A DNA stretch of 64,000 bases from Gammaproteobacteria bacterium (GTDB lineage Bacteria; Pseudomonadota; Gammaproteobacteria; Steroidobacterales; GCA-2729495). This document shows positions 1-64,000 of this stretch, piece after piece. A program made the translations under genes and the position numbers. The notes beneath the pieces are model-generated. The model saw only the letters and a list, made by a program, of their open reading frames with translations. It had not been told where the DNA came from and ran no database searches. Location: positions 1 through 64,000 of the forward strand of contig JAJFJS010000051.1 of the NCBI GenBank assembly GCA_021773815.1, read 5' to 3'. Within the stretch, counting starts at the first letter, position 1. The number at the start of each line of letters is the position of its first letter.

Positions 1-50
1 TGCACGAATTCTCGTCTCAGATCCACGGTATTCACCTCTTGCCAGGGCAT
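1..50 (-). CDS. IS481-family transposase, N-terminal fragment cut by the window edge
   Basis: Reading the minus strand from the ATG at 50 gives MPWQEVNTVDLRREFV before the window ends. I recognise this as the characteristic start of IS481-type DDE transposases. A purine-rich ribosome site (GGAGAGGATC) sits directly upstream of the ATG. Only 16 codons are visible, so whether the element is intact cannot be judged here. The repeats at 90-130 fit an insertion-sequence end just outside the gene. Confidence 0.7.
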   Translation of the reverse strand, partial: MPWQEVNTVDLRREFV

Positions 51-89
51 GATCCTCTCCATTCTCAGGACTCATGCCGTCAAAATAAG

Positions 90-130
90 TGTTACCCATG
101 TCTCCGAACAGTGTGTTACCTATGTCTCCG
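90..130. repeat. Two tandem 17-bp repeats at the end of the IS481-like element
   Basis: TGTTACCCATGTCTCCG (90-106) and TGTTACCTATGTCTCCG (114-130) differ at one base and lie 24 bp apart. They sit just outside the transposase start, where IS ends carry their terminal repeats. The outer boundary is probably within 130-140. No target-site duplication can be tested because the other end is outside the window. Nothing else is visible between 140 and 270. Confidence 0.6.
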
Positions 131-270
131 GTCTATACACCCTGTAGGCTTGGGGCCGCCATCCCTGGCGGCCACAGTCTCCGCGATAGTGATGACGACC
201 CGGGCCTTGGACACCCTCGGCGCACAACCCAAACACCGGCCGCAGGCCGGCATGATCCTTCGTCAGCCGT

Positions 271-1545
271 CTACGCGGCGCGTGTGACCGGCCGGATCAG
301 CAGCACGTTGCACAGCGCGATGGCGGCGACGACGGCGACGATGGTGAACGGCAGCAGGTAACTGCCCGTGACGGTCTTGAGCTGGCCGGTCAGTATCGTG
401 CCAAGCATGCCGCCGATGCTGTCGATGCACATGATGAAGCCGAGGACCTTGCCGAGCGACCGCTGGCCGAAGCTCTCGACGCAAACCAGCTGAATCATCG
501 TAAACGAACCCCCGTAGCCGAGGCCGAAGACGATGGCGAACAGCATCAGTTGCCGCGTATCGGTTGCCAGCGCAACGGTTGGGCCGTCGAGCGTGAACAG
601 GCACAGGCAGCCGGTGAGCAACACGGCGCTCGTGATGCGGATGACCGTTCGTTTCGCGATCCGGTCGCTCAAGGCGCCGAACAGGAATTTGCCGGCGATA
701 CTGAAACCCAGGATCATCGTATACAGCTGCGTGGCGGCGCGCGGCGCCAGGCCGGCCTCGAGTTCGAGAAAGATCGTGGCCTGGCTGTTGATGGCCTGAA
801 ACGTAAACCACAGGCAGGCCGAGCCGATCGCCAGTACCCACAGGGTGCGTGATCGCAGGGCCGCGGCGAACGGCACGCCGTCGACGGCCGTCGCGGTGGC
901 GTCGCTATCTGCCGGGTGCTCGCCGTCGCCGTCCGGCGCCTGGCCCACGTCGGCCGGCCGTTCCCGGAGCACCAAAAAGCCCGGCAACAGCGCGAACAGG
1001 CAGAAAGCGACCGCCAGCGCCCCGAAGCCCCAGCGCCAGCCGTACTCCGGGTTATTGACCAGCGGAGAGATGGCGTTCGGCAGCACGAAGCCGCCGAAAC
1101 TCGACATCGCCGTCAGCAGGCCGATGACGGCGCCGCGGTAGCGAATGAACCAGTTCGACAGCAGCACGACGTTGACGAGCAGACCGCCGAGCACGAGGCC
1201 GAACGCGAGGCCGATATGCAGGATGTACAGGTCCGTCAGCGATCGGGCGAACGGGTAGGCGGCAAAGCAGACGGCCATGATGCAGATGCCGATGCGCACG
1301 ATGTGCAGCGGGCCAAACCGGTCGACCAGCGCGCCCGCGAGCGGTGCCAGGATCGCAGCCAGGCCGAACATCAGCCCGGTCGTCAGGCTGACCTGGCCCT
1401 CGGTCGCGTCGAACGTTTCCATGAATCGCGGAAACAGGTTCTGCGGCACGAACAGCGACATGCCGTTGGTGAAGAAATAGATGACCAGGCAGGCGGCGGC
1501 GACGTACCAGCCGTAATACAGCCCGCCCGTGCCGCGATCCTTCAT
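271..1545 (-). CDS. MFS transporter, monocarboxylate/oxalate-formate (OFA-like) type
   Basis: A 424-residue inner-membrane carrier with about twelve hydrophobic segments and a charged central loop near residues 195-225, the usual major facilitator layout. The N-terminal YYGWYVAAA start and the DRFG motif after the second helix pair resemble the oxalate/formate antiporter and monocarboxylate porter branch. Known members move small organic acids, but the substrate cannot be read from the sequence. The gene lies 12 bp downstream of the M16 peptidase on the same strand and is probably co-transcribed with it. It is intact and of normal length. Confidence 0.8.
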   Translation of the reverse strand: MKDRGTGGLYYGWYVAAACLVIYFFTNGMSLFVPQNLFPRFMETFDATEGQVSLTTGLMFGLAAILAPLAGALVDRFGPLHIVRIGICIMAVCFAAYPFARSLTDLYILHIGLAFGLVLGGLLVNVVLLSNWFIRYRGAVIGLLTAMSSFGGFVLPNAISPLVNNPEYGWRWGFGALAVAFCLFALLPGFLVLRERPADVGQAPDGDGEHPADSDATATAVDGVPFAAALRSRTLWVLAIGSACLWFTFQAINSQATIFLELEAGLAPRAATQLYTMILGFSIAGKFLFGALSDRIAKRTVIRITSAVLLTGCLCLFTLDGPTVALATDTRQLMLFAIVFGLGYGGSFTMIQLVCVESFGQRSLGKVLGFIMCIDSIGGMLGTILTGQLKTVTGSYLLPFTIVAVVAAIALCNVLLIRPVTRAA

Positions 1546-1557
1546 GAATAATGCCGG

Positions 1558-4305
1558 CTAGGGACCGGCAACCGGATTTCCGTCGCTGTCGATCAGGCGC
1601 ACATCCCCGAAACCCAGTTCCCGGAGTTCCGGTTCGATGCGCGCCCGGTCGCCGACGATGACCCAGATGACCTCGTCGGGCCGGAGGTACTGCCCGGCCG
1701 CTGCCGTGACGTCCGTGATCGAGAGCGCATTGATGCCGGCCGCATAGGTCGACCAGTAGCCGTCGGGCAGCCCGAAGCTCACGACCTCCCGGAGTGCATC
1801 GAGGATGTCGGCATTGGTTTGCCAGCGCCCGGGCAGCGACAGCGTCTTGCTGCGCTTGACGACGTCGAGTTCCGCCGCGGTCGGCGGCCGCGTGTCGATG
1901 ATCGCATCGAATTCCGCACGGATTTCACGGATGGATGCCTGGGTCTGGTCCGTCTGTACCGGTGCATAGACGAGCAGTGGCCTGGCCCCCCGCGCACCGA
2001 CGATCATGCTGTACGCACCATAGGACCAGCCTTTGTTTTCGCGCAGGTTCATGTTGATGCGCGCCGATGACAGGCCGCCGAGGATGTCGTTCATCGCCTG
2101 CAGCGCAATCTCATCGGGATTGGCTCGTGGCGGAACCAGTTGTCCGGTAAAGATCACCGACTGGTCGGCCCCGGGACGGTCGACGAGGTAGATCGAGGGT
2201 GTACGTTCGACGGGTTCGGTATCGAGGTTCTTCACGGGCCGGTCGCCGGCCGGCCAGTCGCCGAACAGTCGAGCGACCCGCAACGCCAGATCAGCGGCGT
2301 CGAAGTCGCCGACGACGATCAGTTTCGCGTTGTTCGGCCGGAACCAGGTGGCGTGGAATGCGGTGAGGTCGTCGCGCGTGATCCCGCTCACAGCCTCGAT
2401 CGTGCCGCTGCCGGTCAGTGGCTGGGCATAGGCGTGGCCGTCGCCGTACAGCAATTTTGGCAAGATGCGCAACGCCATCGATACCGGCCGGGTCTGCTCC
2501 TGGCGGATCCGCGCCAGCGTCAGGCTCCGCAGGCGGGTCAGTTCCGCATCGGGGAACGCCGGGTGCAAAACGACGTCGGCGAAGATCTCCAGCGCGTCGT
2601 CGAGCTGGTCCGTCAGGGTGGAGAGCTGGACATAGGAGTTGTCGAGACTCGATCCGGCCGCCAGCTCGGCGCCGAGAGACGCCAGCGCATCGCTGATTTC
2701 CAGCGCCGATCGCTTGTCGGTGCCTTCGTCGAGCATCGCCATGGCCAGCGCCGCGGTGCCTTCGCGCGCGAACTGGTCGGCGGCATAACCGGCATCCAGC
2801 ACGAGCGATATCTCGACCAGCGGCACGTCGTTGCGGGCCACGGTAATGATCTCCAGGCCGTTGTCGAGCGTCGTCCGGTCGAACCGGGGAAAGTCGACGT
2901 CCGGCGCCGGCCCGGGGACAGGCGCGGCGCTGCGGTCGGCGCCGGCCGGGGTGGCGGTCAGTTCGGGATAGGGCTGGACCTCGATGACGAGTGCGTTGCG
3001 CCCGAGCCATTTGTCCGCTATCAGTCGCACGTCCTTGGCCGACGTCGCGTCGATGGCGGCCAGGTAATCCTGGTAGCGATCGGGCGAGCCGCCATAGACC
3101 TTATTTTGCGCCAGCACGCCGGCCTTGCCGTTGCTGCCGCCGACGTGCTCGATGCCGCGCAGGAAGCCGGCGCGCATCCGGGTCTTGGCGCGATCGAGTT
3201 CTTCGCGTGTCGGGCCGTCATCGATCAACCGGTCGATCTCCTCGTTGATATCCGCCTCGATACGGGTCAACTCGATGCCGGGCTGGGCCGTAGCAGATAG
3301 ATAGGTAATGCCGGCGATTTCCAGCGCGAACGGCGCCAGCGACACATCGGTTACGGTCTGGTCGGAGTAGGCCAGTCGCTCGTACAGACGTGAACTCTTG
3401 CCGGTCGCGAGAATGTGCGCGGCGATCGTCAATTGCACCGCCTCGTCGCTGCCCCAGCGCGGTCCGACCCAGGCCTTGTACAACCGCGGTTGCGGAACGC
3501 GGTCCTGCATCAGCCAGCGCCGTTCGGTCGGATGCTCGGGTATCCATTCGGCCGGCCGCGACCGCGGTGGGCCGGCTGGGATGTCGCCGAAATAACGTTC
3601 TACCCGTGCGCGCACGTCTTGCGCGTCGACATCGCCGGCGATGGACAGTACCGCGTTGTTTGGGCCGTAGTGGGTCGCGAACCAGTCGCGGACATCATCG
3701 AGCGTGGCGGCGTCCAGGTCCGCCATGGAACCGATCGTTTCCCACGCATACGGATGACCGTCGGGAAAGAGCTGCGCGAGGATCACCGGCCAGACACCGC
3801 CGTAGGGCTGATTGTCGGACTGACGCTTCTCGTTCTGCACGACGCCGCGTTGTTCGTCCAGCCTGGCCTGCGTGATGGCTCCGGCGAAATGCCCCATGCG
3901 ATCCGACTCGAGCCACAGAACCGTGTCGAGCGCATTCTTCGGAATCGTTTCGAAGTAATTCGTCCGGTCGAACCAGGTCGTCGCGTTCAGATCCGTCGCG
4001 CCGAGTTGCTGCAGGAACAACAGGTACTCGTCGTCATAGTTTTCCGAACCCTGGAACATCAGGTGCTCGAACAGGTGGGCGAAACCGGTGTGTCCGGGCG
4101 TCTCGTCTTTTGACCCGACGTGATACCAGGTGTTGACGGCCACGACGGGAGCCTTCGGGTCCTCGTGCACGATCAGCGTCAGGCCGTTGTCGAGCACGAA
4201 CTCCTGGTACGGGATCTCGATATCCGCGGCCCGGCCCGCGATAGCGAAGCAGGCGCACCAGCAGGCGATGATGTTGCGGGCGTGGCGTACAGGTCCTGCG
4301 TGCAT
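1558..4305 (-). CDS. Two-domain M16 zinc metallopeptidase (pitrilysin-like), secreted
   Basis: A 915-residue protein with a short hydrophobic signal-like start (about residues 9-26) followed by two M16 halves. The first half carries the inverted zinc motif HLFEH near residue 82 and the downstream third-ligand region NEKRQSDNQPYG. The second half, from about residue 470, lacks the motif, as is usual for the inactive partner half that closes the chamber. Family members degrade peptides in the periplasm. It is upstream of, and probably in an operon with, the MFS carrier at 271-1545. The minus-strand promoter probably lies in the AT-rich stretch at 4380-4425. Confidence 0.9.
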   Translation of the reverse strand: MHAGPVRHARNIIACWCACFAIAGRAADIEIPYQEFVLDNGLTLIVHEDPKAPVVAVNTWYHVGSKDETPGHTGFAHLFEHLMFQGSENYDDEYLLFLQQLGATDLNATTWFDRTNYFETIPKNALDTVLWLESDRMGHFAGAITQARLDEQRGVVQNEKRQSDNQPYGGVWPVILAQLFPDGHPYAWETIGSMADLDAATLDDVRDWFATHYGPNNAVLSIAGDVDAQDVRARVERYFGDIPAGPPRSRPAEWIPEHPTERRWLMQDRVPQPRLYKAWVGPRWGSDEAVQLTIAAHILATGKSSRLYERLAYSDQTVTDVSLAPFALEIAGITYLSATAQPGIELTRIEADINEEIDRLIDDGPTREELDRAKTRMRAGFLRGIEHVGGSNGKAGVLAQNKVYGGSPDRYQDYLAAIDATSAKDVRLIADKWLGRNALVIEVQPYPELTATPAGADRSAAPVPGPAPDVDFPRFDRTTLDNGLEIITVARNDVPLVEISLVLDAGYAADQFAREGTAALAMAMLDEGTDKRSALEISDALASLGAELAAGSSLDNSYVQLSTLTDQLDDALEIFADVVLHPAFPDAELTRLRSLTLARIRQEQTRPVSMALRILPKLLYGDGHAYAQPLTGSGTIEAVSGITRDDLTAFHATWFRPNNAKLIVVGDFDAADLALRVARLFGDWPAGDRPVKNLDTEPVERTPSIYLVDRPGADQSVIFTGQLVPPRANPDEIALQAMNDILGGLSSARINMNLRENKGWSYGAYSMIVGARGARPLLVYAPVQTDQTQASIREIRAEFDAIIDTRPPTAAELDVVKRSKTLSLPGRWQTNADILDALREVVSFGLPDGYWSTYAAGINALSITDVTAAAGQYLRPDEVIWVIVGDRARIEPELRELGFGDVRLIDSDGNPVAGP

Positions 4306-4606
4306 GCGATCCGATCTCCGTGCTGGCGTTATTCCGGACCCGCGCCCGGGACGCCGTTTGCCCGGGTGCGATTCAGGAACTATTGCAGATCATTTAAGTA
4401 ATTGATCTGTATACTAATTAAGCCGATGACCCGCGGCCGTCGGCGAGGTTATCCGTCGGCAATGGTGTCAGACACCAATGAAAAACCGGTGTCTGACACC
4501 ATTGCCGGACACCCGTTCTTCGCCAACGCCGTGGGGGTTTCGCGCTAGTATACGGATACGGGCGTGCGGCGAATTATACCCGCACCGTCGATCCGGCCGG
4601 AGAGTC
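4306..4606. other. Divergent intergenic region between M16 peptidase and dihydroorotase
   Basis: This 301-bp gap separates two divergent genes. It holds an AT-rich stretch (about 4380-4425) that may carry the peptidase promoter, and the long perfect hairpin at 4457-4507. A TAGTAT element at 4546-4551, about 55 bp before the dihydroorotase ATG, could serve as its -10 box, but I see no convincing -35. No small gene is apparent. Confidence 0.4.
4457..4507. repeat. Perfect 20-bp inverted repeat with GGTGTCAGACACC core (REP/RAYT-like)
   Basis: Arms 4457-4476 and 4488-4507 are exact reverse complements around an 11-nt loop. Each arm also contains the short palindrome GTGTCAGACAC. The same core recurs in an inverted pair at 24189-24263. 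Such dispersed palindromes are typical of REP elements mobilised by IS200-like RAYT transposases. No RAYT gene lies in this window. Confidence 0.75.
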
Positions 4607-5962
4607 ATGACTGCTCATTCACTGCTGATAAAAAACGCTCGCATCGTCAACGAAGGTCGCACGATCGAAGGTGATGTGCTGATCCGCGGCGGGCGCATCG
4701 AGCGTATCGATGCCGCGATTGCCGATAACGGCGCCGAGGTCATCGATGCGACCGGCCTGCACCTGCTGCCGGGTCTGATCGATGACCAGGTGCATTTTCG
4801 CGAGCCGGGCCTGACGGCCAAGGGTGACATCGCCACGGAATCAGCCGCGGCCGTGGCCGGCGGTATCACGAGCTTCATGGAGATGCCGAACGTACGCCCG
4901 CCGACGACCAACCGGCAGGCGCTCATGGACAAGTATGAGCGGGCGACCGGCCGCTCGCGGGCTAATTTTGCGTTCTACCTCGGCGGCACGAATGACAATC
5001 TTGATGAGATCCGTCGCCTCGATCCGGCCGATGCCTGTGGTGTCAAAGTCTTCATGGGCGCCTCGACCGGCAATATGCTCGTCGACGATCCGCAGACGCT
5101 GGACGGCATTTTCGCGGAATCGCCGCTGCTGATCGCAACGCATTGCGAGGACTCGCCGATGATCGCCGTGAATGAGCGGGCGATGCGCGAGAAATACGGC
5201 GCCGACGTGCCGATGTCGGAACATCCGGCGATCCGGTCGGCCGAGGCCTGCTACGCATCTTCGTCGCTGGCCGTCGAGCTTGCGCGGCGCCACGATGCGC
5301 GCCTGCACGTGCTCCATCTGACGACGGCCCGCGAGCTGGAGTTGTTCGAGCCCGGCCCGATCGCCGGCAAGTCGATCACCGCGGAGGTCTGTGTGCACCA
5401 CCTGCACTTCGACGAGTCGCGTTATGCGGATCTCGGCGCGCGGATCAAGTGCAATCCGGCGATCAAGACGGCCGCCGATCGTCAGGCGCTGATCGCGGGG
5501 CTGGCCGCGGGCCGGATCGACGTCGTCGCCACTGATCATGCGCCGCACCTGGCCGAGGAGAAGGCAGCAACCTATTTCGATGCGCCGGCCGGGCTGCCGC
5601 TCGTCCAGCACGCATTGCTGAGCCTGCTCGAACACGTGCACGACGGGCAGTTGCCGCTCGAGCAGGTCGTGACCCGCTCCAGCCACGCCGTCGCGGACCT
5701 GTTCGGCGTCGTCGAGCGCGGTTATATCCGCGAAGGCTACCGGGCCGATCTCGTACTCGTCGATCTCGACGGTGAAACCGTCGTCTCCGCGGATAACATC
5801 CTGTACAAATGCGGTTGGTCGCCGTTTGAAGGCTACCGGTTCCGCGCGCGGGTCGTCACGACGCTCGTGAACGGGGTCATTGCCTGCCGCGACGGCGCAT
5901 TGACCGGCGCGATCCCCGGCGAGCGCCTCGTTTGCAATGCGGCCCGCGACTGGCGTCCCTGA
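4607..5962 (+). CDS. pyrC: Dihydroorotase-family amidohydrolase
   Basis: A 451-residue cyclic amidohydrolase expected to act in pyrimidine synthesis (carbamoyl-aspartate to dihydroorotate). Features in order are an N-terminal beta-sandwich strand, DDQVHFREPG (residues 59-68), the lysine of GVKVFMGAS (carbamylated metal-bridging lysine), metal histidines in ATHCED and HVLHLTT, and the catalytic aspartate in VATDHAPH. The first histidine of the usual DxHxH pair is glutamine (Gln61); as I recall, a recognised dihydroorotase subgroup also reads DDQVHFREPG. I chose the ATG at 4607 because GGAGAG lies just before it and homology begins there. An in-frame upstream extension to 4478 runs through the repeat and is not credible. 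The gene stands alone. Confidence 0.85.
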   Translation: MTAHSLLIKNARIVNEGRTIEGDVLIRGGRIERIDAAIADNGAEVIDATGLHLLPGLIDDQVHFREPGLTAKGDIATESAAAVAGGITSFMEMPNVRPPTTNRQALMDKYERATGRSRANFAFYLGGTNDNLDEIRRLDPADACGVKVFMGASTGNMLVDDPQTLDGIFAESPLLIATHCEDSPMIAVNERAMREKYGADVPMSEHPAIRSAEACYASSSLAVELARRHDARLHVLHLTTARELELFEPGPIAGKSITAEVCVHHLHFDESRYADLGARIKCNPAIKTAADRQALIAGLAAGRIDVVATDHAPHLAEEKAATYFDAPAGLPLVQHALLSLLEHVHDGQLPLEQVVTRSSHAVADLFGVVERGYIREGYRADLVLVDLDGETVVSADNILYKCGWSPFEGYRFRARVVTTLVNGVIACRDGALTGAIPGERLVCNAARDWRP

Positions 5963-6200
5963 CCGTAATAATAAAGAGAACAGTCCGCATCTGGCGGACA
6001 GTTCGATTCCTGCCGCCGTTGGTGCAGAAACCGGCGATCGATGGGGCGATTAACCCGGATATCTCACCCGCCGACCGACGGCATTTCGTTCCGATCCCGA
6101 CCGGCCGCCTGTTCCTTGGGCGGTCGTCGTCATAACGGCTGGTTATGTTGGCAGGCGGGTGCCGATGCCTATCCGCTGCCGCTGATTCGAGTGGCGGCCG
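5963..6200. other. Convergent intergenic region, weak hairpin only
   Basis: This is the space between the dihydroorotase stop and the nitrilase-fold stop on the other strand. A 6-bp stem GTCCGC/GCGGAC (5983-5999) lies 20 bp after the dihydroorotase stop but has no T-run, so it is at best a weak terminator. Nothing else is visible. Confidence 0.3.
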
Positions 6201-7274
6201 CTAGATCATGCCCTTGTCAGCCAGTCGCCCGATATCCTGTTCCAGCCAGCGGCGCAGTTCGCCGCGTTCGGGTTCGCGTACCGTGCTGCCGTCGAGCAGG
6301 CGATTGGCCGGATGGATGACTGTCTGTGCATAACTGTCGGCATAGGCCTGCAGGGGCTGGCGGGCCAGCAGATTGGTCATGCCGGCCTTGCGGCGACGGG
6401 CCCGCAGGGCCGCCAGGTCGATCGTCGCATTGGCGACCATCGACTCGCCGCCGGGCATCGCTTCGGCCAGTATGCTGCCCTCGAAATCGACGATCTTTGT
6501 CATGCCGGTCGTCGATTCGGCCGGCAGCGCCGTGTCGGTCAACGCCGCCGAGTTTGCGGAGATGACATAGGCCAGGTTCTCGATCGCGCGGGCCCGGCGG
6601 GCGATCTCTTTGGTCGTCGCGTTCGGGCTGCCGGCCTCGCTGGTCGGGTGGACGAAGACCTCGGCGCCGCGCATCGCGTGGCAACGGGCAATTTCCGGAT
6701 ACAGGATCTCTTCCGAGGCGATCGCGGCCAGGCGCCCGAGCGGCGTCTCGGCGACCGGAAACACACCGTCCAGACCGTAGCGATCCAGGTACGCATCCCA
6801 GACGTCATAAGGGCTCGGCGCGCTCAGGGAGATCAGCCGCCGGTAGCGCAGGATCGTCTCGCCGGCCGGTGAAATGATGAAGCAGCACTGAAAATACAGG
6901 TCCGGAAAATGGGGATCGACCTCGTAACCGTTGCCGGCCAGGAACACCTCGTGGCCGGACGCGATGGCGGCCAGCGCCGCATACTCGGGGCCGTCGATCG
7001 CAATGGCGGCCTTGTCGCGCCAGCCGGCGATCGTGTCGCCCATCGGGAAGCCGGTCATGAAATATTCGGGCATGACGACGAGCCGGGGCGGGGCGCCGCT
7101 GTACTGGTTGATGAAGGCCATGCTGGCCCCGATCGAACGGCCGGCACGTTCGATATTGTCGAGCATCCGCCGACGGGCTGAATCCCGGTCTGGACAGCCG
7201 TTGACACAGGCCGTGCTGAATTGCAGCGCCAGCGCCGTGTAGCGGTCGGGCGGGTCCATCGGTTCGGTATACAT
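6201..7274 (-). CDS. Nitrilase-superfamily (carbon-nitrogen hydrolase fold) protein lacking the canonical nucleophile
   Basis: A 357-residue cytosolic protein with the alpha-beta-beta-alpha nitrilase fold. The glutamate of the catalytic triad is present (VVMPEYF, Glu70). The region that normally gives YRK reads YRR (144-146). The elbow that normally carries Cys reads IASEEILYPE, with Ser187 in the nucleophile position. Canonical nitrilases and amidases use Glu-Lys-Cys, so this may be a non-catalytic or altered member. The following segment GAEVFVHPTSEAG is well conserved. It is divergent from the 2-oxoacid oxidoreductase operon (208-bp gap). The substrate is unknown. The ATG at 7274 lies 11 bp downstream of a GAGAGG-type ribosome site. 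Confidence 0.75.
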   Translation of the reverse strand: MYTEPMDPPDRYTALALQFSTACVNGCPDRDSARRRMLDNIERAGRSIGASMAFINQYSGAPPRLVVMPEYFMTGFPMGDTIAGWRDKAAIAIDGPEYAALAAIASGHEVFLAGNGYEVDPHFPDLYFQCCFIISPAGETILRYRRLISLSAPSPYDVWDAYLDRYGLDGVFPVAETPLGRLAAIASEEILYPEIARCHAMRGAEVFVHPTSEAGSPNATTKEIARRARAIENLAYVISANSAALTDTALPAESTTGMTKIVDFEGSILAEAMPGGESMVANATIDLAALRARRRKAGMTNLLARQPLQAYADSYAQTVIHPANRLLDGSTVREPERGELRRWLEQDIGRLADKGMI

Positions 7275-7390
7275 AATCTGCCTCTCTGGTCGGTTGCCAT
7301 TGCCTCACGCACAATGCATGGTGCAACTCGCGGTCATATCCGGCGCGGTAGCCGGGCCGTCAAATTGATTTATTTCAGACGCTGCGCATG

Positions 7391-7396
7391 TATAAT
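7391..7396 (+). promoter_or_regulatory. Candidate -10 box (TATAAT) for the 2-oxoacid oxidoreductase operon
   Basis: A perfect TATAAT lies 87 bp upstream of the ATG at 7483, in an AT-rich pocket of the divergent gap. TTGATT at 7365-7370 is a possible -35 but the 20-bp spacing is too long. TTTATT at 7369 gives 16 bp but is a poor match. This is an inference from motif only. Confidence 0.35.
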
Positions 7397-7482
7397 CTGG
7401 CGTCTTTTTTGAAGCCGTATCCGGTCCGCCAACGAACGTCAAAGTTCAGCAGTATTTTCCACGTCATCACCCGACAATCATC

Positions 7483-9303
7483 ATGCAACCGACGGATATT
7501 AACAATCCGGCCTATTTTCATAAGGTCGTGGACTGTCAGAAAGGTTGTCCGGCACATACCGATGTTCCCGGCTACATTCGCCTGATCGCGCAGGGGCGCT
7601 TTACCGACGCCTACCTGCTCAATCGGAGTACCAACGTATTTCCGGGCATTCTCGGCCGCGTCTGTGACCGCCCGTGTGAGCCGGCCTGCCGCCGCGGGCG
7701 CATCGACGAAAAGCCGGTCGCGATCTGCCGGCTCAAGCGGGTCGCCGCGGATTTGAGCGGCGATGTTGCCGATCGGCTGCCGAAGGCTCCCGATCAGAAG
7801 AACGGCAAGCGAGTGGCGATGGTCGGCGCCGGTTGCGCATCGCTGGCGGTGGCCAACGACCTGATGCCGCTCGGCTACGAGGTCGTGATCTACGAAGCGC
7901 AGGATACCCCCGGCGGCCTGATGCGCATGAATATTCCTTCCTTTCGGCTGCCCGGCGAAGTGCTCGACGAAGAAATTGCCATGATCGTCGACATGGGCGT
8001 CGATCTGCGCCTCGGCACGAAGGTCGAGAGCATGCAGTCGCTGCTCGACGAGGGCTACGATGCGGTTTTCATCGGCAGCGGCGCACCGAAGGGCAAGAAC
8101 CTGGATATCCCGGGTCGCTACGACGATCCCGACCGGATCCATATCGGTATCGACTGGCTCGAGTCGATCGCCTTCGATCACACCGACAGCATCGGCGAGA
8201 ATGTGTTGATCATCGGTGTCGGCAACACGGCGATGGACTGTTGCCGCAGCTCATTGCGGCTCGGCGCCAAGAGTGTCAAGGTCATGGCCCGCAAGCCACG
8301 GAGTTTCTTCAAGGCTTCGGAATGGGAGCTCGAGGATGCCGAGGAAGAAAACGTCGAGATTATCGTCAACCATTCGCCGAAGAATTTTGTCATCGAGGGC
8401 GGCAAGCTCGTCGGCATGACGTTCGAGCTCATGGAATATGATCTCGATGACGACGGGCGCATCCGCGATCAGCGGGTGACCGGCGAAACTGTAATCCCTT
8501 GCGACGATGTCGTCCTCGCGATCGGTCAGGACAATGCCTTTCCGTGGATCGAGCGCGATATCGGCATCGAGTTCGACAAGTGGGATGTGCCGGTCGTCGA
8601 CCCGGTAACCTACGAGTCCGACCGCAAGGGCGTCTTTTTCGGCGGCGATGCGGCGTTCGGGCCGAAGAACATCATCTGGGCGGTCGAGCACGGTCACCAG
8701 GCCGCGATCTCGATTCACAAGCATTGTCACGGTGAGGACGTCGCCGACCGGCTGGCCGACGGCATGCACCTGTCGAGCGTCAAGATGGGCATCCACGAGT
8801 GGGCGTACAGCAACTATTTCGATGCCGCCGAGCGCCGGCTCGTGCCGCACCTGAGCCTCAAGGAACGCTTCAAGCGGCTCGATCTGGAGGTCGAACTCGG
8901 CTTCGATGCCGAAGTGGCCGCGACGGAAGTCGAGCGCTGCCTCAATTGCGACATCCAGACGGTGTTTACCGCGAGCCTGTGCATCGAATGTGATGCCTGT
9001 ATCGATGTCTGCCCCGTGAAATGCCTGACGATGACCGCCAACGGCGATGAGGCCGATCTGCGGACGCGGCTGACCGCCCCGGCCGAGAATCCCGAGCAGG
9101 ATTTATACGTATCCGAATCCCTTCCGCAAACGGCTAGAGTCATGGTCAAGGACGAGGACGTGTGCGTGCATTGCGGCCTCTGTGCGGAGCGCTGCCCGAC
9201 GGCGGCGTGGGACATGCAGAAGTTTACGCTGGCGGTACCGTATGCCATCGACGAGAAGACGCCGCCGGACCCGGCACAGATTGCCAAGAAATGGGGAACC
9301 TGA
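7483..9303 (+). CDS. FAD/NAD(P)-binding Fe-S oxidoreductase subunit (GltD-like with C-terminal 2[4Fe-4S] ferredoxin domain)
   Basis: A 606-residue protein. Residues 15-90 form the cysteine-rich helical Fe-S domain seen in glutamate synthase small subunits (CQKGCPAH, CDRPCEPACRRG). A Rossmann FAD site follows (GAGCASLAVAN, near 113), then an NAD(P) site (GVGNTAMDCC, near 247). The C-terminus has two ferredoxin motifs, CIECDACIDVCPVKC and CVHCGLCAERCP. The architecture suggests electron transfer between NAD(P)H and a ferredoxin-type chain. It directly precedes the two oxidoreductase subunits (91-bp gap), so I infer that it is the electron-transfer module of that complex. The ATG at 7483 was chosen because conserved sequence starts immediately after it, although no clear ribosome site is present. 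Confidence 0.85.
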   Translation: MQPTDINNPAYFHKVVDCQKGCPAHTDVPGYIRLIAQGRFTDAYLLNRSTNVFPGILGRVCDRPCEPACRRGRIDEKPVAICRLKRVAADLSGDVADRLPKAPDQKNGKRVAMVGAGCASLAVANDLMPLGYEVVIYEAQDTPGGLMRMNIPSFRLPGEVLDEEIAMIVDMGVDLRLGTKVESMQSLLDEGYDAVFIGSGAPKGKNLDIPGRYDDPDRIHIGIDWLESIAFDHTDSIGENVLIIGVGNTAMDCCRSSLRLGAKSVKVMARKPRSFFKASEWELEDAEEENVEIIVNHSPKNFVIEGGKLVGMTFELMEYDLDDDGRIRDQRVTGETVIPCDDVVLAIGQDNAFPWIERDIGIEFDKWDVPVVDPVTYESDRKGVFFGGDAAFGPKNIIWAVEHGHQAAISIHKHCHGEDVADRLADGMHLSSVKMGIHEWAYSNYFDAAERRLVPHLSLKERFKRLDLEVELGFDAEVAATEVERCLNCDIQTVFTASLCIECDACIDVCPVKCLTMTANGDEADLRTRLTAPAENPEQDLYVSESLPQTARVMVKDEDVCVHCGLCAERCPTAAWDMQKFTLAVPYAIDEKTPPDPAQIAKKWGT

Positions 9304-9394
9304 ATCCGAGTCGAGCCGCTCCGGCAGTAATGAACCCTTCGGTTTATCCGCACTGCCGATTCCATTCGACGTCATCCGGTAAACCGAGACAACT

Positions 9395-11254
9395 ATGAGC
9401 TCTGGCATGAGTACGGGACCAAGAAATAACGATTTCACGATTCGCATCGCGAACGTAAACGGCACCGGTTCGGCCAGTGCGAATACGTTGCTGATGAAAT
9501 CATTCTTCCGGATGGGTATCCCGGTCGTCGGCAAGAACTACTTCCCGTCGAATATCCAGGGTCTGCCGACGTGGTACGAGATCCGGGTCAGCGGCGACGG
9601 GTACATGGCTCGCGCGGGACGCGTCGACATCATGCTCGCGATGAATGCCGAGACCTACCAGAAGGATCTGGCGGATGTCGCGCCCGGCGGCTACCTGATC
9701 TACGACTCGACCTGGCCGCGCCGCACGCTGCTGAACCGTGAAGACGTCACGATCATCGGCATCCCGCTCGCGCGCATGTGCAACGAGCGGTTTTCGACGG
9801 CCCGTGCCCGCGTCCTGATGAAGAATGTCGCTTATGTTGGCGCCGTTGCGGCGCTGCTCGACATAGATATGGAGGTCATCGCGGCGTCGCTGGACAAGAC
9901 GTTCGCGAAAAAGGCCGATCTGCTTGCAGATAACCATGTCGCGATCCGGCTCGGCTACGACTATGCGCAGGCGAATTTCGCTTGCCCGCTGCCGTATACG
10001 GCCCAGCGCATCGACAAGACCAGCCAGCACATCATGATCGACGGCAACACGGCAGCGGCGCTCGGCGCCGTGTACGCCGGAGCGACGGTAGGCGCCTGGT
10101 ATCCGATCACGCCGTCGACGTCGGTCATGGATGCGTTCGCCAGTTTCTGCCAGCGGTACCGGGTCGACGAGAAGACCGGCCGGCGCAACTATTGCATCAT
10201 CCAGGCCGAGGACGAGCTGTCGGCGATGGGCATGGTGCTCGGCGCCGGCTGGAACGGCGCACGCGCGTTTACGCCGACGAGCGGCCCGGGCATCTCGCTG
10301 ATGAGCGAATTGCTCGGCTACGGCTATTTTGCCGAGATTCCGGCGGTTCTGATCAACGTACAGCGTTGCGGCCCGTCGACCGGCATGCCGACACGTACGC
10401 AGCAGGCCGACATACTGGCCTGCGCCTTTGCGTCGCACGGCGACACGCGGCATGTCCTGCTATTCCCGTCGAGTCCGGAAGAATGCTTCTACTTCGGCGC
10501 GACGGCGTTTGATCTGGCCGAGCGGCTGCAGACGCCGGTCATCATGCTGACCGATCTCGATATCGGCATGAACGACTGGATGGTTCCGGAACTCAATTGG
10601 GACGATGCCTATCGGCCGGATCGCGGCAAGGTCCTCGACGCCGCGGCACTCGACAAGATGAAGTCGTTTCACCGCTACCTCGATGTCGACGCCGACGCGA
10701 TCCCGTACCGAACGTTTCCCGGTGAGCACCCGAAGGGCGCTTACTTTACGCGTGGATCCGGACACAACATGTACGGCGCCTATACTGAGGATTCAAACGA
10801 GTACCAGGAGGTCGTCGACCGACTGCGCCGCAAGTGGGAGACTGCCAAGTCCTACGTGCCCGGGCCGGCCATCTGGTACAGCGACAAGATTCGTACCGCC
10901 ATTATTTCCATCGGCAGCTGTGACGGCGCCGTCATCGAGGCGCGTGACCGCTTGCTCGAGTCGGGTATCGGCATCAACTACATGCGTGTCAAGGCATTCC
11001 CGTTCGACGAGCAGGTCGAACAGTTTATCGAGGCGCACGACCGTATCTATGTCGTCGAGCAGAACCGCGATGCTCAGCTGCGCAGCCTGCTGATTCTCGA
11101 AACGGATACCGATCCCGCCAAGCTGCTGCCGCTGCTGTTTTATGACGGGCTGCCGATCAATGCGCAGGGAGTTATCGAATCGATCCGCCAGGATCAGGCC
11201 AAAGGTAAAGCCAAAGGCAAAGCCAAGGGCAAGGACAAGGGTGTAGCAGCGTGA
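9395..11254 (+). CDS. korA: 2-oxoacid:acceptor oxidoreductase, fused gamma-alpha subunit
   Basis: A 619-residue protein with an N-terminal gamma domain (about 15-190, NGTGSASANTLL onward) fused to the pyrimidine-binding alpha domain (from about 205, AALGAVYAGATVGAWYPITPST) and a C-terminal transketolase-like domain. This fused form is typical of 2-oxoglutarate or branched-chain 2-oxoacid:ferredoxin oxidoreductases, which oxidatively decarboxylate 2-oxoacids to acyl-CoA. The exact 2-oxoacid is not determined by the sequence. The extreme C-terminus is a lysine-glycine-alanine repeat (KGKAKGKAKGKDKG) encoded by a short tandem DNA repeat. It overlaps the beta subunit by 4 bp (GTGA), which indicates translational coupling. 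Confidence 0.88.
   Translation: MSSGMSTGPRNNDFTIRIANVNGTGSASANTLLMKSFFRMGIPVVGKNYFPSNIQGLPTWYEIRVSGDGYMARAGRVDIMLAMNAETYQKDLADVAPGGYLIYDSTWPRRTLLNREDVTIIGIPLARMCNERFSTARARVLMKNVAYVGAVAALLDIDMEVIAASLDKTFAKKADLLADNHVAIRLGYDYAQANFACPLPYTAQRIDKTSQHIMIDGNTAAALGAVYAGATVGAWYPITPSTSVMDAFASFCQRYRVDEKTGRRNYCIIQAEDELSAMGMVLGAGWNGARAFTPTSGPGISLMSELLGYGYFAEIPAVLINVQRCGPSTGMPTRTQQADILACAFASHGDTRHVLLFPSSPEECFYFGATAFDLAERLQTPVIMLTDLDIGMNDWMVPELNWDDAYRPDRGKVLDAAALDKMKSFHRYLDVDADAIPYRTFPGEHPKGAYFTRGSGHNMYGAYTEDSNEYQEVVDRLRRKWETAKSYVPGPAIWYSDKIRTAIISIGSCDGAVIEARDRLLESGIGINYMRVKAFPFDEQVEQFIEAHDRIYVVEQNRDAQLRSLLILETDTDPAKLLPLLFYDGLPINAQGVIESIRQDQAKGKAKGKAKGKDKGVAA
11205..11241 (+). repeat. 12-bp tandem repeat encoding a Lys-Gly tail
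   Basis: Three imperfect copies of a GCCAAAGGCAAA-like unit encode the KAKGKAKGKDKG tail of the alpha subunit. Such a repeat can gain or lose units by slippage without shifting the frame. Confidence 0.6.
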
Positions 11255-12306
11255 GTTTTATAACCAAACCAGCCGCCGTTCATCCGCGGAGCCCGAAGAA
11301 TGAGCTCGGCCTCACGATACGCGATTACGAGGGCGGCATGTCCACGCTGTGCGCCGGCTGCGGTCACGATTCGGTGACCGGCGCCATCGTGCAGAGCGTC
11401 TTCGAGCTCAGTATTCCGCCGCACCGGATGGCGAAACTCAGCGGCATCGGCTGTTCGTCGAAGACGCCGGCGTATTTCGTTCGCCAGTCGCACGGCTTCA
11501 ACACGGTGCATGGTCGCATGCCGTCCGTGGCCACGGGCGCGAACGCGGCGAACAGCGACCTGTGGTACATCGGCGTGTCCGGCGACGGCGACACGCTGTC
11601 GATCGGCCTCGGCCAGTTCTGTCACGCGATCCGCCGCAATCTGAACATGCTGTATATCATCGAGAATAACGGCGTGTACGGTTTGACGAAGGGTCAGTTC
11701 TCGGCCTCGGCGGATCTCGGCAGCAAGGCCAAGAAGGGCGCCGAGAACCAGCAGCCGCCCATTGACCCCTGCAGAACGGCTATTTCGATGGGCGCCGGCT
11801 TCGTTGCCCGCAGTTTTTCGGGCGACAAGCAGCAACTCGTGCCGTTGATCAAGGCCGGGTTGAGCCACAAGGGTTTTGCGGTGATCGATGTTATCTCGCC
11901 GTGCGTGACGTTTAATGATCACGAAGGCTCGACGAAAAGCTACGAATACACGCGCCAGCATTTCCACCCGGCGCTGCACGCCGACTACGTCCGGCCGTCC
12001 GAGGAAATTCGTACCCAGTACAACGAAGGCGAGGCGATGCCCGTTACGTTGCACGACGGCAGCAAGATCGTGTTGCGCAAGGTTGCCGGCGAATACGATC
12101 CGACGGACCGCGCCTCCGTTTACAGTCACCTGGAGCGATCCCAGCAGGCCGGCGAGATCGTTACCGGCTTGTTGTATTACAACGACGGGCTCAAGGAAAT
12201 GCATGACGTGACTAACGTCGTCGACCAGCCGTTGTCGACCATCGATCATTCCGTCCTGTGTCCGGGTAACGACGCGCTGCAGGCGCTGCAAAACGTCTGG
12301 CGTTAA
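11251..12306 (+). CDS. korB: 2-oxoacid:acceptor oxidoreductase beta subunit (thiamine diphosphate binding)
   Basis: A 351-residue beta subunit. CAGCGHDSV near residue 33 and the thiamine-diphosphate/Mg motif GDGDTLSIG (near 111) with the following IIENNGVYGLTKGQ are clear family signatures. It pairs with the fused gamma-alpha subunit to form the catalytic unit. Its GTG start overlaps the upstream stop, so the two are translationally coupled. No C-terminal ferredoxin domain is present, consistent with the Fe-S clusters being supplied by the first gene of the operon. Confidence 0.9.
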   Translation: MSFITKPAAVHPRSPKNELGLTIRDYEGGMSTLCAGCGHDSVTGAIVQSVFELSIPPHRMAKLSGIGCSSKTPAYFVRQSHGFNTVHGRMPSVATGANAANSDLWYIGVSGDGDTLSIGLGQFCHAIRRNLNMLYIIENNGVYGLTKGQFSASADLGSKAKKGAENQQPPIDPCRTAISMGAGFVARSFSGDKQQLVPLIKAGLSHKGFAVIDVISPCVTFNDHEGSTKSYEYTRQHFHPALHADYVRPSEEIRTQYNEGEAMPVTLHDGSKIVLRKVAGEYDPTDRASVYSHLERSQQAGEIVTGLLYYNDGLKEMHDVTNVVDQPLSTIDHSVLCPGNDALQALQNVWR

Positions 12307-12358
12307 CGCGTCCGGCCCGCTTGCCGAAATCCCGCAGACCGGTGTCCCCGGAATTCGT

Positions 12359-12376
12359 CTGTCCCCTTAATTCCCC
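12359..12376. repeat. Short copy of the CTGTCCCCTTAATTCC repeat
   Basis: CTGTCCCCTTAATTCCCC lies 54 bp after the korB stop. It is the inverted form of the GAATTAAGGGGACAG repeats found after the next gene (13356-13504), so the dienelactone hydrolase gene is bracketed by inverted copies. Confidence 0.6.
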
Positions 12377-12475
12377 TTGGTGCTGCCTGCACCGCGTTCG
12401 GTCGATTCGTTCCCATCGTTCCTCCTGATTCCGTACACTGCTCCGGTAAGCTGAACGTTCAGCGGGGAGATCGTG

Positions 12476-13357
12476 ATGTCAAAATTTCTCAGCCTGACTT
12501 TGTGTTGCATGGCATCGGCCATGGTCAGTGCCATGGCCGGTGCCGGCGACGACGTCGCCGCCACGGCGACCGCCCACGCACATGATCAACCCGTCGCAAC
12601 GCCCGCGGCGACCGAGGCGCCGCGACAGCCAGTGGATGGTGCGGAGGTGGTCTACGGCCGCATCGGTAAGGTCGATCTGCGCGGATTCCTGGTCCGGCCG
12701 GCAACCGGTGCGACCGGTGCGCCGGGCCTGATCGTCATCCATGAGTGGTGGGGCCTGAATGACAATATTCGTCGGGTAGCCGAGCGCCTGGCCGGGGAAG
12801 GCTATGCAGTGCTGGCCGTCGATCTCTATGACGGGCGCTCGGCCTCGATCCCGAAGGAGGCCATCGGCCTGATGAACGCGTTGATGGCCGATACCGACCG
12901 AGCGGACGAGAATCTGCGTCAGGCCTACGATTACCTTGCAGACCGACTCGATGCACCGCGCGTCGGGTCGATCGGCTGGTGTCTTGGCGGGCGCTGGTCG
13001 CTGCGGACGGCCGTGCTGCTGCCGGAGCGGCTGGATGCGGCGGTCATGTATTACGGGACGGTGACGACTGATGAGGCCGACCTTGCGCCCCTGTCGGTGC
13101 CGGTGCTCGGAAATTTTGCCGAGAATGACCCGATTGTTCCGCTCGCATCGGTCGAACGGTTTGCCGCGGCGATGCGCCGGCTCGGCAAACCGGCGGATAT
13201 CAAGGTATATGCCGGCGCTAAGCACGCCTTCGCCAATCCGTCCGGGCTGGCATACGACGCGGCGGCGGCTGACGATGCCTGGCGGCGATCAACGCAGTTC
13301 CTGCGCCACCATCTTCGGCCGCTGAGCCCGGACGATCAGGGGACGGGCGGCAGTTGA
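12476..13357 (+). CDS. Dienelactone hydrolase family protein, exported
   Basis: A 293-residue alpha/beta hydrolase with a signal-like start (hydrophobic residues 3-24) and an alanine-rich spacer before the domain begins near residue 60. HEWWG precedes the nucleophile elbow GWCLGG (cysteine nucleophile). NDPIVP supplies the aspartate and KHAFANPSG the histidine, so the Cys-Asp-His triad is complete. Family members hydrolyse dienelactones or related cyclic esters; the natural substrate here is unknown. The ATG at 12476 is preceded by GGGGAG at 6-bp spacing, and a GTG three bases earlier is an alternative. The gene is flanked on both sides by inverted copies of a REP-like repeat. Confidence 0.88.
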   Translation: MSKFLSLTLCCMASAMVSAMAGAGDDVAATATAHAHDQPVATPAATEAPRQPVDGAEVVYGRIGKVDLRGFLVRPATGATGAPGLIVIHEWWGLNDNIRRVAERLAGEGYAVLAVDLYDGRSASIPKEAIGLMNALMADTDRADENLRQAYDYLADRLDAPRVGSIGWCLGGRWSLRTAVLLPERLDAAVMYYGTVTTDEADLAPLSVPVLGNFAENDPIVPLASVERFAAAMRRLGKPADIKVYAGAKHAFANPSGLAYDAAAADDAWRRSTQFLRHHLRPLSPDDQGTGGS

Positions 13358-13504
13358 ATTAAGGGGACTGAATTAAGGGGGACAGTTCACTTATCTCCTC
13401 AGCCGATGGGGAATTAAGGGGACAGTTTACTTATCTCCAGAAGCACTCACTGAGAATACGACTGTATCGCTTGAGGAGATAAGTGAACTGTCCCCTTAAT
13501 TCCC
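13356..13504. repeat. REP-like cluster: two direct copies, one partial and one inverted copy of GAATTAAGGGGACAGTTCACTT
   Basis: A partial copy (13356-13369) is followed by direct copies at 13370-13399 and 13411-13439 and an inverted copy at 13473-13504 that extends through GGAGATAAGTGAACTGTCCCC. The inverted copy can pair with either direct copy to form a stem of more than 25 bp. This is the layout of RAYT-mobilised palindromic elements. The first copy overlaps the stop codon region of the dienelactone hydrolase gene. Confidence 0.75.
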
Positions 13505-13592
13505 TTTCCCTTAATCCACTGGTTCTGCCAGCGCGCGGCCAAATGGCTGGCCGGCGGTCACTGGATTACTGCCTGATGGAATCGGCTTGCGG

Positions 13593-13650
13593 AAAAAAAT
13601 AGGGGACCGGCATGTGCCGGCGCCTGGCGGCGCCGGTCATGCCGGTCCCC
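13593..13650 (-). terminator. Strong Rho-independent terminator on the minus strand
   Basis: Perfect 13-bp outer arms (13602-13614 and 13638-13650) enclose an 8-bp inner stem (13617-13624 and 13629-13636). On the minus strand the stem is followed at once by seven consecutive T residues (plus-strand A at 13593-13599). It would end transcripts of the small gene at 13803-14114 or of the candidate small RNA described next. Confidence 0.8.
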
Positions 13651-13745
13651 ATACGATACGGGGCCTCAAGGGGGGAGGGGCCCCGTTTTCGTTGCAGGGC
13701 CCTTAAGGGGGAGGCCCTGCGGTTCGATGACGGCGGGCGTCATCT
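13593..13745 (-). ncRNA. Candidate small RNA or 3'UTR RNA with three C-rich hairpin loops
   Basis: Reading the minus strand, three hairpins come in a row before the strong terminator. The first has arms 13738-13744/13726-13732 and loop CCCGC. The second has arms 13713-13720/13694-13701 and loop TCCCCCTTAAG. The third has arms 13679-13686/13658-13665 and loop CCTCCCCCCTTGA. Stems are 7-8 bp and perfect. C-rich loops that pair with G-rich ribosome sites are a hallmark of some trans-acting bacterial RNAs, for example Xanthomonas sX13. No good promoter is visible just upstream, so it may be processed from the mRNA of the 13803-14114 gene. The 5' end shown is a guess. Confidence 0.45.
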
Positions 13746-13802
13746 GTTCCGGGTCGCGTTACGCTGGAGGATTAAGTGCGCAACGCCTGCCGGTTGCGGC
13801 CG

Positions 13803-14114
13803 TTAGCCGCGTTTGCTCGTGCCGCCGTTGGCGGCCAGGCGATAGGCCTGACTCGGTTGGTTCAGCTTGACGCCGAGGTCGGTGCCGACGCTGATCCGGG
13901 TCTGCCAGACGGCGATTTGCGTGCGGGCACGCATCTCGTCCTGAATGCTCGCCGTAAAATCGGTAACGGCCGGCCTTTTTGCCGTGATCACGATCGTCGT
14001 GATGTTCTCTGCCTGCCCAACCGATGCGCAGCCGGCGCCCAGCGCCAGCGAAAGCAATACGGTGGGCAAACGCGCAGGCCGCCTGTTGCGGCTGTAGTTT
14101 CTGCTGTTCGTCAT
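13803..14114 (-). CDS. Small exported protein of unknown function (possible lipoprotein)
   Basis: A 103-residue protein from the ATG at 14114, which has AGGTGAGG just upstream. A basic start and hydrophobic stretch (LPTVLLSLALGAG, about 16-28) end in a cysteine (GAGCASVG), suggesting a lipoprotein or a cleaved signal peptide. After it comes TTIVITAKRP. The short segment and overall size vaguely resemble UrcA-type exported proteins, but I cannot place it in a family. It is divergent from the sigma54 activator gene. An in-frame upstream extension to 14213 has no support. Confidence 0.6.
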   Translation of the reverse strand: MTNSRNYSRNRRPARLPTVLLSLALGAGCASVGQAENITTIVITAKRPAVTDFTASIQDEMRARTQIAVWQTRISVGTDLGVKLNQPSQAYRLAANGGTSKRG

Positions 14115-14264
14115 TGCCTCACCTGTCCTGTCTGTGTGCATCCTGCGAATGAACTGCGCGGGTCGCGCGGTCGGTTCGCAGGTGCCTGTGCCCGTTACTA
14201 TTGCAGGAAACATGCCAACTTTTAGAATCTTTATAAAACAATGAGTTATCTCTATCTACTTGAT

Positions 14265-14276
14265 ACGGAATTCCGT
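14265..14276. promoter_or_regulatory. Perfect 12-bp palindrome ACGGAATTCCGT in the divergent gap
   Basis: The palindrome lies in an AT-rich stretch 54 bp before the ATG of the sigma54 activator and 151 bp before the small exported protein gene on the other strand. It could be an operator, but only its position and symmetry support this. Confidence 0.3.
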
Positions 14277-14329
14277 GATTTACGAAAATTCGCGATATTT
14301 TTTCCCGGAAAACCGTGTATTATCCGCGC

Positions 14330-16162
14330 ATGCCCAACCGCGATCGCTATCAATGGTTGTTTCACGAATTGCCCGTCATTGCGGCGCTGATGGATATCGA
14401 GGGCCGCTTCGTCGACGTCAGCGATGAGTGGGTTCGGCGGCTGGGCTACAGCCGCGAAGACATGGCGGGTCGCCGGCCCGAGATGGTGGCGACGCCGCAA
14501 TGTGCCCGGGTGATCGTCGAGGAACACCTGCCGACGTTTCGGCGCAAGGGCCGGCTCGATCGCGTGCCGGTCGAGTTCGTGGCCAAGGGCGGCGAACAAA
14601 TCACGCTGCTCGCGACCACGGTGGCCGAGTGTGATGACGACGGCAAGTTCGTTCATTCGCTGTCGGTGTTCACCGAACTGTCCGACCATGCGCGGCTCGA
14701 GCGGCGCTACCGGGACCTGTATCAATCCACGCCGGCGATGTTGCATACCGTCGATGCCGACGGCTGTATCACGGCCGTCAGCGATCACTGGCTCGACAAG
14801 CTCGGTTATCGGCGCGAGGAGGTCATTGGCCGCAGCATCCTCGGGTTTCTCAGCGACGAGGCCCGCGAACCTTTGCTCGACGGCAAGGTCCGCGCGGTCA
14901 TCCGGGCCGGCAACCGGAAGAACGTGCCGCGCCAGATGCTGACCAAGCACGGCGAACTGATCGACGTCGTCATGTCGTCGCGCGCGGAACGCGACCACCT
15001 GACCGGTGAGGACACGCTGTTCGTCGCGAGCAAGGACGTGACCGATCGCAATCGTGCCGAGGCAAAATTGCGTGAGGCCTATGGCGAGATCGAGCGGCTC
15101 AAAGACGAACTGGAACGCGAGCGCGATTATCTGCGCGAGGAAGTCAGCGTCTCGATGAATCTCGGCCAGATCGTCGGGCAGAGTCCCGCGCTGCGAGCCA
15201 TGACCGCACGTATCGAGGCCGTTGCCGATACGCCGGCCAGCGTGCTGATTATCGGTGAAACCGGTTCGGGCAAGGAACTCGTCGCGCGCGCCATCCATGC
15301 CCGCAGCGGTCGCAGCGACAAGCCACTCGTCAAGGTCAATTGCGCATCGATCCCGGATGAATTGTTCGAGAGCGAGTTTTTCGGTCACGTGCGCGGCGCA
15401 TTCACCGGTGCGCACCAGGACCGCATCGGCCGTTTCCAGCTTGCCGATGGCGGCACGCTGTTCCTGGACGAGGTCGGCGAGATTCCGCTTGCATTGCAGG
15501 GCAAGCTGTTACGCGTGCTGCAGGAAAAAGAATTCGAGCGTGTTGGCGAAGACCGGTCTCGCAGTGTCGACGTGCGGGTGATCGCGGCGACCAACAAGGA
15601 CCTGGAGAAGGCTGTCGAGGCCGGTGAATTCCGTGAAGACCTGTACTACCGGCTCGGCGTCTTTCCCGTCCATGTCCCGCCGCTGCGCGAGCGCAGCGGT
15701 GACGTCGCGATGATCGCCGTGCACGTGCTTGCGCAGGTTTGCCGCGATTTTGGTCGCGAGACCCTGACGCTGACGCAGTCGCAGGTCGATGCCTTGCAGG
15801 CCTATAACTGGCCCGGCAACGTGCGCGAACTGAAAAACGTTATCGAACGTGCCGTGATTCTGTCGGATGGCCGTCATCTGCGGCTGGACCTGTCGATGCC
15901 CGAGGCGCAGCTGCACCCGCCGGGCGGCGGTGACCCGTCGACAGTACCCGGTGCCGAGCCGGAGTTCGTCACCGATGAGGAGATGCGTGAACGCACCCGG
16001 CAAAACCTGATCGCGGCCCTCGATGTGTGCGGCTGGCGCGTATCGGGCGCCAACGGCGCCGCGCGTGCCCTCGGGCTCAAGCCGAGCACTCTGACGGACC
16101 GCATGCGGGCGATGGATATCGAGCGGCCGGCGCGCCGCCGCCGATCGCGTGGCGCATCGTGA
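14330..16162 (+). CDS. Sigma54-dependent transcriptional activator with two PAS domains
   Basis: A 610-residue regulator. Two PAS sensory domains occupy about residues 8-115 and 125-245, a coiled linker follows, then the AAA+ domain (Walker A GETGSGKE, the sigma54-contact loop GAFTGA, Walker B LFLDEVGE), and a Fis-type helix-turn-helix at the end ([13 protein letters not shown]). It should activate transcription by RNA polymerase with sigma54 in response to a PAS-sensed signal that is not identifiable from sequence. There is no receiver domain, so it is not a two-component regulator. The ATG at 14330 is preferred over an upstream GTG (14315). Its stop overlaps the GTG of the next gene (GTGA). 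Confidence 0.9.
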
Positions 16163-17613
16163 ACGGGGGTGGCTGTCGACCGTCGACGCCGCGGCGTTTT
16201 GCGGCCGCGGCCTGCATTGTCCTCGGATTCGCGGCCGGTGCACGCGCGGTCGCCGCCGTGCTGCCCGAGCGCGTGAGCCGGATTCTGGCGGCCCACGACA
16301 TACCGCTGGATGATTTCAGCGCCGTCGTCCAGCGCGTCGATGCAGCCGCTCCGCTGCTGGCCGTCAATGCGGATCGACTGCGCAACCCGGCGTCAACGAT
16401 GAAGCTGTTGACGACCTTCGTCGCGCTCGAAGCACTCGGCCCGGAATTTCGCTGGCGAACCGAGGCCTGGACGGACGGCAAGCTGGCCGACGGCATGCTC
16501 GATGGTGACCTGTATCTCAAGGGTTACGGCGATCCGTACATGGTTGTCGAACGGTTCTGGTTGTTCCTGCGGCAGTTGCGGCAGCGCGGGCTGCGCGCAA
16601 TCGACGGCGATCTGGGCATCGACAACAGTTACTTTGATGTGCCGGCAACCGATCCGGGTGTTTTCGACGGCCAGGGGCTGCGAACCTACAACGTCGTGCC
16701 CGATGCACTGCTGGTGAATTTTCAGGCGATCAGTTTCATCTTCAGGCCGGATTCCGTTGCGAATCGGGTCGATATCGTTGCGGATCCGCTGCCGGCCAAT
16801 CTCGACATCCGCAATGGCATCACGCTGGGTAACGGACGGTGCGGCGGCTATCAGAACGGCATCGTGGTCGATGTCGCCGACGGGCCGGCGCTCGATCGGG
16901 TGACGTTCTCGGGACGTTTCGCCGGTGCCTGCCAGGAATACCGGATGTCTCGTGCCCTGTTGAGCGCGCCGACGTATGCCTATGGCGTGTTCCGCAGTCT
17001 CTGGGAAGAGAGCGGATCAACCATCGACGGGAGGTTGCGTGTGGCGCCGGTGCCCGACCATGCGGAACTGTTTCATACGATGCTGTCCGTGCCGCTCGGC
17101 GAGGTCATCCGCTCGATCAACAAGTGGAGCAACAATGTCATGGCGCGTCACCTGCTGTTGACGGTCGGGGCGGAGCGCTTCGGCGCGCCGGCAACCGTCG
17201 ACAAGGGTCGGCGGGCGATGCTCGAATTTCTGGCCGCACGCGGGCTGGATTTTCCGGGTCTGCGGATCGACAATGGCGCCGGCTTGTCGCGTGAGGCACG
17301 GGTCTCGGCCAGCGGTCTGACCCGATTGCTGCTGGCTGCAGACCGCAGTCTCTACCGGGCGGAATTCGTTTCGTCACTGGCGCTGGCCGGCATGGACGGT
17401 ACGATGCGCCGGCGGTTTCGTGATGACCGGCTGGTCGGGCGCATGCATCTGAAGACGGGCCGTCTGGACGATGTGTTCTCGATGGCGGGATACGTGCGCG
17501 GTCGTTCGGGTGGCGAATACGTTGTCGTCGCGATACAAAATGGCCGGGATGCCCATCGGGGTCCCGGAGAAGAAGCGCAGAGCGCATTGCTGGAATGGGT
17601 TCAGGAGCAGTGA
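16159..17613 (+). CDS. dacB: D-alanyl-D-alanine carboxypeptidase/endopeptidase, PBP4 (S13) family
   Basis: A 484-residue periplasmic penicillin-binding protein. A signal peptide is visible (RRFAAAACIVLGFAAGARA). The three catalytic motifs are STMK (SxxK), SNN (SxN, in KWSNNVMARHLL) and KTG (HLKTGRLDD), in the order and spacing of peptidase family S13. It trims or cleaves peptidoglycan cross-links. I chose the GTG at 16159 because it overlaps the stop of the sigma54 activator and leaves a proper signal peptide; an in-frame extension to 16027 would lie inside the activator gene. Coupling to a sigma54 activator is unusual for this family. Confidence 0.88.
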   Translation: MNGGGCRPSTPRRFAAAACIVLGFAAGARAVAAVLPERVSRILAAHDIPLDDFSAVVQRVDAAAPLLAVNADRLRNPASTMKLLTTFVALEALGPEFRWRTEAWTDGKLADGMLDGDLYLKGYGDPYMVVERFWLFLRQLRQRGLRAIDGDLGIDNSYFDVPATDPGVFDGQGLRTYNVVPDALLVNFQAISFIFRPDSVANRVDIVADPLPANLDIRNGITLGNGRCGGYQNGIVVDVADGPALDRVTFSGRFAGACQEYRMSRALLSAPTYAYGVFRSLWEESGSTIDGRLRVAPVPDHAELFHTMLSVPLGEVIRSINKWSNNVMARHLLLTVGAERFGAPATVDKGRRAMLEFLAARGLDFPGLRIDNGAGLSREARVSASGLTRLLLAADRSLYRAEFVSSLALAGMDGTMRRRFRDDRLVGRMHLKTGRLDDVFSMAGYVRGRSGGEYVVVAIQNGRDAHRGPGEEAQSALLEWVQEQ

Positions 17614-18230
17614 TCGAAAAATCAAGATGCCGGACGTTCACCGTTGCCGCCTGTAGCTTCGTTTTTTGCATGGCGTGCGGCACGGCACAGGCAAAGACCG
17701 CCTACGTGACGGACCGTCTGCAACTCGGCGTACATCAGCAGGATGACGCGAGCGACAAGGCGTTCACGAAACTCAAGAGTGGCGAGCGCGTCGAGATGCT
17801 GGAAGAAAACCGCTATCACGCGCGGGTCAGGATTCCGGACGGGCGCACCGGCTGGGTCAAGAAGACCTATCTCGTCGATGAACAGCCGGCGATCCTGCGG
17901 TTGACGGAAGTCGAGCGCGCGCGCGACCGTGCGGTGGCGGCGCTCGAATCGCTTGAGGCCGGTCTCGCGGAGCGCGAGGCGCGGGTCGGCGTTATTGAGC
18001 AGGAGCTGGCGGCGCGCGAGTTGCAGGCCACCGCGGAGGCCGACGAACTCGGGCGCCTGAGGACGGAAAATGTTGCGCTGGCCGGCCGGCTCGAGGCGTA
18101 TGTGTTCAGCGTGCCGGGCACGCTCTTTTTCGTCGCCGTCGCCGTGAGTCTCGGCATCGGTTTTCTCGTCGCCTGGTGGTGGTTCGACCGGCGCGGCCGT
18201 CAGCGTCATGGGGGGTTTCGGATTCACTGA
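17595..18230 (+). CDS. TIGR04211-type SH3-domain membrane protein
   Basis: A 211-residue protein with a signal sequence, a bacterial SH3 domain (about 35-95, ending GRTGWVKKTYL), a coiled-coil region (about 105-165) and a single C-terminal membrane helix (about 178-203) followed by a basic tail. This is the layout of YgiM/TIGR04211 proteins found in gammaproteobacteria; their function is not well established, but the SH3 fold suggests cell-wall binding. The ATG at 17595 lies inside the end of dacB. A GTG at 17610 overlapping the dacB stop is an alternative, but AGGAG is only 2 bp from it. Confidence 0.8.
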   Translation: MGSGAVIEKSRCRTFTVAACSFVFCMACGTAQAKTAYVTDRLQLGVHQQDDASDKAFTKLKSGERVEMLEENRYHARVRIPDGRTGWVKKTYLVDEQPAILRLTEVERARDRAVAALESLEAGLAEREARVGVIEQELAARELQATAEADELGRLRTENVALAGRLEAYVFSVPGTLFFVAVAVSLGIGFLVAWWWFDRRGRQRHGGFRIH

Positions 18231-18249
18231 TGCCGCGCGATACGATTGA

Positions 18250-18266
18250 ACCCCGGTGCGCCGGGG
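18250..18266. terminator. Short GC hairpin after the SH3-protein gene
   Basis: CCCCGG/CCGGGG form a 6-bp stem with a 4-base loop 20 bp after the stop codon. No T-run follows, so termination would be weak. It separates the upstream genes from glnK. Confidence 0.35.
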
Positions 18267-18287
18267 TCAAACCATCGACCTCTCATG

Positions 18288-18293
18288 TACAAT
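18288..18293 (+). promoter_or_regulatory. Possible -10 box (TACAAT) upstream of glnK
   Basis: TACAAT lies about 100 bp before the glnK start. There is no good -35 at 16-18 bp. I also looked for a sigma54 GG/GC pair in this gap and did not find one with correct spacing. Confidence 0.25.
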
Positions 18294-18373
18294 ATCCCGA
18301 TTCGGGGTGGATGGTCTCGCCTGCACTTGTCGGTGGAGAACCGTTCAGGATGGGCCGCACAGATCAAGAATGA

Positions 18374-18730
<357 letters not shown>

Positions 18731-18798
18731 TCTGTGCCATGAAGCTCGGCCGGTACGCCGGCATCCGATTCGGGTATCCGCAACACTGGGGGTGAACA

Positions 18799-20103
18799 AT
18801 GCGGGGGACGAAATGGGCAATAGTGATGCTGCTGGTCACGGCATTGATGTTGCCGGTTGCGGCGACCGCCGCCGAAATCGACTCGGGTGACACGGCCTGG
18901 ATGCTGACGTCCACGGCGCTCGTGCTGTTCATGACGCTGCCCGGTCTCGCGTTGTTTTATTCCGGACTCGTGCAGTCCCGCAACGTCCTGTCCGTATTAA
19001 TGCAGTGTTTTTCCATCGCCTGCGTGGCCTCCATCGTCTGGGTGCTGTGCGGATACAGTCTGTTCGCGACAGATGGCGGCAGCGCCCAGTCCTTCATCGG
19101 GGGGCTCGGCAAGAGTTTTCTCAACGGTGTCGGTGCTGATTCGGTCGAGGGCACGATTCCCGAATCGGTTTTCATCATGTTCCAGATGACCTTCGCGATT
19201 ATCACGCCCGCGCTGATCGTCGGCGGGTTTGCAGAGCGCATGCGGTTCAGTTCGATGTTCCTGTTTTCGGTCCTGTGGCTGCTGATCGTCTATATCCCCG
19301 TGGCGCACTGGGTCTGGGGCGGTGGCTGGCTGGCGGACCTGGCGTTCATGGATTTTGCGGGCGGCTCCGTCGTGCACATCAATGCCGGCGTCGCGGCGCT
19401 GGTCGCGGCGCTGGTCATGGGTAATCGCAAGGGTTTTCCGCGCACACAAATGCCGCCGCATAACCTGCCGATGACGGTCATGGGCGCCGGCATGCTGTGG
19501 GTCGGGTGGTTCGGCTTCAATGCGGGCAGCGCCATCGCCGCCGACGGCAGCGCCGGCATGGCGATGCTGGTCACGCATATCGGCGCGGCGGCCGGTTCGC
19601 TGGCCTGGATGTGTCGCGAATGGATCCGCTTCGGCAAGCCAAGTGTGCTTGGCATCGTCACGGGCATGGTCGCCGGTCTGGGTACGATTACGCCGGCTTC
19701 GGGTTTCGTCGGCCCCGGCGGGGCGTTGATTATCGGTCTCGCGGCCGGTGTCGTCTGTTTTTCCGCGACGCAGTTGATCAAGCGCCGCTTCGGCATCGAT
19801 GATTCACTCGATGTGTTTCCGGTGCACGGCGTCGGGGGCTTTCTCGGCATTCTGCTGACGGCGGTGTTCGCCGCGTCGGGTCTCGGCGCGTTCAGCGGCC
19901 AGGGCCTGCCGGACGGCGCAACAATCGGCAGCCAGTTGGGCGTGCAGGCGCTGGGCGCCGTTGCGACGGCCGCCTGGTGCGGGTTCGCCACGTTCGTGAT
20001 CCTGAAGATCGTCGATGCGCTGACGGGCCTGCGGGTGTCCTCCGACGAAGAGACCGAGGGCCTCGACATCGTGCTGCACGACGAGCAGGGCTACAACCTG
20101 TAG
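18799..20103 (+). CDS. amtB: Ammonium transporter AmtB
   Basis: A 434-residue inner-membrane channel with a signal-like first segment ending at TAAEI and eleven further membrane helices. The twin-histidine pore is present in VAHWVWGGGW and VFPVHGVGG. The phenylalanine gate region and NAGVAALVAALVMG are conserved. The C-terminal tail that contacts PII (SDEETEGLDIVLHDEQGY) is intact. It conducts ammonium or ammonia and acts with the PII protein encoded upstream. Confidence 0.95.
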   Translation: MRGTKWAIVMLLVTALMLPVAATAAEIDSGDTAWMLTSTALVLFMTLPGLALFYSGLVQSRNVLSVLMQCFSIACVASIVWVLCGYSLFATDGGSAQSFIGGLGKSFLNGVGADSVEGTIPESVFIMFQMTFAIITPALIVGGFAERMRFSSMFLFSVLWLLIVYIPVAHWVWGGGWLADLAFMDFAGGSVVHINAGVAALVAALVMGNRKGFPRTQMPPHNLPMTVMGAGMLWVGWFGFNAGSAIAADGSAGMAMLVTHIGAAAGSLAWMCREWIRFGKPSVLGIVTGMVAGLGTITPASGFVGPGGALIIGLAAGVVCFSATQLIKRRFGIDDSLDVFPVHGVGGFLGILLTAVFAASGLGAFSGQGLPDGATIGSQLGVQALGAVATAAWCGFATFVILKIVDALTGLRVSSDEETEGLDIVLHDEQGYNL

Positions 20104-20170
20104 ATCCGACGGTCTGCGGTCTGCAGGGCTGTATTACCCGCAGAATTCGCGGTTGCGTGTGCCGTTGATG

Positions 20171-20193
20171 CTCCGGGGAATGATTCCCCGGGG
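20171..20193. terminator. Hairpin between amtB and the rhodanese gene (bidirectional terminator candidate)
   Basis: CTCCGGGGAA and TTCCCCGGGG pair over about 10 bp around a 3-base loop, between two convergent genes. T-runs are poor on both sides, so strength is uncertain. Confidence 0.45.
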
Positions 20194-20195
20194 AG

Positions 20196-20585
20196 TCATT
20201 CTACCGGGTGGCCGCCCGCTTCCCAGCCGAGCATGTGCCCGTCGAGTTCGATCACTCGCGTGAAGCCGCTACGCCGCAGGACCTCGCCGGCGGCAATCGC
20301 GCGCCGGCCTGATCGGCAGTGCAGGACAATCGTGTCGTTCTCGTGTCCGGCCAGTTCACCGATCCGCGCCTGGAGTTCGAGATGCGGGATGTTGACGGCA
20401 TTGGGAATATGTCCGGCCGCGAATTCGTTCTCGGTCCTGACGTCGAGGACCAGCGGTGCGTCGCCGGCGGCCAGGCGCGCGGCGAGGTCGGCCGGGGCGA
20501 TGGCGTCACCGCCTGTTTCCTGCGCCTGCCCGGTCAGACCGAAGAGCAGCAGGGCAACGGCAAGAGCGTGAATGAGCTGTTTCAT
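20196..20585 (-). CDS. Periplasmic rhodanese-like sulfurtransferase
   Basis: A 129-residue protein with a signal peptide (MKQLIHALAVALLLFGLTGQAQ) and one rhodanese domain. The active-site loop is HCRSGRRA with the catalytic cysteine, and DVRTENEFAAGHIPNAVNIP is the CDC25-like first motif. Single-domain exported rhodaneses carry sulfane sulfur. The start at 20585 gives a clean signal peptide; an ATG four codons upstream (20597) is possible. It lies 40 bp after msrQ on the same strand and is probably the last gene of the methionine-sulfoxide operon. Confidence 0.85.
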   Translation of the reverse strand: MKQLIHALAVALLLFGLTGQAQETGGDAIAPADLAARLAAGDAPLVLDVRTENEFAAGHIPNAVNIPHLELQARIGELAGHENDTIVLHCRSGRRAIAAGEVLRRSGFTRVIELDGHMLGWEAGGHPVE

Positions 20586-20625
20586 GATCGTGGTCATCCG
20601 GTGGTTCGTGGATCGGGTCACTTTA

Positions 20626-21282
20626 TCACGGGGCCGAGTGGCCGCGTTTCGGTGACCGGGGTTGGCCGGTGGGCGGAACCGGTGCCGCGCGCCGGCGGTT
20701 TTGCACGATGCGCGCCCCGAGCAGTGCAGCAAGGATCGTGCAATAGATCAGCGGTTCGGTCAGGTCCTTCTTGACCTGCCAGTAAAAATGCCAGCAGCCG
20801 GCAATGGCCGCGAGGTAGGCGAGACGATGCAGCCGGTTCCAGTTGCGCCCGAGTTGTCGCCGCCAGCCGTTCGTCGATGTCACGGCCAGCGGAATCATCG
20901 CGACGAACCCGAGTGCGCCAATCGTGATGAACGGGCGTTCGACAATATCCTCGACGATGGCATCGATGGCGAGCGTCTGGTCGAGAAGCAGATAATTCAT
21001 GACGTGCAGGCTGGCATAGGTGAATGCAAACAGACCGAACATGCGCCGAAACCGGATCGGCAACGGCCCGATCGCCCAGGACAGCGGCGTCATCGCGAGC
21101 GTCGCACACAGTGCGCGCAGGCCCCAGATGCCGAGCGCGTCCTGTATGTCCTCAACGGGATTCGGCCCGAGTCGCAGCGAACCGACTTCGAATATCCGCA
21201 GCGCCAGCCACAGCAGCGGCACGCAACAGGCCACAAAGATAGCCGGCTTGATGTATCGCTCGGTCGTGCGCAGCGAGATCAA
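20626..21282 (-). CDS. msrQ: MsrQ, heme membrane subunit of periplasmic methionine sulfoxide reductase
   Basis: A 218-residue protein with about six membrane helices of the ferric-reductase-like type. Conserved histidines lie in YASLHVMNY, RLHRLAYLAA and CWHFYW and are expected heme ligands. RNWNRLHRLAYL is the family signature. It passes electrons from the quinone pool or a flavin reductase to MsrP. It starts 14 bp after msrP and clearly belongs to the same transcript. Confidence 0.9.
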   Translation of the reverse strand: MISLRTTERYIKPAIFVACCVPLLWLALRIFEVGSLRLGPNPVEDIQDALGIWGLRALCATLAMTPLSWAIGPLPIRFRRMFGLFAFTYASLHVMNYLLLDQTLAIDAIVEDIVERPFITIGALGFVAMIPLAVTSTNGWRRQLGRNWNRLHRLAYLAAIAGCWHFYWQVKKDLTEPLIYCTILAALLGARIVQNRRRAAPVPPTGQPRSPKRGHSAP

Positions 21283-21296
21283 CGGTGGACGGCGGT

Positions 21297-22253
21297 TCAG
21301 AAGTTACGGACCAGGTTGAGGCCCGAATACAGGCCGGCCACGTCGTCACCATAGCCGTTGAACGGCAGCGTCGGTTGTTTCGCGGCGAACAGGCCCGAGC
21401 CGATCCGACGCTCACGGGCCTGGCTCCAGCGCGGATGGTCGACGTCGGGATTCACGTTGGCATAGAAGCCGTATTCATTCGGCGCCGCGTCGGACCACGT
21501 CGTACGCGGCCGGGTCTCGGTGAAGCTAATCCGGACGATCGACTTGATGCTCTTGAAACCGTATTTCCACGGGATGATCAGCCGCAGCGGCGCGCCATTC
21601 TGATTCGGCAGGTCGACGCCGTACAGGCCCGTGGCCAGCAGCGTCAGCGGATGCATGGCCTCGGCGATCGTCAGCCCTTCGCGATACGGGAAATCGAGCA
21701 CGCCGGCCCGTTGCCCGGGCATCTCGGCGGGTCGGACCACGGTCTCGAAGGCGACGAACTTCGCCCTCGATGTTGGTTTGAAGCGCCGCAGTACGTCGCC
21801 GAGCGGAATGCCGTTCCAGGGCACGACCATCGACCAGGCTTCGACGCATCGGAGCCGATAGATGCGTTCCTCGATCGTGTGCGGTCCGACGATAGCGGCG
21901 AAATCGAACGTACCGGTATTTTCGGCCTCGCCGTCGACCGTAACGGTCCAGGGTTGGGATTTGAATTGTCCGGCGTAGCGGGCGGGATCGCCCTTGTCGA
22001 GCCCGAACTCGTAGAAATTGTTGTAACTGGTGATGTCTGCAAAGGAATTCGGCGTCAGATCTGCCGCTTCGTTCGGCGCGGCCGGCGCCGGCGCCGGCGC
22101 CGGAGGCTCGTCGCCGGCGCCCGAACAGCCAGCGGCAAACAACAGCCCGGATCCTGCCAGCGATGCGGAACGGATGAACCGCCGGCGGTCGAGATACTGG
22201 CTCTCCGGTGTGATCTCGGAAGGCCGGATGGCCGGTTTTTGCCTGATCAGCAT
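21297..22253 (-). CDS. msrP: MsrP, molybdopterin periplasmic methionine sulfoxide reductase
   Basis: A 318-residue molybdoenzyme of the sulfite-oxidase fold. The Tat signal reads [22 protein letters not shown], and the cysteine at its end could also make it a lipoprotein. The Mo-coordinating cysteine is in [10 protein letters not shown]. The conserved YNNFYEFG and YGFKSIKSI segments match the family. It repairs oxidised methionines in periplasmic proteins. A proline-alanine linker (PAPAPAPA) after the signal is encoded by a GCCGGC repeat. Confidence 0.92.
22078..22104. repeat. GCCGGC microsatellite inside msrP
   Basis: About four tandem GGCGCC-type hexamers encode a Pro-Ala linker between the Tat signal and the catalytic domain. 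The frame is preserved by changes of six bases. Confidence 0.6.
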
Positions 22254-22279
22254 GAGTGGTTTTCCTCCGTCGGGTGGCG

Positions 22280-23086
22280 TCAGTTTGCGCCGTCGTAGCG
22301 GCCGTTCAGGGTCCAGTCGTAAGCGACGAAACGGATGTCAAACTCGTCCCGTCGCAGCATGTCCTGGATCCGGGCATCGGCCACGAACCGGGCCAGGTAG
22401 CGCTGCAGCGAGCCCCCGGCCGTGACGAAGTCCTCGTCATACCAGGAAAAAATCTTCGACAGGTAGGCAATTCGTCGTTCCGGGTCGAATCGGTTTCGCG
22501 TCGGGTCATTGATGAACCGCCTGGCCGCCGCATGCAGCTGTTCGTCGATCGTCTCGGGCCGGTAGGACTGTGACGACAGGCGCGGGCATGACAGTGACGC
22601 GCAGACGATCGCAAAATGAATGCGCGGCTCATCGAATTCCGCGAGTCGTTCGTGTTCCAGCATTTCCATGCTGACGGTCTCGCCGAGTACGCGATATGCG
22701 CGCTTGCCGAAGAATGATCGTCGCCCCCACCAGCTCGACGGTGACCGGCCGTTCAGGATGCCCTGCAGGGCCAGCGCGTTATATGCGTTGATAAAAAATG
22801 CCAGCCGTGCCTCGGCAGTCGCCAGATCCGCAGGCTGCAACGTGCCGAGTCGGGTGATGAATGCGTCGAAGCGCGGTTCCGCCGCGACGCCGTTATAGTC
22901 GACGAAGCCGTCGCGCACGTTGCGCGCGAGAATGTCGTCGAAGACATCGTAGTCGGACGATTGTGCCAGCGCTGTGCCCGCCCATGCCATGGTCAGCAGC
23001 AGGCCGAGCGTCGCGGTCAGAGAGATTCCGGCGGCGGTGCGAGGATCGAGAGACCGGGTGCGACCGGCGGGGTTCGTGACTGTCAT
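22280..23086 (-). CDS. DUF547 protein, exported
   Basis: A 268-residue protein with a signal peptide (hydrophobic segment ending AGTALAQS) followed by the DUF547 domain ([31 protein letters not shown] with the conserved cysteines, then a helical C-terminus). The fold has been likened to transglutaminase-like cysteine proteins, but no activity is established. It lies 26 bp upstream of msrP and is probably the first gene of the msrPQ transcript. The ATG at 23086 was chosen because it begins the signal peptide; a TTG at 23113 is an alternative. Confidence 0.8.
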
Positions 23087-23130
23087 TGGTTTTTGGAGTC
23101 GTCGATTCGTCAATGGTTCCCGGTCATTGC

Positions 23131-23138
23131 ACTATACT
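23131..23138. promoter_or_regulatory. Shared AT-rich -10 region of divergent genes
   Basis: ACTATACT contains TATAGT on the minus strand (for the DUF547/msrPQ operon) and TATACT on the plus strand, only 7 bases before the ATG of the TRAP binding protein. Neither has a clear -35. If the plus-strand box is used, that mRNA would be almost leaderless. Confidence 0.3.
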
Positions 23139-23144
23139 TTCCCG

Positions 23145-24179
23145 ATGATGACCACCGCAGGCAGGAAAACCACCGCATTACGACTCGCCGTGCTGAGCAT
23201 CGCGGCGTTCGGGATGCTGGGAGGCTGTCGGTCCGGAGATGATGTCACCGTCGTCAATCTCGGCGGCACGACCGTCCCCGATACGCCGGGCGAGGCGATC
23301 TGGTTGCGCTTCAAGCAAGACACCGAAGCCGCGGCCGGCGGGCGGCTGGAGTTGCGGCCGCTGATTTACGGCCAGCTGGGTTCCGAAGAGCAGTTGCTAT
23401 CCGGCCTGCGGCGGGGGCGCATTCAGTTCGCCAATCTGTCGGCGCAGGTCACGTCGACGGTGGTGCCGGAGTTGTCGCTGCTGTATGCGCCGTTTCTGTT
23501 CGACGATGCCGGGCAGGCCGATTATGTCTTCGATACCTACCTGACCGATGTCTATCGGGATTTGCTGGCCGCCCATGATCTGCATCTCGTGACGTGGTAC
23601 GAGATCGGATTCCAATCGATCTATGCAAAAACGCCGATCGTCGTGCCGGACGACGCGCGCGGCCGGCGATTCCGGGTGTCGAGCAGTCTCAACGCGCGGT
23701 TGTTTGCCGAGGCGATCGGCGCCGATGTAATTCCGCTTGGCTTTGGCGACATCGTCTCCGGTCTGCAGACCGGCCTGATCGAGGCCGGAGAAAACTCCGT
23801 GAGCTTGTATGCGCGAACCGGAATAGCCGACGAGGCGCCGCATTTTTCCGCGACGCGCCACGCCTTTGGCGTGTCGGTCATCGTCGCCGACAAGACGTGG
23901 TGGGACGCGCTGCCGGCTGCCGATCGCACCATTATGACCGACCGGTTTCCGTCGATCGCCGAGTCGCGGCGGCTGACGCGCGCGCAGGACGTCGCTGACC
24001 TGGCCGACCCGGCGCTCGGTATCGTCGTGCATGCCGTCGACGAGACGCAGCGCGCGGCCTGGCGAACCGCGACGGCCGGTGTGACCGAACGGTTGATCGA
24101 GCAACTCGGCGGTAGATCGCGCGAGATTCACGCGCTGATTCAGCGCGGTAAGTCAGAATACGCGCAGCGCGGAGATTAA
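23145..24179 (+). CDS. TRAP-type C4-dicarboxylate-like substrate-binding lipoprotein (DctP family)
   Basis: A 344-residue binding protein. A lipobox MLGGC ends the signal (Cys at about residue 26). The DctP fold follows, with SEEQLLSGLRRGRIQFANLSAQ, the substrate-arginine region RGRRFRVSSS, and SGLQTGLIEAGENS. It should capture an organic acid in the periplasm. No DctQ/DctM membrane subunits are next to it, so it is an orphan and may serve a distant transporter. The start at the ATG pair 23145/23148 fits the signal peptide; no ribosome site is visible. Confidence 0.85.
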   Translation: MMTTAGRKTTALRLAVLSIAAFGMLGGCRSGDDVTVVNLGGTTVPDTPGEAIWLRFKQDTEAAAGGRLELRPLIYGQLGSEEQLLSGLRRGRIQFANLSAQVTSTVVPELSLLYAPFLFDDAGQADYVFDTYLTDVYRDLLAAHDLHLVTWYEIGFQSIYAKTPIVVPDDARGRRFRVSSSLNARLFAEAIGADVIPLGFGDIVSGLQTGLIEAGENSVSLYARTGIADEAPHFSATRHAFGVSVIVADKTWWDALPAADRTIMTDRFPSIAESRRLTRAQDVADLADPALGIVVHAVDETQRAAWRTATAGVTERLIEQLGGRSREIHALIQRGKSEYAQRGD

Positions 24180-24188
24180 GGTGTCAGA

Positions 24189-24263
24189 AATTGGTGTCAG
24201 ACACCAATTGTTACGATGGATGGTTGACTGAACGAACCTCACAATTGGTGTCTGACACCAATT
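24189..24263. repeat. Inverted pair of AATTGGTGTCAGACACCAATT (REP/RAYT-like)
   Basis: Copies at 24189-24209 and 24243-24263 are reverse complements over 21 bp with a 33-bp loop, and each copy is itself a near-perfect palindrome. They sit between two convergent genes, where they could also act as a terminator. The same core occurs at 4457-4507. Confidence 0.75.
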
Positions 24264-24301
24264 TATGACGTTTTTTTCGTCCCGTTGATTCCCCCGCCGC
24301 G

Positions 24302-25321
24302 TCAGTCCATCACGAGCACCGCGGTGCCGTTGATCGCGCCGTCACGCAGGTCGTCGAGTGCGTCGTTGGCCGATTCCAGCGAATAGGTCGTGATCTGCGG
24401 CCGAATGGATACGCGGTCGGCCAGCGCCATGAATGCGTGCCCGTCTTCGCGCGTCAGGTTGGCGACGGAACGGATCTGACGCTCCTGCCAGAGATCGGTA
24501 TACGGGAACGACGGAATATCACTCATGTGAATGCCGCCGCAGACGACGGTCCCGCCTTTTTTCAGATCGCGCAGCGCCTTCGGCACCAGCGCGCCGTCCG
24601 GCGCAAAGATCAACGCGGCATCGAGCGGCGCCGGCGACGGTTGATGGGAGTCTCCGGCCCAGTCCGCGCCGCAGCGGCGGGCGAAGTCCTGTGCCGAGGT
24701 GTCGCCCGGCCTGGTAAACGCGAAGACCTGCCGGGATTCGTACCTGGCGACCTGCGTGATGATGTGCGCGGCCGAGCCGAAGCCATAGATTCCGATCCGG
24801 GTCGCGTCGCCGGCCAGGCGCAGGGTCCGAAAGCCGATGAGCCCGGCGCACAGCAGCGGCGTCGATTCCGCCGCGGGCGTGGCCACGGACAACGGAAAAC
24901 AGAACCGCGAATCGGCGAGCATGTAGTCGGCGAAGCCGCCGTCGACATGGTACCCATTGAATCGCGCGTGATCGCACAGGTTCTCACGGCCGGTAGCGCA
25001 AAATTCACAGGCGCCGCAGGTGCCGGCGAGCCATGCGATGCCAACGCGCGTCCCTACCGGCACGACGGAACGGGCGCCGGCGGCGACCACCTCGCCGACG
25101 GCCTGGTGGCCCGGTACGATCGGCCAGGCGATGTCCGGCAGTTCGTTGTCCTGCACATGCAGGTCTGTCCGGCAGACTCCGCAAGCAGTGATTCGGACCA
25201 GGACATCGTGTGGCCCCGGTTGCGGAATCGGGCGCCGTTCCAGGCGCAGCCGTTCGCCGGGACCCGGCAGCGCCATCACGCGCATCGTGGCGCGCGGGTC
25301 GTGAACGTCAACGCGGGTCAT
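24302..25321 (-). CDS. Zinc-dependent alcohol dehydrogenase family protein
   Basis: A 339-residue medium-chain dehydrogenase. The catalytic zinc region reads CGVCRTDLHV and GHQAVGEV, the structural zinc loop is CGACEFCATGRENLC, and the NAD(P) fold is IGIYGFGSAAHI. The motif GYHVDGGFADYML is typical of the propanol-preferring/AdhA-like branch. It oxidises alcohols or reduces aldehydes. The ATG at 25321 overlaps the end of the TPR/TonB gene by 14 bp, and another ATG at 25285 is possible. Confidence 0.87.
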   Translation of the reverse strand: MTRVDVHDPRATMRVMALPGPGERLRLERRPIPQPGPHDVLVRITACGVCRTDLHVQDNELPDIAWPIVPGHQAVGEVVAAGARSVVPVGTRVGIAWLAGTCGACEFCATGRENLCDHARFNGYHVDGGFADYMLADSRFCFPLSVATPAAESTPLLCAGLIGFRTLRLAGDATRIGIYGFGSAAHIITQVARYESRQVFAFTRPGDTSAQDFARRCGADWAGDSHQPSPAPLDAALIFAPDGALVPKALRDLKKGGTVVCGGIHMSDIPSFPYTDLWQERQIRSVANLTREDGHAFMALADRVSIRPQITTYSLESANDALDDLRDGAINGTAVLVMD

Positions 25322-26735
25322 CGTCCGGATACCTGAGCTTGCCGGTATCGCTCTCGCGTTCGTCGTCGGCCGCGCTGTCCGTCTTTTCCGGGGTGTCGTG
25401 CGCGTACCAGTATTCATGGCTGGCAAACTGGCGCTCACTGGCCCGGGCCTGCGCGTCGATGTAGCGGGGCCGGAACAATGATCTGCGGTAGATGGACAGA
25501 AAAGTGCGGTCCATCAGGCCCGGCGGTTCGCTCTCGACAACGCTCGCATCGGTAACGTGCCCGCGCGCATCGATGACGTATTCGATCAGGATCTTGCCGG
25601 TCCGGAGTCCATCCGCTTTCCGGCCGCGTGCGCCGCGCGCGTAACGGGGAAACAGGCTGCCGGCGCGCCGGACCGGTTGGTCAAAGAAGAAGGCGCGCCG
25701 TTCCGTCCCGACCTCGTCATCGGGCAACGTCTGCCAGGCGGCGACATATTGCTGGTCGGCAGCCGGAAACCGGCCGGCGCGAATCAGGCTGTCGCCGAGC
25801 GCGATCAGTACCGAGGCTCGTCGCAGCGGATCGACTTCGGGCGCTTCTTCGATCAGTCGCAACGCCTTGCGCAGCGTGCTGGTCGCCATCGACGGGTTGC
25901 CCGCTTCCTCGAAGACCAGGGCCAGGCCCTTCAGTCCGTCAACGCGCTCCGGGCTGGCCTCGCCGAGCGTTTCGCGTAAGACCCTGTCGGCCCGCTGGTA
26001 CATCAGGATCGACTCTTCATACATCATGACGCGCCGGTACCAGCGGGCGAGTTTGTGATAGGCCGGTGCGGTCTCCGGGTTGTCGATGCCGAGCCGGCGT
26101 TGCTGAATTTCCAGTTGCGATGATTGAAAGAATGTCGCCTCCTCGATGTCATCGAGCGAAATATAGCTCTCGGTCAGGCCATCCATGATCGGAAACTGAT
26201 CGAAGTTCGTGAAGCCGAGGTTCACGTGATTGAGGTGCAATGCCTGCTCGAATGTCTGCTCGGCCGCATCGAAACGTCCCGTCTGCAGCTGCAGACGGCC
26301 GAGCGTCGTCAGCGGTTTGATCAGGTCGGGGGTGAGCGGCCCGGCATGGCGTTTGATCAGCGCCATGCCGGCTAACAGATTCTGTTCCGCGGGTTTAAGC
26401 TGTCCGCCGAGCCATTGCGCTTCGGCGAGCGCGAGCAACGGATCGACGACCTCCGGCGCTTCCGGACCGAAGTTCTGGCGGGTCAGGCGCAGGAGCTGCT
26501 GCGCAGCGGCCGTCGCCTCGTCGTAACGCCGTTCCCCGGTCAGCCTGGTCAGGCGTGCTCGCGCCGCCGCGCGCGCTGCCGCGGGTGTTGTCGGATCGTC
26601 GCTCGCCGTATCGTTGCGGGCGATGGCGGACGCCGCCGTGTCGCCGTGCGTGGCGTCTTCGGCCGCGATGGCCTGCGTTGCGAGCAGCGTCAAGACGCAG
26701 ATTGCGGCGGCACCAGGCAGAAGGCATTTCCTCAT
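25308..26735 (-). CDS. TPR-repeat protein with C-terminal TonB-like domain
   Basis: A 475-residue exported protein. A signal peptide (MRKCLLPGAAAICVLTLLATQAIAAE) precedes several tetratricopeptide repeats (about 80-370), and the last 100 residues form a TonB C-terminal domain (TGKILIEYVIDARGHVTDASVVESEPPG, then FRPRY). There is no N-terminal membrane anchor like that of true TonB, so an energy-transducing role is doubtful. A periplasmic scaffold is equally likely. The ATG at 26735 was chosen for the signal peptide; in-frame sequence further upstream has no support. Confidence 0.78.
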   Translation of the reverse strand: MRKCLLPGAAAICVLTLLATQAIAAEDATHGDTAASAIARNDTASDDPTTPAAARAAARARLTRLTGERRYDEATAAAQQLLRLTRQNFGPEAPEVVDPLLALAEAQWLGGQLKPAEQNLLAGMALIKRHAGPLTPDLIKPLTTLGRLQLQTGRFDAAEQTFEQALHLNHVNLGFTNFDQFPIMDGLTESYISLDDIEEATFFQSSQLEIQQRRLGIDNPETAPAYHKLARWYRRVMMYEESILMYQRADRVLRETLGEASPERVDGLKGLALVFEEAGNPSMATSTLRKALRLIEEAPEVDPLRRASVLIALGDSLIRAGRFPAADQQYVAAWQTLPDDEVGTERRAFFFDQPVRRAGSLFPRYARGARGRKADGLRTGKILIEYVIDARGHVTDASVVESEPPGLMDRTFLSIYRRSLFRPRYIDAQARASERQFASHEYWYAHDTPEKTDSAADDERESDTGKLRYPDDDPR

Positions 26736-26883
26736 GGCTTCATCGGCAACGGGTGATACGGGTCGATCGGCGTAACCCGACGAACTGTAGCATCGGCCGC
26801 GATACGATGCCTGTCCGTAGCGCAGTCCGTGTCGGCATGCGCTCTTTGCGTGCGCGCCGCGGCACACTAAGGTGATCGATAAG

Positions 26884-27522
26884 ATGATCTGGCGCCGCAA
26901 GAGTTCCACCCTGCCGTCTCCGGACGAGGCATTGCCCGGCCGTGCCGAGCTGATGCCGGTGGACGCGTCCCACATCGTTCTCGGCCATCCGCTGCAGCCG
27001 CCGTTTCCCGAAGGGATCGAGTGTGCCGTGTTCGGCCTCGGTTGTTTCTGGGGTGCGGAGCGCGTGTTCTGGCAGCAACCGGGCGTGTACACGACCGCCG
27101 TCGGATACACGGGCGGAGTGACGCCGAACCCGACCTACGAAGAGGTCTGTTCGGGGGGCACCGGGCACACGGAAGCCGTGCTCGTCGCGTTCGACCCGCA
27201 GCGCATCGGTTTTGATGCGTTGCTGACCCGTTTCTGGGAATCGCATGATCCGACGCAGGGTATGTGCCAGGGCAACGACGTCGGCACGCAATACCGGTCA
27301 GGGATCTATGTGCGCGACGAGGCGCAGGATGCGGCGGCCCGCCGTTCGTTACGGGATTACCAGGCGGCGCTGCAGGCGGCCGGGCGCGGGACGATTACGA
27401 CCGAGATCGTGCCGGCCGGCCCGTTCTATTACGCGGAGTCTTACCACCAGCAATACCTGGCCCGGAACCCGGGTGGCTACTGCGGCCTCGGCGGGACCGG
27501 CGTCCGGTTGTACGATGACTGA
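26884..27522 (+). CDS. msrA: Peptide methionine (S)-sulfoxide reductase MsrA
   Basis: A 212-residue MsrA. The catalytic motif GCFWGAER and the substrate region [19 protein letters not shown], and [10 protein letters not shown] are intact. One resolving cysteine is present in [12 protein letters not shown], but the position of the second C-terminal cysteine, where E. coli MsrA has Cys in GTGVC, is Arg (GTGVRLYDD). It should reduce Met-S-sulfoxide in the cytosol. The ATG at 26884 has TAAGGTGA at 8-bp spacing; the GTG at 26872 lies inside that site. Confidence 0.9.
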
Positions 27523-27532
27523 GCGTAGCGGG

Positions 27533-28078
27533 CTATTCGAATTCCTTCAGTAACTCATCGAGTTCGATGGCCATCGTCTCGACGAAAATCGCGCCGTCCT
27601 CGTCAATCTCCAGTTGTGTAATGCCCGGGTCATTCTCCTCGAGTTGATCCAGGACCGACGACTGCTTCTGGTATTCCTGCAGTAACTTGCGGCTCTTTTC
27701 CGCCAGCTTCTTGTGCTGCAGACCCTGGCGGATGGCAGCGGCGAGTTCGTCACCGTTGCACGGCTTGGTGAAATAGCGATACACCTCGCCGCCGTTGATT
27801 GCGCGGATGGCCGTGTCCAGACCGGCCTGTCCGGTCAGGATCATACGGATCGTCTGCGGGTAGAGCTTGCGGACCTCCGTCAGGAACATCGAGCCGCTCA
27901 TCTCCGGCATCTGCTCGTCCGAAATGACAACATCGATTTCATTCTCGGCCAGAACCTTCAGTCCGTCGCGAGCGGAATTGGCCGTGAAGATATCCCATGG
28001 CTCGAGCCCCAGCGTACGCGTCAGGCCGGCCGTGATGTTTGGCTCGTCGTCTACCAGCAGAACTCTTCCTTCGCTCAT
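27533..28078 (-). CDS. Response regulator with a short acidic C-terminal region
   Basis: A 181-residue protein. Receiver domain at 1-125 with acidic pocket Asp10/Asp11, phosphoacceptor Asp54 (VVISDEQMPEM), Thr82 and Lys105 (FTKPC). The remaining 55 residues include a coiled-coil-like stretch (LAEKSRKLLQEYQKQ) and an acidic end. I recognise no output domain. It is the last gene of the minus-strand signalling run, 37 bp after the previous regulator. A role in phosphotransfer or protein-protein regulation is possible. Confidence 0.85.
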   Translation of the reverse strand: MSEGRVLLVDDEPNITAGLTRTLGLEPWDIFTANSARDGLKVLAENEIDVVISDEQMPEMSGSMFLTEVRKLYPQTIRMILTGQAGLDTAIRAINGGEVYRYFTKPCNGDELAAAIRQGLQHKKLAEKSRKLLQEYQKQSSVLDQLEENDPGITQLEIDEDGAIFVETMAIELDELLKEFE

Positions 28079-28115
28079 GATTCGACCTCCCGGTCCCTAT
28101 GTCTGGTTGTCGCGT

Positions 28116-29261
28116 TCAGTGGATCTGCGGGTTTGCCGGCACGCTAACGCGTATCGGCTCGTTGATCCCGATGCCCCGCGCGAAGTTGGCCAGCCGCGCA
28201 ATATGCGCCGCGTGCAGTTCCTCGCCCTTGTTGATGACGACCGTGTCTTTTTTCGTGCGCACGTCCTCGTCGAGCACCATGCCGGCCCGGAGTTGCTCGA
28301 CCGGCAGCGCCTTGATGGTCTGGGTCTGCTCGTGTGCCTTGAAATCGGTCAGCGCATTGAGCAGTGCCGGTTCCAGCCCGCCTTTCTCCTTGAGTTGTGC
28401 GACGGCGATGCCGACCTTCGTGCCGGTCGCGACCAGACGGTCCACGGCGAGCGCGACGTGCAGCATCTGCCCGCCGAGCCGTTCATCGGGCGCCGCATCG
28501 GCATCCGCCGTGCCGCGCTGATTCCGGATCATCGCGGCGACCGCTTCCAGCCGGGGGATGTGTGCGAGCAGTTTGTGGCCGATTTCGGGGTGTTCGTCGA
28601 ACATTTGCCGCTCGTCGTCAGAAATGGCTTGCCCGGTATAGACCTTGCCCAAAGTTTCCGACGGCATCGTGATGCAGCCGAGTTGCGACAGCATTGCCGC
28701 CATCTCGTATTGCCATTGATCCTCGACGCCGAGGCGTTGGGCCATGTGCGCCACGTAAGCCTTGATCTGCCCGGCGCGGCTGAACGCGATCGGCGAGGTC
28801 AGGCTCAGAATCTCGGTCAGTACCTTGATCGAGCCCTTCAGCGTGTTTTCCAGCAGGTCCCGTTCCGCGGTGATCAGCCGGTATTGTTCGGCTGCCGTCT
28901 CCAGCGAGTGCAGCAGCGTTTCCTGCGGACAGGGTTTGCACAGGAACCGGAAGATATTGCCCTCGTTTACCGCCGCAATGGCGCTGTCGAGTTCGGTCTG
29001 GCCGGTCAGCAGAATTCGCACCGTGTGGGGATAATCGTGTCGCACCCGCGACAGGAAGGCGGCGCCGTCCATCTCGGGCATGCGCATATCGGAAACAACG
29101 ACGGCGAACGGGCCGTCCGACTCGAGTACTTCCAGTCCGGCCGCGCCACCGCCCGCCGTGAAGACCTCGAAATGCTCGAACAGGGTGCGTTCCAGCCCCG
29201 CGAGTACATTGGCCTCGTCGTCGACGCACAGCACCCGGCGACCACCATTGCCATCGGACAT
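28116..29261 (-). CDS. Response regulator with degenerate HD-GYP-like output domain
   Basis: A 381-residue protein. Receiver at about 8-130 (phosphoacceptor Asp58 in VVVSDMRMPEMDG, Lys in FLCKPCP). After a helical linker, residues 155-270 follow the HD-GYP pattern, but HDIGK reads SQLGC and HHE reads NQR, so the metal-binding residues needed for c-di-GMP hydrolysis are absent. A small C-terminal domain follows (about 300-370, LRAGMVLDEDVRTKKDTVVINKGEEL), of the type found after some HD-GYP and receiver proteins. Probably a binding or scaffold output. It lies 27 bp after the HDOD regulator. Confidence 0.82.
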   Translation of the reverse strand: MSDGNGGRRVLCVDDEANVLAGLERTLFEHFEVFTAGGGAAGLEVLESDGPFAVVVSDMRMPEMDGAAFLSRVRHDYPHTVRILLTGQTELDSAIAAVNEGNIFRFLCKPCPQETLLHSLETAAEQYRLITAERDLLENTLKGSIKVLTEILSLTSPIAFSRAGQIKAYVAHMAQRLGVEDQWQYEMAAMLSQLGCITMPSETLGKVYTGQAISDDERQMFDEHPEIGHKLLAHIPRLEAVAAMIRNQRGTADADAAPDERLGGQMLHVALAVDRLVATGTKVGIAVAQLKEKGGLEPALLNALTDFKAHEQTQTIKALPVEQLRAGMVLDEDVRTKKDTVVINKGEELHAAHIARLANFARGIGINEPIRVSVPANPQIH

Positions 29262-29288
29262 CCGTTCAGTCTCCCAGTTCGCCCCGGC

Positions 29289-30449
29289 TCAGGCCGCGGC
29301 GAGTTCGTTCGCTTTCTCGCGCCATGTCTCGACCTGATCCTGCACGCCGAGCGTGCCGAGATAATTCATGTCCATATCGGCATCGTTCGCGAGGCAGTCG
29401 GCAACATACACGGCTTCGAGAATGCCGAATGCGTCGCGCCCAGGCACCCGCATCGGCTCGTGGTGATTGGCAATCGCCTCGACGATCGGGTACGGCAGGC
29501 CCCAGATACCCATTAAATATGCCCCAATTTCTGCGTGTGAAATGCCGATCAGTCGACGTTCGGCGACGTGCATCGGTATCCCCTCACACTGCGCCATTGA
29601 TTGCGCCTCCGAGAATTTCTCGGGCAGTTCCTTCGCGAGCACGAGTTTGCCGACGTCATGGAGAATCGCCGCCATGAAGGCGTCCTCGGACAAGGCCCGG
29701 TCGGTCAGCAGGCTTTTCGCAATGGCGGCCGTATGCAGAGCATGCTGCTGTGCCGCCTCGATCGAGAAGCCCGAAATGACCTGGTCCGACCCGGATTCCC
29801 GGAATACTTCGATGGTCAACGCCAGGTTCTTGACCATCTGGAATCCGAGCCGGACCACGGCCTGTTCAATCGACGAGATCGTCGTCGCCTGGCTGAAAAA
29901 AGCGGAATTGACGAGTTGCAGGACCTTGGCCGACATCGCGACATCCTGACCGACAATCTTCGCGATCACTTTCGCATCGGTCGTCTCGTCGCCCAGCGCG
30001 CGCGTCAGCGCGGCGAAGACGCGCGGCACTGACGGTAGTGACTCGATCGTGCCGACGGTCCGGCGCACGGCCTCGTCTTCGAGCAGGGTCCGCAGGCTGC
30101 AGGCGCGGTCGACGACGCTTTTCAACAGGTCCGCCTTGCAGGGCTTGGACAGAAACTGGTGCGCGACCGGCACGGCCCGCAACACCGCTTCCAGTTCGGC
30201 GTGTCCCGACAGCACGATCCGGACGATGCCGGGGTATTGCGCCTGTATCTTGCCCAGTAACGTCGCGCCGTCCATGCCCGGCATACGCATGTCGGAGACG
30301 ATGACATCCACCGGATCCTTTTCGATTTCCGCGAGCGCCTCGGCGCCGCTCGTCACGAAGCGCATGTCCCACTCGTCGGACAGGAAAAAGAGCATGCGCT
30401 CGATGCCCTCCAGGATCTTGGGCTCATCATCAACGAACATGACTTTCAT
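29289..30449 (-). CDS. Response regulator with HDOD output domain
   Basis: A 386-residue protein. Receiver at 1-120 (Asp7/Asp8, phosphoacceptor Asp53 in VIVSDMRMPGMD, Lys in FLSKPCK). The HDOD domain spans about 130-340 (SLPSVPRVFAALTRALGD, QLVNSAFFSQ, AILHDVGKLVLAKELP). HDOD domains are regulatory relatives of HD domains and have been linked to signalling and motility control, with no agreed activity. Its ATG overlaps the stop of the MHYT kinase (ATGA), so the kinase and this regulator are translationally coupled and likely partners. Confidence 0.88.
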   Translation of the reverse strand: MKVMFVDDEPKILEGIERMLFFLSDEWDMRFVTSGAEALAEIEKDPVDVIVSDMRMPGMDGATLLGKIQAQYPGIVRIVLSGHAELEAVLRAVPVAHQFLSKPCKADLLKSVVDRACSLRTLLEDEAVRRTVGTIESLPSVPRVFAALTRALGDETTDAKVIAKIVGQDVAMSAKVLQLVNSAFFSQATTISSIEQAVVRLGFQMVKNLALTIEVFRESGSDQVISGFSIEAAQQHALHTAAIAKSLLTDRALSEDAFMAAILHDVGKLVLAKELPEKFSEAQSMAQCEGIPMHVAERRLIGISHAEIGAYLMGIWGLPYPIVEAIANHHEPMRVPGRDAFGILEAVYVADCLANDADMDMNYLGTLGVQDQVETWREKANELAAA

Positions 30450-33358
30450 GCGGCTTCCTTCGTGTGTTCAGCTTCGGTGGGCGCCTGCAGCGGCAGGCGG
30501 ATGATGAATGTGGTGCCTTCGCCGGGGGCGGACTCGACGTCGATGGTGCCGCCGTGCTTCTCGACGATGACGTTATAGGCAATGGCCAGTCCCTGACCGG
30601 TCCCCTTGCCGACTTCCTTGGTCGTGAAGAACGCGTCGAAAATGTGTGCGCGCACGTCTGCGCTCATGCCGGCGCCGGAGTCGCCGATGCGGATTTCGGC
30701 GCAGTCGTCGGCGTGGCGGGTCGTGACCATGATCTGACCGCGACCGTCGGCGCCGTCGCCGACGACGTCGGAGATGGCGTGGGCGGCGTTGACGATGATG
30801 TTCAGGATCACCTGGTTGAACTCGCCGGGCAGACACGGCACGAGCGGCAGCGATTCATCAAACTCGGTGTGCATTTCGGCGACGTACTTCCACTCGCTGC
30901 GGGCCACCGTAATCGTGCTTTGAATTGCGCGGTTCAGGTCGAGGTCGGTTTTGTCCTGGGCCGGATGCGAGAACTCCTTCATGGCGCTGACAATCCGGCT
31001 GACCTGTTCGAGGCCTTCAAGCGACTGCTCGAATGCCGGCGGCACCTGCTTCTGCAGAAAATCCAGTTTCGCCTTTTTGAAAGCGACCTCGGCATGTTCG
31101 ATGGCGCCGTGATCTGTGTTGCTGGCGCGAGCGGCGGTCAGCAATTCGTTGCCGGCGGCGACGGCGTCCATGAGGCCGGTAAAAGCGCGCTGCAGGAACA
31201 CGGTGTTGTCGCTGACGTACTGGGTCGGCGTGTTGATCTCGTGGGCGATGCCGGCGGCGAGCCGGCCCATCGATTCGAGCTTTTGCGCCTGGCGCAGCTG
31301 CTGCTCCATCTGGATGCGCTCGGTGACGTCGCGGATCAGCGCGACGTAGTTCGTGATGCGGCCCGACTCGGGGTCGCGGACTGACGAGACCGTGTGCTCC
31401 TCGTCGTGGACACGTCCGTCACGCCGCTCGATGTGCAGGATGCCGGACCAGGTGCCGTCGCTGAGCAGCGCCGCGCGCATCGCGGCGGTGGACTCCGGGT
31501 CCGGGTTTTGCAGGGCGATATCGCGTGGTCGCCGGCCCAGGACTTCCTCGCTGGCAAACGCTGAGTAATTCAGGAACGCCGGGTTCGCGTACTCGATGAC
31601 GCCGGCTGCATCGAGGATCAGGATGCTCTCGGCGGCCGACTCCACGGCTTTCGCCATGCGGCGCAGCCTGGCTTCGGTCGTCTTCCGCTCGATGATGCCC
31701 GCCAGCGTATCGGCGACCGCCGTCAGGAACTGAACTTCGTCGTCCGACCGCTCGTGGCCGTGCGGCAGGTACAGCACAATGACGCCGCGCACCTCGCCCC
31801 GGAACGTGATCGGCACGTTGTAATGGCCGTGCTCGGCCATGCCGTCGAAGCCGATCTCGTGGCGCTCATCGACGCAGCTCGCGTGAATCAGTTGGTTCGA
31901 TTCGGCCGCGCGTCCGCACAGGCACTGACCGAAGCGGATCGTCTTGCACTGCGAACGGATCGGATCGGCGAGGTTGGTGTGGGCGGCGAGATGCAGGGTC
32001 TGGTCCTTGGCGTCGGCCAGAAAGATGCCGCCTTTTTTCTCGATCGCCGCGAACGGCGCGGACAGGATCGCGTGCAGCGCGTGATCCAGCAGCGTCGCCA
32101 GTGGCGTGTCGTTGAGCGCCAGGCTCAGCAGATGCTGGATGATCTGGCCCGTGTGCTGCTTTTGCGCGACGTCCTGCTCCAGCGCGCGTTGCTCGGTTCG
32201 GTCGCGAAACGTCAGGACTGCGCCGACGATGTGGCCGTCACGGGCATGCATCGGTGTGCTGATGTACTCGACCGGGACAGGCGTGCCGTCCTGCCTGGTG
32301 AAGGTTTCGGCGTTGCTGTGTTGTGTTTTGCCATCGTGGAGGCTCGTAGACGTCGGGCAGTCGTCCGGGGCGTAGGCCGTGCCGTCTGCACGGGTCACGC
32401 GCAGTACGTCGTGAATCGGCCGGCCGATCAGCGCCGCCGCGTCCCAGCCCATCATCCGGGCCGCCGCGGGATTGGCGAACGTGGCGCGTCCTTCCGTATC
32501 GAGCCCGCAGATGCCTTCACCGGCAGAGTTCAGGATCAGGTGCAACCGGTCGCGGATGTCGCCGAAGCGCTGGTCGACCACGGTCGTGATCATCACGGCG
32601 CCGAGCAAGATCGCCGACAGCAGGGCCGTGCCGATGGCCAGCGAGGGGTTCGACAGGGCGCTGGCGGGGACGGCGGCGCCGACGCCGGGAATGTAGACCG
32701 TTGCGGCCATCGCCGTGTAGTGCATGCATGCAACCGCGCAGCCCATGACGACGGCGCTTACGAGTTGTGCGATGCCGCTCAATCGTCGCTCGCCGAGGCG
32801 TTGCTTTACCGTGAGTGCCAGCGCGGCCAGCGCGAAGGCGACAACGATGGAGGTCGCGAACAGGGCAGGGTCATAGAGCATGTCGGCATTCATCATCATC
32901 GCGGCCATGCCCGTGTAATGCATGGCGCCGATCCCTGATGCCATGATCAGGGCGGCGATATGGAGCCGGAAGGTGCCCATCCGCGGCGTACTCATCATGT
33001 GTATGACCACGGCGCTGGCGACGATGGCCGGGACCAGCGACAGCAGGGTCGTACCCCAGCCGTAGGTCACGGTAAACGGCAGTGTGAAGGCGAGCATGCC
33101 GATAAAATGCATGGCCCAGATGCCCGAGCCCATCGTGAACGCGCCGGCCGACAGCCAGATGATGCGGGCGACACCGTGAACGGCGGCAGCCACTCGCGTA
33201 GTGGTCAGTAACGTCGCATAGGCGGCGACGATGGCGATCACAAAGGACACGACAACAAGAACCGGATCATAGCTGCCGGCGACGGCGGCACCCAGATCCG
33301 TCGCCGCATCCGTGAACCGGAGGCCATGCGGCGCGTGAGTGGGGAGCGCGAGGTTCAC
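30446..33358 (-). CDS. Sensor histidine kinase: MHYT, PAS, GAF, PAS, HisKA, ATPase
   Basis: A 970-residue membrane kinase. The N-terminal MHYT domain (about 35-245) has the three repeats MHFIGM, MHYTGM and MHYTAM, proposed to bind a metal and sense diatomic gases or redox. PAS (about 265-385), GAF (about 400-555) and a second PAS (about 565-685) follow. The phosphorylated histidine is His706 in AHEINTPTQ. The ATPase part has the N-box NIIVNAAHAI and G-boxes GDSGAGM and GTGQGLAI. The transmitter from about residue 690 is nearly identical to those of the three kinases upstream. No C-terminal receiver is present; the next gene supplies one. Confidence 0.92.
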   Translation of the reverse strand: MNLALPTHAPHGLRFTDAATDLGAAVAGSYDPVLVVVSFVIAIVAAYATLLTTTRVAAAVHGVARIIWLSAGAFTMGSGIWAMHFIGMLAFTLPFTVTYGWGTTLLSLVPAIVASAVVIHMMSTPRMGTFRLHIAALIMASGIGAMHYTGMAAMMMNADMLYDPALFATSIVVAFALAALALTVKQRLGERRLSGIAQLVSAVVMGCAVACMHYTAMAATVYIPGVGAAVPASALSNPSLAIGTALLSAILLGAVMITTVVDQRFGDIRDRLHLILNSAGEGICGLDTEGRATFANPAAARMMGWDAAALIGRPIHDVLRVTRADGTAYAPDDCPTSTSLHDGKTQHSNAETFTRQDGTPVPVEYISTPMHARDGHIVGAVLTFRDRTEQRALEQDVAQKQHTGQIIQHLLSLALNDTPLATLLDHALHAILSAPFAAIEKKGGIFLADAKDQTLHLAAHTNLADPIRSQCKTIRFGQCLCGRAAESNQLIHASCVDERHEIGFDGMAEHGHYNVPITFRGEVRGVIVLYLPHGHERSDDEVQFLTAVADTLAGIIERKTTEARLRRMAKAVESAAESILILDAAGVIEYANPAFLNYSAFASEEVLGRRPRDIALQNPDPESTAAMRAALLSDGTWSGILHIERRDGRVHDEEHTVSSVRDPESGRITNYVALIRDVTERIQMEQQLRQAQKLESMGRLAAGIAHEINTPTQYVSDNTVFLQRAFTGLMDAVAAGNELLTAARASNTDHGAIEHAEVAFKKAKLDFLQKQVPPAFEQSLEGLEQVSRIVSAMKEFSHPAQDKTDLDLNRAIQSTITVARSEWKYVAEMHTEFDESLPLVPCLPGEFNQVILNIIVNAAHAISDVVGDGADGRGQIMVTTRHADDCAEIRIGDSGAGMSADVRAHIFDAFFTTKEVGKGTGQGLAIAYNVIVEKHGGTIDVESAPGEGTTFIIRLPLQAPTEAEHTKEAA

Positions 33359-33431
33359 GCCGCGACTATCCCGGGTGTCGACGTCATCGACTGGCTTGGT
33401 TTGTGTTCATTCATGATGCTGTCCCGATTGG

Positions 33432-33451
33432 TTGGCACAAGATCGTGCCAA
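33432..33451. promoter_or_regulatory. Palindrome TTGGCAC-N6-GTGCCAA upstream of the MHYT kinase
   Basis: A perfect 7+7 inverted repeat lies 74 bp upstream of the kinase start codon and downstream of the MarR-type gene. The same half-site arrangement recurs at 34202-34215 at the start of the MarR-type gene. This spacing is typical of winged-helix dimer operators. The link to the MarR-type protein is an inference. Confidence 0.4.
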
Positions 33452-33509
33452 ATATGGTCGTTGATTAACATCGATTCGTTCACACCGGCCCCGGCCATAT
33501 CTAACCGGT

Positions 33510-34229
33510 TCAGCAACAATATCGGTCATGCGAGCGATGTTCTTGAGCGGTTATGTCACAACATTTGGTGCCAGCATGCGCCAACAGGCCAAATTCGTGC
33601 GCTGTGTCCACATATTGGGGCGCCGACGGGTTAGTTGCGCAAGCGGGATATATGGTTCGGCGGCCTGCCGGGGCAGTTGGCAGGTTGCGATCGCCCGGGG
33701 AACCGCGTAACGGGCCCGTGAACGGGCGGGTGAAAGGCACCGGGAAAGAGCGTGGGGGTGGTGTGTCAGGGCACCCGGGGAATGGCGGTCGGCAAACTCG
33801 CTTGTGTTCAGCCGGCGGCGTGCCGTGGCCGTTGTGCCTGAACAGGGTACGGATGTCGATCGCCAGCATTTCGTCCGGCGCCATGTCGTTCAGCTGCTGG
33901 ATCACGTCGAGGCTGGCGAAATAGATTTGCCGGCCGTTCGTCGTCAACCGCAGCCGCTTGCGGCGTCGGTCAGCGGTCTCGAGCTGAATACTGATCAACC
34001 CGAGGCCATTCGGGATGTCGGACAGCCTGGCGACGGTGCGCGTGGCCGCCGAGCGTGACAAATGGCAGCGCTGGGCGACGCTCGTGATGTCGAGCAGCGC
34101 CTCTTCCCACAACTCCGCGTAGCCGATCTCGAAAAATGCGCCGGCGTGCTGCAGCCCGATGTCGGGCGGCAGGCCGTGGTCGATGACCCGCACCACCACT
34201 CGTGCCAATTTGGCGATTGATTCTGCCAC
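33510..34229 (-). CDS. MarR-type winged-helix regulator with an aberrant C-terminal extension
   Basis: A 239-residue reading frame from a GTG with a GGGGGGG ribosome site 8 bp upstream. Residues 1-120 look like a MarR regulator: a dimerisation helix, then SVAQRCHLSRSAATRTVARLSD (recognition helix region) and a wing (LISIQLETADRRRKRLRLTTNGR). After about residue 130 the sequence turns into a proline-, arginine- and cysteine-rich tail with no domain character, about 105 residues longer than a normal MarR protein. The original stop has probably been lost. It lies between two kinase genes on the same strand. Confidence 0.6.
   Translation of the reverse strand: MAESIAKLARVVVRVIDHGLPPDIGLQHAGAFFEIGYAELWEEALLDITSVAQRCHLSRSAATRTVARLSDIPNGLGLISIQLETADRRRKRLRLTTNGRQIYFASLDVIQQLNDMAPDEMLAIDIRTLFRHNGHGTPPAEHKRVCRPPFPGCPDTPPPRSFPVPFTRPFTGPLRGSPGDRNLPTAPAGRRTIYPACATNPSAPQYVDTAHEFGLLAHAGTKCCDITAQEHRSHDRYCC
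34202..34215. promoter_or_regulatory. Second TTGGC palindrome at the start of the MarR-type gene
   Basis: GTGCCAA-T-TTGGCG overlaps codons 5-9 of the MarR-type gene. It shares the half-site of the palindrome at 33432-33451. It may be an autoregulatory site or simply coding sequence. Confidence 0.3.
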
Positions 34230-34611
34230 GTTCGAACCCCCCCGGATTCCGATCCGTTATTCGCTGCCGCCCAGCATCTGCGCTACGGCGGGACCACGTC
34301 CTGAAGTCCAGATTGTCCGACACGTGCCGTGTATGCACTTACCCGCGGACATCCTGTCCGTGCCGGCATCCGGTCGTATTTTTTCACCGGCATGCCGACT
34401 CCATATGGTCGAAGGAAAAACAAATCTATAGTGCGTTCAACAGGCTAACGGGCGACGGTTGATACTCCCCTTGCCGCGATAATCCCAATGAAGCTACTAA
34501 ATGTGGAACTAAACTCATAAAGCCTACAGTTTTTGTTTGGAGTCGTCAAAGTCTTTCGACGGCCGGTGAATTTTGGTGCGATGGCAGCCTTGCCCGATAC
34601 GGTGAATGCCG
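34230..34611. other. 382-bp gap between the NIT kinase and the MarR-type gene
   Basis: This gap is upstream of the MarR-type gene and downstream of the NIT kinase on the minus strand. It is less GC-rich than its surroundings around 34400-34540 and probably holds the MarR-type promoter, but I see no clear -35/-10 pair. No small gene is apparent. Confidence 0.35.
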
Positions 34612-37050
34612 TCAGGCGGCGCGTTCGCCGGCATCGGCGTCCGTATCGCTGCCGCTGCCGTCGGTCGTAGCGTTGAGCGGCAGGCGCAGGATGAAGGTCG
34701 TGCCCTGGCCGGGTGCGGACTCGACATCGATCGTGCCGCCGTGCTTCTCGACAATGACGTTATAGGCAATGGCCAGTCCCTGGCCGGTGCCCTTGCCGAC
34801 GGCCTTGGTCGTGAAGAACGCGTCGAAGATACGCGCGCGCACGTCCTCGGGCATGCCTGCGCCGGTGTCGCCGATGCGCACCTCGGCGAAGTCGTCGATC
34901 TGCCGGGTCGTAACCGTGATCTGGCCGCGGCCGTCGCCGCCGTCGCCGACGACGTCGGAGATGGCGTGGGCGGCATTGACGATGATGTTCAGGATCACCT
35001 GGTTGAACTCGCCGGGCAGGCACGGCACGAGCGGCAGCGATTCATCGAACTCGGTGTGCATCTCGGCGACGTACTTCCATTCGTTACGGGCCACGGTAAT
35101 CGTGCTCTGGATCGCGCGGTTCAGGTCGAGGCGGGTCTTGTCCTGGGCCGGGTGGGAGAACTCCTTCATGGCGCTGACGATGCGGCTGACCTGCTCAAGC
35201 CCCTCGAGAGACTGCTCGAATGCGGGCGGCACCTGCTTCTGCAGGAAGTCGAGTTTGGCCTTCTTGAACGCGGCCTCGGCGGTGGTGATCGCATCGTCGT
35301 CGACATGGCCGGTGCGGGCGGTCTCAAGCAGCACGTTGCCGGCGGCGACGGCGTCGATGAGGCCGGCAAAGGCGCGCTGCAGGAACACGGTGTTGTCGCT
35401 GACGTACTGGGTCGGGGTGTTGATCTCGTGGGCGATGCCGGCGGCGAGCTGGCCGATCGACTCGAGCTTCTGCGCCTGGCGCAGCTGCCGCTCCATCTGG
35501 ATGCGATCGGTGACGTCGCGGACAATGGAGACGTAATTCGTCACATGGCCGGATTCGGCGTCGCGAATCGGTGACACAGTATGTTCCTCGTCGTGCATGC
35601 GACCGTCACGTCGTTCGATGTGCAGAATGCCGGACCAGGGTTGGCCGGCGGTCATGGCCGCCCGCAACCGCGCAATCTCCTCAGAATCGGAGTCCTGCTT
35701 CGCGATCTCGCCGGGCCGCCGACCGATGATCTCCTCGGCGGTGTATTGGGTGTAGCGCAGGAAGGCGGGGTTGACGTATTCGATGCACGCGTTGGCATCG
35801 AGGATCACGACGCCCTCGGCGGCCGACTCTACCGCTGTTGCGAGACGCTGAAGCGATTGGATTGACTGCCGCAGCTCTGCCTGAGTGTTTTGTAACACGG
35901 ACGCCAGACTTATCTTTTCACACTGGTCGCGGCCCGCGCCCGTCGATGGCCCGGTCACGACCGGATCGCCTCCGATCTTCTTTCCGGCGATCGCTTCGGC
36001 AATCCGGAACAACTCGGCGGGATCTGCGCCGAGTTGCTGCAGGATGCGGCGTGTCATCAGGACTGCGAGCAAGATCACTATCCCGATCAGCGTCAGGATG
36101 ACGACGGCACCGACAGCCAGGCGCGATGACGCCCGGTCGAACGTGGCGATCGCATTCAGCTTGAGATCCGTGGTGAGAATGACCTCGACCTTGCGTAGTT
36201 GATTCAGCTTCTGGGTCTGCATCGCATACCAGGTTTCGGGGTTGATGCGGAAATTGCCGATGGCCGCATTGTTCAACGCTACCCGTCGCATCCTGGCTGT
36301 TTTCTTGAACGACGGGTCCAGCACCAGGTTGCGGTGAATCCCGCGAAATTTTTCATGGGCGTGTTTCTGGAACATCGAAAAGTAAATCGTTTGGGCGGCG
36401 ATCACGGTCCGCAGGTGTTCGTAGGCGCCGGGGTCGAAGCTGTCGTCGGCGAAGATAGTGACCAATATGGCGCGCTCGATCCCCCCGAACTCCTTGGCAT
36501 GGAGGAAGTTCACGAACGACGCCACGTCCTTGTTGAATGTCGTGCTCAACCTCAGCTCCCCGAGCAGGTCGATGATGTCGAGCAATGCCGTGCTCCAGCT
36601 GGAGTAGTATTCAAGGGCTTCCTGCCCCTTGATTTCCCGCGCGAGCACGCTCGCCCGCTGCTTGGCGAGCTTGTCTCTATTGAGGAATGCTGCGGCCATC
36701 CGGTTGCGTAATGTCGCGTCGAAACTTTCGGCGGTGGCGTTGACCCGAATGTCCAGCTCTGCGAGAGCGCGGTCGGTCTTCAGCTTCTGGGCCGGCAGCG
36801 CCGTGTCGAACCAGTCGCCGGCTCCGCTGAGGTATCCGGCGGATAAGCCGCGTTCCTGCTGCAGCTCATGAAGCACGGCGCTGAGATCAGCCGACAGCAC
36901 GGCAAGATCGACCGCGGTGCGACTCTGCGTACGCAGGCTTGACAATGTGCGCATTTCGCTCTGAGCAAACCACAGTAGCCCGAGAATGGGCAGCATCAGC
37001 ATGACGGCCAGTCGGTGGCTGAGTCTTAACGTTGGCAAAGAATGCTTCAT
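34612..37050 (-). CDS. Sensor histidine kinase: NIT domain, PAS, HisKA, ATPase
   Basis: An 812-residue kinase. An N-terminal membrane helix (about 12-27) precedes an all-helical NIT domain (about 45-290, with ELQQERGLSAGYLSG), a fold associated with nitrate/nitrite sensing. A second membrane helix lies near 310-335. One PAS domain (about 400-520, VESAAEGVVILDANACIEYVNPAF) leads to the transmitter with phosphorylated His541 (AHEINTPTQ) and the ATPase motifs. The last 270 residues match the other three kinases almost completely. It lies 89 bp downstream of the dCache kinase on the same strand. The ligand assignment rests on family knowledge only. Confidence 0.9.
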   Translation of the reverse strand: MKHSLPTLRLSHRLAVMLMLPILGLLWFAQSEMRTLSSLRTQSRTAVDLAVLSADLSAVLHELQQERGLSAGYLSGAGDWFDTALPAQKLKTDRALAELDIRVNATAESFDATLRNRMAAAFLNRDKLAKQRASVLAREIKGQEALEYYSSWSTALLDIIDLLGELRLSTTFNKDVASFVNFLHAKEFGGIERAILVTIFADDSFDPGAYEHLRTVIAAQTIYFSMFQKHAHEKFRGIHRNLVLDPSFKKTARMRRVALNNAAIGNFRINPETWYAMQTQKLNQLRKVEVILTTDLKLNAIATFDRASSRLAVGAVVILTLIGIVILLAVLMTRRILQQLGADPAELFRIAEAIAGKKIGGDPVVTGPSTGAGRDQCEKISLASVLQNTQAELRQSIQSLQRLATAVESAAEGVVILDANACIEYVNPAFLRYTQYTAEEIIGRRPGEIAKQDSDSEEIARLRAAMTAGQPWSGILHIERRDGRMHDEEHTVSPIRDAESGHVTNYVSIVRDVTDRIQMERQLRQAQKLESIGQLAAGIAHEINTPTQYVSDNTVFLQRAFAGLIDAVAAGNVLLETARTGHVDDDAITTAEAAFKKAKLDFLQKQVPPAFEQSLEGLEQVSRIVSAMKEFSHPAQDKTRLDLNRAIQSTITVARNEWKYVAEMHTEFDESLPLVPCLPGEFNQVILNIIVNAAHAISDVVGDGGDGRGQITVTTRQIDDFAEVRIGDTGAGMPEDVRARIFDAFFTTKAVGKGTGQGLAIAYNVIVEKHGGTIDVESAPGQGTTFILRLPLNATTDGSGSDTDADAGERAA

Positions 37051-37139
37051 TTGTGTCTCATTCGAGTCAGTAGCTGAATGCTGCCAAAGGGTGCGCGGTG
37101 AGACTTGTGTCCAGGATTGCGTTCATTCCGGTCATCATT

Positions 37140-40084
37140 TCAGGCGGCCCGTTCGCCGGCATCGGTATTGTTGCCGGCATCATCGGTCGTAGCGTTGAGC
37201 GGCAGGCGCAGGATGAAGGTCGTGCCTTCACCGGGTGCGGACTCGACGTCGATCGTGCCGCCGTGCTTCTCGACGATGACGTTGTAGGCAATGGCCAGTC
37301 CCTGGCCGGTGCCCTTGCCGACTTCCTTGGTCGTGAAGAACGCGTCGAAGATCCGCGCGCGCACGTCCTCGCTCATGCCGGCGCCGGTGTCGCCGATGCG
37401 CACCTCGGCGCAGTCGTCGTCGTGGCGGGTCGTGACCGTGATCTGCCCGCGGCCGTCGGCGCCGTCGCCGACGACGTCGGAGATGGCGTGGGCGGCGTTG
37501 ACGATGATGTTCAGGATCACCTGGTTGAACTCGCCGGGCAGGCACGGTACGTGCGGCAGCGATTCATCGAACTCGGTGTGCATCTCGGCGACGTACTTCC
37601 ACTCATTGCGGGCGACAGTAATCGTGCTCTGGATCGCACGGTTCAGGTCGAGGCGGGTCTTGTCCTGGGCCGGATGGGAGAACTCCTTCATGGCGCTGAC
37701 AATGCGGCTGACCTGTTCGAGGCCCTCCAGCGATTGTTCGAACGCTGGCGGTACCTGCTTCTGCAGGAAGTCGAGCTTGGCTTTTTTGAATGCGGCCTCG
37801 GCGTGGGCGATGGCGTCTTCGTTGACGCCGCCGGAACGGGCGGCGTCCAGCAGTTCGTTGCCGGCGGCGACCGCGCCCATGAGGCCGTCGAAGGCGCGCT
37901 GCAGGAACACGGTGTTGTCGCTGACGTACTGGGTCGGGGTGTTGATCTCGTGGGCGATGCCGGCGGCGAGCTGGCCGATCGACTCGAGCTTCTGCGCCTG
38001 GCGCAGCCGCAGCTCCATCGCGCCGCGTTCCTCTTCGGCCCGCTGGCGTTCCGTGATGTCGATAATCATTGCACAGAATACGGGTGGGTTGTCTTCGTCC
38101 ATCAATTGCAGGTGCACCTCGATGGGGTATTGTGTGCCGTCCTTGCGTTGGTGCGTCGTCGTGAAATGCAGCTTGAATTCATCCCCGGTGCGCAATGGTT
38201 CGATCTTTGCGGCAAATGCTTCGTTCGTGAATTCCGGCTTCAGGTCGACGGGAGTCATGCTCTGTAATTCCGCCATCGAGTAGCCGAGGTTTTCCCGGCC
38301 TCCCTCGTTGACGCTGACGAAGCGGAGCGTGTCTGCGTCGAAGATATAGATCTCGTTCAGCGATCCCTCGAGTACCCGGCTGAAGCGCGCGGCTTCCTCC
38401 GCGGTCTTCTTGTTCTGTTCCTCCATCAGGACCCGTTCGGTGATGTCGCGAATCACGACGACGATGCCCGTGACGGCGCCGGCGGCATCCCGAACCGGCG
38501 ACACGGTCGTGTCCTCGAAGGCGTGCGTGCCGTCCCTGGCGACCGTTTTGTAGCGCGTCGAACAGGGCTTGCCGTTCAGCACGGAGTCCCACATGTCCCG
38601 GTATTCCCGGGACGCAGTTTGCTGGTGCCCGAGATCCCAGAGTTGTTTACCGACGACGTCGGCGGCTCGGGAGTTTCTCAACCGCTCGTAGGCGGGATTG
38701 ACGTACCGGTACACACATTCGTTGTCCAGTATTGCGATTGCCTCGATGGCATGTTCGACGGCCGCGGCCAGGTAACGCATTTGTTCTTCGGCCTCGATCC
38801 GGCGCGCAATTTGTCGATGCAGTGTGGTGCGGCGTTTTTCCATCTGCTCGATCAGGCGTCCGAAGGTGCGCGCGAGTGTGCCGATCTCATCGGGTCGGTC
38901 GATCGGCAGCGTCGCTATGGGCTTGCCGGGCGTGTACCCCTCGATCGATCCGGTGATTTCGTTCAGGGGCTTGCAAATAACTGAATCCACAAAGAACAGA
39001 CCGAGCAGCAGCACCGGAATCATGATCAGCACGAGTGTGCCGCCCAGGGGCAGCGCGTTCGCGACGGTGACGGCGATGATGCCGTCGAATTCGGCTTCGC
39101 GCGCGAAATGCAGGGTGCGTTCCTGCCGACCGGCATCGATGACCGCATCGTAGATGCCGAGAATTACGCGCCGACCGTCGGCGTCTTGCAGCATCGCTGC
39201 GCGTCGGCCGTCGGTCGGTGCTGGGAACACCTGATCGTAGCCGGGAAACGCATCCGCAATGTCGTAGGAGCGATCGAATTCAAACGCAAATTCATGGCGT
39301 GTGTCGGGGTGGACGAGAAAGCGCCCGTCCTGATCGAAGACGTACAACGCGCCTTCGGCGCCTGCCGGTCGGCGCAGTCGGTCGAAAACGCTGGTCATGT
39401 CGACATTGACGACGACGATGCCGAACAGTTGGCCGTCAGCGGCATATACTGGCGTCGCTGCCCGCAGCGCCGGCCAGTGGGGTGTTTCGATCTGCCCGTG
39501 CTCGCGATTCCGATCGATTGCGGAGATCAATACGCGGCCCGGCGCCAGTTTGGCGGCATCGGCAACATACGGGCGATCGCCCTTTGCCTGCAGGTGCGCA
39601 TTTTCCGCGACGATGACATCTCGTCCGCGGCGCTCGACACGGACGATTTCCCGGCCATTGTCGTGCAGACCGATCAGGCGAATCTGTCGATACGTCGGTC
39701 GGGCCCGCAGGGTCTCGGTGAAAATCGCCGTGAGTCGGGTGTGCCACAGCGCAGCCGATGAGTTGTCGACAGGATCGAGTCCGCCGTTTCCGTATGCCCG
39801 GCCAGTCCGCCGACGGGCGGCATGTGGGCGAGGGACAGGGCTTCCTGCCGCAGGGATTCGATCATCGCTTCGAATTGCGTGCCGGCAATTTCGGCCGAGT
39901 GCACCGCGTGTTCGCGCTCGGCGGAGATGGATTCTGCGGCCTGATTCGACAGGACGATGACCAGCGCCACGGTGACCGCGGCAATGACCAGCGCCATCAT
40001 GGTGATCGTCATTCGGGCGCGGAGCCCGGTCAGGTGCGATGCCCGCGTCGTCGTGCCTGCCGTCGACTGTTGCGGGTTGCTCAT
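37140..40084 (-). pseudogene. Sensor histidine kinase (dCache, HAMP, PAS, PAS, HisKA, ATPase) split by a frameshift near 39797-39803
   Basis: The start codon at 40084 overlaps the upstream kinase stop (ATGA). The first frame reads the N-terminal membrane helix and early Cache domain up to MPPVGGLA, then loses homology. The rest continues in another frame from RAYGNGGLDPVDNSSAALWHTRL onward, through the Cache domain (QIRLIGLHDNGREIVRVERRG), a membrane helix, HAMP, two PAS domains, HisKA and ATPase. Adding one base within the GGCCGGG run restores a single 981-residue protein with phosphorylated His712. Either the gene is truly broken or the assembly lost one base. The two pieces are 39674-40084 and a large fragment ending at 37140. 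Confidence 0.85.
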
Positions 40085-43000
40085 GCGGCCTTCTCGGCGG
40101 CGCTGCCGTCGGCGTCGTCTGCGGGCGCGGTCAACGGCAGGCGGATAACGAAGGTGGTGCCTGCACCGGGGGCGGACTCGACGTCGATGGTGCCGTCATG
40201 CTTGTCGACGATGACGTTGTAGGCAATGGCCAGGCCCTGGCCGGTGCCCTTGCCGACTTCCTTGGTCGTGAAGAACGCATCGAAGATGCGCGCCCGCACG
40301 TCCTCGCTCATGCCGGCGCCGGTGTCGCCGATGCGGATCTCGGCGTAGTCATCGACATGGCGGGTCGTGACCGTGATCTGGCCGCGGCCGTCGGCGCCGT
40401 CACCGACGACATCGCCGATCGCGTGGGCGGCGTTGACGATGATGTTCAGGATTACCTGGTTAAATTCGCCGGGCAGGCATGGCACGTGCGGCAGCGATTC
40501 ATCGAACTCGGTGTGCATCTCGGCGACGTACTTCCACTCGCTGCTCGCGACGGTGATCGTGCTCTGGATCGCGCGGTTCAGGTCGAGGCCGGTCTTGTCC
40601 TGTGCCGGGTGGGAGAACTCCTTCATGGCGCTGACGATGCGGCTGACCTGTTCGAGGCCTTCCAGCGACTGCTCGAAGGCGGGCGGTACCTGCTTCTGCA
40701 GGAAGTCCAGTTTGGCCTTCTTGAACGCGGCCTCGGCGGTGGTGATCGCATCGTCGTCAACCTGGCCGGTGCGGGCAGTCGCAAGTAGCGCGTTGCCGGC
40801 GGCTACGGCGTCCATGAGACCGGCAAAGGCGCGCTGCAGGAACACGGTGTTGTCGCTGACGTACTGGGTCGGGGTGTTGATCTCGTGGGCGATGCCGGCG
40901 GCGAGCTGGCCGATGGATTCCAGCTTCTGCGCCTGGCGCAGTTGCTGCTCCATCTGGATACGCTCGGTGACGTCGCGAATCACCGAGACATAGTTCGTGA
41001 TGCGGCCCGACGCCGGGTCGCGGATCGGTGAGACCGTCGTCTCTTCGCTATGGAGCCGGCCGTCGGGGCGGCGGATATTCAGGATGCCGGACCAGGTCTC
41101 GCCGCAGGCCATCGCCTCGCGCAGCGCACTAATTTTCTCCGGGTCGGCCTCCGGCGCCGAGATGTCGCTGGCGCGGCGGCCCTGCAATTCCTCGATGGAA
41201 TGCTGCGTGTAACGTAGGAATGCGGGGTTCACGTATTGGATCCGTGATTCGGCATCGAGGATCACGATGCCCTCGGCCGCCGACTCCACGGCCGTTGCGA
41301 GGCGCTGCAGGCGCTCGCGAATCTGTTTCGCGTCGGTGATGTCCTTGATCATGACGCTGAAGAATCTTTCGCTGTCGATTTCGAAGATATCGAATCGCAA
41401 CGCTACCGGGAAAAGGCTGCCGTCCTTGCGCACGGCTTCCGACTCGTTTTCGTGCTTCTGACTGGTATTGCTTCGCTGGCCCGTCTGCAGATAGTGGTCG
41501 ATATTGCTTTTTAACCGGCTCTTCAGTGGCTCGGGCAACAGTATCGATGCGCTCTGCCCGATCGCTTCGTCTTTCGTGTAGCCGAAAATTTCCTCGGCGG
41601 CCGGGTTGAACGACAGTATCGTGCCGTGACTGTCACAGATGACTTGGGCGTCGGCCATGTTGTCGATGACGGCGCGGTAGCGCGCTTCCGCCGCGGCGAT
41701 CGTGTGCAGATCCAGGCGGCGCTGTTCGGCCTGTTCCTCCAGTTGCCGGGAGCGTTGTTCGACCTGTCCCATCATCCGGCCCAGTGCAACGCCCAGCCGG
41801 CCGACCTCGTCGTGGGTCGTGACGGGAATATCCGGCCGCCGTCCGGTCTGACCAAATTCCTGCGCGGCCCGGGCGAGTGTCTGCACGGGTCGGGCGAGGA
41901 GTTGTGCGACGAACCAGCCGATCACTATCGCCAGCGTAAATGTGAGTTGTCCGCTGAGGCGTCGCTGACGACCAATCTCGGCCGCCGGCAGTTCGATGGC
42001 GTCGCGGCTGCGGCTGCTGATAAACAACAGCGGCTGGCGGCTATTGCGGGTATCGCTGCGGTAGATGCCGGCGGCGACTTCCCGGGCGCCGTCGTCGTCG
42101 AGCAAGACGGCGCCGCCGGCGTCGGGGCTTGTTAACTGGCCGATGAGTCCGGGAAATTCCGTGGCGAGCCGGCGCGCGCCGGACGGCGCCGCGCCGTCGG
42201 CGTGGATCAGGAACACCCCGGTGTCATCCACGACATAGCGGCGCGCGTCGTTGTCGGATGCCCCCGTAAGTATATCGGTCACGTCCAGGCGCAGCCGAAA
42301 GACGCCGATGCGCAGACCGTCGTCCGAATACGCGGGCAGCGTGACATCGGCCGTTAGCAACGGTTGCATGTCGTTCCCGTTGGCGGCGCGGGACACGATG
42401 CGGCTCCAGGAAATGCCATCCGGAATATCGCCGCCGGTCAGGTCGATGTCGGACGCGGACGGCGCGTCGTCGACCCCGAGTTGCGCCAGCACTTCGCCGG
42501 ACTCCGCGTCGACGTAACGAATGGCGCGGTACTCCGGATGTGTCACCACCCAGTTCTGCAACAGGCCGGTCAGGCTCAATTGCCAGTGTTCGGCGCTGCC
42601 GCCTTGTTGTTTGTCAAACCCCCCGTCGCGGCGCGCTCGGTACAAGCCTGCGATGGGTCCCGTCGTCGCCAGTGCCAGCAGATCCCGTTCTGCATTCGCC
42701 AGTCGGCGGTCCAATGCCGTACCCGTCGCGCGTGACTCTTCGGCCAGCTGGTCCATGCCAACTTGCAACACCATCTGGTGCATCGTTCGCGAGCTCTGGA
42801 TTGCCGTCGGCGTGACGGCCAGTAAGGCGACGAGGCCGCAGAGGATTGCCGTCTTCGTACCGATGCCCAGCGACATCCCGTGTCTGACCGGCGTTGCTGC
42901 AGCGTCGTTCACCGTCACCGGTGTATCCATCATGAGGGAGAGCACGCAGCCCGTAAGTGCAAGGGCGTAGCTGATCAGTTTGGTCGCATGGGCCGCGTCA

Positions 43001-43719
43001 AACTGCGCGTCGAACGGCGCGGAAGACAGCGGCATGATCAACACGTGGCAAATCAGCCCCGTCAGTATCGACAATATGATCCAGTGCGCGAACACGTTTT
43101 GACGCCATGCGCCGCCGCGCATCGCGCTGATCAGGGCCAGCATAAACACGGCCGCGACGATGAGCTCCTGTGGTCGATGCAGCACCATGCCGGGCACGTA
43201 GCCGCTCGGTAGTGGCGCGTTTTCCAGCGCAAAGATAATGATTGCGGCCACCAGCAACGGGCCGAAGAGCCGGAGCCCAGGGTGTGTTTGGCCGCGCTCG
43301 CCCGCCGTCGCCAGGCGCCGTCGGTCGATACAGCTCAGTAACAGCATTGAGGCGAGGAACAGTCGTGAGGCAAACCAGCTCCACGCGGTGATGTCCACCT
43401 GCGGCGTATCGAATACGCCGGCCAATGCGGGGATCGCGACCAGACCGTGAAAACCGTCGAGCATGCCGGCGCCCAGGAAGCCCGCGGCGATGAGCAGTAT
43501 GCTGGGATGCCGTTGTGCGCGGTAGTAGCGCAGCACGAAGGCGCCGACGATGAATGCCATGACGGCGCTGGTGAGCTCCATGACATTGTGCGTGGCCGAC
43601 GTGCCTTGCCACTCGACCATGTCGAGCGAACTCGGAATCATCAGGCCGCCGAGTAGCAGGCACCAGTAGACGACGGCGCGAGTGCTGGCTGTTTGCTGTA
43701 GCGCTATCGTGTCCTGCAT
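40081..43719 (-). CDS. Sensor histidine kinase: 7TM region, Cache, HAMP, PAS, PAS, HisKA, ATPase
   Basis: A 1212-residue membrane kinase, the first gene of the run. Residues 1-265 contain about seven membrane helices (GFLGAGMLDGFHGL, MASE3-like). A further membrane helix (about 290-310) begins a periplasmic Cache domain (about 320-590), then a membrane helix, HAMP (ARPVQTLARAAQEFG), and PAS domains near 680-800 and 810-925. The transmitter has phosphorylated His945 (AHEINTPTQ) and intact ATPase boxes. Two membrane sensor modules in one kinase is a large input. The stop overlaps the next kinase start. The stimulus is unknown. Confidence 0.9.
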   Translation of the reverse strand: MQDTIALQQTASTRAVVYWCLLLGGLMIPSSLDMVEWQGTSATHNVMELTSAVMAFIVGAFVLRYYRAQRHPSILLIAAGFLGAGMLDGFHGLVAIPALAGVFDTPQVDITAWSWFASRLFLASMLLLSCIDRRRLATAGERGQTHPGLRLFGPLLVAAIIIFALENAPLPSGYVPGMVLHRPQELIVAAVFMLALISAMRGGAWRQNVFAHWIILSILTGLICHVLIMPLSSAPFDAQFDAAHATKLISYALALTGCVLSLMMDTPVTVNDAAATPVRHGMSLGIGTKTAILCGLVALLAVTPTAIQSSRTMHQMVLQVGMDQLAEESRATGTALDRRLANAERDLLALATTGPIAGLYRARRDGGFDKQQGGSAEHWQLSLTGLLQNWVVTHPEYRAIRYVDAESGEVLAQLGVDDAPSASDIDLTGGDIPDGISWSRIVSRAANGNDMQPLLTADVTLPAYSDDGLRIGVFRLRLDVTDILTGASDNDARRYVVDDTGVFLIHADGAAPSGARRLATEFPGLIGQLTSPDAGGAVLLDDDGAREVAAGIYRSDTRNSRQPLLFISSRSRDAIELPAAEIGRQRRLSGQLTFTLAIVIGWFVAQLLARPVQTLARAAQEFGQTGRRPDIPVTTHDEVGRLGVALGRMMGQVEQRSRQLEEQAEQRRLDLHTIAAAEARYRAVIDNMADAQVICDSHGTILSFNPAAEEIFGYTKDEAIGQSASILLPEPLKSRLKSNIDHYLQTGQRSNTSQKHENESEAVRKDGSLFPVALRFDIFEIDSERFFSVMIKDITDAKQIRERLQRLATAVESAAEGIVILDAESRIQYVNPAFLRYTQHSIEELQGRRASDISAPEADPEKISALREAMACGETWSGILNIRRPDGRLHSEETTVSPIRDPASGRITNYVSVIRDVTERIQMEQQLRQAQKLESIGQLAAGIAHEINTPTQYVSDNTVFLQRAFAGLMDAVAAGNALLATARTGQVDDDAITTAEAAFKKAKLDFLQKQVPPAFEQSLEGLEQVSRIVSAMKEFSHPAQDKTGLDLNRAIQSTITVASSEWKYVAEMHTEFDESLPHVPCLPGEFNQVILNIIVNAAHAIGDVVGDGADGRGQITVTTRHVDDYAEIRIGDTGAGMSEDVRARIFDAFFTTKEVGKGTGQGLAIAYNVIVDKHDGTIDVESAPGAGTTFVIRLPLTAPADDADGSAAEKAA

Positions 43720-43920
43720 CCTGTTGCACCCGGCGCAATAGCCGCCGAACGTTCCGGCAGCGTGATGGATTTCGAGCGGGCACAGCGTCGTCGGCCAATG
43801 GCCGGCCGGCGCAATAATGCACCCCGTTGCCAGACCTATCGGCTGCGGGCGTGCTTTTCTTTAGGCGCCAGTCGGCACTTTTTGCATTGCGTCGTGTCGC
43901 GTGGACGAAACGTCCGGGGG

Positions 43921-44268
43921 TCAGTTCAGTACGCGGTAGCCGCGTCCGCGCATGCAGTTCTTGACGACACGCTGTTGCTCGCGGTCGTTGAGCCGGGCCG
44001 ACTCCGCGCTGCCGGCGACGGCGCCGTAGCCGGCGCCGCGGGCCGCATCACCGCCAATCGCACCTGCGGCGGCGCCGACGACGGCACCGGCCGCCGCGCC
44101 CTTGGCGACGCCCTGTTCGATCGGTATCTGTTCGCCGTAACCGCGACAGTCTGCGAGGTCGCGTTCATAGCGCGCGACATCCACGCCCTGCATGTCGACG
44201 ATGGGTTCGGGGTGTGCCGCGCAGCCGAGTGCGGTGCCGGTCATCAGGGTCAGCCAGATCGATCGCAT
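43921..44268 (-). CDS. Glycine-zipper lipoprotein
   Basis: A 115-residue protein. The signal ends with a lipobox-like TALGC (Cys at about 15). A short cysteine-containing region (YERDLADCRGYGEQI) is followed by an alanine/glycine zipper (KGAAAGAVVGAAAGAIGGDAA) that could insert into or pack against membrane, and a basic end (CMRGRGYRVLN). Family relatives are small outer-membrane-associated lipoproteins of unclear role. The ATG at 44268 gives a clean signal peptide; an in-frame extension to 44433 has no support. Confidence 0.75.
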   Translation of the reverse strand: MRSIWLTLMTGTALGCAAHPEPIVDMQGVDVARYERDLADCRGYGEQIPIEQGVAKGAAAGAVVGAAAGAIGGDAARGAGYGAVAGSAESARLNDREQQRVVKNCMRGRGYRVLN

Positions 44269-44477
44269 CGCGGGCGCTCCGTGCACGGGGTGGGCCAATG
44301 GGGCGGAAACAATCATAACGTATGGGGTCGCGCCGGGTTGACACGCCGGTTTGCCGCAATGGTCGGCGCGGGCGACCGCCGGGCGTCCAAGGTGGCCGGC
44401 GTTCGGAACCGCGCCACAATCCCGGGGGCGCACCGCAAATTGTGAATCACGGCCACATCGTGATGTCTGGCGGTCGC

Positions 44478-44483
44478 TATGAT
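44478..44483 (+). promoter_or_regulatory. Possible -10 box (TATGAT) of the HD-GYP/EAL operon
   Basis: TATGAT lies 33 bp before the TTG start at 44516. There is no convincing -35 at the usual spacing. The preceding 200 bp (44269-44477) contain a small ATCACG/CGTGAT hairpin and no gene. Confidence 0.25.
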
Positions 44484-44515
44484 CCTGTCAGGCCCGCGGG
44501 AACCAGGGAAGCGCG

Positions 44516-45841
44516 TTGTTGCAAAAGAGAATCAAGGTCGATACGGCCAATTTAGCCCAGGGCATGTACGTGGCCCAGCTTGACCGTTCCTGGCTGGAAA
44601 CGCCGTTCATCAAGCACGGCTTCCAGGTTTCCAGCGAGGATGAAATCGGGTTGCTGCGCAAGTTCTGCAAACACGTGTATGTCGATGTGTCGCAGAGCGA
44701 CGCGTCGGAACAGGATATTCTGCAGGCACACCAGGAGTCCGGCGCTCTCAACGACCCGTTCTCCGCATCGCAGATTCGTCGTCCCATGGTTGCAGCAGGC
44801 AAGCGCCGCGGTCGACTGGGTGGGTTCCTGCGCCGCCTCGCGTCGGGATCGGCCGGTGCCACGGAAGGCGGCAGAACGCCGATACACGTGGAGGCGCCGC
44901 GGGCGATGGAGGCGTACGTCGCCGTCGGCGCGACCATGGAAGACGTGCTGCGCAAAGGAAAGAAAGGGCGCCCGCTGGACATCGAGCCCCTGTATGCGGC
45001 AGTCGCGCCGATGGCTGCGAGTGTGCAGCGCAATCCCGATGCGATGGCCTGGCTCGGATTCGTGCGCAAGCGCGAGCCGGGACATTTCAGTTATACGATC
45101 ACGACCGCGGTCTGGGCGCTGATCATGGGACACGGCATGGGGCTGACCGGCCGCCGGCTGTCGAACCTGGCCGTCGGTGCGCTGTTGCTCGATATCGGCA
45201 ACACGCAGATCCCGAAATCGATCGGCACGAAACCGGGTCCGCTGACGGATGAGGAATACTCGGTCATGCGTATGCATGTCGACTACGGTCTGAAGATCAT
45301 CGGCAAGTCGTCCGGCGTCCCGGACGAAGTCATCCACATGATTCGTTATCACCACGAACGCTTCGACGGCAGTGGTTATCCCGAGGGCCTCAGCGGTGAT
45401 GTGCCGGTCTACGGCCGGATTGCCGGGCTCATCGATTGTTATGACGCGATGATATCGAGGCGGCCCTATGCCGACCCGAAGTGCGCCTATGACGCGGTAC
45501 GGGAGTTGAATCGGCTGGCCGGAAAGAAGTTTCAGCCGGAAGTCGTCGAGCAATTCGTGCGGGCGATCGGCATGTTCCCGACCGGCAGCCTCGTCGAACT
45601 GAACACGGGAGAGATCGCAATCGTCATCGAACAGAACGCGCAGCACCGGCTGCGGCCGAAGTTGCTCGTGATGCTCAATGCCGACCGGCTGCCGGTGCGC
45701 AACAATAAGGTCGTGGATCTGTCGACCCGGCCGGATCGCAGCGACCGGCGCAATGCGCGCTGGATTACCGGGGGCTTCGAGGCCGGGTCGTTCGACATCG
45801 ACCCGAAGGACTACTTCCTGCGCCCCGCGGGCCGCGCATGA
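44516..45841 (+). CDS. DUF3391 HD-GYP-domain protein, partly degenerate
   Basis: A 441-residue protein. The N-terminal DUF3391 domain (1-70, GMYVAQLDRSWLETPF) is followed by a basic linker and an HD-GYP domain (about 170-370). HHERFDGSGYP (279-289) is intact, but the HD pair reads LLLDIGN, with Leu225 in place of the metal-binding histidine. HD-GYP proteins normally hydrolyse c-di-GMP; loss of that histidine makes activity uncertain. The start is a TTG with AGGGAAG upstream. Its stop overlaps the ATG of the EAL gene (ATGA). Confidence 0.85.
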   Translation: MLQKRIKVDTANLAQGMYVAQLDRSWLETPFIKHGFQVSSEDEIGLLRKFCKHVYVDVSQSDASEQDILQAHQESGALNDPFSASQIRRPMVAAGKRRGRLGGFLRRLASGSAGATEGGRTPIHVEAPRAMEAYVAVGATMEDVLRKGKKGRPLDIEPLYAAVAPMAASVQRNPDAMAWLGFVRKREPGHFSYTITTAVWALIMGHGMGLTGRRLSNLAVGALLLDIGNTQIPKSIGTKPGPLTDEEYSVMRMHVDYGLKIIGKSSGVPDEVIHMIRYHHERFDGSGYPEGLSGDVPVYGRIAGLIDCYDAMISRRPYADPKCAYDAVRELNRLAGKKFQPEVVEQFVRAIGMFPTGSLVELNTGEIAIVIEQNAQHRLRPKLLVMLNADRLPVRNNKVVDLSTRPDRSDRRNARWITGGFEAGSFDIDPKDYFLRPAGRA

Positions 45842-47145
45842 TGCCCGAGCGCGACGAATCCCATTTTCGTTTTTCCCTGCTGCTCAGGGAAATCGAGAAC
45901 CTGCGTTATAAGGATGGCGTAACGACCATCGCGCTGGCCCTGATCCAGCTGGACGGCATGGAGGAAATCAACGAGCGCTTCGGATACCTGGGCGGCGACA
46001 AGGTGCTCAAGGAATTCGCCGTGCGCCTGGCCGGTGTCGTCGGCCACAAGGGTTTGAGCTTCGAGATCAGCGGCACGTCGTTTGCGCTGTTACTCGAAAA
46101 CCCGTTGCATGAGGGCGATGCCGTAGCGGGCGCCGAGAAAATCGCCAGCGTCGCCGCCGACCCGGTGATGATCGGCACCGGCCGGGCCAGCGTTCAGGCC
46201 CGGATGGGTATATCGATCCTGCCTGAGCCGGCGGCCACCGCCGAGGAACTGCTGCGTCAGTGTGAGATCGCACTGTCGCAGGCCCGCCGTCGCGGTGAGA
46301 CGTATCGCGTGTTTACTACGAGCCTGCCGCTGGGGGATACGAGCGGCGCGCATTCGTGGTTTGACGTAGACGAGGCGATCCGGCTCGGCGAATTCGAGTT
46401 GCACTACCAGCCGCGAATCGACCTGCGTTCCGGCGCGCTGACCGGCGCCGAGGCGCTGATCCGGTGGCAGAGTCCGCGGGCCGGGACGATTCCGCCGAGT
46501 TATTTCGTGCCCGAGGTCACGAGCACGGCGAGCGTCCGTGCCATGCTCGATTTCGTGCTGAATTCATCGCTGGCCTGTGCCCGTGAGTGGCTCGATTCCG
46601 TGCCGGCATTCACGCTGGGCGTTAACCTGGCGCCGGGCAACGTGTTCGATCCCGAATTACAGCCGGTCGTTGAGCAGGCCCTGGAACGCTGGGGCTTTCC
46701 GGCCGGGCGCCTGTACCTGGAAGTATCAGAGGCGGTGTTCGAGCAGGACGAAGAAGCCGCGACCGTCGCACTGACACGGCTGCGAGACCGTGGCGTGCGC
46801 ATCGCGCTCGATGATTTCGGCACCGGCCGATCGTGTCTGTCGTCGCTGAAAAGTCTGCCGCTCGATCAGATCAAGATCGACAAGTCGTTGATCGTGCCGA
46901 TTCCGTCAAATGAGACGGACAGGCGCGTGGTCGGCGCGCTGATTCAACTGGCTCACGCCGTCGATGTTGAGGTCGTCGCCGAAGGCATCGAGGATGCCGA
47001 TATCATGCAGACGCTGCTGGCCATCGGCTGCGAGGCCGGAGAAGGTTATCATTTCAGTCTGCCGCTGCCGGCCGAGCGCTTCGCGCAGGACTGGATCGCC
47101 CGCCACGGGCGCGACGGCGCCGATTCCCGGCCGGTCGCCAGGTAG
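45838..47145 (+). CDS. Degenerate GGDEF plus EAL domain protein (c-di-GMP phosphodiesterase)
   Basis: A 435-residue protein. The first 165 residues have a diguanylate-cyclase fold without the GGDEF motif (ISGTSFALL in its place), so no cyclase activity is expected. The EAL domain (about 180-425) keeps EAL (GAEALIRW), the asparagine (GVNLAPGN), DDFGTG, IKIDKS and AEGIED. The canonical QGY is EGY. It probably degrades c-di-GMP. Translational coupling with the HD-GYP gene suggests a joint module. Confidence 0.87.
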   Translation: MMPERDESHFRFSLLLREIENLRYKDGVTTIALALIQLDGMEEINERFGYLGGDKVLKEFAVRLAGVVGHKGLSFEISGTSFALLLENPLHEGDAVAGAEKIASVAADPVMIGTGRASVQARMGISILPEPAATAEELLRQCEIALSQARRRGETYRVFTTSLPLGDTSGAHSWFDVDEAIRLGEFELHYQPRIDLRSGALTGAEALIRWQSPRAGTIPPSYFVPEVTSTASVRAMLDFVLNSSLACAREWLDSVPAFTLGVNLAPGNVFDPELQPVVEQALERWGFPAGRLYLEVSEAVFEQDEEAATVALTRLRDRGVRIALDDFGTGRSCLSSLKSLPLDQIKIDKSLIVPIPSNETDRRVVGALIQLAHAVDVEVVAEGIEDADIMQTLLAIGCEAGEGYHFSLPLPAERFAQDWIARHGRDGADSRPVAR

Positions 47146-47660
47146 CAGCGGCCCGGGTCACGCTCGAATTCCCGCATGTCGCAGAGCGGCTGCCCGGATT
47201 ATGTCGCATTGCAGGCGCCGGTTCGTTCGCCGCGACGTCCGCTGCCGGTCAGTGCGGGCGCCGGCTGGCGGGTCCGGCAACCGCTTACATCCGCCCGGCG
47301 CCTGCCGCGCCCGTCATCCATAACTCATTGTTAAAAAACGTATTTAATACCGGTCAGGTTTGAATGCCGGCACTTTTCCCCGGGACTTCGGTCGTATAAT
47401 GGAGCTTCGTCGGACCCGCCTGCCAATGAATGTTGCGCGGCTGTCCGCGAATCCGTCGCCGGAATATGTCGAATACGTTAGTGAGATTGTGACTTCTCTC
47501 ACAGACTTTGCACCGGCCAGAAGCGAGTCTGCATAGCAATTATTTTAAACGCCGACGGAACCAAAAAAAGCCCGTTGGAATTTCAGCCAGAGGAGTTTTC
47601 ACCAGCAAAAAAGAACAACAAAAAGAAATGAGAAATCGCCGCGACCCGAAGGAGATTGAC
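47146..47660. other. 515-bp region upstream of prkA, including a long leader
   Basis: No gene is visible. A perfect TATAAT (47395-47400) lies about 260 bp before the prkA ATG, with no strong -35. If used, the leader would be about 255 nt. It contains a small GTGAGA/TCTCAC hairpin (about 47480-47501) and an A-rich purine stretch before the ribosome site. The preceding part (47146-47340) shows only GC-rich inverted repeats without a clear T-run. Confidence 0.4.
47395..47400 (+). promoter_or_regulatory. Candidate -10 box (TATAAT) for the prkA-yhbH-spoVR operon
   Basis: A consensus -10 in the sequence GTCGTATAATGG. There is no good -35 at 17 bp, which is compatible with a stationary-phase sigma factor, known to drive the related operon in E. 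coli. This is an inference. Confidence 0.35.
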
Positions 47661-49628
47661 ATGATGAGTGTGCCGGGACCCAGTCGTGATGTCGGTGGCC
47701 GCCAAGGCTCCGAGTTTATCGACGACCTGACGAGTTTTGCATCGAACCATCAGACGTCGAGATGGCGGGGGACATTTGCGGAATTTCTCGAAGCTATCCT
47801 TCCGGCCGACCCCTACCGGCTCACCCGCACGAGTCATCAGTATCTCTACGATATGCTGTGCTGGTATCGCGATCAGCGCCAGGAAGAAGGCTCCGGCACT
47901 GCCAATCCGCGCGATCTGTTTATCGAAGACCTGTACGGCATCGATACCGCACTCGATCGTATCGTCGAATATTTCAAGGCCGCCAGCGCCGGTTCCGATG
48001 TGGGGCGGCGGTTACTCCTGATGCTTGGTCCGCCGTCGGGCGGCAAGTCGTCGATTGTTATCCTGCTGAAACGGGCGCTCGAGGAATACAGCCACACCGA
48101 TGAAGGCGCGCTATATGCCCTGGCCGGATCGCCGCTGCACGAATCGCCGCTGAACATGATTCCCGCCAGCCTGCGCGCGAAGTTTCGCGAGACCTACGGT
48201 GTTGAGCTTGAGGGTCAACTCAGCCCGTACGCCCAGGCCGTACTCGATGACGAGTATTGCGGCGACTTCATGAGTTATCCGGTCGAGCGAATTTTTCTGT
48301 CCGAGGCGGCCCGCGTCGGCATCGGTACCTACGCACCCCATGACCCGACGACGGCGGACATCGCCGACCTGGTCGGTTCCGTCGACCTGTCGAAGGTTGC
48401 CGAGGTCGGCGACGAGGGTGATCCGCGCGCGTGGTCCTGGTCAGGCGCCGTGTATGCCGCCAGTCGCGGCGTGCTGGAGATGATTGAGATCCTGAAGGTT
48501 AAACGGGAATTCCTGTACCTGCTGCTGACGCTGACCCAGGAAAAGAACGTCAAGGTGTCGCGTTTCCCGCTGATCCACATGGATGAGACGATCCTGGCGC
48601 ACACGAACCTGGCCGAGTTCAACAAATTTATCCAGGAGAAGGAAAACGAAGCGCTGCTCGATCGCATGGTCATCGTCAAGGTGCCGTATACACTGTCGTA
48701 CCGCGACGAATCGCGGATTTACGGCAAGCTGGTGTCAAGCGCGCCGGCGTTTCGTGCCGTGCATCTGGATCCGCATGTCCTGACGCTCGCCGCGGTGTTT
48801 TCAATTCTGACACGTCTCGAGCAGACCGAACAGGAAGGCCTGGACCCATCCAAAAAAGCGCGGCTGTATGCCGGCGAGGATGCGGAGGGTTTCTCGAATG
48901 TCGATGTCCCGAAGCTGAGGGCGCAGAGCCCCGATGAGGGGTTGTACGGTGTCAGCCCGCGGTTCGTGATCAACGCGATCTCTAATGCGATCACGCGCAA
49001 TGATGCGCAGAGCCTGACGAGCATGGAGATGCTCCTCGCGCTGAAAGACGCGATCGAAAGCGATGCGCGCATGGACGAAGCGCAGAAGAAGAAATGGATC
49101 GACCATCTCGTGATAGCGCGCAAGGACTTCTATAACCGCTGGGTCAAGGAAGACGTGCACCGCGCGCTGTTCGCGTCTTTTGAAGACGAAGCGCAGCAGT
49201 TGCTGGAAAAATATCTGGATGAGGTCGAAGGCTCGCTTGACAAGCGCGAGATCATCGATCCGATCTCGGGTGAGTCGCGTTCGGCGGATGAGCGCTTTAT
49301 GCGCTCCGTCGAGGAGAAGATCAAGGTTTCGGATTCCGGAAAACAGTCGTTCCGGCAGGAAGTCGTGCGCAAGGCGATGGTTGCTTTCAAGGCCGGCGAG
49401 AAGTTTACGCTCGAAAGCCACGCTCGGCTGCACGAAGCTATCGAGCAGTACCTGTTCGAGGAGCGCCGTGATGTGCTGCGCCTCGTCACGTCGTCTTCAC
49501 GGCCCGACGAGGATGCCGAGCAGAAGATTTCGGCCGTCCAGCAGCGGCTGGTTAACGAATACGGGTACGACGAGCACAGCGCCAGCGAGGCATTGAACTA
49601 TGTCACGACACTGCTCTCGCAGGAATGA
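47661..49628 (+). CDS. prkA: PrkA/YeaG-family serine protein kinase
   Basis: A 655-residue protein of usual family length. An N-terminal AAA+ module has Walker A GPPSGGKSS near residue 120, and the C-terminal half carries the PrkA kinase-like region (MDETILAHTNLAEFNKF, YRDESRIYGKLV). The family is linked to stationary-phase, nitrogen-starvation and sporulation responses; both kinase and AAA+ protease-like activities have been proposed. The ATG at 47661 has AAGGAG at 8-bp spacing, which decides the start against an in-frame extension to 47508. It is the first gene of the conserved trio with the next two genes. Confidence 0.95.
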   Translation: MMSVPGPSRDVGGRQGSEFIDDLTSFASNHQTSRWRGTFAEFLEAILPADPYRLTRTSHQYLYDMLCWYRDQRQEEGSGTANPRDLFIEDLYGIDTALDRIVEYFKAASAGSDVGRRLLLMLGPPSGGKSSIVILLKRALEEYSHTDEGALYALAGSPLHESPLNMIPASLRAKFRETYGVELEGQLSPYAQAVLDDEYCGDFMSYPVERIFLSEAARVGIGTYAPHDPTTADIADLVGSVDLSKVAEVGDEGDPRAWSWSGAVYAASRGVLEMIEILKVKREFLYLLLTLTQEKNVKVSRFPLIHMDETILAHTNLAEFNKFIQEKENEALLDRMVIVKVPYTLSYRDESRIYGKLVSSAPAFRAVHLDPHVLTLAAVFSILTRLEQTEQEGLDPSKKARLYAGEDAEGFSNVDVPKLRAQSPDEGLYGVSPRFVINAISNAITRNDAQSLTSMEMLLALKDAIESDARMDEAQKKKWIDHLVIARKDFYNRWVKEDVHRALFASFEDEAQQLLEKYLDEVEGSLDKREIIDPISGESRSADERFMRSVEEKIKVSDSGKQSFRQEVVRKAMVAFKAGEKFTLESHARLHEAIEQYLFEERRDVLRLVTSSSRPDEDAEQKISAVQQRLVNEYGYDEHSASEALNYVTTLLSQE

Positions 49629-49643
49629 CGGTCGGCGTTGAAG

Positions 49644-50819
49644 ATGATGCGGCCGTCTACATTCGTCTGCCTCGAGGACGGTGATAGTCACTGGTACGAC
49701 CTGTTCTCGCGCGGCGCGCGAGACTGGCTGCGACACAATGAAATCATCGGCAAGGCGGTTCGGGAGAAACTGCCGGAGTTGCTGTCGCAGGCCGACGTGC
49801 TGGGCGGGCGGGATGACACGGTCAAGGTACCCGTAAAGTTTCTGGAGCATTATCGGTTTCGCCTGCGCGTGCCCGAAGAGCAGGCCGGCGCCGGGCAGGG
49901 CGCGGCGAAACCGGGCGACAAGATCGGCAAGGTCGGCCGCGGCGAGCAGGCGGGTGAAGGCGCCAAGGGTGCGGGCGGTGACGACGACGGCGGTTTCGAA
50001 CTGATGCTCGAATTCCGGATCGATGACCTGGTCGACTGGCTCTGGGAAGAACTGAAGCTGCCGGACCTGCAACAGAAAACCGGCGGTTTACGTGATGATG
50101 AATACGTGCGCGAGGGCTGGAATCGCCGCGGCGCACGTTCCCGGCTCGATCGTCGCCGGTCGATGAAGGAAGCAATCAAGCGCCGGGCCGTCGATGTTGA
50201 CGGGCCGGCATTCAAGGACGACGATCTCCGTTATCGGCAATTGGTCAAACGCAGCCGTCCCGCAACGCAGGCGGTCGTGTTTTTCGCGATGGATGTATCG
50301 TCAAGCATGCGTGACCGCGATCGCGCGCTGGCCAAGACGTTTTTCTTCTGGGTTATGCAGGGGCTGCGGCGACAGTACCAGCAGATCGATCTGGTCTTTG
50401 TCGCCCACACGGTCAAGGCGTGGGAGTTTGACGAGGACGAGTTCTTCCAGGTGCGCGGATCGGGCGGCACGGTGGCATCGACGGCATTCGACCGGGTGAT
50501 CGACATCGTCGACGATCGATTCGATCCCTCCCGCTATAACGTCTACCTTTTCTATGCCTCCGACGGCGAAAACTTTCGCGATGACCACGACCGAGCTGCA
50601 GCGGGGCTCACGAAGATCGCCTCGTATGCAAACCGGGTCGGCTATATCGAAACGCCGGCTTCGGCGGACCGGGCGCTGACCACCGAAACCGCGGAGATCT
50701 TTGCGGCGGCGCGTGATGCGGGTGCGCCGGTCAGCAGTTTCGCGCTGACCGGCAACGATGCCGTCTGGGAAGCCATCCGGGAGTTCTTTCAAGAGCATGC
50801 CGCGGGGCAGGCGCGCTGA
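49644..50819 (+). CDS. yhbH: YhbH/YeaH-family (DUF444) protein with VWA-like domain
   Basis: A 391-residue protein. The N-terminal part has the charged segment that precedes a glycine-rich linker. RRSMKEAIKRRAV and RSRPATQAVVFFAMDVSSSMRD introduce a von Willebrand A-like domain with a DxSxS metal site (DVSSS). EEFF...GGTVAST and YNVYLFYASDG are family signatures. It acts with PrkA and SpoVR in an undefined stress-response pathway. The ATG pair at 49644/49647 is more likely than the TTG at 49638. It lies 15 bp after prkA. Confidence 0.92.
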   Translation: MMRPSTFVCLEDGDSHWYDLFSRGARDWLRHNEIIGKAVREKLPELLSQADVLGGRDDTVKVPVKFLEHYRFRLRVPEEQAGAGQGAAKPGDKIGKVGRGEQAGEGAKGAGGDDDGGFELMLEFRIDDLVDWLWEELKLPDLQQKTGGLRDDEYVREGWNRRGARSRLDRRRSMKEAIKRRAVDVDGPAFKDDDLRYRQLVKRSRPATQAVVFFAMDVSSSMRDRDRALAKTFFFWVMQGLRRQYQQIDLVFVAHTVKAWEFDEDEFFQVRGSGGTVASTAFDRVIDIVDDRFDPSRYNVYLFYASDGENFRDDHDRAAAGLTKIASYANRVGYIETPASADRALTTETAEIFAAARDAGAPVSSFALTGNDAVWEAIREFFQEHAAGQAR

Positions 50820-50852
50820 CATGGAAAGCATGCCGCGATTCGGGGGTGATGC

Positions 50853-52226
50853 GTGATGCAGACGCTTGAAGACATCGGACGGCAGCTTGAGGAATTGGGG
50901 CAGGGACTGGGACTCGACTACTTTCCGCTGCACTTCGAGGAGGTGCCGCAGAGCTTCATGCTCGAAATCGCGGTTTACGGCCTGCCGGTGCGCATGCCGC
51001 ACTGGTCGTTCGGCGTTCGTTACATACACCAGCTGATCCAGCGGCGCATGGGTCATTCGCGCTTGTTCGAGGTCGTGTTTCCCGGCAATCCGGGGCGCGC
51101 CTACCTGGCGAAGGGCAACAGCGTCGCGGAGAATTCACTGGTCATCGCGCATGTGCTCGGTCACGCGGATTTCTCCAAAAACAACACGTTGTTCCGGCGC
51201 GTCCAGGAGGAAACCGGGTACCAGATCGTGGACCTGGCGGCACGTCACGCCAAAGGTATCGCGACGGCGATCGAGGAGCACGGCCAGCAGCGTGTCGAGG
51301 CGATACTGGATGCCGCGCTGGCGCTCGAGGCGCACATCGATACGCACAAGGGGGTGCATCGCGAGCCGTATCCGAAGTTCCGTGTGTCCGCCAAGCCGTC
51401 CGCAGATACGTTCCGCGGTCGCTTCCAGTCGTTGCCGGGTGAAGATGTCGCCGTGGCTGAAATGGATCCGGTGCAGGTCGCCGAGCCCGTTCCGCCGAGC
51501 CCGGAGCAGGATCTGCTCTGGTTTATCGCGCACTATGCGCCGGACCTTGAGGGCTGGGAACGCGACATTTTTCTCGCCGTGCGCGAGGAATCATTCTATT
51601 TTCAGCCCGTATTCGGCTGCCAGATCATGAATGAGGGTTGGGCCTGCCACTGGCATGCGCAACTGTTGCGCGAGGCGAAGTTCCTGTCATCGCAGGACTA
51701 TGTCGATGCGGTAAAGACGCATTCCGATGTCGTGCGGCCGCACGCCTCCGGCAACCAGGTCTCGCTGGCCCCGAATCCCTACCACCTCGGTTTCTGCATG
51801 TGGGAGAAGATTGTCAGGGAGCAAGGACTGGAACGTGCATTCGAAATACGTCGTCATGATGATGATTTTAGTTTCGTGCGCAATTACCTGACCGCGGAGC
51901 TGGCCGAAGAGCTTGAGTTATTCCGCTACGTCGCCGGCAAGGACGGCGTGGTGCGCGTCGTGGAATCGGATATCGACGAATTGCGTGAGACGATACTGGC
52001 GCCGAAATATAATTTCGGCGCGCCCGTGGTCAGCGCGGACAGCATCGATGTCGATGGAACGCTGCACCTGGTGCATGACGACCGGACGGATGGTCGTGGC
52101 CTGGACCTGCGACGCACCGAGAAGGTTCTCGAGTACGTGCAGCGTGTCTGGCGCCGCCCGGTCCGGCTCGAAACGGTCGATGCTCGCGGCGCGCCGCGGA
52201 CCCTGACGGCGCCGACCGAGGCCTGA
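50853..52226 (+). CDS. spoVR: SpoVR family protein
   Basis: A 457-residue protein of normal length. The conserved segments are GVRYIHQLIQ, HVLGHADFSKNN, ILWFIAHYAPDLEGWERDI-type sequence near 215-235 (here LLWFIAHYAP), NEGWACHWHA and NPYHLGFCMWEKI. The histidines and glutamates suggest a metal site. Originally named from spore cortex formation in Bacillus, it is widespread in non-sporulating proteobacteria with prkA and yhbH. Start is the GTG at 50853 or the ATG three bases on, both after GGGGG. Confidence 0.93.
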   Translation: MMQTLEDIGRQLEELGQGLGLDYFPLHFEEVPQSFMLEIAVYGLPVRMPHWSFGVRYIHQLIQRRMGHSRLFEVVFPGNPGRAYLAKGNSVAENSLVIAHVLGHADFSKNNTLFRRVQEETGYQIVDLAARHAKGIATAIEEHGQQRVEAILDAALALEAHIDTHKGVHREPYPKFRVSAKPSADTFRGRFQSLPGEDVAVAEMDPVQVAEPVPPSPEQDLLWFIAHYAPDLEGWERDIFLAVREESFYFQPVFGCQIMNEGWACHWHAQLLREAKFLSSQDYVDAVKTHSDVVRPHASGNQVSLAPNPYHLGFCMWEKIVREQGLERAFEIRRHDDDFSFVRNYLTAELAEELELFRYVAGKDGVVRVVESDIDELRETILAPKYNFGAPVVSADSIDVDGTLHLVHDDRTDGRGLDLRRTEKVLEYVQRVWRRPVRLETVDARGAPRTLTAPTEA

Positions 52227-52353
52227 GCCGCCGCGGTTCTGGCCGCTATCCGGTCAGCCGCGCGACGCGCGCGTGCCGGCTTTGCTATATTGGCGGGGCA
52301 CGGGCGCCCGCTATTCGGGCCTGTCTCCCAGAAAAAAAATACAGGGGGTAAAG

Positions 52354-54411
52354 GTGGCGGCACAGCAAAAGATCCACGACACGGCGCATGTTCGCAATAT
52401 TGCCCTGGTCGGGCACGCGGGCGCGGGCAAGACCACATTACTGGAGGCCTTGCTCGCCAGGACCGGAGCCATCTCATCACCCGGCAGGGTAGAAAAGGGC
52501 TCCACTGTTTCGGATTTTACGAAACAGGAGCAGCAACATCGACATTCCCTGGATACCGCCGTCTGTCATTTCGATCACGACGGCGTTTTTGTAAATATTA
52601 TTGATACGCCGGGGTATCCGGAATTCTCCGGTCGTTCGATGAGCGTGCTGGCCGGCGTCGAAACGGCCGCCGTCGTGATTAACGCACAGGTCGGTGTCGA
52701 ACTGGTCTCTCGTCGCCTCATGCGTTTCGCTGCCGAGCGGCGGTTGTGCCGCATGATCATCATCAACCGGATCGATGCAGACGGTGCCCGGCCCGAGGCG
52801 GTGCTGAACGAGATCCGGGAAGTCTTCGGTCGCGAGTGCCTGCCACTGAACCTGCCGGCTAACGGCGGAGCGACGGTTGCTGACTGCTTCTTTGAGCCGT
52901 CCGATGAAACACCGGATTTTTCGAGCGTCGAGCTGGCCCACACGGAGATTGTCGACCAGGTCGTCGAGCTCGATGATGAACTCATGGAAGTCTATCTTGA
53001 GCAGGGGCAGGACGTCAGTCTTGAGCAGTTGCACGATCCTTTCGAAAAAGCCCTGCGTCGCGGGCACCTGATCCCCGTCTGTTTCGTTTCGGCCGAGACC
53101 GGTGCGGGCCTGAACCAGTTGCTGAACTTCTTCACCAGGCTGATGCCGAGTCCGCTCGAAGCCAATTCGCCGGAGTTTATTCAGGGTGAGGGCGAGAAGG
53201 CGAAACGGATCAAGGCCAGCTACGACCCCGACGATCATTTCATCGCGCATGTCTTCAAGATCAATGTCGATCCGTATATCGGGCGCATGGGTATCTTTCG
53301 CGTGCACCAGGGCGTGATCCGGGCCGGTGATCAGGTGTTCATCGGCGAGCGCCGCAAGGCCTTCAAGGTGGCGCACCTGTATCGCCTGCAGGGCAAGGAG
53401 ACGAGCGAGGTTTCCCGGGCCGTGCCCGGCGATATCTGTGCCGTATCGAAAATCGATGACCTGCATTTCGACGCGGTGCTGCATTCGAGCCACGATGAGG
53501 ATCAGTTCCACCTGGTTTCTGTGGCGATGCCACCGCCGATGCATGGCGTGGCACTGGAGGTCGTTCGCCGGGGTGACGAAAAGAAACTGTCCGACGCACT
53601 GCATAAGCTGACGGCGGAGGATCCGAGCCTGCAGCTCGAATTCAACGCACAGGCCAATGAAACCGTGCTGCGCGGACTCGGAGAGCTGCATCTCAGAATC
53701 GTGCTTGAACGCATGAAGAATGATTATGAAGTCGAAGTCAAAACACATCCGCCGAAAATCAGTTATCGGGAGACGGTGACACGGGCGGCCGAAGGTCATT
53801 TTCGACACAAGAAGCAGACCGGCGGCGCCGGGCAGTTCGGCGAGGTCTATCTGCGCGTCGAGCCGCTCAAGCGCGGCTGCGGATTCGAGTTCGTCAACAA
53901 GGTTGTTGGTGGTGCGATACCGAGTCAGTACATTCCTGCCGTCGAGAAGGGCGTACGGCAGGTCCTGAGTGACGGGGCCATCGCCGGATACCCGATCCAG
54001 GATGTTCGGGTGGTCGTCTATGACGGCAAGCATCATCCGGTGGATTCCAAGGAGGTTGCATTCGTCGCCGCCGGCAGGAAGGCGTTTGCGGATGCGATCG
54101 AGAAGGCACGGCCCATCGTGCTCGAGCCGATCGCGCACGTCGAGGTCACCACGCCGGGTGATCATGTCGGTGACATTACCGGGCACCTGGCCGGCGTTCG
54201 GGGCCGAATCAACGGCAACGATACGCTGTCGGGGAACCGGGTCAGGATCCAGGCCGACGTGCCGGTCGCCGAACTGGGTGATTACCAGACGACGCTGAAA
54301 TCGCTGACCGGCGGCGCCGGCGCGTTCACGATGTCATTCGATCATTACGATGTCGTGCCGCCGGAGGTTCAGAAACAGCTGCGGGCCGAGTATCGTCCGA
54401 CCGATGATTAA
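52354..54411 (+). CDS. Elongation factor G-like translational GTPase (EF-G paralogue)
   Basis: A 685-residue GTPase. P-loop GHAGAGKTT, switch region KGSTVSDF, DTPGYPEF and NRID (NKxD variant) are visible, followed by EF-Tu domain 2, EFG domain III (GLGELHLRIVLERMK), domain IV and domain V. It is not in an rps/rpl or tufA context and differs from primary FusA (for example GAGKTT and a Ser-rich switch), so it is an EF-G paralogue, perhaps with a specialised role in recycling or stress translation. The GTG at 52354 has AGGGGG at 6 bp and starts just before homology. Its stop overlaps the next start. Confidence 0.88.
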   Translation: MAAQQKIHDTAHVRNIALVGHAGAGKTTLLEALLARTGAISSPGRVEKGSTVSDFTKQEQQHRHSLDTAVCHFDHDGVFVNIIDTPGYPEFSGRSMSVLAGVETAAVVINAQVGVELVSRRLMRFAAERRLCRMIIINRIDADGARPEAVLNEIREVFGRECLPLNLPANGGATVADCFFEPSDETPDFSSVELAHTEIVDQVVELDDELMEVYLEQGQDVSLEQLHDPFEKALRRGHLIPVCFVSAETGAGLNQLLNFFTRLMPSPLEANSPEFIQGEGEKAKRIKASYDPDDHFIAHVFKINVDPYIGRMGIFRVHQGVIRAGDQVFIGERRKAFKVAHLYRLQGKETSEVSRAVPGDICAVSKIDDLHFDAVLHSSHDEDQFHLVSVAMPPPMHGVALEVVRRGDEKKLSDALHKLTAEDPSLQLEFNAQANETVLRGLGELHLRIVLERMKNDYEVEVKTHPPKISYRETVTRAAEGHFRHKKQTGGAGQFGEVYLRVEPLKRGCGFEFVNKVVGGAIPSQYIPAVEKGVRQVLSDGAIAGYPIQDVRVVVYDGKHHPVDSKEVAFVAAGRKAFADAIEKARPIVLEPIAHVEVTTPGDHVGDITGHLAGVRGRINGNDTLSGNRVRIQADVPVAELGDYQTTLKSLTGGAGAFTMSFDHYDVVPPEVQKQLRAEYRPTDD

Positions 54412-56032
54412 TCGGCATCGGCGCATCGGCGTCATTCTTATCGGCTGGCTGGCCGGTTGGCTGGCCGCACCCGCGTGGCCGGATGCCGTCGTGCGGATCG
54501 ATGCGGGCGGGGTGCGCGGTGTCGTCGAGGATGGCGTGGAGATCTACCGCGGTATTCCGTATGCACAGCCGCCCGTCGGCCCGTTGCGCTGGCGGCCGCC
54601 CCGGCCGGTCGAACCGTGGGCCGGTGAGCGCGACGGATCGCGCTTCGGCCATGCCTGCCCGCAGCGGGTCGGACTCTATCCGGCTTGGGTCGATGCGCAC
54701 CTGGCGACGGTCGGCAAGGACGAAGATTGCCTGACGCTGAATGTATGGACGCCGGCCGACCGTGGCGCCGAGCGGCTGCCGGTCATGTTCTACATCCACG
54801 GCGGTAACATGCAATACGGCGCCGGATCTCTGCCCGTCCAGGACGGTCGTATTCTCGCCAGCCAGGGCGTCGTGCTGGTGACGATCAATTACCGGATCGG
54901 CTATCTGGGTCGTTTTGCGCACCCGGCGATGACGCGCGCGCAGTCGTCGGAGCCGCTCGCTAATTACGGACTCTTCGACCAGATCGCGGCCCTCGAATGG
55001 GTGCAGCGGAATATCGATCAATTTGGCGGTGATCGCGACAATGTGACGATCTTCGGCCATTCGGCCGGCGGCGTATCCGTTAATTTCCTGATGACGACGC
55101 CACAGACCCGCGGCCTGTTCCACAAAGCTATTGCCCAGGGCAGCGGCATTCTGCTGGACATGACGCAACATGCGGTCCGGCGCGGACCGCCCGGTCCCGC
55201 GTCACAGTCGCGCGAGGCGATGGGCGTCGAATTCGTCGCGCATTTCGGTATCGACGCCGCTTCCGACGATGCGTTGCTGGACGCGCTGCGCGCGTTGCCC
55301 TGGCAGCCGATCGTCGACTACCAGACCGAAAAGCAGGTGCCGTTCAATCCGGTTGTCGACGGCCGCGTGGTCGTCGACCATGTCGCCCACGTGTTCGAGC
55401 GCGGCGAGCAACATGATGTGCCTTATATCGGCGGCGCCAACAGCTGGGAGTGGAATCAGATCGACAATATTCCGCTGATCGGCAAATGGTTCCTCGGCGG
55501 CATGCTGATCGAGGGACTGTCGGACGAGGACCTGGCGCCCTTCGATGATCAGTGGACGCGCATCGGGCTGTCCCAGCGCTGGTTTGCCGAGGGGTTGTTC
55601 CTGACCTCGACGCGCTACCTCGGCAAGCAGATGGCGAATGTCCGGTCGCCGGCCTGGCTCTACCACGTCACGTACGTGCAGCAGAGCATTCGCGGCGAAG
55701 TGCCCGGCGCCGGGCACGGCGTCGAAGTGCCGTTCATCTTCGGTCATGTCGGGGCACGGCCGGAGTGGCAGCGCCCGAAACTGGCGGCCGGCCGGCCGTT
55801 GACCGACACGGACCTCGCGTGGGGTCAAACGATCCAGTCGTACTGGCTGAATTTCGCCAAAACCGGTGATCCGAACGCTGCCGGTTTGCCGGAGTGGCCC
55901 CGCTATGATCCGGCAACGGACACGGTGATGGAATTTGGTGAGTCGTTCACGCCGCGACAGGGCCTGTACCGGCAGACGCTGGACCATCTTGAATCACGCG
56001 CATTGATTTGCAGGCGGGATTTTCTGCAATAA
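54404..56032 (+). CDS. Type-B carboxylesterase family protein, exported
   Basis: A 542-residue alpha/beta hydrolase with an N-terminal hydrophobic segment (IGVILIGWLAGWLAAPAW) that is probably a signal peptide. Landmarks are RGIPYAQPPVGPLRWRPP, EDCLTLNVWTP, the oxyanion region MFYIHGGNMQYG, the nucleophile elbow FGHSAGGVS, and the late histidine in GAGHGVEVPFIF. It should hydrolyse carboxylic esters. The ATG at 54404 overlaps the end of the EF-G-like gene, so translation is coupled although the functions appear unrelated. Confidence 0.9.
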   Translation: MINRHRRIGVILIGWLAGWLAAPAWPDAVVRIDAGGVRGVVEDGVEIYRGIPYAQPPVGPLRWRPPRPVEPWAGERDGSRFGHACPQRVGLYPAWVDAHLATVGKDEDCLTLNVWTPADRGAERLPVMFYIHGGNMQYGAGSLPVQDGRILASQGVVLVTINYRIGYLGRFAHPAMTRAQSSEPLANYGLFDQIAALEWVQRNIDQFGGDRDNVTIFGHSAGGVSVNFLMTTPQTRGLFHKAIAQGSGILLDMTQHAVRRGPPGPASQSREAMGVEFVAHFGIDAASDDALLDALRALPWQPIVDYQTEKQVPFNPVVDGRVVVDHVAHVFERGEQHDVPYIGGANSWEWNQIDNIPLIGKWFLGGMLIEGLSDEDLAPFDDQWTRIGLSQRWFAEGLFLTSTRYLGKQMANVRSPAWLYHVTYVQQSIRGEVPGAGHGVEVPFIFGHVGARPEWQRPKLAAGRPLTDTDLAWGQTIQSYWLNFAKTGDPNAAGLPEWPRYDPATDTVMEFGESFTPRQGLYRQTLDHLESRALICRRDFLQ

Positions 56033-56081
56033 TGGCTTTCGGTCTGGATCCGTCGCGATCATGCGTATCGATTGAGAATTC

Positions 56082-56945
56082 ATGTATTTGAAAGTACCCA
56101 GCCATCCCGATCTCAAACGGATAGTCGTCATCAACCCGAAGGGCGGTTCGGGGAAATCGACGCTCGCAACGAACGTGGCCGGGTTCCTGTCGTCGTCGGG
56201 CCATCCGGCCGCGCTGATGGATTTCGACCCGCAGGGTTCGGCGTTACGGTGGCTGCAAAACCGTCCGGACGAGAAGCCGGAAGTGTTTGGTATCGACGCC
56301 TGCGAGCGTGACACGACGATGACTCGCAGTTTCCGGATGCAGGTGCCGCGGCATATTCGCCATCTGGTCATCGATACGCCGGCCGCGCTGGCAGCGCCGG
56401 ATATGGCCTGGTTCACGCGCGGCGCTCACGCGATACTCGTGCCGGTGCTGCCGTCCGATATCGATATCCATGCCGCAGCCCGGCTGATTTCCGACCTGCT
56501 CGTCGTCGCCAAGGTAAGTCGGCGCATGGGACGGCTGGGTGTCGTCGCCAATCGTGTGCGTGAGAACACGGTCGGGTACAGAAAACTGATGCGGTTTCTC
56601 GGCCGTTTGCAGATAGCGGTTATCGGTGAACTGCGAGACAGCCAGAATTACGTACATGCGGCCGATCAGGGCCTGAGTATTCACGAGATGCAGCCGTCGC
56701 GCGTGCGCAAGGATCTCGATACCTGGGCCCCGATTACCGACTGGCTCGGCGGTCGACTCGACCTGGCGCTGACGCCGCGCGACCTGCTGGATCCCGGGCC
56801 TGCGGCCCGTGAGGGGAGTGCTGTGCCGTCGCCCGAAAGCGGTGCGGTCAGTTATCGTGGATCTGCTGGAAGATCTCCTGCAGCGCGCCTGACCCCGGGT
56901 TGCGAGTCATCATTGCCCGACAGAGCCCGCGACCCGGCAGAATAA
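56082..56945 (+). CDS. Orphan ParA/MinD-like ATPase
   Basis: A 287-residue protein. The deviant Walker A motif is NPKGGSGKSTLATN, the Walker A' region is MDFDPQGSALRWL, and HLVIDTPAAL is the Walker B equivalent. Such ATPases position chromosomes, plasmids or protein complexes. There is no parB or other partner next to it, so the cargo is unknown. The last 35-40 residues are low-complexity and lie over the end of the VOC gene on the other strand (98-bp overlap), which may be a natural extension. The start is the ATG at 56082. Confidence 0.85.
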   Translation: MYLKVPSHPDLKRIVVINPKGGSGKSTLATNVAGFLSSSGHPAALMDFDPQGSALRWLQNRPDEKPEVFGIDACERDTTMTRSFRMQVPRHIRHLVIDTPAALAAPDMAWFTRGAHAILVPVLPSDIDIHAAARLISDLLVVAKVSRRMGRLGVVANRVRENTVGYRKLMRFLGRLQIAVIGELRDSQNYVHAADQGLSIHEMQPSRVRKDLDTWAPITDWLGGRLDLALTPRDLLDPGPAAREGSAVPSPESGAVSYRGSAGRSPAARLTPGCESSLPDRARDPAE

Positions 56946-57852
56946 GTTCCTCCGGACCCGCAATGATCTTGACGTCAAGCCTGATGCACGCGTTGGCGCT
57001 CTGATTCAGGTCGTTAACCTGGAAAGACTGCGCCAGGTAGCCGATGTTCGGCGCCTGCGCATCGGGGACCAGGCTTGGGAGTTCATAATTTACCGGGCTC
57101 GACAGCGCGACCTTGCCAAACTCGTGGCCGCCCTGCGTGACGACGCTGCGCGTCACCGCATCTTCGGGCAGGCCGAGCGACCGGTTTGTCTCGCCTTCTT
57201 TGCGCAGGTTGTCCGTGAACAGCGTCTGGCGCGCCGGGCCGTAGTAGAAAGCCAGCGCTTTATTCATGTCCTGCACGCCGTGCGCCGTTGTCGCAACGGC
57301 CGTGAAACCGGTGCGGGTGTGCCCGTAGTCGGCGAGGAACGCGAGCAATTTGCCGCTGGTCGTTCCCGGATCTTCGGTAATGAACTGAATCAGGTTGATG
57401 ACGATGCCGTCGGGCCCGTCGAACGCGACCTCCTGTGCTGCGCCGATGTCCGGGCCGAAATCGTGACGGACCGGTTCACTCCAGAATTCAAAGCCCTGTG
57501 CCTTGAGTTGCTCGTAATGGGCAAAAATGTCGCTGGTGTAGACGCTCAGGTCGAACAGCCCGGTCGCCCGGCGAATTTTCGACGGGCGAATCGTTTTTCG
57601 CTCGGCCGCATCGAACGCCATGATCTGGATCCTCCCGACCGGATCGGCGCCGTGGCCCAGTAACGCACACTCGGCCGAAGATCCGGCCGGCAGGTCCCAG
57701 TGACGTTCGAACTCAGGTCCCTGCCACGTCATCGACTCAATGCAGTCGAGGCCCAGTGTGCCCGAGTAAAACTGCAGCGATCGTTCGAGGTTCTCGACGC
57801 CGAGCACGACGACGCTGACCGGAGCGCTGTCCGGAACCGAATAATTTTCCAT
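56848..57852 (-). CDS. Two-domain VOC (glyoxalase/dioxygenase-fold) protein
   Basis: A 334-residue protein with two vicinal-oxygen-chelate domains (about 8-150 and 170-330). The first begins VSVVVLGVENLERSLQFYSGTLGLD; the second begins with FTAVATTAHGVQDMNKALAFYYGP. A metal-binding pattern is not obvious in every position. Such proteins include ring-cleaving dioxygenases, glyoxalases and resistance proteins; the substrate here is unknown. The gene converges on and overlaps the ParA gene by 98 bp. Confidence 0.82.
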   Translation of the reverse strand: MENYSVPDSAPVSVVVLGVENLERSLQFYSGTLGLDCIESMTWQGPEFERHWDLPAGSSAECALLGHGADPVGRIQIMAFDAAERKTIRPSKIRRATGLFDLSVYTSDIFAHYEQLKAQGFEFWSEPVRHDFGPDIGAAQEVAFDGPDGIVINLIQFITEDPGTTSGKLLAFLADYGHTRTGFTAVATTAHGVQDMNKALAFYYGPARQTLFTDNLRKEGETNRSLGLPEDAVTRSVVTQGGHEFGKVALSSPVNYELPSLVPDAQAPNIGYLAQSFQVNDLNQSANACIRLDVKIIAGPEELILPGRGLCRAMMTRNPGSGALQEIFQQIHDN

Positions 57853-57951
57853 TGCGGGAGCCTGGAGGTTGTTGGGGGACGAATCGGATCAGGACGGGGA
57901 TGATACCGGACGGGTCGGCAGCGGCCCAGTCCGTGACGGACAGGATACCTG

Positions 57952-58929
57952 TCAGGCCGGCTGACAGAGATCGGTTTGTTGGTCGAGTCCCCGTGCCTGC
58001 TGGATCCAGGCGTCCCGTTCGGCAAGCGTCGGCGCGATGGCGAGTTTTTGTGCGATCTCGGCCAGGTCCTCGGGCGTCATCTCGGCCAGTTGCCGATAGC
58101 GGCGGATACCGTGACGGTGCAGCCGGCGCTCGAGCGCCGGACCGATGCCGCGAATGGCCTTTAGATCGTCGGCCGGTTCGTCGGCCTTGGCAGCCGCCTC
58201 GACATCGGCGTTGTGGCAGAATTTCCGAATGACTTCTTTTTGCTGCTTGAGCTTTCGGGTCAGCGGCGACACGCGTTGTTTCCAGCTGTCGAGTTTGGCC
58301 TGTAATCGCCGGGCCTGATCGGTGCTGTCCACCAACCGGAGTTCCAGATCGTGGATGCGGCGGTTGCGGGTAGCGAGCGTCTCGCGCAACTCGCCCATGT
58401 CGGCGCGCATCCGCGCGATCTCATCCTCCGTGTCGGCCGGCGGTGCCGCCGCCGACGCAGAATGATCCGTCTCCATGCGCCGGATCCGGGCGACCAGTTC
58501 GTCTCTTTCGATGCGCAGCATGCCGAGCTTTTTCTCTATGGCCGCGCTGTTGGACTCGCCTGCATCGAGTTCGGCGATGCGCCGGTCCCGTTCCGCGATC
58601 GATTGCTCCAGATTCTTTGTCTGTAGCTCGAATTGCTCGATCTGCGCCCGTGCTTCGGTCAGGGACTTGCCGCGTTCCTCATTCTTGCTCTCGATGCTCG
58701 CCAGTTTTTCGCGAATCTGGCTGCGGGTTTCTTCGTGCAGGTGAATGACGTTATTCAATGCGACCAGGCGCTTGCGATACTGGTTGCGCTGAGCCTGCAG
58801 CAGGGCGTGGGTCTTGTTGCGCCCGCCGGCTTGCGGTGGCCCGTGTGCCGTGAAATAGGCTTTGCTCAGGACGCCGCCGCTGACGAACGCGACGGCGAAG
58901 CACACGAGAGCGATGACCAGAGTAGACAT
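57952..58929 (-). CDS. Membrane-anchored coiled-coil protein with C-terminal helix-hairpin-helix domain
   Basis: A 325-residue protein. One membrane helix (3-25, STLVIALVCFAVAFVSGGVL) is followed by a long charged coiled coil (about 40-235) with heptad-like Glu/Lys/Leu patterns. The C-terminus (about 255-320) is a helix-hairpin-helix unit with LKAIRGIGPALERRLHRHGI, of the kind found in flap-endonuclease-like and DNA-binding proteins. No nuclease residues are evident. It may tether DNA or protein complexes to the membrane. The ATG at 58929 leaves a proper membrane anchor. Confidence 0.75.
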   Translation of the reverse strand: MSTLVIALVCFAVAFVSGGVLSKAYFTAHGPPQAGGRNKTHALLQAQRNQYRKRLVALNNVIHLHEETRSQIREKLASIESKNEERGKSLTEARAQIEQFELQTKNLEQSIAERDRRIAELDAGESNSAAIEKKLGMLRIERDELVARIRRMETDHSASAAAPPADTEDEIARMRADMGELRETLATRNRRIHDLELRLVDSTDQARRLQAKLDSWKQRVSPLTRKLKQQKEVIRKFCHNADVEAAAKADEPADDLKAIRGIGPALERRLHRHGIRRYRQLAEMTPEDLAEIAQKLAIAPTLAERDAWIQQARGLDQQTDLCQPA

Positions 58930-58998
58930 AATCCGGATACGGTTGCCGATGGGAACCAATAACGTAATGGGTCACGGCCCGCCGGGATATGCACTGCT

Positions 58999-60207
58999 TC
59001 ACGCTTCGGCAGATCGGCTCCGGGCATCGCCGTTGGACGGGTTGACCTGTTGGGGGGTCGGAAAGGCCCGGATAATCGGACTATTGGCGCCCGCGGTCAC
59101 GACCCGGAAGGTCTTGATCGGGCGTCCGCCGGCGTCATTGGTCAGCAATACGTCGGGTTCGCGCGGTCGGCCGCTGTTTTGCCAGCAGACCAGCCCGGTC
59201 GAGCCGTCATCCAGTTGTACCCGGGTGCCGGTCGGGTAAGCCCCGAGACCGTCGATAAATTCGTCGACCAGCGCCGAATCGAACTTGGTTCGCCGCAGGG
59301 CGCTCAGGAATCGCAGCGCCGCATAGCCGGAACGGGCCGTCGCGTAATGCCGGTTCAGGGTCAGGGCATCGAAGGTATCTGCGATACCGGCGATGCGCGC
59401 ATACAACGGAATGTCGGTGCCGCCGATCTGATTCGGGTAGCCGCTGCCGTCGAGCCGTTCGTGATGCGCGGCGATCATCGAGAACACACGGTCGAGGCTG
59501 TCGGTACCGAAATGCAGCAGTGACAGGCTCTCGCGGACGTGACGATTCGTGAACCACTTTTCTTCCTTGCTCAGGCGATGCGGTTTGGCAAGTATCGTGA
59601 TCGGCACGGCGACCTTGCCGATATCCAGCAGCATCCCGCCGAGCGCCAGATTCATCAGTTCGTGTCGTTCGAGGCCGAGGTGCCGACCGAATGTGATGCA
59701 CAGTACGGCTGTGCCCAGCGAACGGCGGCTCAGGAATCCCTGCATCGGTTCGGTGGCGATCAGCCATTGCATGGCGTCGATATTGTGCAGCGAATTGTCG
59801 AGAAAGACCGCCAGGTCCCGATAGATGATATCGATGTCGATTCGTCCGTGGCGGCGGGCATCGTGAATCGTATGTGTCACGAGGGTGCTGGCGCGGCGCA
59901 GAGTTGCGCGCGCGTCGTTGATCGCGTGCAATGCACTGTCCTGGTTGCGTGGCGGGCCGGTGATGAGGTCGGTTGGCGGCGACGCATGGAGCAGTTGGTC
60001 GCGTACGGCCGGATCGCTGTGTTCCGGGTCGACATAGACATAGTCACAGCAGCGGCGCAGGTCGTCGAGCTGCGCCTGTGTCGCAATCAGGAAGCCGCGG
60101 CTCGTAAACGGCGTGTGTAGCCACGAGCGGTCCAGCTCGGCGACATACATGCCGATTTCGAGGCCGTTACACTTGACCAAAACAAGTTGATCGGTGGTTG
60201 GCGGCAT
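58999..60207 (-). CDS. DUF3391 HD-GYP-domain protein, partly degenerate (second copy)
   Basis: A 402-residue paralogue of the protein at 44516. DUF3391 reads GLEIGMYVAELDRSWLHTPF. The HD-GYP domain keeps HHERLDGSGYP, but the HD motif is MLLDIGK with leucine for histidine, the same change as in the other copy. It is next to the coiled-coil/HhH gene on the same strand (69-bp gap). The predicted role is c-di-GMP binding or hydrolysis, with activity uncertain. The start is the ATG at 60207. Confidence 0.85.
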   Translation of the reverse strand: MPPTTDQLVLVKCNGLEIGMYVAELDRSWLHTPFTSRGFLIATQAQLDDLRRCCDYVYVDPEHSDPAVRDQLLHASPPTDLITGPPRNQDSALHAINDARATLRRASTLVTHTIHDARRHGRIDIDIIYRDLAVFLDNSLHNIDAMQWLIATEPMQGFLSRRSLGTAVLCITFGRHLGLERHELMNLALGGMLLDIGKVAVPITILAKPHRLSKEEKWFTNRHVRESLSLLHFGTDSLDRVFSMIAAHHERLDGSGYPNQIGGTDIPLYARIAGIADTFDALTLNRHYATARSGYAALRFLSALRRTKFDSALVDEFIDGLGAYPTGTRVQLDDGSTGLVCWQNSGRPREPDVLLTNDAGGRPIKTFRVVTAGANSPIIRAFPTPQQVNPSNGDARSRSAEA

Positions 60208-60427
60208 AAGCGATCCAGGTCCCGTAGGCGAATCGACTCATTACTATAACGCCGAAGCGCGCCGCCCGCCGTGAATTGCCGCACAGGACCTCGGCGCTGA
60301 CCTGCATCGACCGGCGCGCGGGCGTTTAGGCAGACCGGCCGGGCGTCGACGCGGAACGGGCACGAGCCGACCGGACTTGCCATAAGTCCTTTTCACCGGT
60401 TGCGGGGCGCACGACCCCGGTTCGCGG

Positions 60428-60862
60428 TTACAAATCGTCGGGTTCGGTCGCCTCGATCTGTTCGAGCAGATCGATAGCCACGCCGACGTAGTCGCTGTCG
60501 GTGATGATGCCCGTGAGCCTGCTGTCGGTCACGACCGGCAGACAGCCGTACTGGTGTTTCTGTAGAAACAGCGCGGCCTCGCGCAGACTGGCGCGCCCGT
60601 CGACGGTCATGACCGGCTGGGTCATGAACTCCTCGACTTTGACATCGGCCGGATCCCGCATGATGCTGTCGGCGTGCAGGCTGGAGTCGGAGGCGGCCAG
60701 CACGTCCCGGTGCGAAACCAGTCCGACGACTTTGCCGGCCTGGTCGATGATCGGCACGTGATGGATGCCGTTGGCCGTCATCAGTGTCATCGCGTCCGCG
60801 AGGCTGTTGTCCGGATTCAGCGTCCTGACGCCGACGGACATGATTTCTTGTACGGTGATCAC
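60428..60862 (-). CDS. CBS-pair protein
   Basis: A 144-residue protein of two CBS domains (about 5-60 and 75-130) in a Bateman module, which usually binds adenine nucleotides. IHHVPIIDQAGKVVGLVSHRDVL and YGCLPVVTDSRLTGIITDSDYV are typical. The start is the GTG at 60862, with AAGGAG 7 bp upstream; an in-frame extension to 60985 has no support. The 220 bp before its end (60208-60427) hold nothing I can identify. Confidence 0.88.
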   Translation of the reverse strand: MITVQEIMSVGVRTLNPDNSLADAMTLMTANGIHHVPIIDQAGKVVGLVSHRDVLAASDSSLHADSIMRDPADVKVEEFMTQPVMTVDGRASLREAALFLQKHQYGCLPVVTDSRLTGIITDSDYVGVAIDLLEQIEATEPDDL

Positions 60863-61041
60863 GGTCCTGCTCCTTGTGCCGGCCTGCGTGACGGGAATCC
60901 ACGACCCCGTTTCCCGAACCGGTATCCGTATTACAAATCCCGCCCGTCCCGCGATGAATGCGTGAAATCCGAAATTGACCCCCACCAGCCGATTGCGCAG
61001 ACTAGGGGCAACCGCCTAATCGGGCCGGAGGCCGTTTCCCC

Positions 61042-61311
61042 ATGGACAACAAACATCTGCAACGTCTCGTTGATCGACTGCACCGGGAACTGGCGTCGGC
61101 CGAGTCGGTCGACGATGACGCGCGGGCATCGCTGCAGAGACTGGTTCGCGATGTCGAGAAACTGGCGGGCGAGGATGATTCGCGATCGGTCGAGCCCGAG
61201 TCGACGGCCGACCAGTTAAACCGGGCGGCACTGCGTTTTGAATCCGAGCATCCGAAATTGTCGATGGCGCTCGGCGAGGTTATCGACGCGCTCGGCAAGC
61301 TCGGGATCTGA
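61042..61311 (+). CDS. DUF4404 family small protein
   Basis: An 89-residue, acidic, helical protein (MDNKHLQRLVDRLHRELAS..., ending EVIDALGKLGI). It matches the size and amphipathic pattern of DUF4404 proteins of gammaproteobacteria, whose function is unknown. A GGAGG-type site is 17 bp upstream. It is monocistronic, between two minus-strand genes. Confidence 0.8.
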   Translation: MDNKHLQRLVDRLHRELASAESVDDDARASLQRLVRDVEKLAGEDDSRSVEPESTADQLNRAALRFESEHPKLSMALGEVIDALGKLGI

Positions 61312-61372
61312 TCGCCCCGCGCAAGTTTCCGGTCAGGGCCAAAATCTGCCCATAGTTATTGGTTCGGCGCGA

Positions 61373-62278
61373 TCAGTCCGCGGCGAACGTCACCAGTCGC
61401 CGGGCCAGTTCCAGTGGCTGGTCTTCGACGATGTAAAAGCCTGCGTCGGCCAGCAGCGCATGCGGTTGGCCGACGGTGCCGGGGATGTGTCCCAGCAGTT
61501 TCTCCGGGCCCATCGCGGTGCCGGCGAAAGCGGCGCTGAACAGCGTCAGCACGGGTTTTTTCCAGACCGCAAGCAGGGCCCAGGCCGCGACGTTTTCGGG
61601 CACTGACGGCATGTCCGGTGAAATCGGCAGAATCATCGGGAACCGGCGCGGTCCGGTCTTGTAGGTTTCGTCGACATAGGGCGCATCGAAGGCCGCGATG
61701 GTCTCCGGGCTCAGTTTCCGGTGGGTCCCGTCATCGACCATCTCGCCCTGTGGAAAGCGGGGCATGGCGAACTGTTCGGCCCGCCAGTTGATGAACCATT
61801 CGCGCCCGGGAGCATCACCCGTCGGCAACAGTGTGTTGCTGAGTGCGATCCGGCTGAACAGATCGGGATGTTCAGCGGCGATCCGCAGGCCGAAGTAGCC
61901 GCCCCAATCGAACAGGTATGCCGTGATGCGGTCGAACTTCATCGTGCGGAAGAACGTCGTGAGCCAGCGGACGTGCTTTTCGAAGGTGTAATCGTCGGTG
62001 CCGGGCAGCTTGTCGGAGCGGCCGAAGCCGATGAAGTCGGGGGCGATGACCCGGTGGCCGGCGGCGACGAGCACCGGGATCATGTCGCGAAAGATATACG
62101 ACCAGCAACCCTGTCCGTGCAGCAGCAGGATGGTGCTGCCATCGCGCGGTCCCTCGTCGAGGTAATGCATGCGCAGGGTGCCAAAGTCGTTGTCGGGCAA
62201 TTCGGCGTAATGCGGACTGAAATCATAGCCGGGCAGATCCGCGAAACATTCGTCGGGTGTGCGCAAGATGCCGTTCAT
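61373..62278 (-). CDS. Haloalkane dehalogenase-like alpha/beta hydrolase lacking the catalytic histidine
   Basis: A 301-residue protein. The nucleophile elbow is LFDWGGYFG (Asp124, as in haloalkane dehalogenases), LLLHGQGCWSYIFRDMIP gives the oxyanion loop, and GQPHALL is typical of the DhmA-like group. The segment that should carry the catalytic histidine (GHF...ED in relatives) reads AGFYIVED, with Phe281 at the histidine position. Without the histidine, hydrolysis of the ester intermediate should fail. It may be an inactive or repurposed member. The 51-bp gap to the upstream cytochrome gene does not tell its role. Confidence 0.8.
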   Translation of the reverse strand: MNGILRTPDECFADLPGYDFSPHYAELPDNDFGTLRMHYLDEGPRDGSTILLLHGQGCWSYIFRDMIPVLVAAGHRVIAPDFIGFGRSDKLPGTDDYTFEKHVRWLTTFFRTMKFDRITAYLFDWGGYFGLRIAAEHPDLFSRIALSNTLLPTGDAPGREWFINWRAEQFAMPRFPQGEMVDDGTHRKLSPETIAAFDAPYVDETYKTGPRRFPMILPISPDMPSVPENVAAWALLAVWKKPVLTLFSAAFAGTAMGPEKLLGHIPGTVGQPHALLADAGFYIVEDQPLELARRLVTFAAD

Positions 62279-62329
62279 CGTCGATACTCCTCTGTCCGCG
62301 CGACGATCGGTTGCGCGGGGAATGCGTGG

Positions 62330-63289
62330 TCAGGAACCGCTATTGTCGCCCGCAGGCGCGGCGGGCAGTGAGCGAAGATAGGTGGCAATCGCATGTCGGT
62401 CAGCGGCCGAAAGATGGCTGGTATTGTCGTCGATGACCGACGACATGGCGCCGCCGGTAAAGTCCCCGTCGGGGAGCATGCCGAGTTCGAGAAAGAATTC
62501 TATTTCATCGGCAGACCAGCGGCCGATACCGGTGTCCCGGTTCGCCGTGATGTCCGGCACCTTCTTGCCGTCCGGCCCGGCCGGGTTGCCCGCCAGTTCG
62601 CGGGCGGAATCCGTTACGCCCAGCACGTTGCGCGGCGTATGACATTCGCCGCAGTGGCCGAGATGGTGGACGAGATAGGCGCCGCGATTCCACGGCGCGG
62701 CGCGTGATGCGTCGGGCATGAAGCGTTCGGCCGTAAAGAACAGCAGTTTCCAGGCGCCGGCTGCCAGCCGCGATGACAGGTACCACGGCAATTCGTGTGC
62801 CCGGTTGCGTTGACGTATCGGCGGGAGACTGAACAGGTAGGCCTTGATCGCCATGACGTCGTCGATCGTCAGCCCCGCATAGGCGGTGTACGGGAATACC
62901 GGGTAGTAATGGGCGCCGTCCGGCCTTGAGCCCTCGTGCATGGCGCGCAGAAAGTCTTCATCCGACCAGGTACCGATGCCGGTCTCCGCGTCGGGTGTGA
63001 TGTTCGGTGCATAGAATGTGCCGAACGCGGTAACGAGCGCATCACCGCCGGCCAGCGGCCCGCCGCCCTCGTCGTCGGCCGTGTGGCAACTGATGCAACC
63101 GCCGGCATGGACCAGGTAACCGCCGCGTTCGATGTCCGTCGCCCCGGCGTAAACCTGACTAAAGACGAGCAGCAGACCGGCGGTGGCGACGGTCCCGAGT
63201 AACCTGCGTGCCGTTAGCCCGTTAATCCGACCGTCCGGCCGACAGCGGGTCGGCAGATGACGGAACGGGGGGCAGGGCAAAACGGGCAT
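62330..63289 (-). CDS. Diheme cytochrome c, exported
   Basis: A 319-residue protein. A hydrophobic signal segment lies at about residues 28-49, after a long N-terminal stretch. Two heme motifs are present, CISCH (near 64) and CGECH (near 212), each followed by a sixth-ligand methionine region. Two cytochrome c domains in tandem resemble the electron-accepting subunits of alcohol or aldehyde dehydrogenases and gluconate-type enzymes. It should carry electrons in the periplasm. The N-terminus is uncertain because the ATG at 63289 has no clear ribosome site. Confidence 0.85.
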   Translation of the reverse strand: MPVLPCPPFRHLPTRCRPDGRINGLTARRLLGTVATAGLLLVFSQVYAGATDIERGGYLVHAGGCISCHTADDEGGGPLAGGDALVTAFGTFYAPNITPDAETGIGTWSDEDFLRAMHEGSRPDGAHYYPVFPYTAYAGLTIDDVMAIKAYLFSLPPIRQRNRAHELPWYLSSRLAAGAWKLLFFTAERFMPDASRAAPWNRGAYLVHHLGHCGECHTPRNVLGVTDSARELAGNPAGPDGKKVPDITANRDTGIGRWSADEIEFFLELGMLPDGDFTGGAMSSVIDDNTSHLSAADRHAIATYLRSLPAAPAGDNSGS

Positions 63290-63449
63290 AGGCTGGTTTC
63301 ACAGACTGACACCGTGTTCCCGCAGTCGGCCGATCCCGGCCCCGGCTTGCTCTTCACGCAACCAGTGGTGCGCCACCGGCTTCGCTCCGGAGCGGTGCCG
63401 GGACGGCTGCGTCACCGCCGGCTCTCGGGATGTTGGTGAGACTGCCGGG

Positions 63450-63950
63450 CTAGTGCTCGTGATCGTGATCGTCTTCTTCCTCGGCGCGGAAGTCTTCGTG
63501 ACAGCCTTTGCACGCTTTGCCGGCTGCCGCGAAGGCGCCCATGATCGCTTTGTTGTCACCTGAACGGGTGGTTTCCTGCAGGGTAGCCGCGGCCTCCTGC
63601 ATCTTCGTGACCGCCGCGGCAAATTTCTCGGATTCATCCCAGATTGCGGGCAATGCATGGGTTTCCGGTTCCTCCGATCCCCCGGAAGACGGGGCCGAAT
63701 CGGCGGGGAACAATGAATCGAGTTCACCGCTCAGATCCGCAATCGCATCGCCATGATTTTGCAGGAACTGCCGGCCATCGATCTTGTTGGTGGCGATCAG
63801 CATGAACGCATTGACGTGCGCGGACATACCCTCCATGACGGCATGGCGGTACTTGATGGTGTCCGCGGGCTTGGCCGCCGCGCCGAGTGTCGGTAACAGG
63901 CAGGCTCCGATGGTCAGGATGGTGGTGATTCCGGCCGTTCTTCTTCGCAT
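63450..63950 (-). CDS. Cytochrome c'-like protein with an acidic His-rich tail
   Basis: A 166-residue periplasmic protein. The signal peptide is ITTILTIGACLLPTLGAAAK. A four-helix cytochrome c' fold follows, with the C-terminal heme motif CKGCH (near 150). The tail reads EEEDDHDHEH, an acidic and histidine-rich end that could bind metal. Cytochromes c' bind NO and are linked to nitrosative stress. The ATG at 63950 has GGAG at 7-bp spacing. It lies 160 bp upstream of the diheme cytochrome on the same strand. Confidence 0.85.
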   Translation of the reverse strand: MRRRTAGITTILTIGACLLPTLGAAAKPADTIKYRHAVMEGMSAHVNAFMLIATNKIDGRQFLQNHGDAIADLSGELDSLFPADSAPSSGGSEEPETHALPAIWDESEKFAAAVTKMQEAAATLQETTRSGDNKAIMGAFAAAGKACKGCHEDFRAEEEDDHDHEH

Positions 63951-64000
63951 GATCAATCTCCGCTGGGGGGGGCGAGCGGCAAGGATAACAGGCAGCGTCC

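Follow-up and report, generated by a model that had tools for sequence, protein, structure and literature searches.

Four histidine kinase genes and the genes of three response regulators lie on the minus strand at positions 27533-43719 of the analysed window (the whole stretch of 64,000 nucleotides), and this array, proposed in the initial annotation, is real provided that the frame of kinase 2, a gap within the cluster, the tail of regulator 3 and the HD dyad of the HDOD domain are corrected. Its best reading is that of an enlarged relative of modules of the Hno and NosK-NosR types. We lean somewhat towards the explanation that locally duplicated kinases, having received new sensors, pool their signals on three regulators which act by protein contact on a c-di-GMP enzyme. 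The observations underlying it are gene order, domain composition, paralogy of the kinases, identity of their docking helix, conservation of the operon and conserved loss of the HD dyad.

Going down from position 43719, kinases 1, 2 and 3 are followed by the gap, kinase 4, REC-HDOD, REC-pseudo-HD-GYP and REC-tail. Kinase 1 (40081..43719, 1212 aa) combines MASE3, dCache, HAMP and two PAS domains with the transmitter, kinase 2 occupies two frames (39674..40084 and 37140..39794), kinase 3 (34612..37050, 812 aa) carries NIT and PAS domains in front of its transmitter, and kinase 4 (30446..33358, 970 aa) has four MHYT units, PAS, GAF and a second PAS before the transmitter. Regulator 1 (REC-HDOD, 29289..30449, 386 aa), regulator 2 (REC-pseudo-HD-GYP, 28116..29261, 381 aa) and regulator 3 (REC with a tail, 27533..28078, 181 aa) are separated by 27 and 37 intergenic bases, respectively. 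Of the two ATGA joints proposed initially, the one between kinase 4 and regulator 1 is confirmed as a 4-bp overlap at 30446-30449. The idea of a single array is borne out by the clustering of the four kinase genes, but 1253 bases (33359..34611) lie between kinases 3 and 4, and only kinase 4 forms a tight junction with the regulators. The gap contains a weak winged-helix-like ORF (33510-34229, minus strand); its origin from a lost gene was rejected, all Pfam matches being sub-threshold. Kinases 1-3, located 1.25 kb upstream of kinase 4, may be transcribed separately from it. Scanning found no promoter-like sites and fewer terminator-like sites than in shuffled sequences and thus gave no boundaries of transcription units; no Rfam matches were found within the window.

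Kinase 2 had been described as a dCache/HAMP kinase following kinase 1 through an ATGA joint at 40081. A Cache-type sensor (PF21623) and a partial HAMP, succeeded by PAS and transmitter, are indeed present, but in the assembly as given the gene is not one open frame, being frameshifted near 39785. The ATG at 40084 opens an ORF of 136 codons (39674-40084) which includes a membrane segment and overlaps kinase 1 by ATGA; the second frame, extending to 37140, encodes the kinase together with what remains of the sensor and has its first start codon at 39530, while the Pfam match to PF21623 in this frame begins at about 39740, that is, upstream of this codon. With kinase 2 split in this way, the ATGA overlap at 40081 links kinase 1 to an interrupted frame, and no more than three kinases are intact in the assembly. 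GC3 varies unevenly near the break, but its profile fails to locate it. The break reflects either a pseudogene or an assembly error (the source assembly consists of 149 contigs); since the transmitter of kinase 2 is conserved like the other three, a pseudogene would have to be very recent.

The claim that all four kinases share one common transmitter holds: among these parts protein identity is 86-92% and DNA identity 85-91%. The N-terminal sensors belong to different families (MASE3 with dCache, Cache-type, NIT, MHYT with GAF), as initially stated, and the PAS set of kinase 2 partly differs from those of the other kinases. Stimuli suggested earlier for them (nitrate/nitrite, gases and small ligands) are guesses read off domain names. 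In the tree of 55 transmitters the four kinases fall into one clade with support of 99/100, a bootstrap value not fully settled, and a search of the genome at E<=1e-20 revealed no further kinases of the array type (HATPase_c matches number 32). Pairwise dS of the transmitters ranges from 0.26 to 0.50 and dN/dS from 0.14 to 0.19, by which measure purifying selection acts on all four, also on that of kinase 2. Gene conversion as the source of transmitter likeness was rejected: a run test on 88 silent sites did not reach significance (p 0.16), so duplication alone suffices. Judged by these comparisons the four kinases are recent in-paralogues, and similar transmitters within a single clade combined with unlike sensors show that copies of one PAS-transmitter cassette became attached to sensors of different kinds.

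DHp helices 1 and 2 determine which regulator is phosphorylated by a kinase. Across the four kinases helix 2 is identical in 29/29 residues, helix 1 in 88-96% and the inter-helix loop in 70-93%. With docking helices identical or nearly so, convergence of the four kinases on the linked regulators is expected, and the initially proposed convergence on shared regulators is likely as far as in-paralogy and helix 2 allow to predict; it is weakened by the broken state of one kinase and by the tight linkage of kinase 4 only. The same weaknesses feed another explanation, according to which the kinases are duplicated but insulated by expression conditions or assembly, with mainly kinase 4 serving the regulators and the others drifting. 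The frameshift in kinase 2, the 1.25-kb gap setting kinases 1-3 apart from kinase 4 and the frequent scattering of extra kinases in relatives agree with such drift, but purifying selection on all four transmitters (dN/dS 0.14-0.19) and the docking helix common to them do not, and we regard this explanation as unlikely.

No DNA-binding domain was detected in the outputs of the three regulators, which end, respectively, in an HDOD domain, in an HD-GYP fold deprived of its HD residues and in a short tail; their initial description as non-DNA-binding, with HDOD and degenerate HD-GYP ends, is thus upheld. The HDOD domain of regulator 1 scores 177 bits against the PF08668 cut-off of 22.9 in Pfam and retains HD, as do most of its orthologues. 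Regulator 2 has an HD-GYP fold by profile, although SQ replaces HD and the GYP motif is absent, so that it lacks both marks of an active HD-GYP phosphodiesterase. The dyad is missing from every intact regulator 2 orthologue aligned, which marks a family of pseudo-enzymes and not local decay. Regulator 3 was said to end in an unknown tail; the tail is short (about 60 residues), but it is conserved and not random sequence, its motif PGIT..DEDGAI recurring in orthologues from the same family and from other families of the order. NosR is the best NCBIfam match of all three receivers (NF053512: 229 bits for regulator 2, 167 for regulator 3 and 131 for regulator 1), and since the curated cut-off is 400 the regulators lie outside the NosR family.

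Search over named genomes other than the window's own yielded at least 590 candidate stretches, and the tallies given here are samples. Among the loci listed, REC-HDOD adjoins the kinase in 20 of the 29 loci chosen by the kinase alone (three of the 29 come from one genome, G030), with REC-HD-GYP present as well in 19/29; these loci belong to Myxococcota, Verrucomicrobiota, Planctomycetota, Acidobacteriota, Thermodesulfobacteriota and Pseudomonadota. Linkage of the kinase to REC-HDOD and REC-pseudo-HD-GYP, for which the initial annotation had suggested a genome search, is therefore kept in several phyla. Within the window's own order an array-type kinase was found in 49/396 genomes and REC-HDOD stands beside it in 20/40 loci, several others being cut by contig ends; no such kinase was found in three congeners, whose genomes are 73-80% complete. 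As judged from gene neighbourhoods, kinase, REC-HDOD, REC-pseudo-HD-GYP and, optionally, REC-tail form a conserved operon in several phyla. The window has this arrangement: a transmitter of the array type immediately precedes REC-HDOD, reading in the same direction, and a dyad-less REC-HD-GYP follows. In the family, as well as elsewhere in the order, the next gene is a third REC with the tail of regulator 3 type. Regulator 2 is not indispensable, since in a congener (L139, at a contig end) regulator 3 directly follows HDOD and at L140 the HD-GYP domain is gone from regulator 2.

Substitutions at this operon hint at the output. REC-GGDEF-EAL takes the place of regulator 2 at L251 and directly follows the kinase at L248 and L258, and REC-GGDEF lies within the operon at L056. 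The Vibrio coralliilyticus plasmid run consists of REC-HDOD, REC and CheC, a kinase whose transmitter is related, REC-EAL and REC-HD-GYP (HD changed to HE); this p319 cluster (NZ_CP009620, L259) resembles the array in its REC-HDOD, kinase (transmitter 39% identical) and REC-pseudo-HD-GYP next to REC-EAL, and differs in that its only kinase has no additional sensors and that CheC and Hpt are present. REC-EAL or REC-GGDEF in the same slot or operon among relatives ties the module to c-di-GMP, and from such neighbourhoods the three regulators are likely to tune c-di-GMP. The genome contains 17 GGDEF and 11 EAL domain matches. The array operon itself is devoid of a c-di-GMP enzyme; a GGDEF-EAL protein without REC (45838..47145, plus strand, EAL motifs intact, GGDEF degenerate) is encoded divergently from kinase 1 and is a possible target of the module. 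Its gene shares an ATGA overlap with that of a DUF3391 plus HD-GYP protein (44516..45841, plus strand), in which LD stands for the HD dyad.

REC-HDOD regulators are known from Xanthomonas (GsmR, flagellar genes) and Desulfovibrio (DVU0330) (PMC4114195), and for MmoQ of Methylococcus a role in the copper switch was proposed (PMC7994243). They share with regulator 1 a receiver joined to HDOD and linkage to a kinase, but the literature examined does not mention them in combination with several kinases and a pseudo-HD-GYP protein, and their mode of action is unsettled. The output of the array might be transcriptional or developmental through HDOD, as for GsmR or MmoQ, leaving c-di-GMP uninvolved. 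We find this rather improbable, even though REC-HDOD is the most constant partner, retained where regulator 2 is lost or changed, its HDOD domain matches MmoQ structures and GsmR provides a flagellar precedent (PMC4114195): relatives have REC-EAL and REC-GGDEF in the same slot or operon, regulator 2 is an HD-GYP derivative, and another HDOD protein, SadB, was tested for binding of c-di-GMP within a c-di-GMP pathway (PMC6543031).

Closest to the favoured reading, with signals pooled on a c-di-GMP enzyme, stands the network of Shewanella oneidensis, in which HnoB (REC-EAL), HnoC and HnoD are targets of HnoK as well as of HnoS (PMC6335343), HnoD being a degenerate HD-GYP protein that restrains HnoB by contact (PMC6335343; also PMC8846402). 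More than one kinase addressing a regulator set with a degenerate HD-GYP member would be common to both, the array having the genes for it and a docking helix shared by its kinases; HnoD is likened here by its published description. The Hno network, however, includes REC-EAL, a DNA-binding regulator and a separate NO sensor protein, whereas in the array sensors are fused to kinases, the four kinases are close in-paralogues, and HDOD and REC-tail regulators occur. REC-EAL of the HnoB type is absent from the array operon, and a scan of window genes revealed no H-NOX or NosP partner. In Burkholderia the substrate of the kinase NosK is NosR, a regulator whose HD-GYP domain is degenerate (PMC12570481); the NosP-NosK-NosR system resembles the array in pairing a kinase with REC-degenerate-HD-GYP and in the preference of the array receivers for NosR in NCBIfam, but it employs one kinase with a separate FIST sensor, and regulator 2 reaches only 229 bits against the NosR cut-off of 400. 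The combination was initially thought undescribed. No published description of the exact array operon was found in open-access literature (the scope covered), and within the sample the four-kinase form occurs only here, but two kinases with three regulators (PMC6335343) and NosK-NosR (PMC12570481) have been published.

According to the favoured mechanism, the conserved module of kinase, REC-HDOD, REC-pseudo-HD-GYP and REC-tail would have had its kinase duplicated locally in this lineage, each copy gaining another sensor and keeping the regulator-docking helices. Every kinase would pass phosphate to each of the three regulators, so that the signals of several sensors would be pooled on one set of regulators, which would work through protein contact. 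Phosphorylated regulator 2, a pseudo-enzyme, would make a c-di-GMP enzyme change its activity, in the manner of HnoD and the EAL enzyme HnoB; regulator 1 may act through HDOD on a second partner, and regulator 3 may serve as an adaptor or phosphate sink. The frameshift in kinase 2, the 1.25-kb separation, an operon without a c-di-GMP enzyme and dispensability of regulator 2 count against this mechanism.

Refutation of the array idea had been tied to kinases being scattered and unlinked in relatives. Where other genomes have additional copies, these are often scattered, and certain linked pairs have diverged (L073, L239, L249, L250, L037 and L222, helix 1 42-62% identical), so that their kinases need not share partners; close or in-paralogous linked pairs also exist, in Acidobacteria (L061), Phaeospirillum (L069) and the window's family (L140). 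Among the loci sampled four kinases in a row occur only in the window's genome, two-kinase versions being found elsewhere. Alternation of kinase, HDOD, kinase and HD-GYP at L249, with its two kinases only 42-48% identical, would suit the assumption that every regulator prefers a different kinase and that separate, cross-insulated systems merely lie side by side in the cluster. For the window this is very improbable given the single docking helix common to all four kinases and the inequality of kinase and regulator numbers.

Two-component pathways are usually insulated, with one kinase per regulator. Against this background four recent copies with unrelated sensors and an identical docking helix represent a clean natural test case for many-to-one signalling, and the conserved operon with its lost HD dyad provides a defined family in which to study the function of HDOD and pseudo-HD-GYP regulators. 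Tentatively, and with odds rather against it, a plug-in design may be envisaged, in which a single pseudo-HD-GYP c-di-GMP operon repeatedly gains duplicated kinases with swapped sensors and a frozen docking surface, the four-input lineage being the extreme and L061, L069 and L140 independent instances. If this is true, inputs can multiply without new output genes.

Divergently to kinase 1 lies a plus-strand gene pair (44516-47145), joined by an ATGA overlap, which encodes a DUF3391-HD-GYP protein with the HD replaced by LD and a GGDEF-EAL protein having intact EAL motifs and a degenerate GGDEF. A second DUF3391-HD-GYP protein is encoded on the minus strand (58999-60207). The consecutive PrkA, DUF444 and SpoVR genes (47508-52226, plus strand) represent the YeaG-YeaH-YcgB set. 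Between kinases 3 and 4, a minus-strand ORF (33510-34229) bears weak winged-helix (MarR/LysR) likeness, its matches being under every Pfam cut-off.

As for related loci in other genomes, kinases alternate with regulators in L249 (2458-9350) in the order kinase, REC-HDOD, kinase, REC-HD-GYP. The run on Vibrio coralliilyticus plasmid p319 (L259, 5986-12363) comprises REC-HDOD, REC, CheC, kinase, REC-EAL and REC-pseudo-HD-GYP, followed by Hpt. L140, a locus from the family of the window's organism, holds two kinases and a regulator 2 (REC-pseudo-HD-GYP in the window) cut down to its REC domain (4818-5318).
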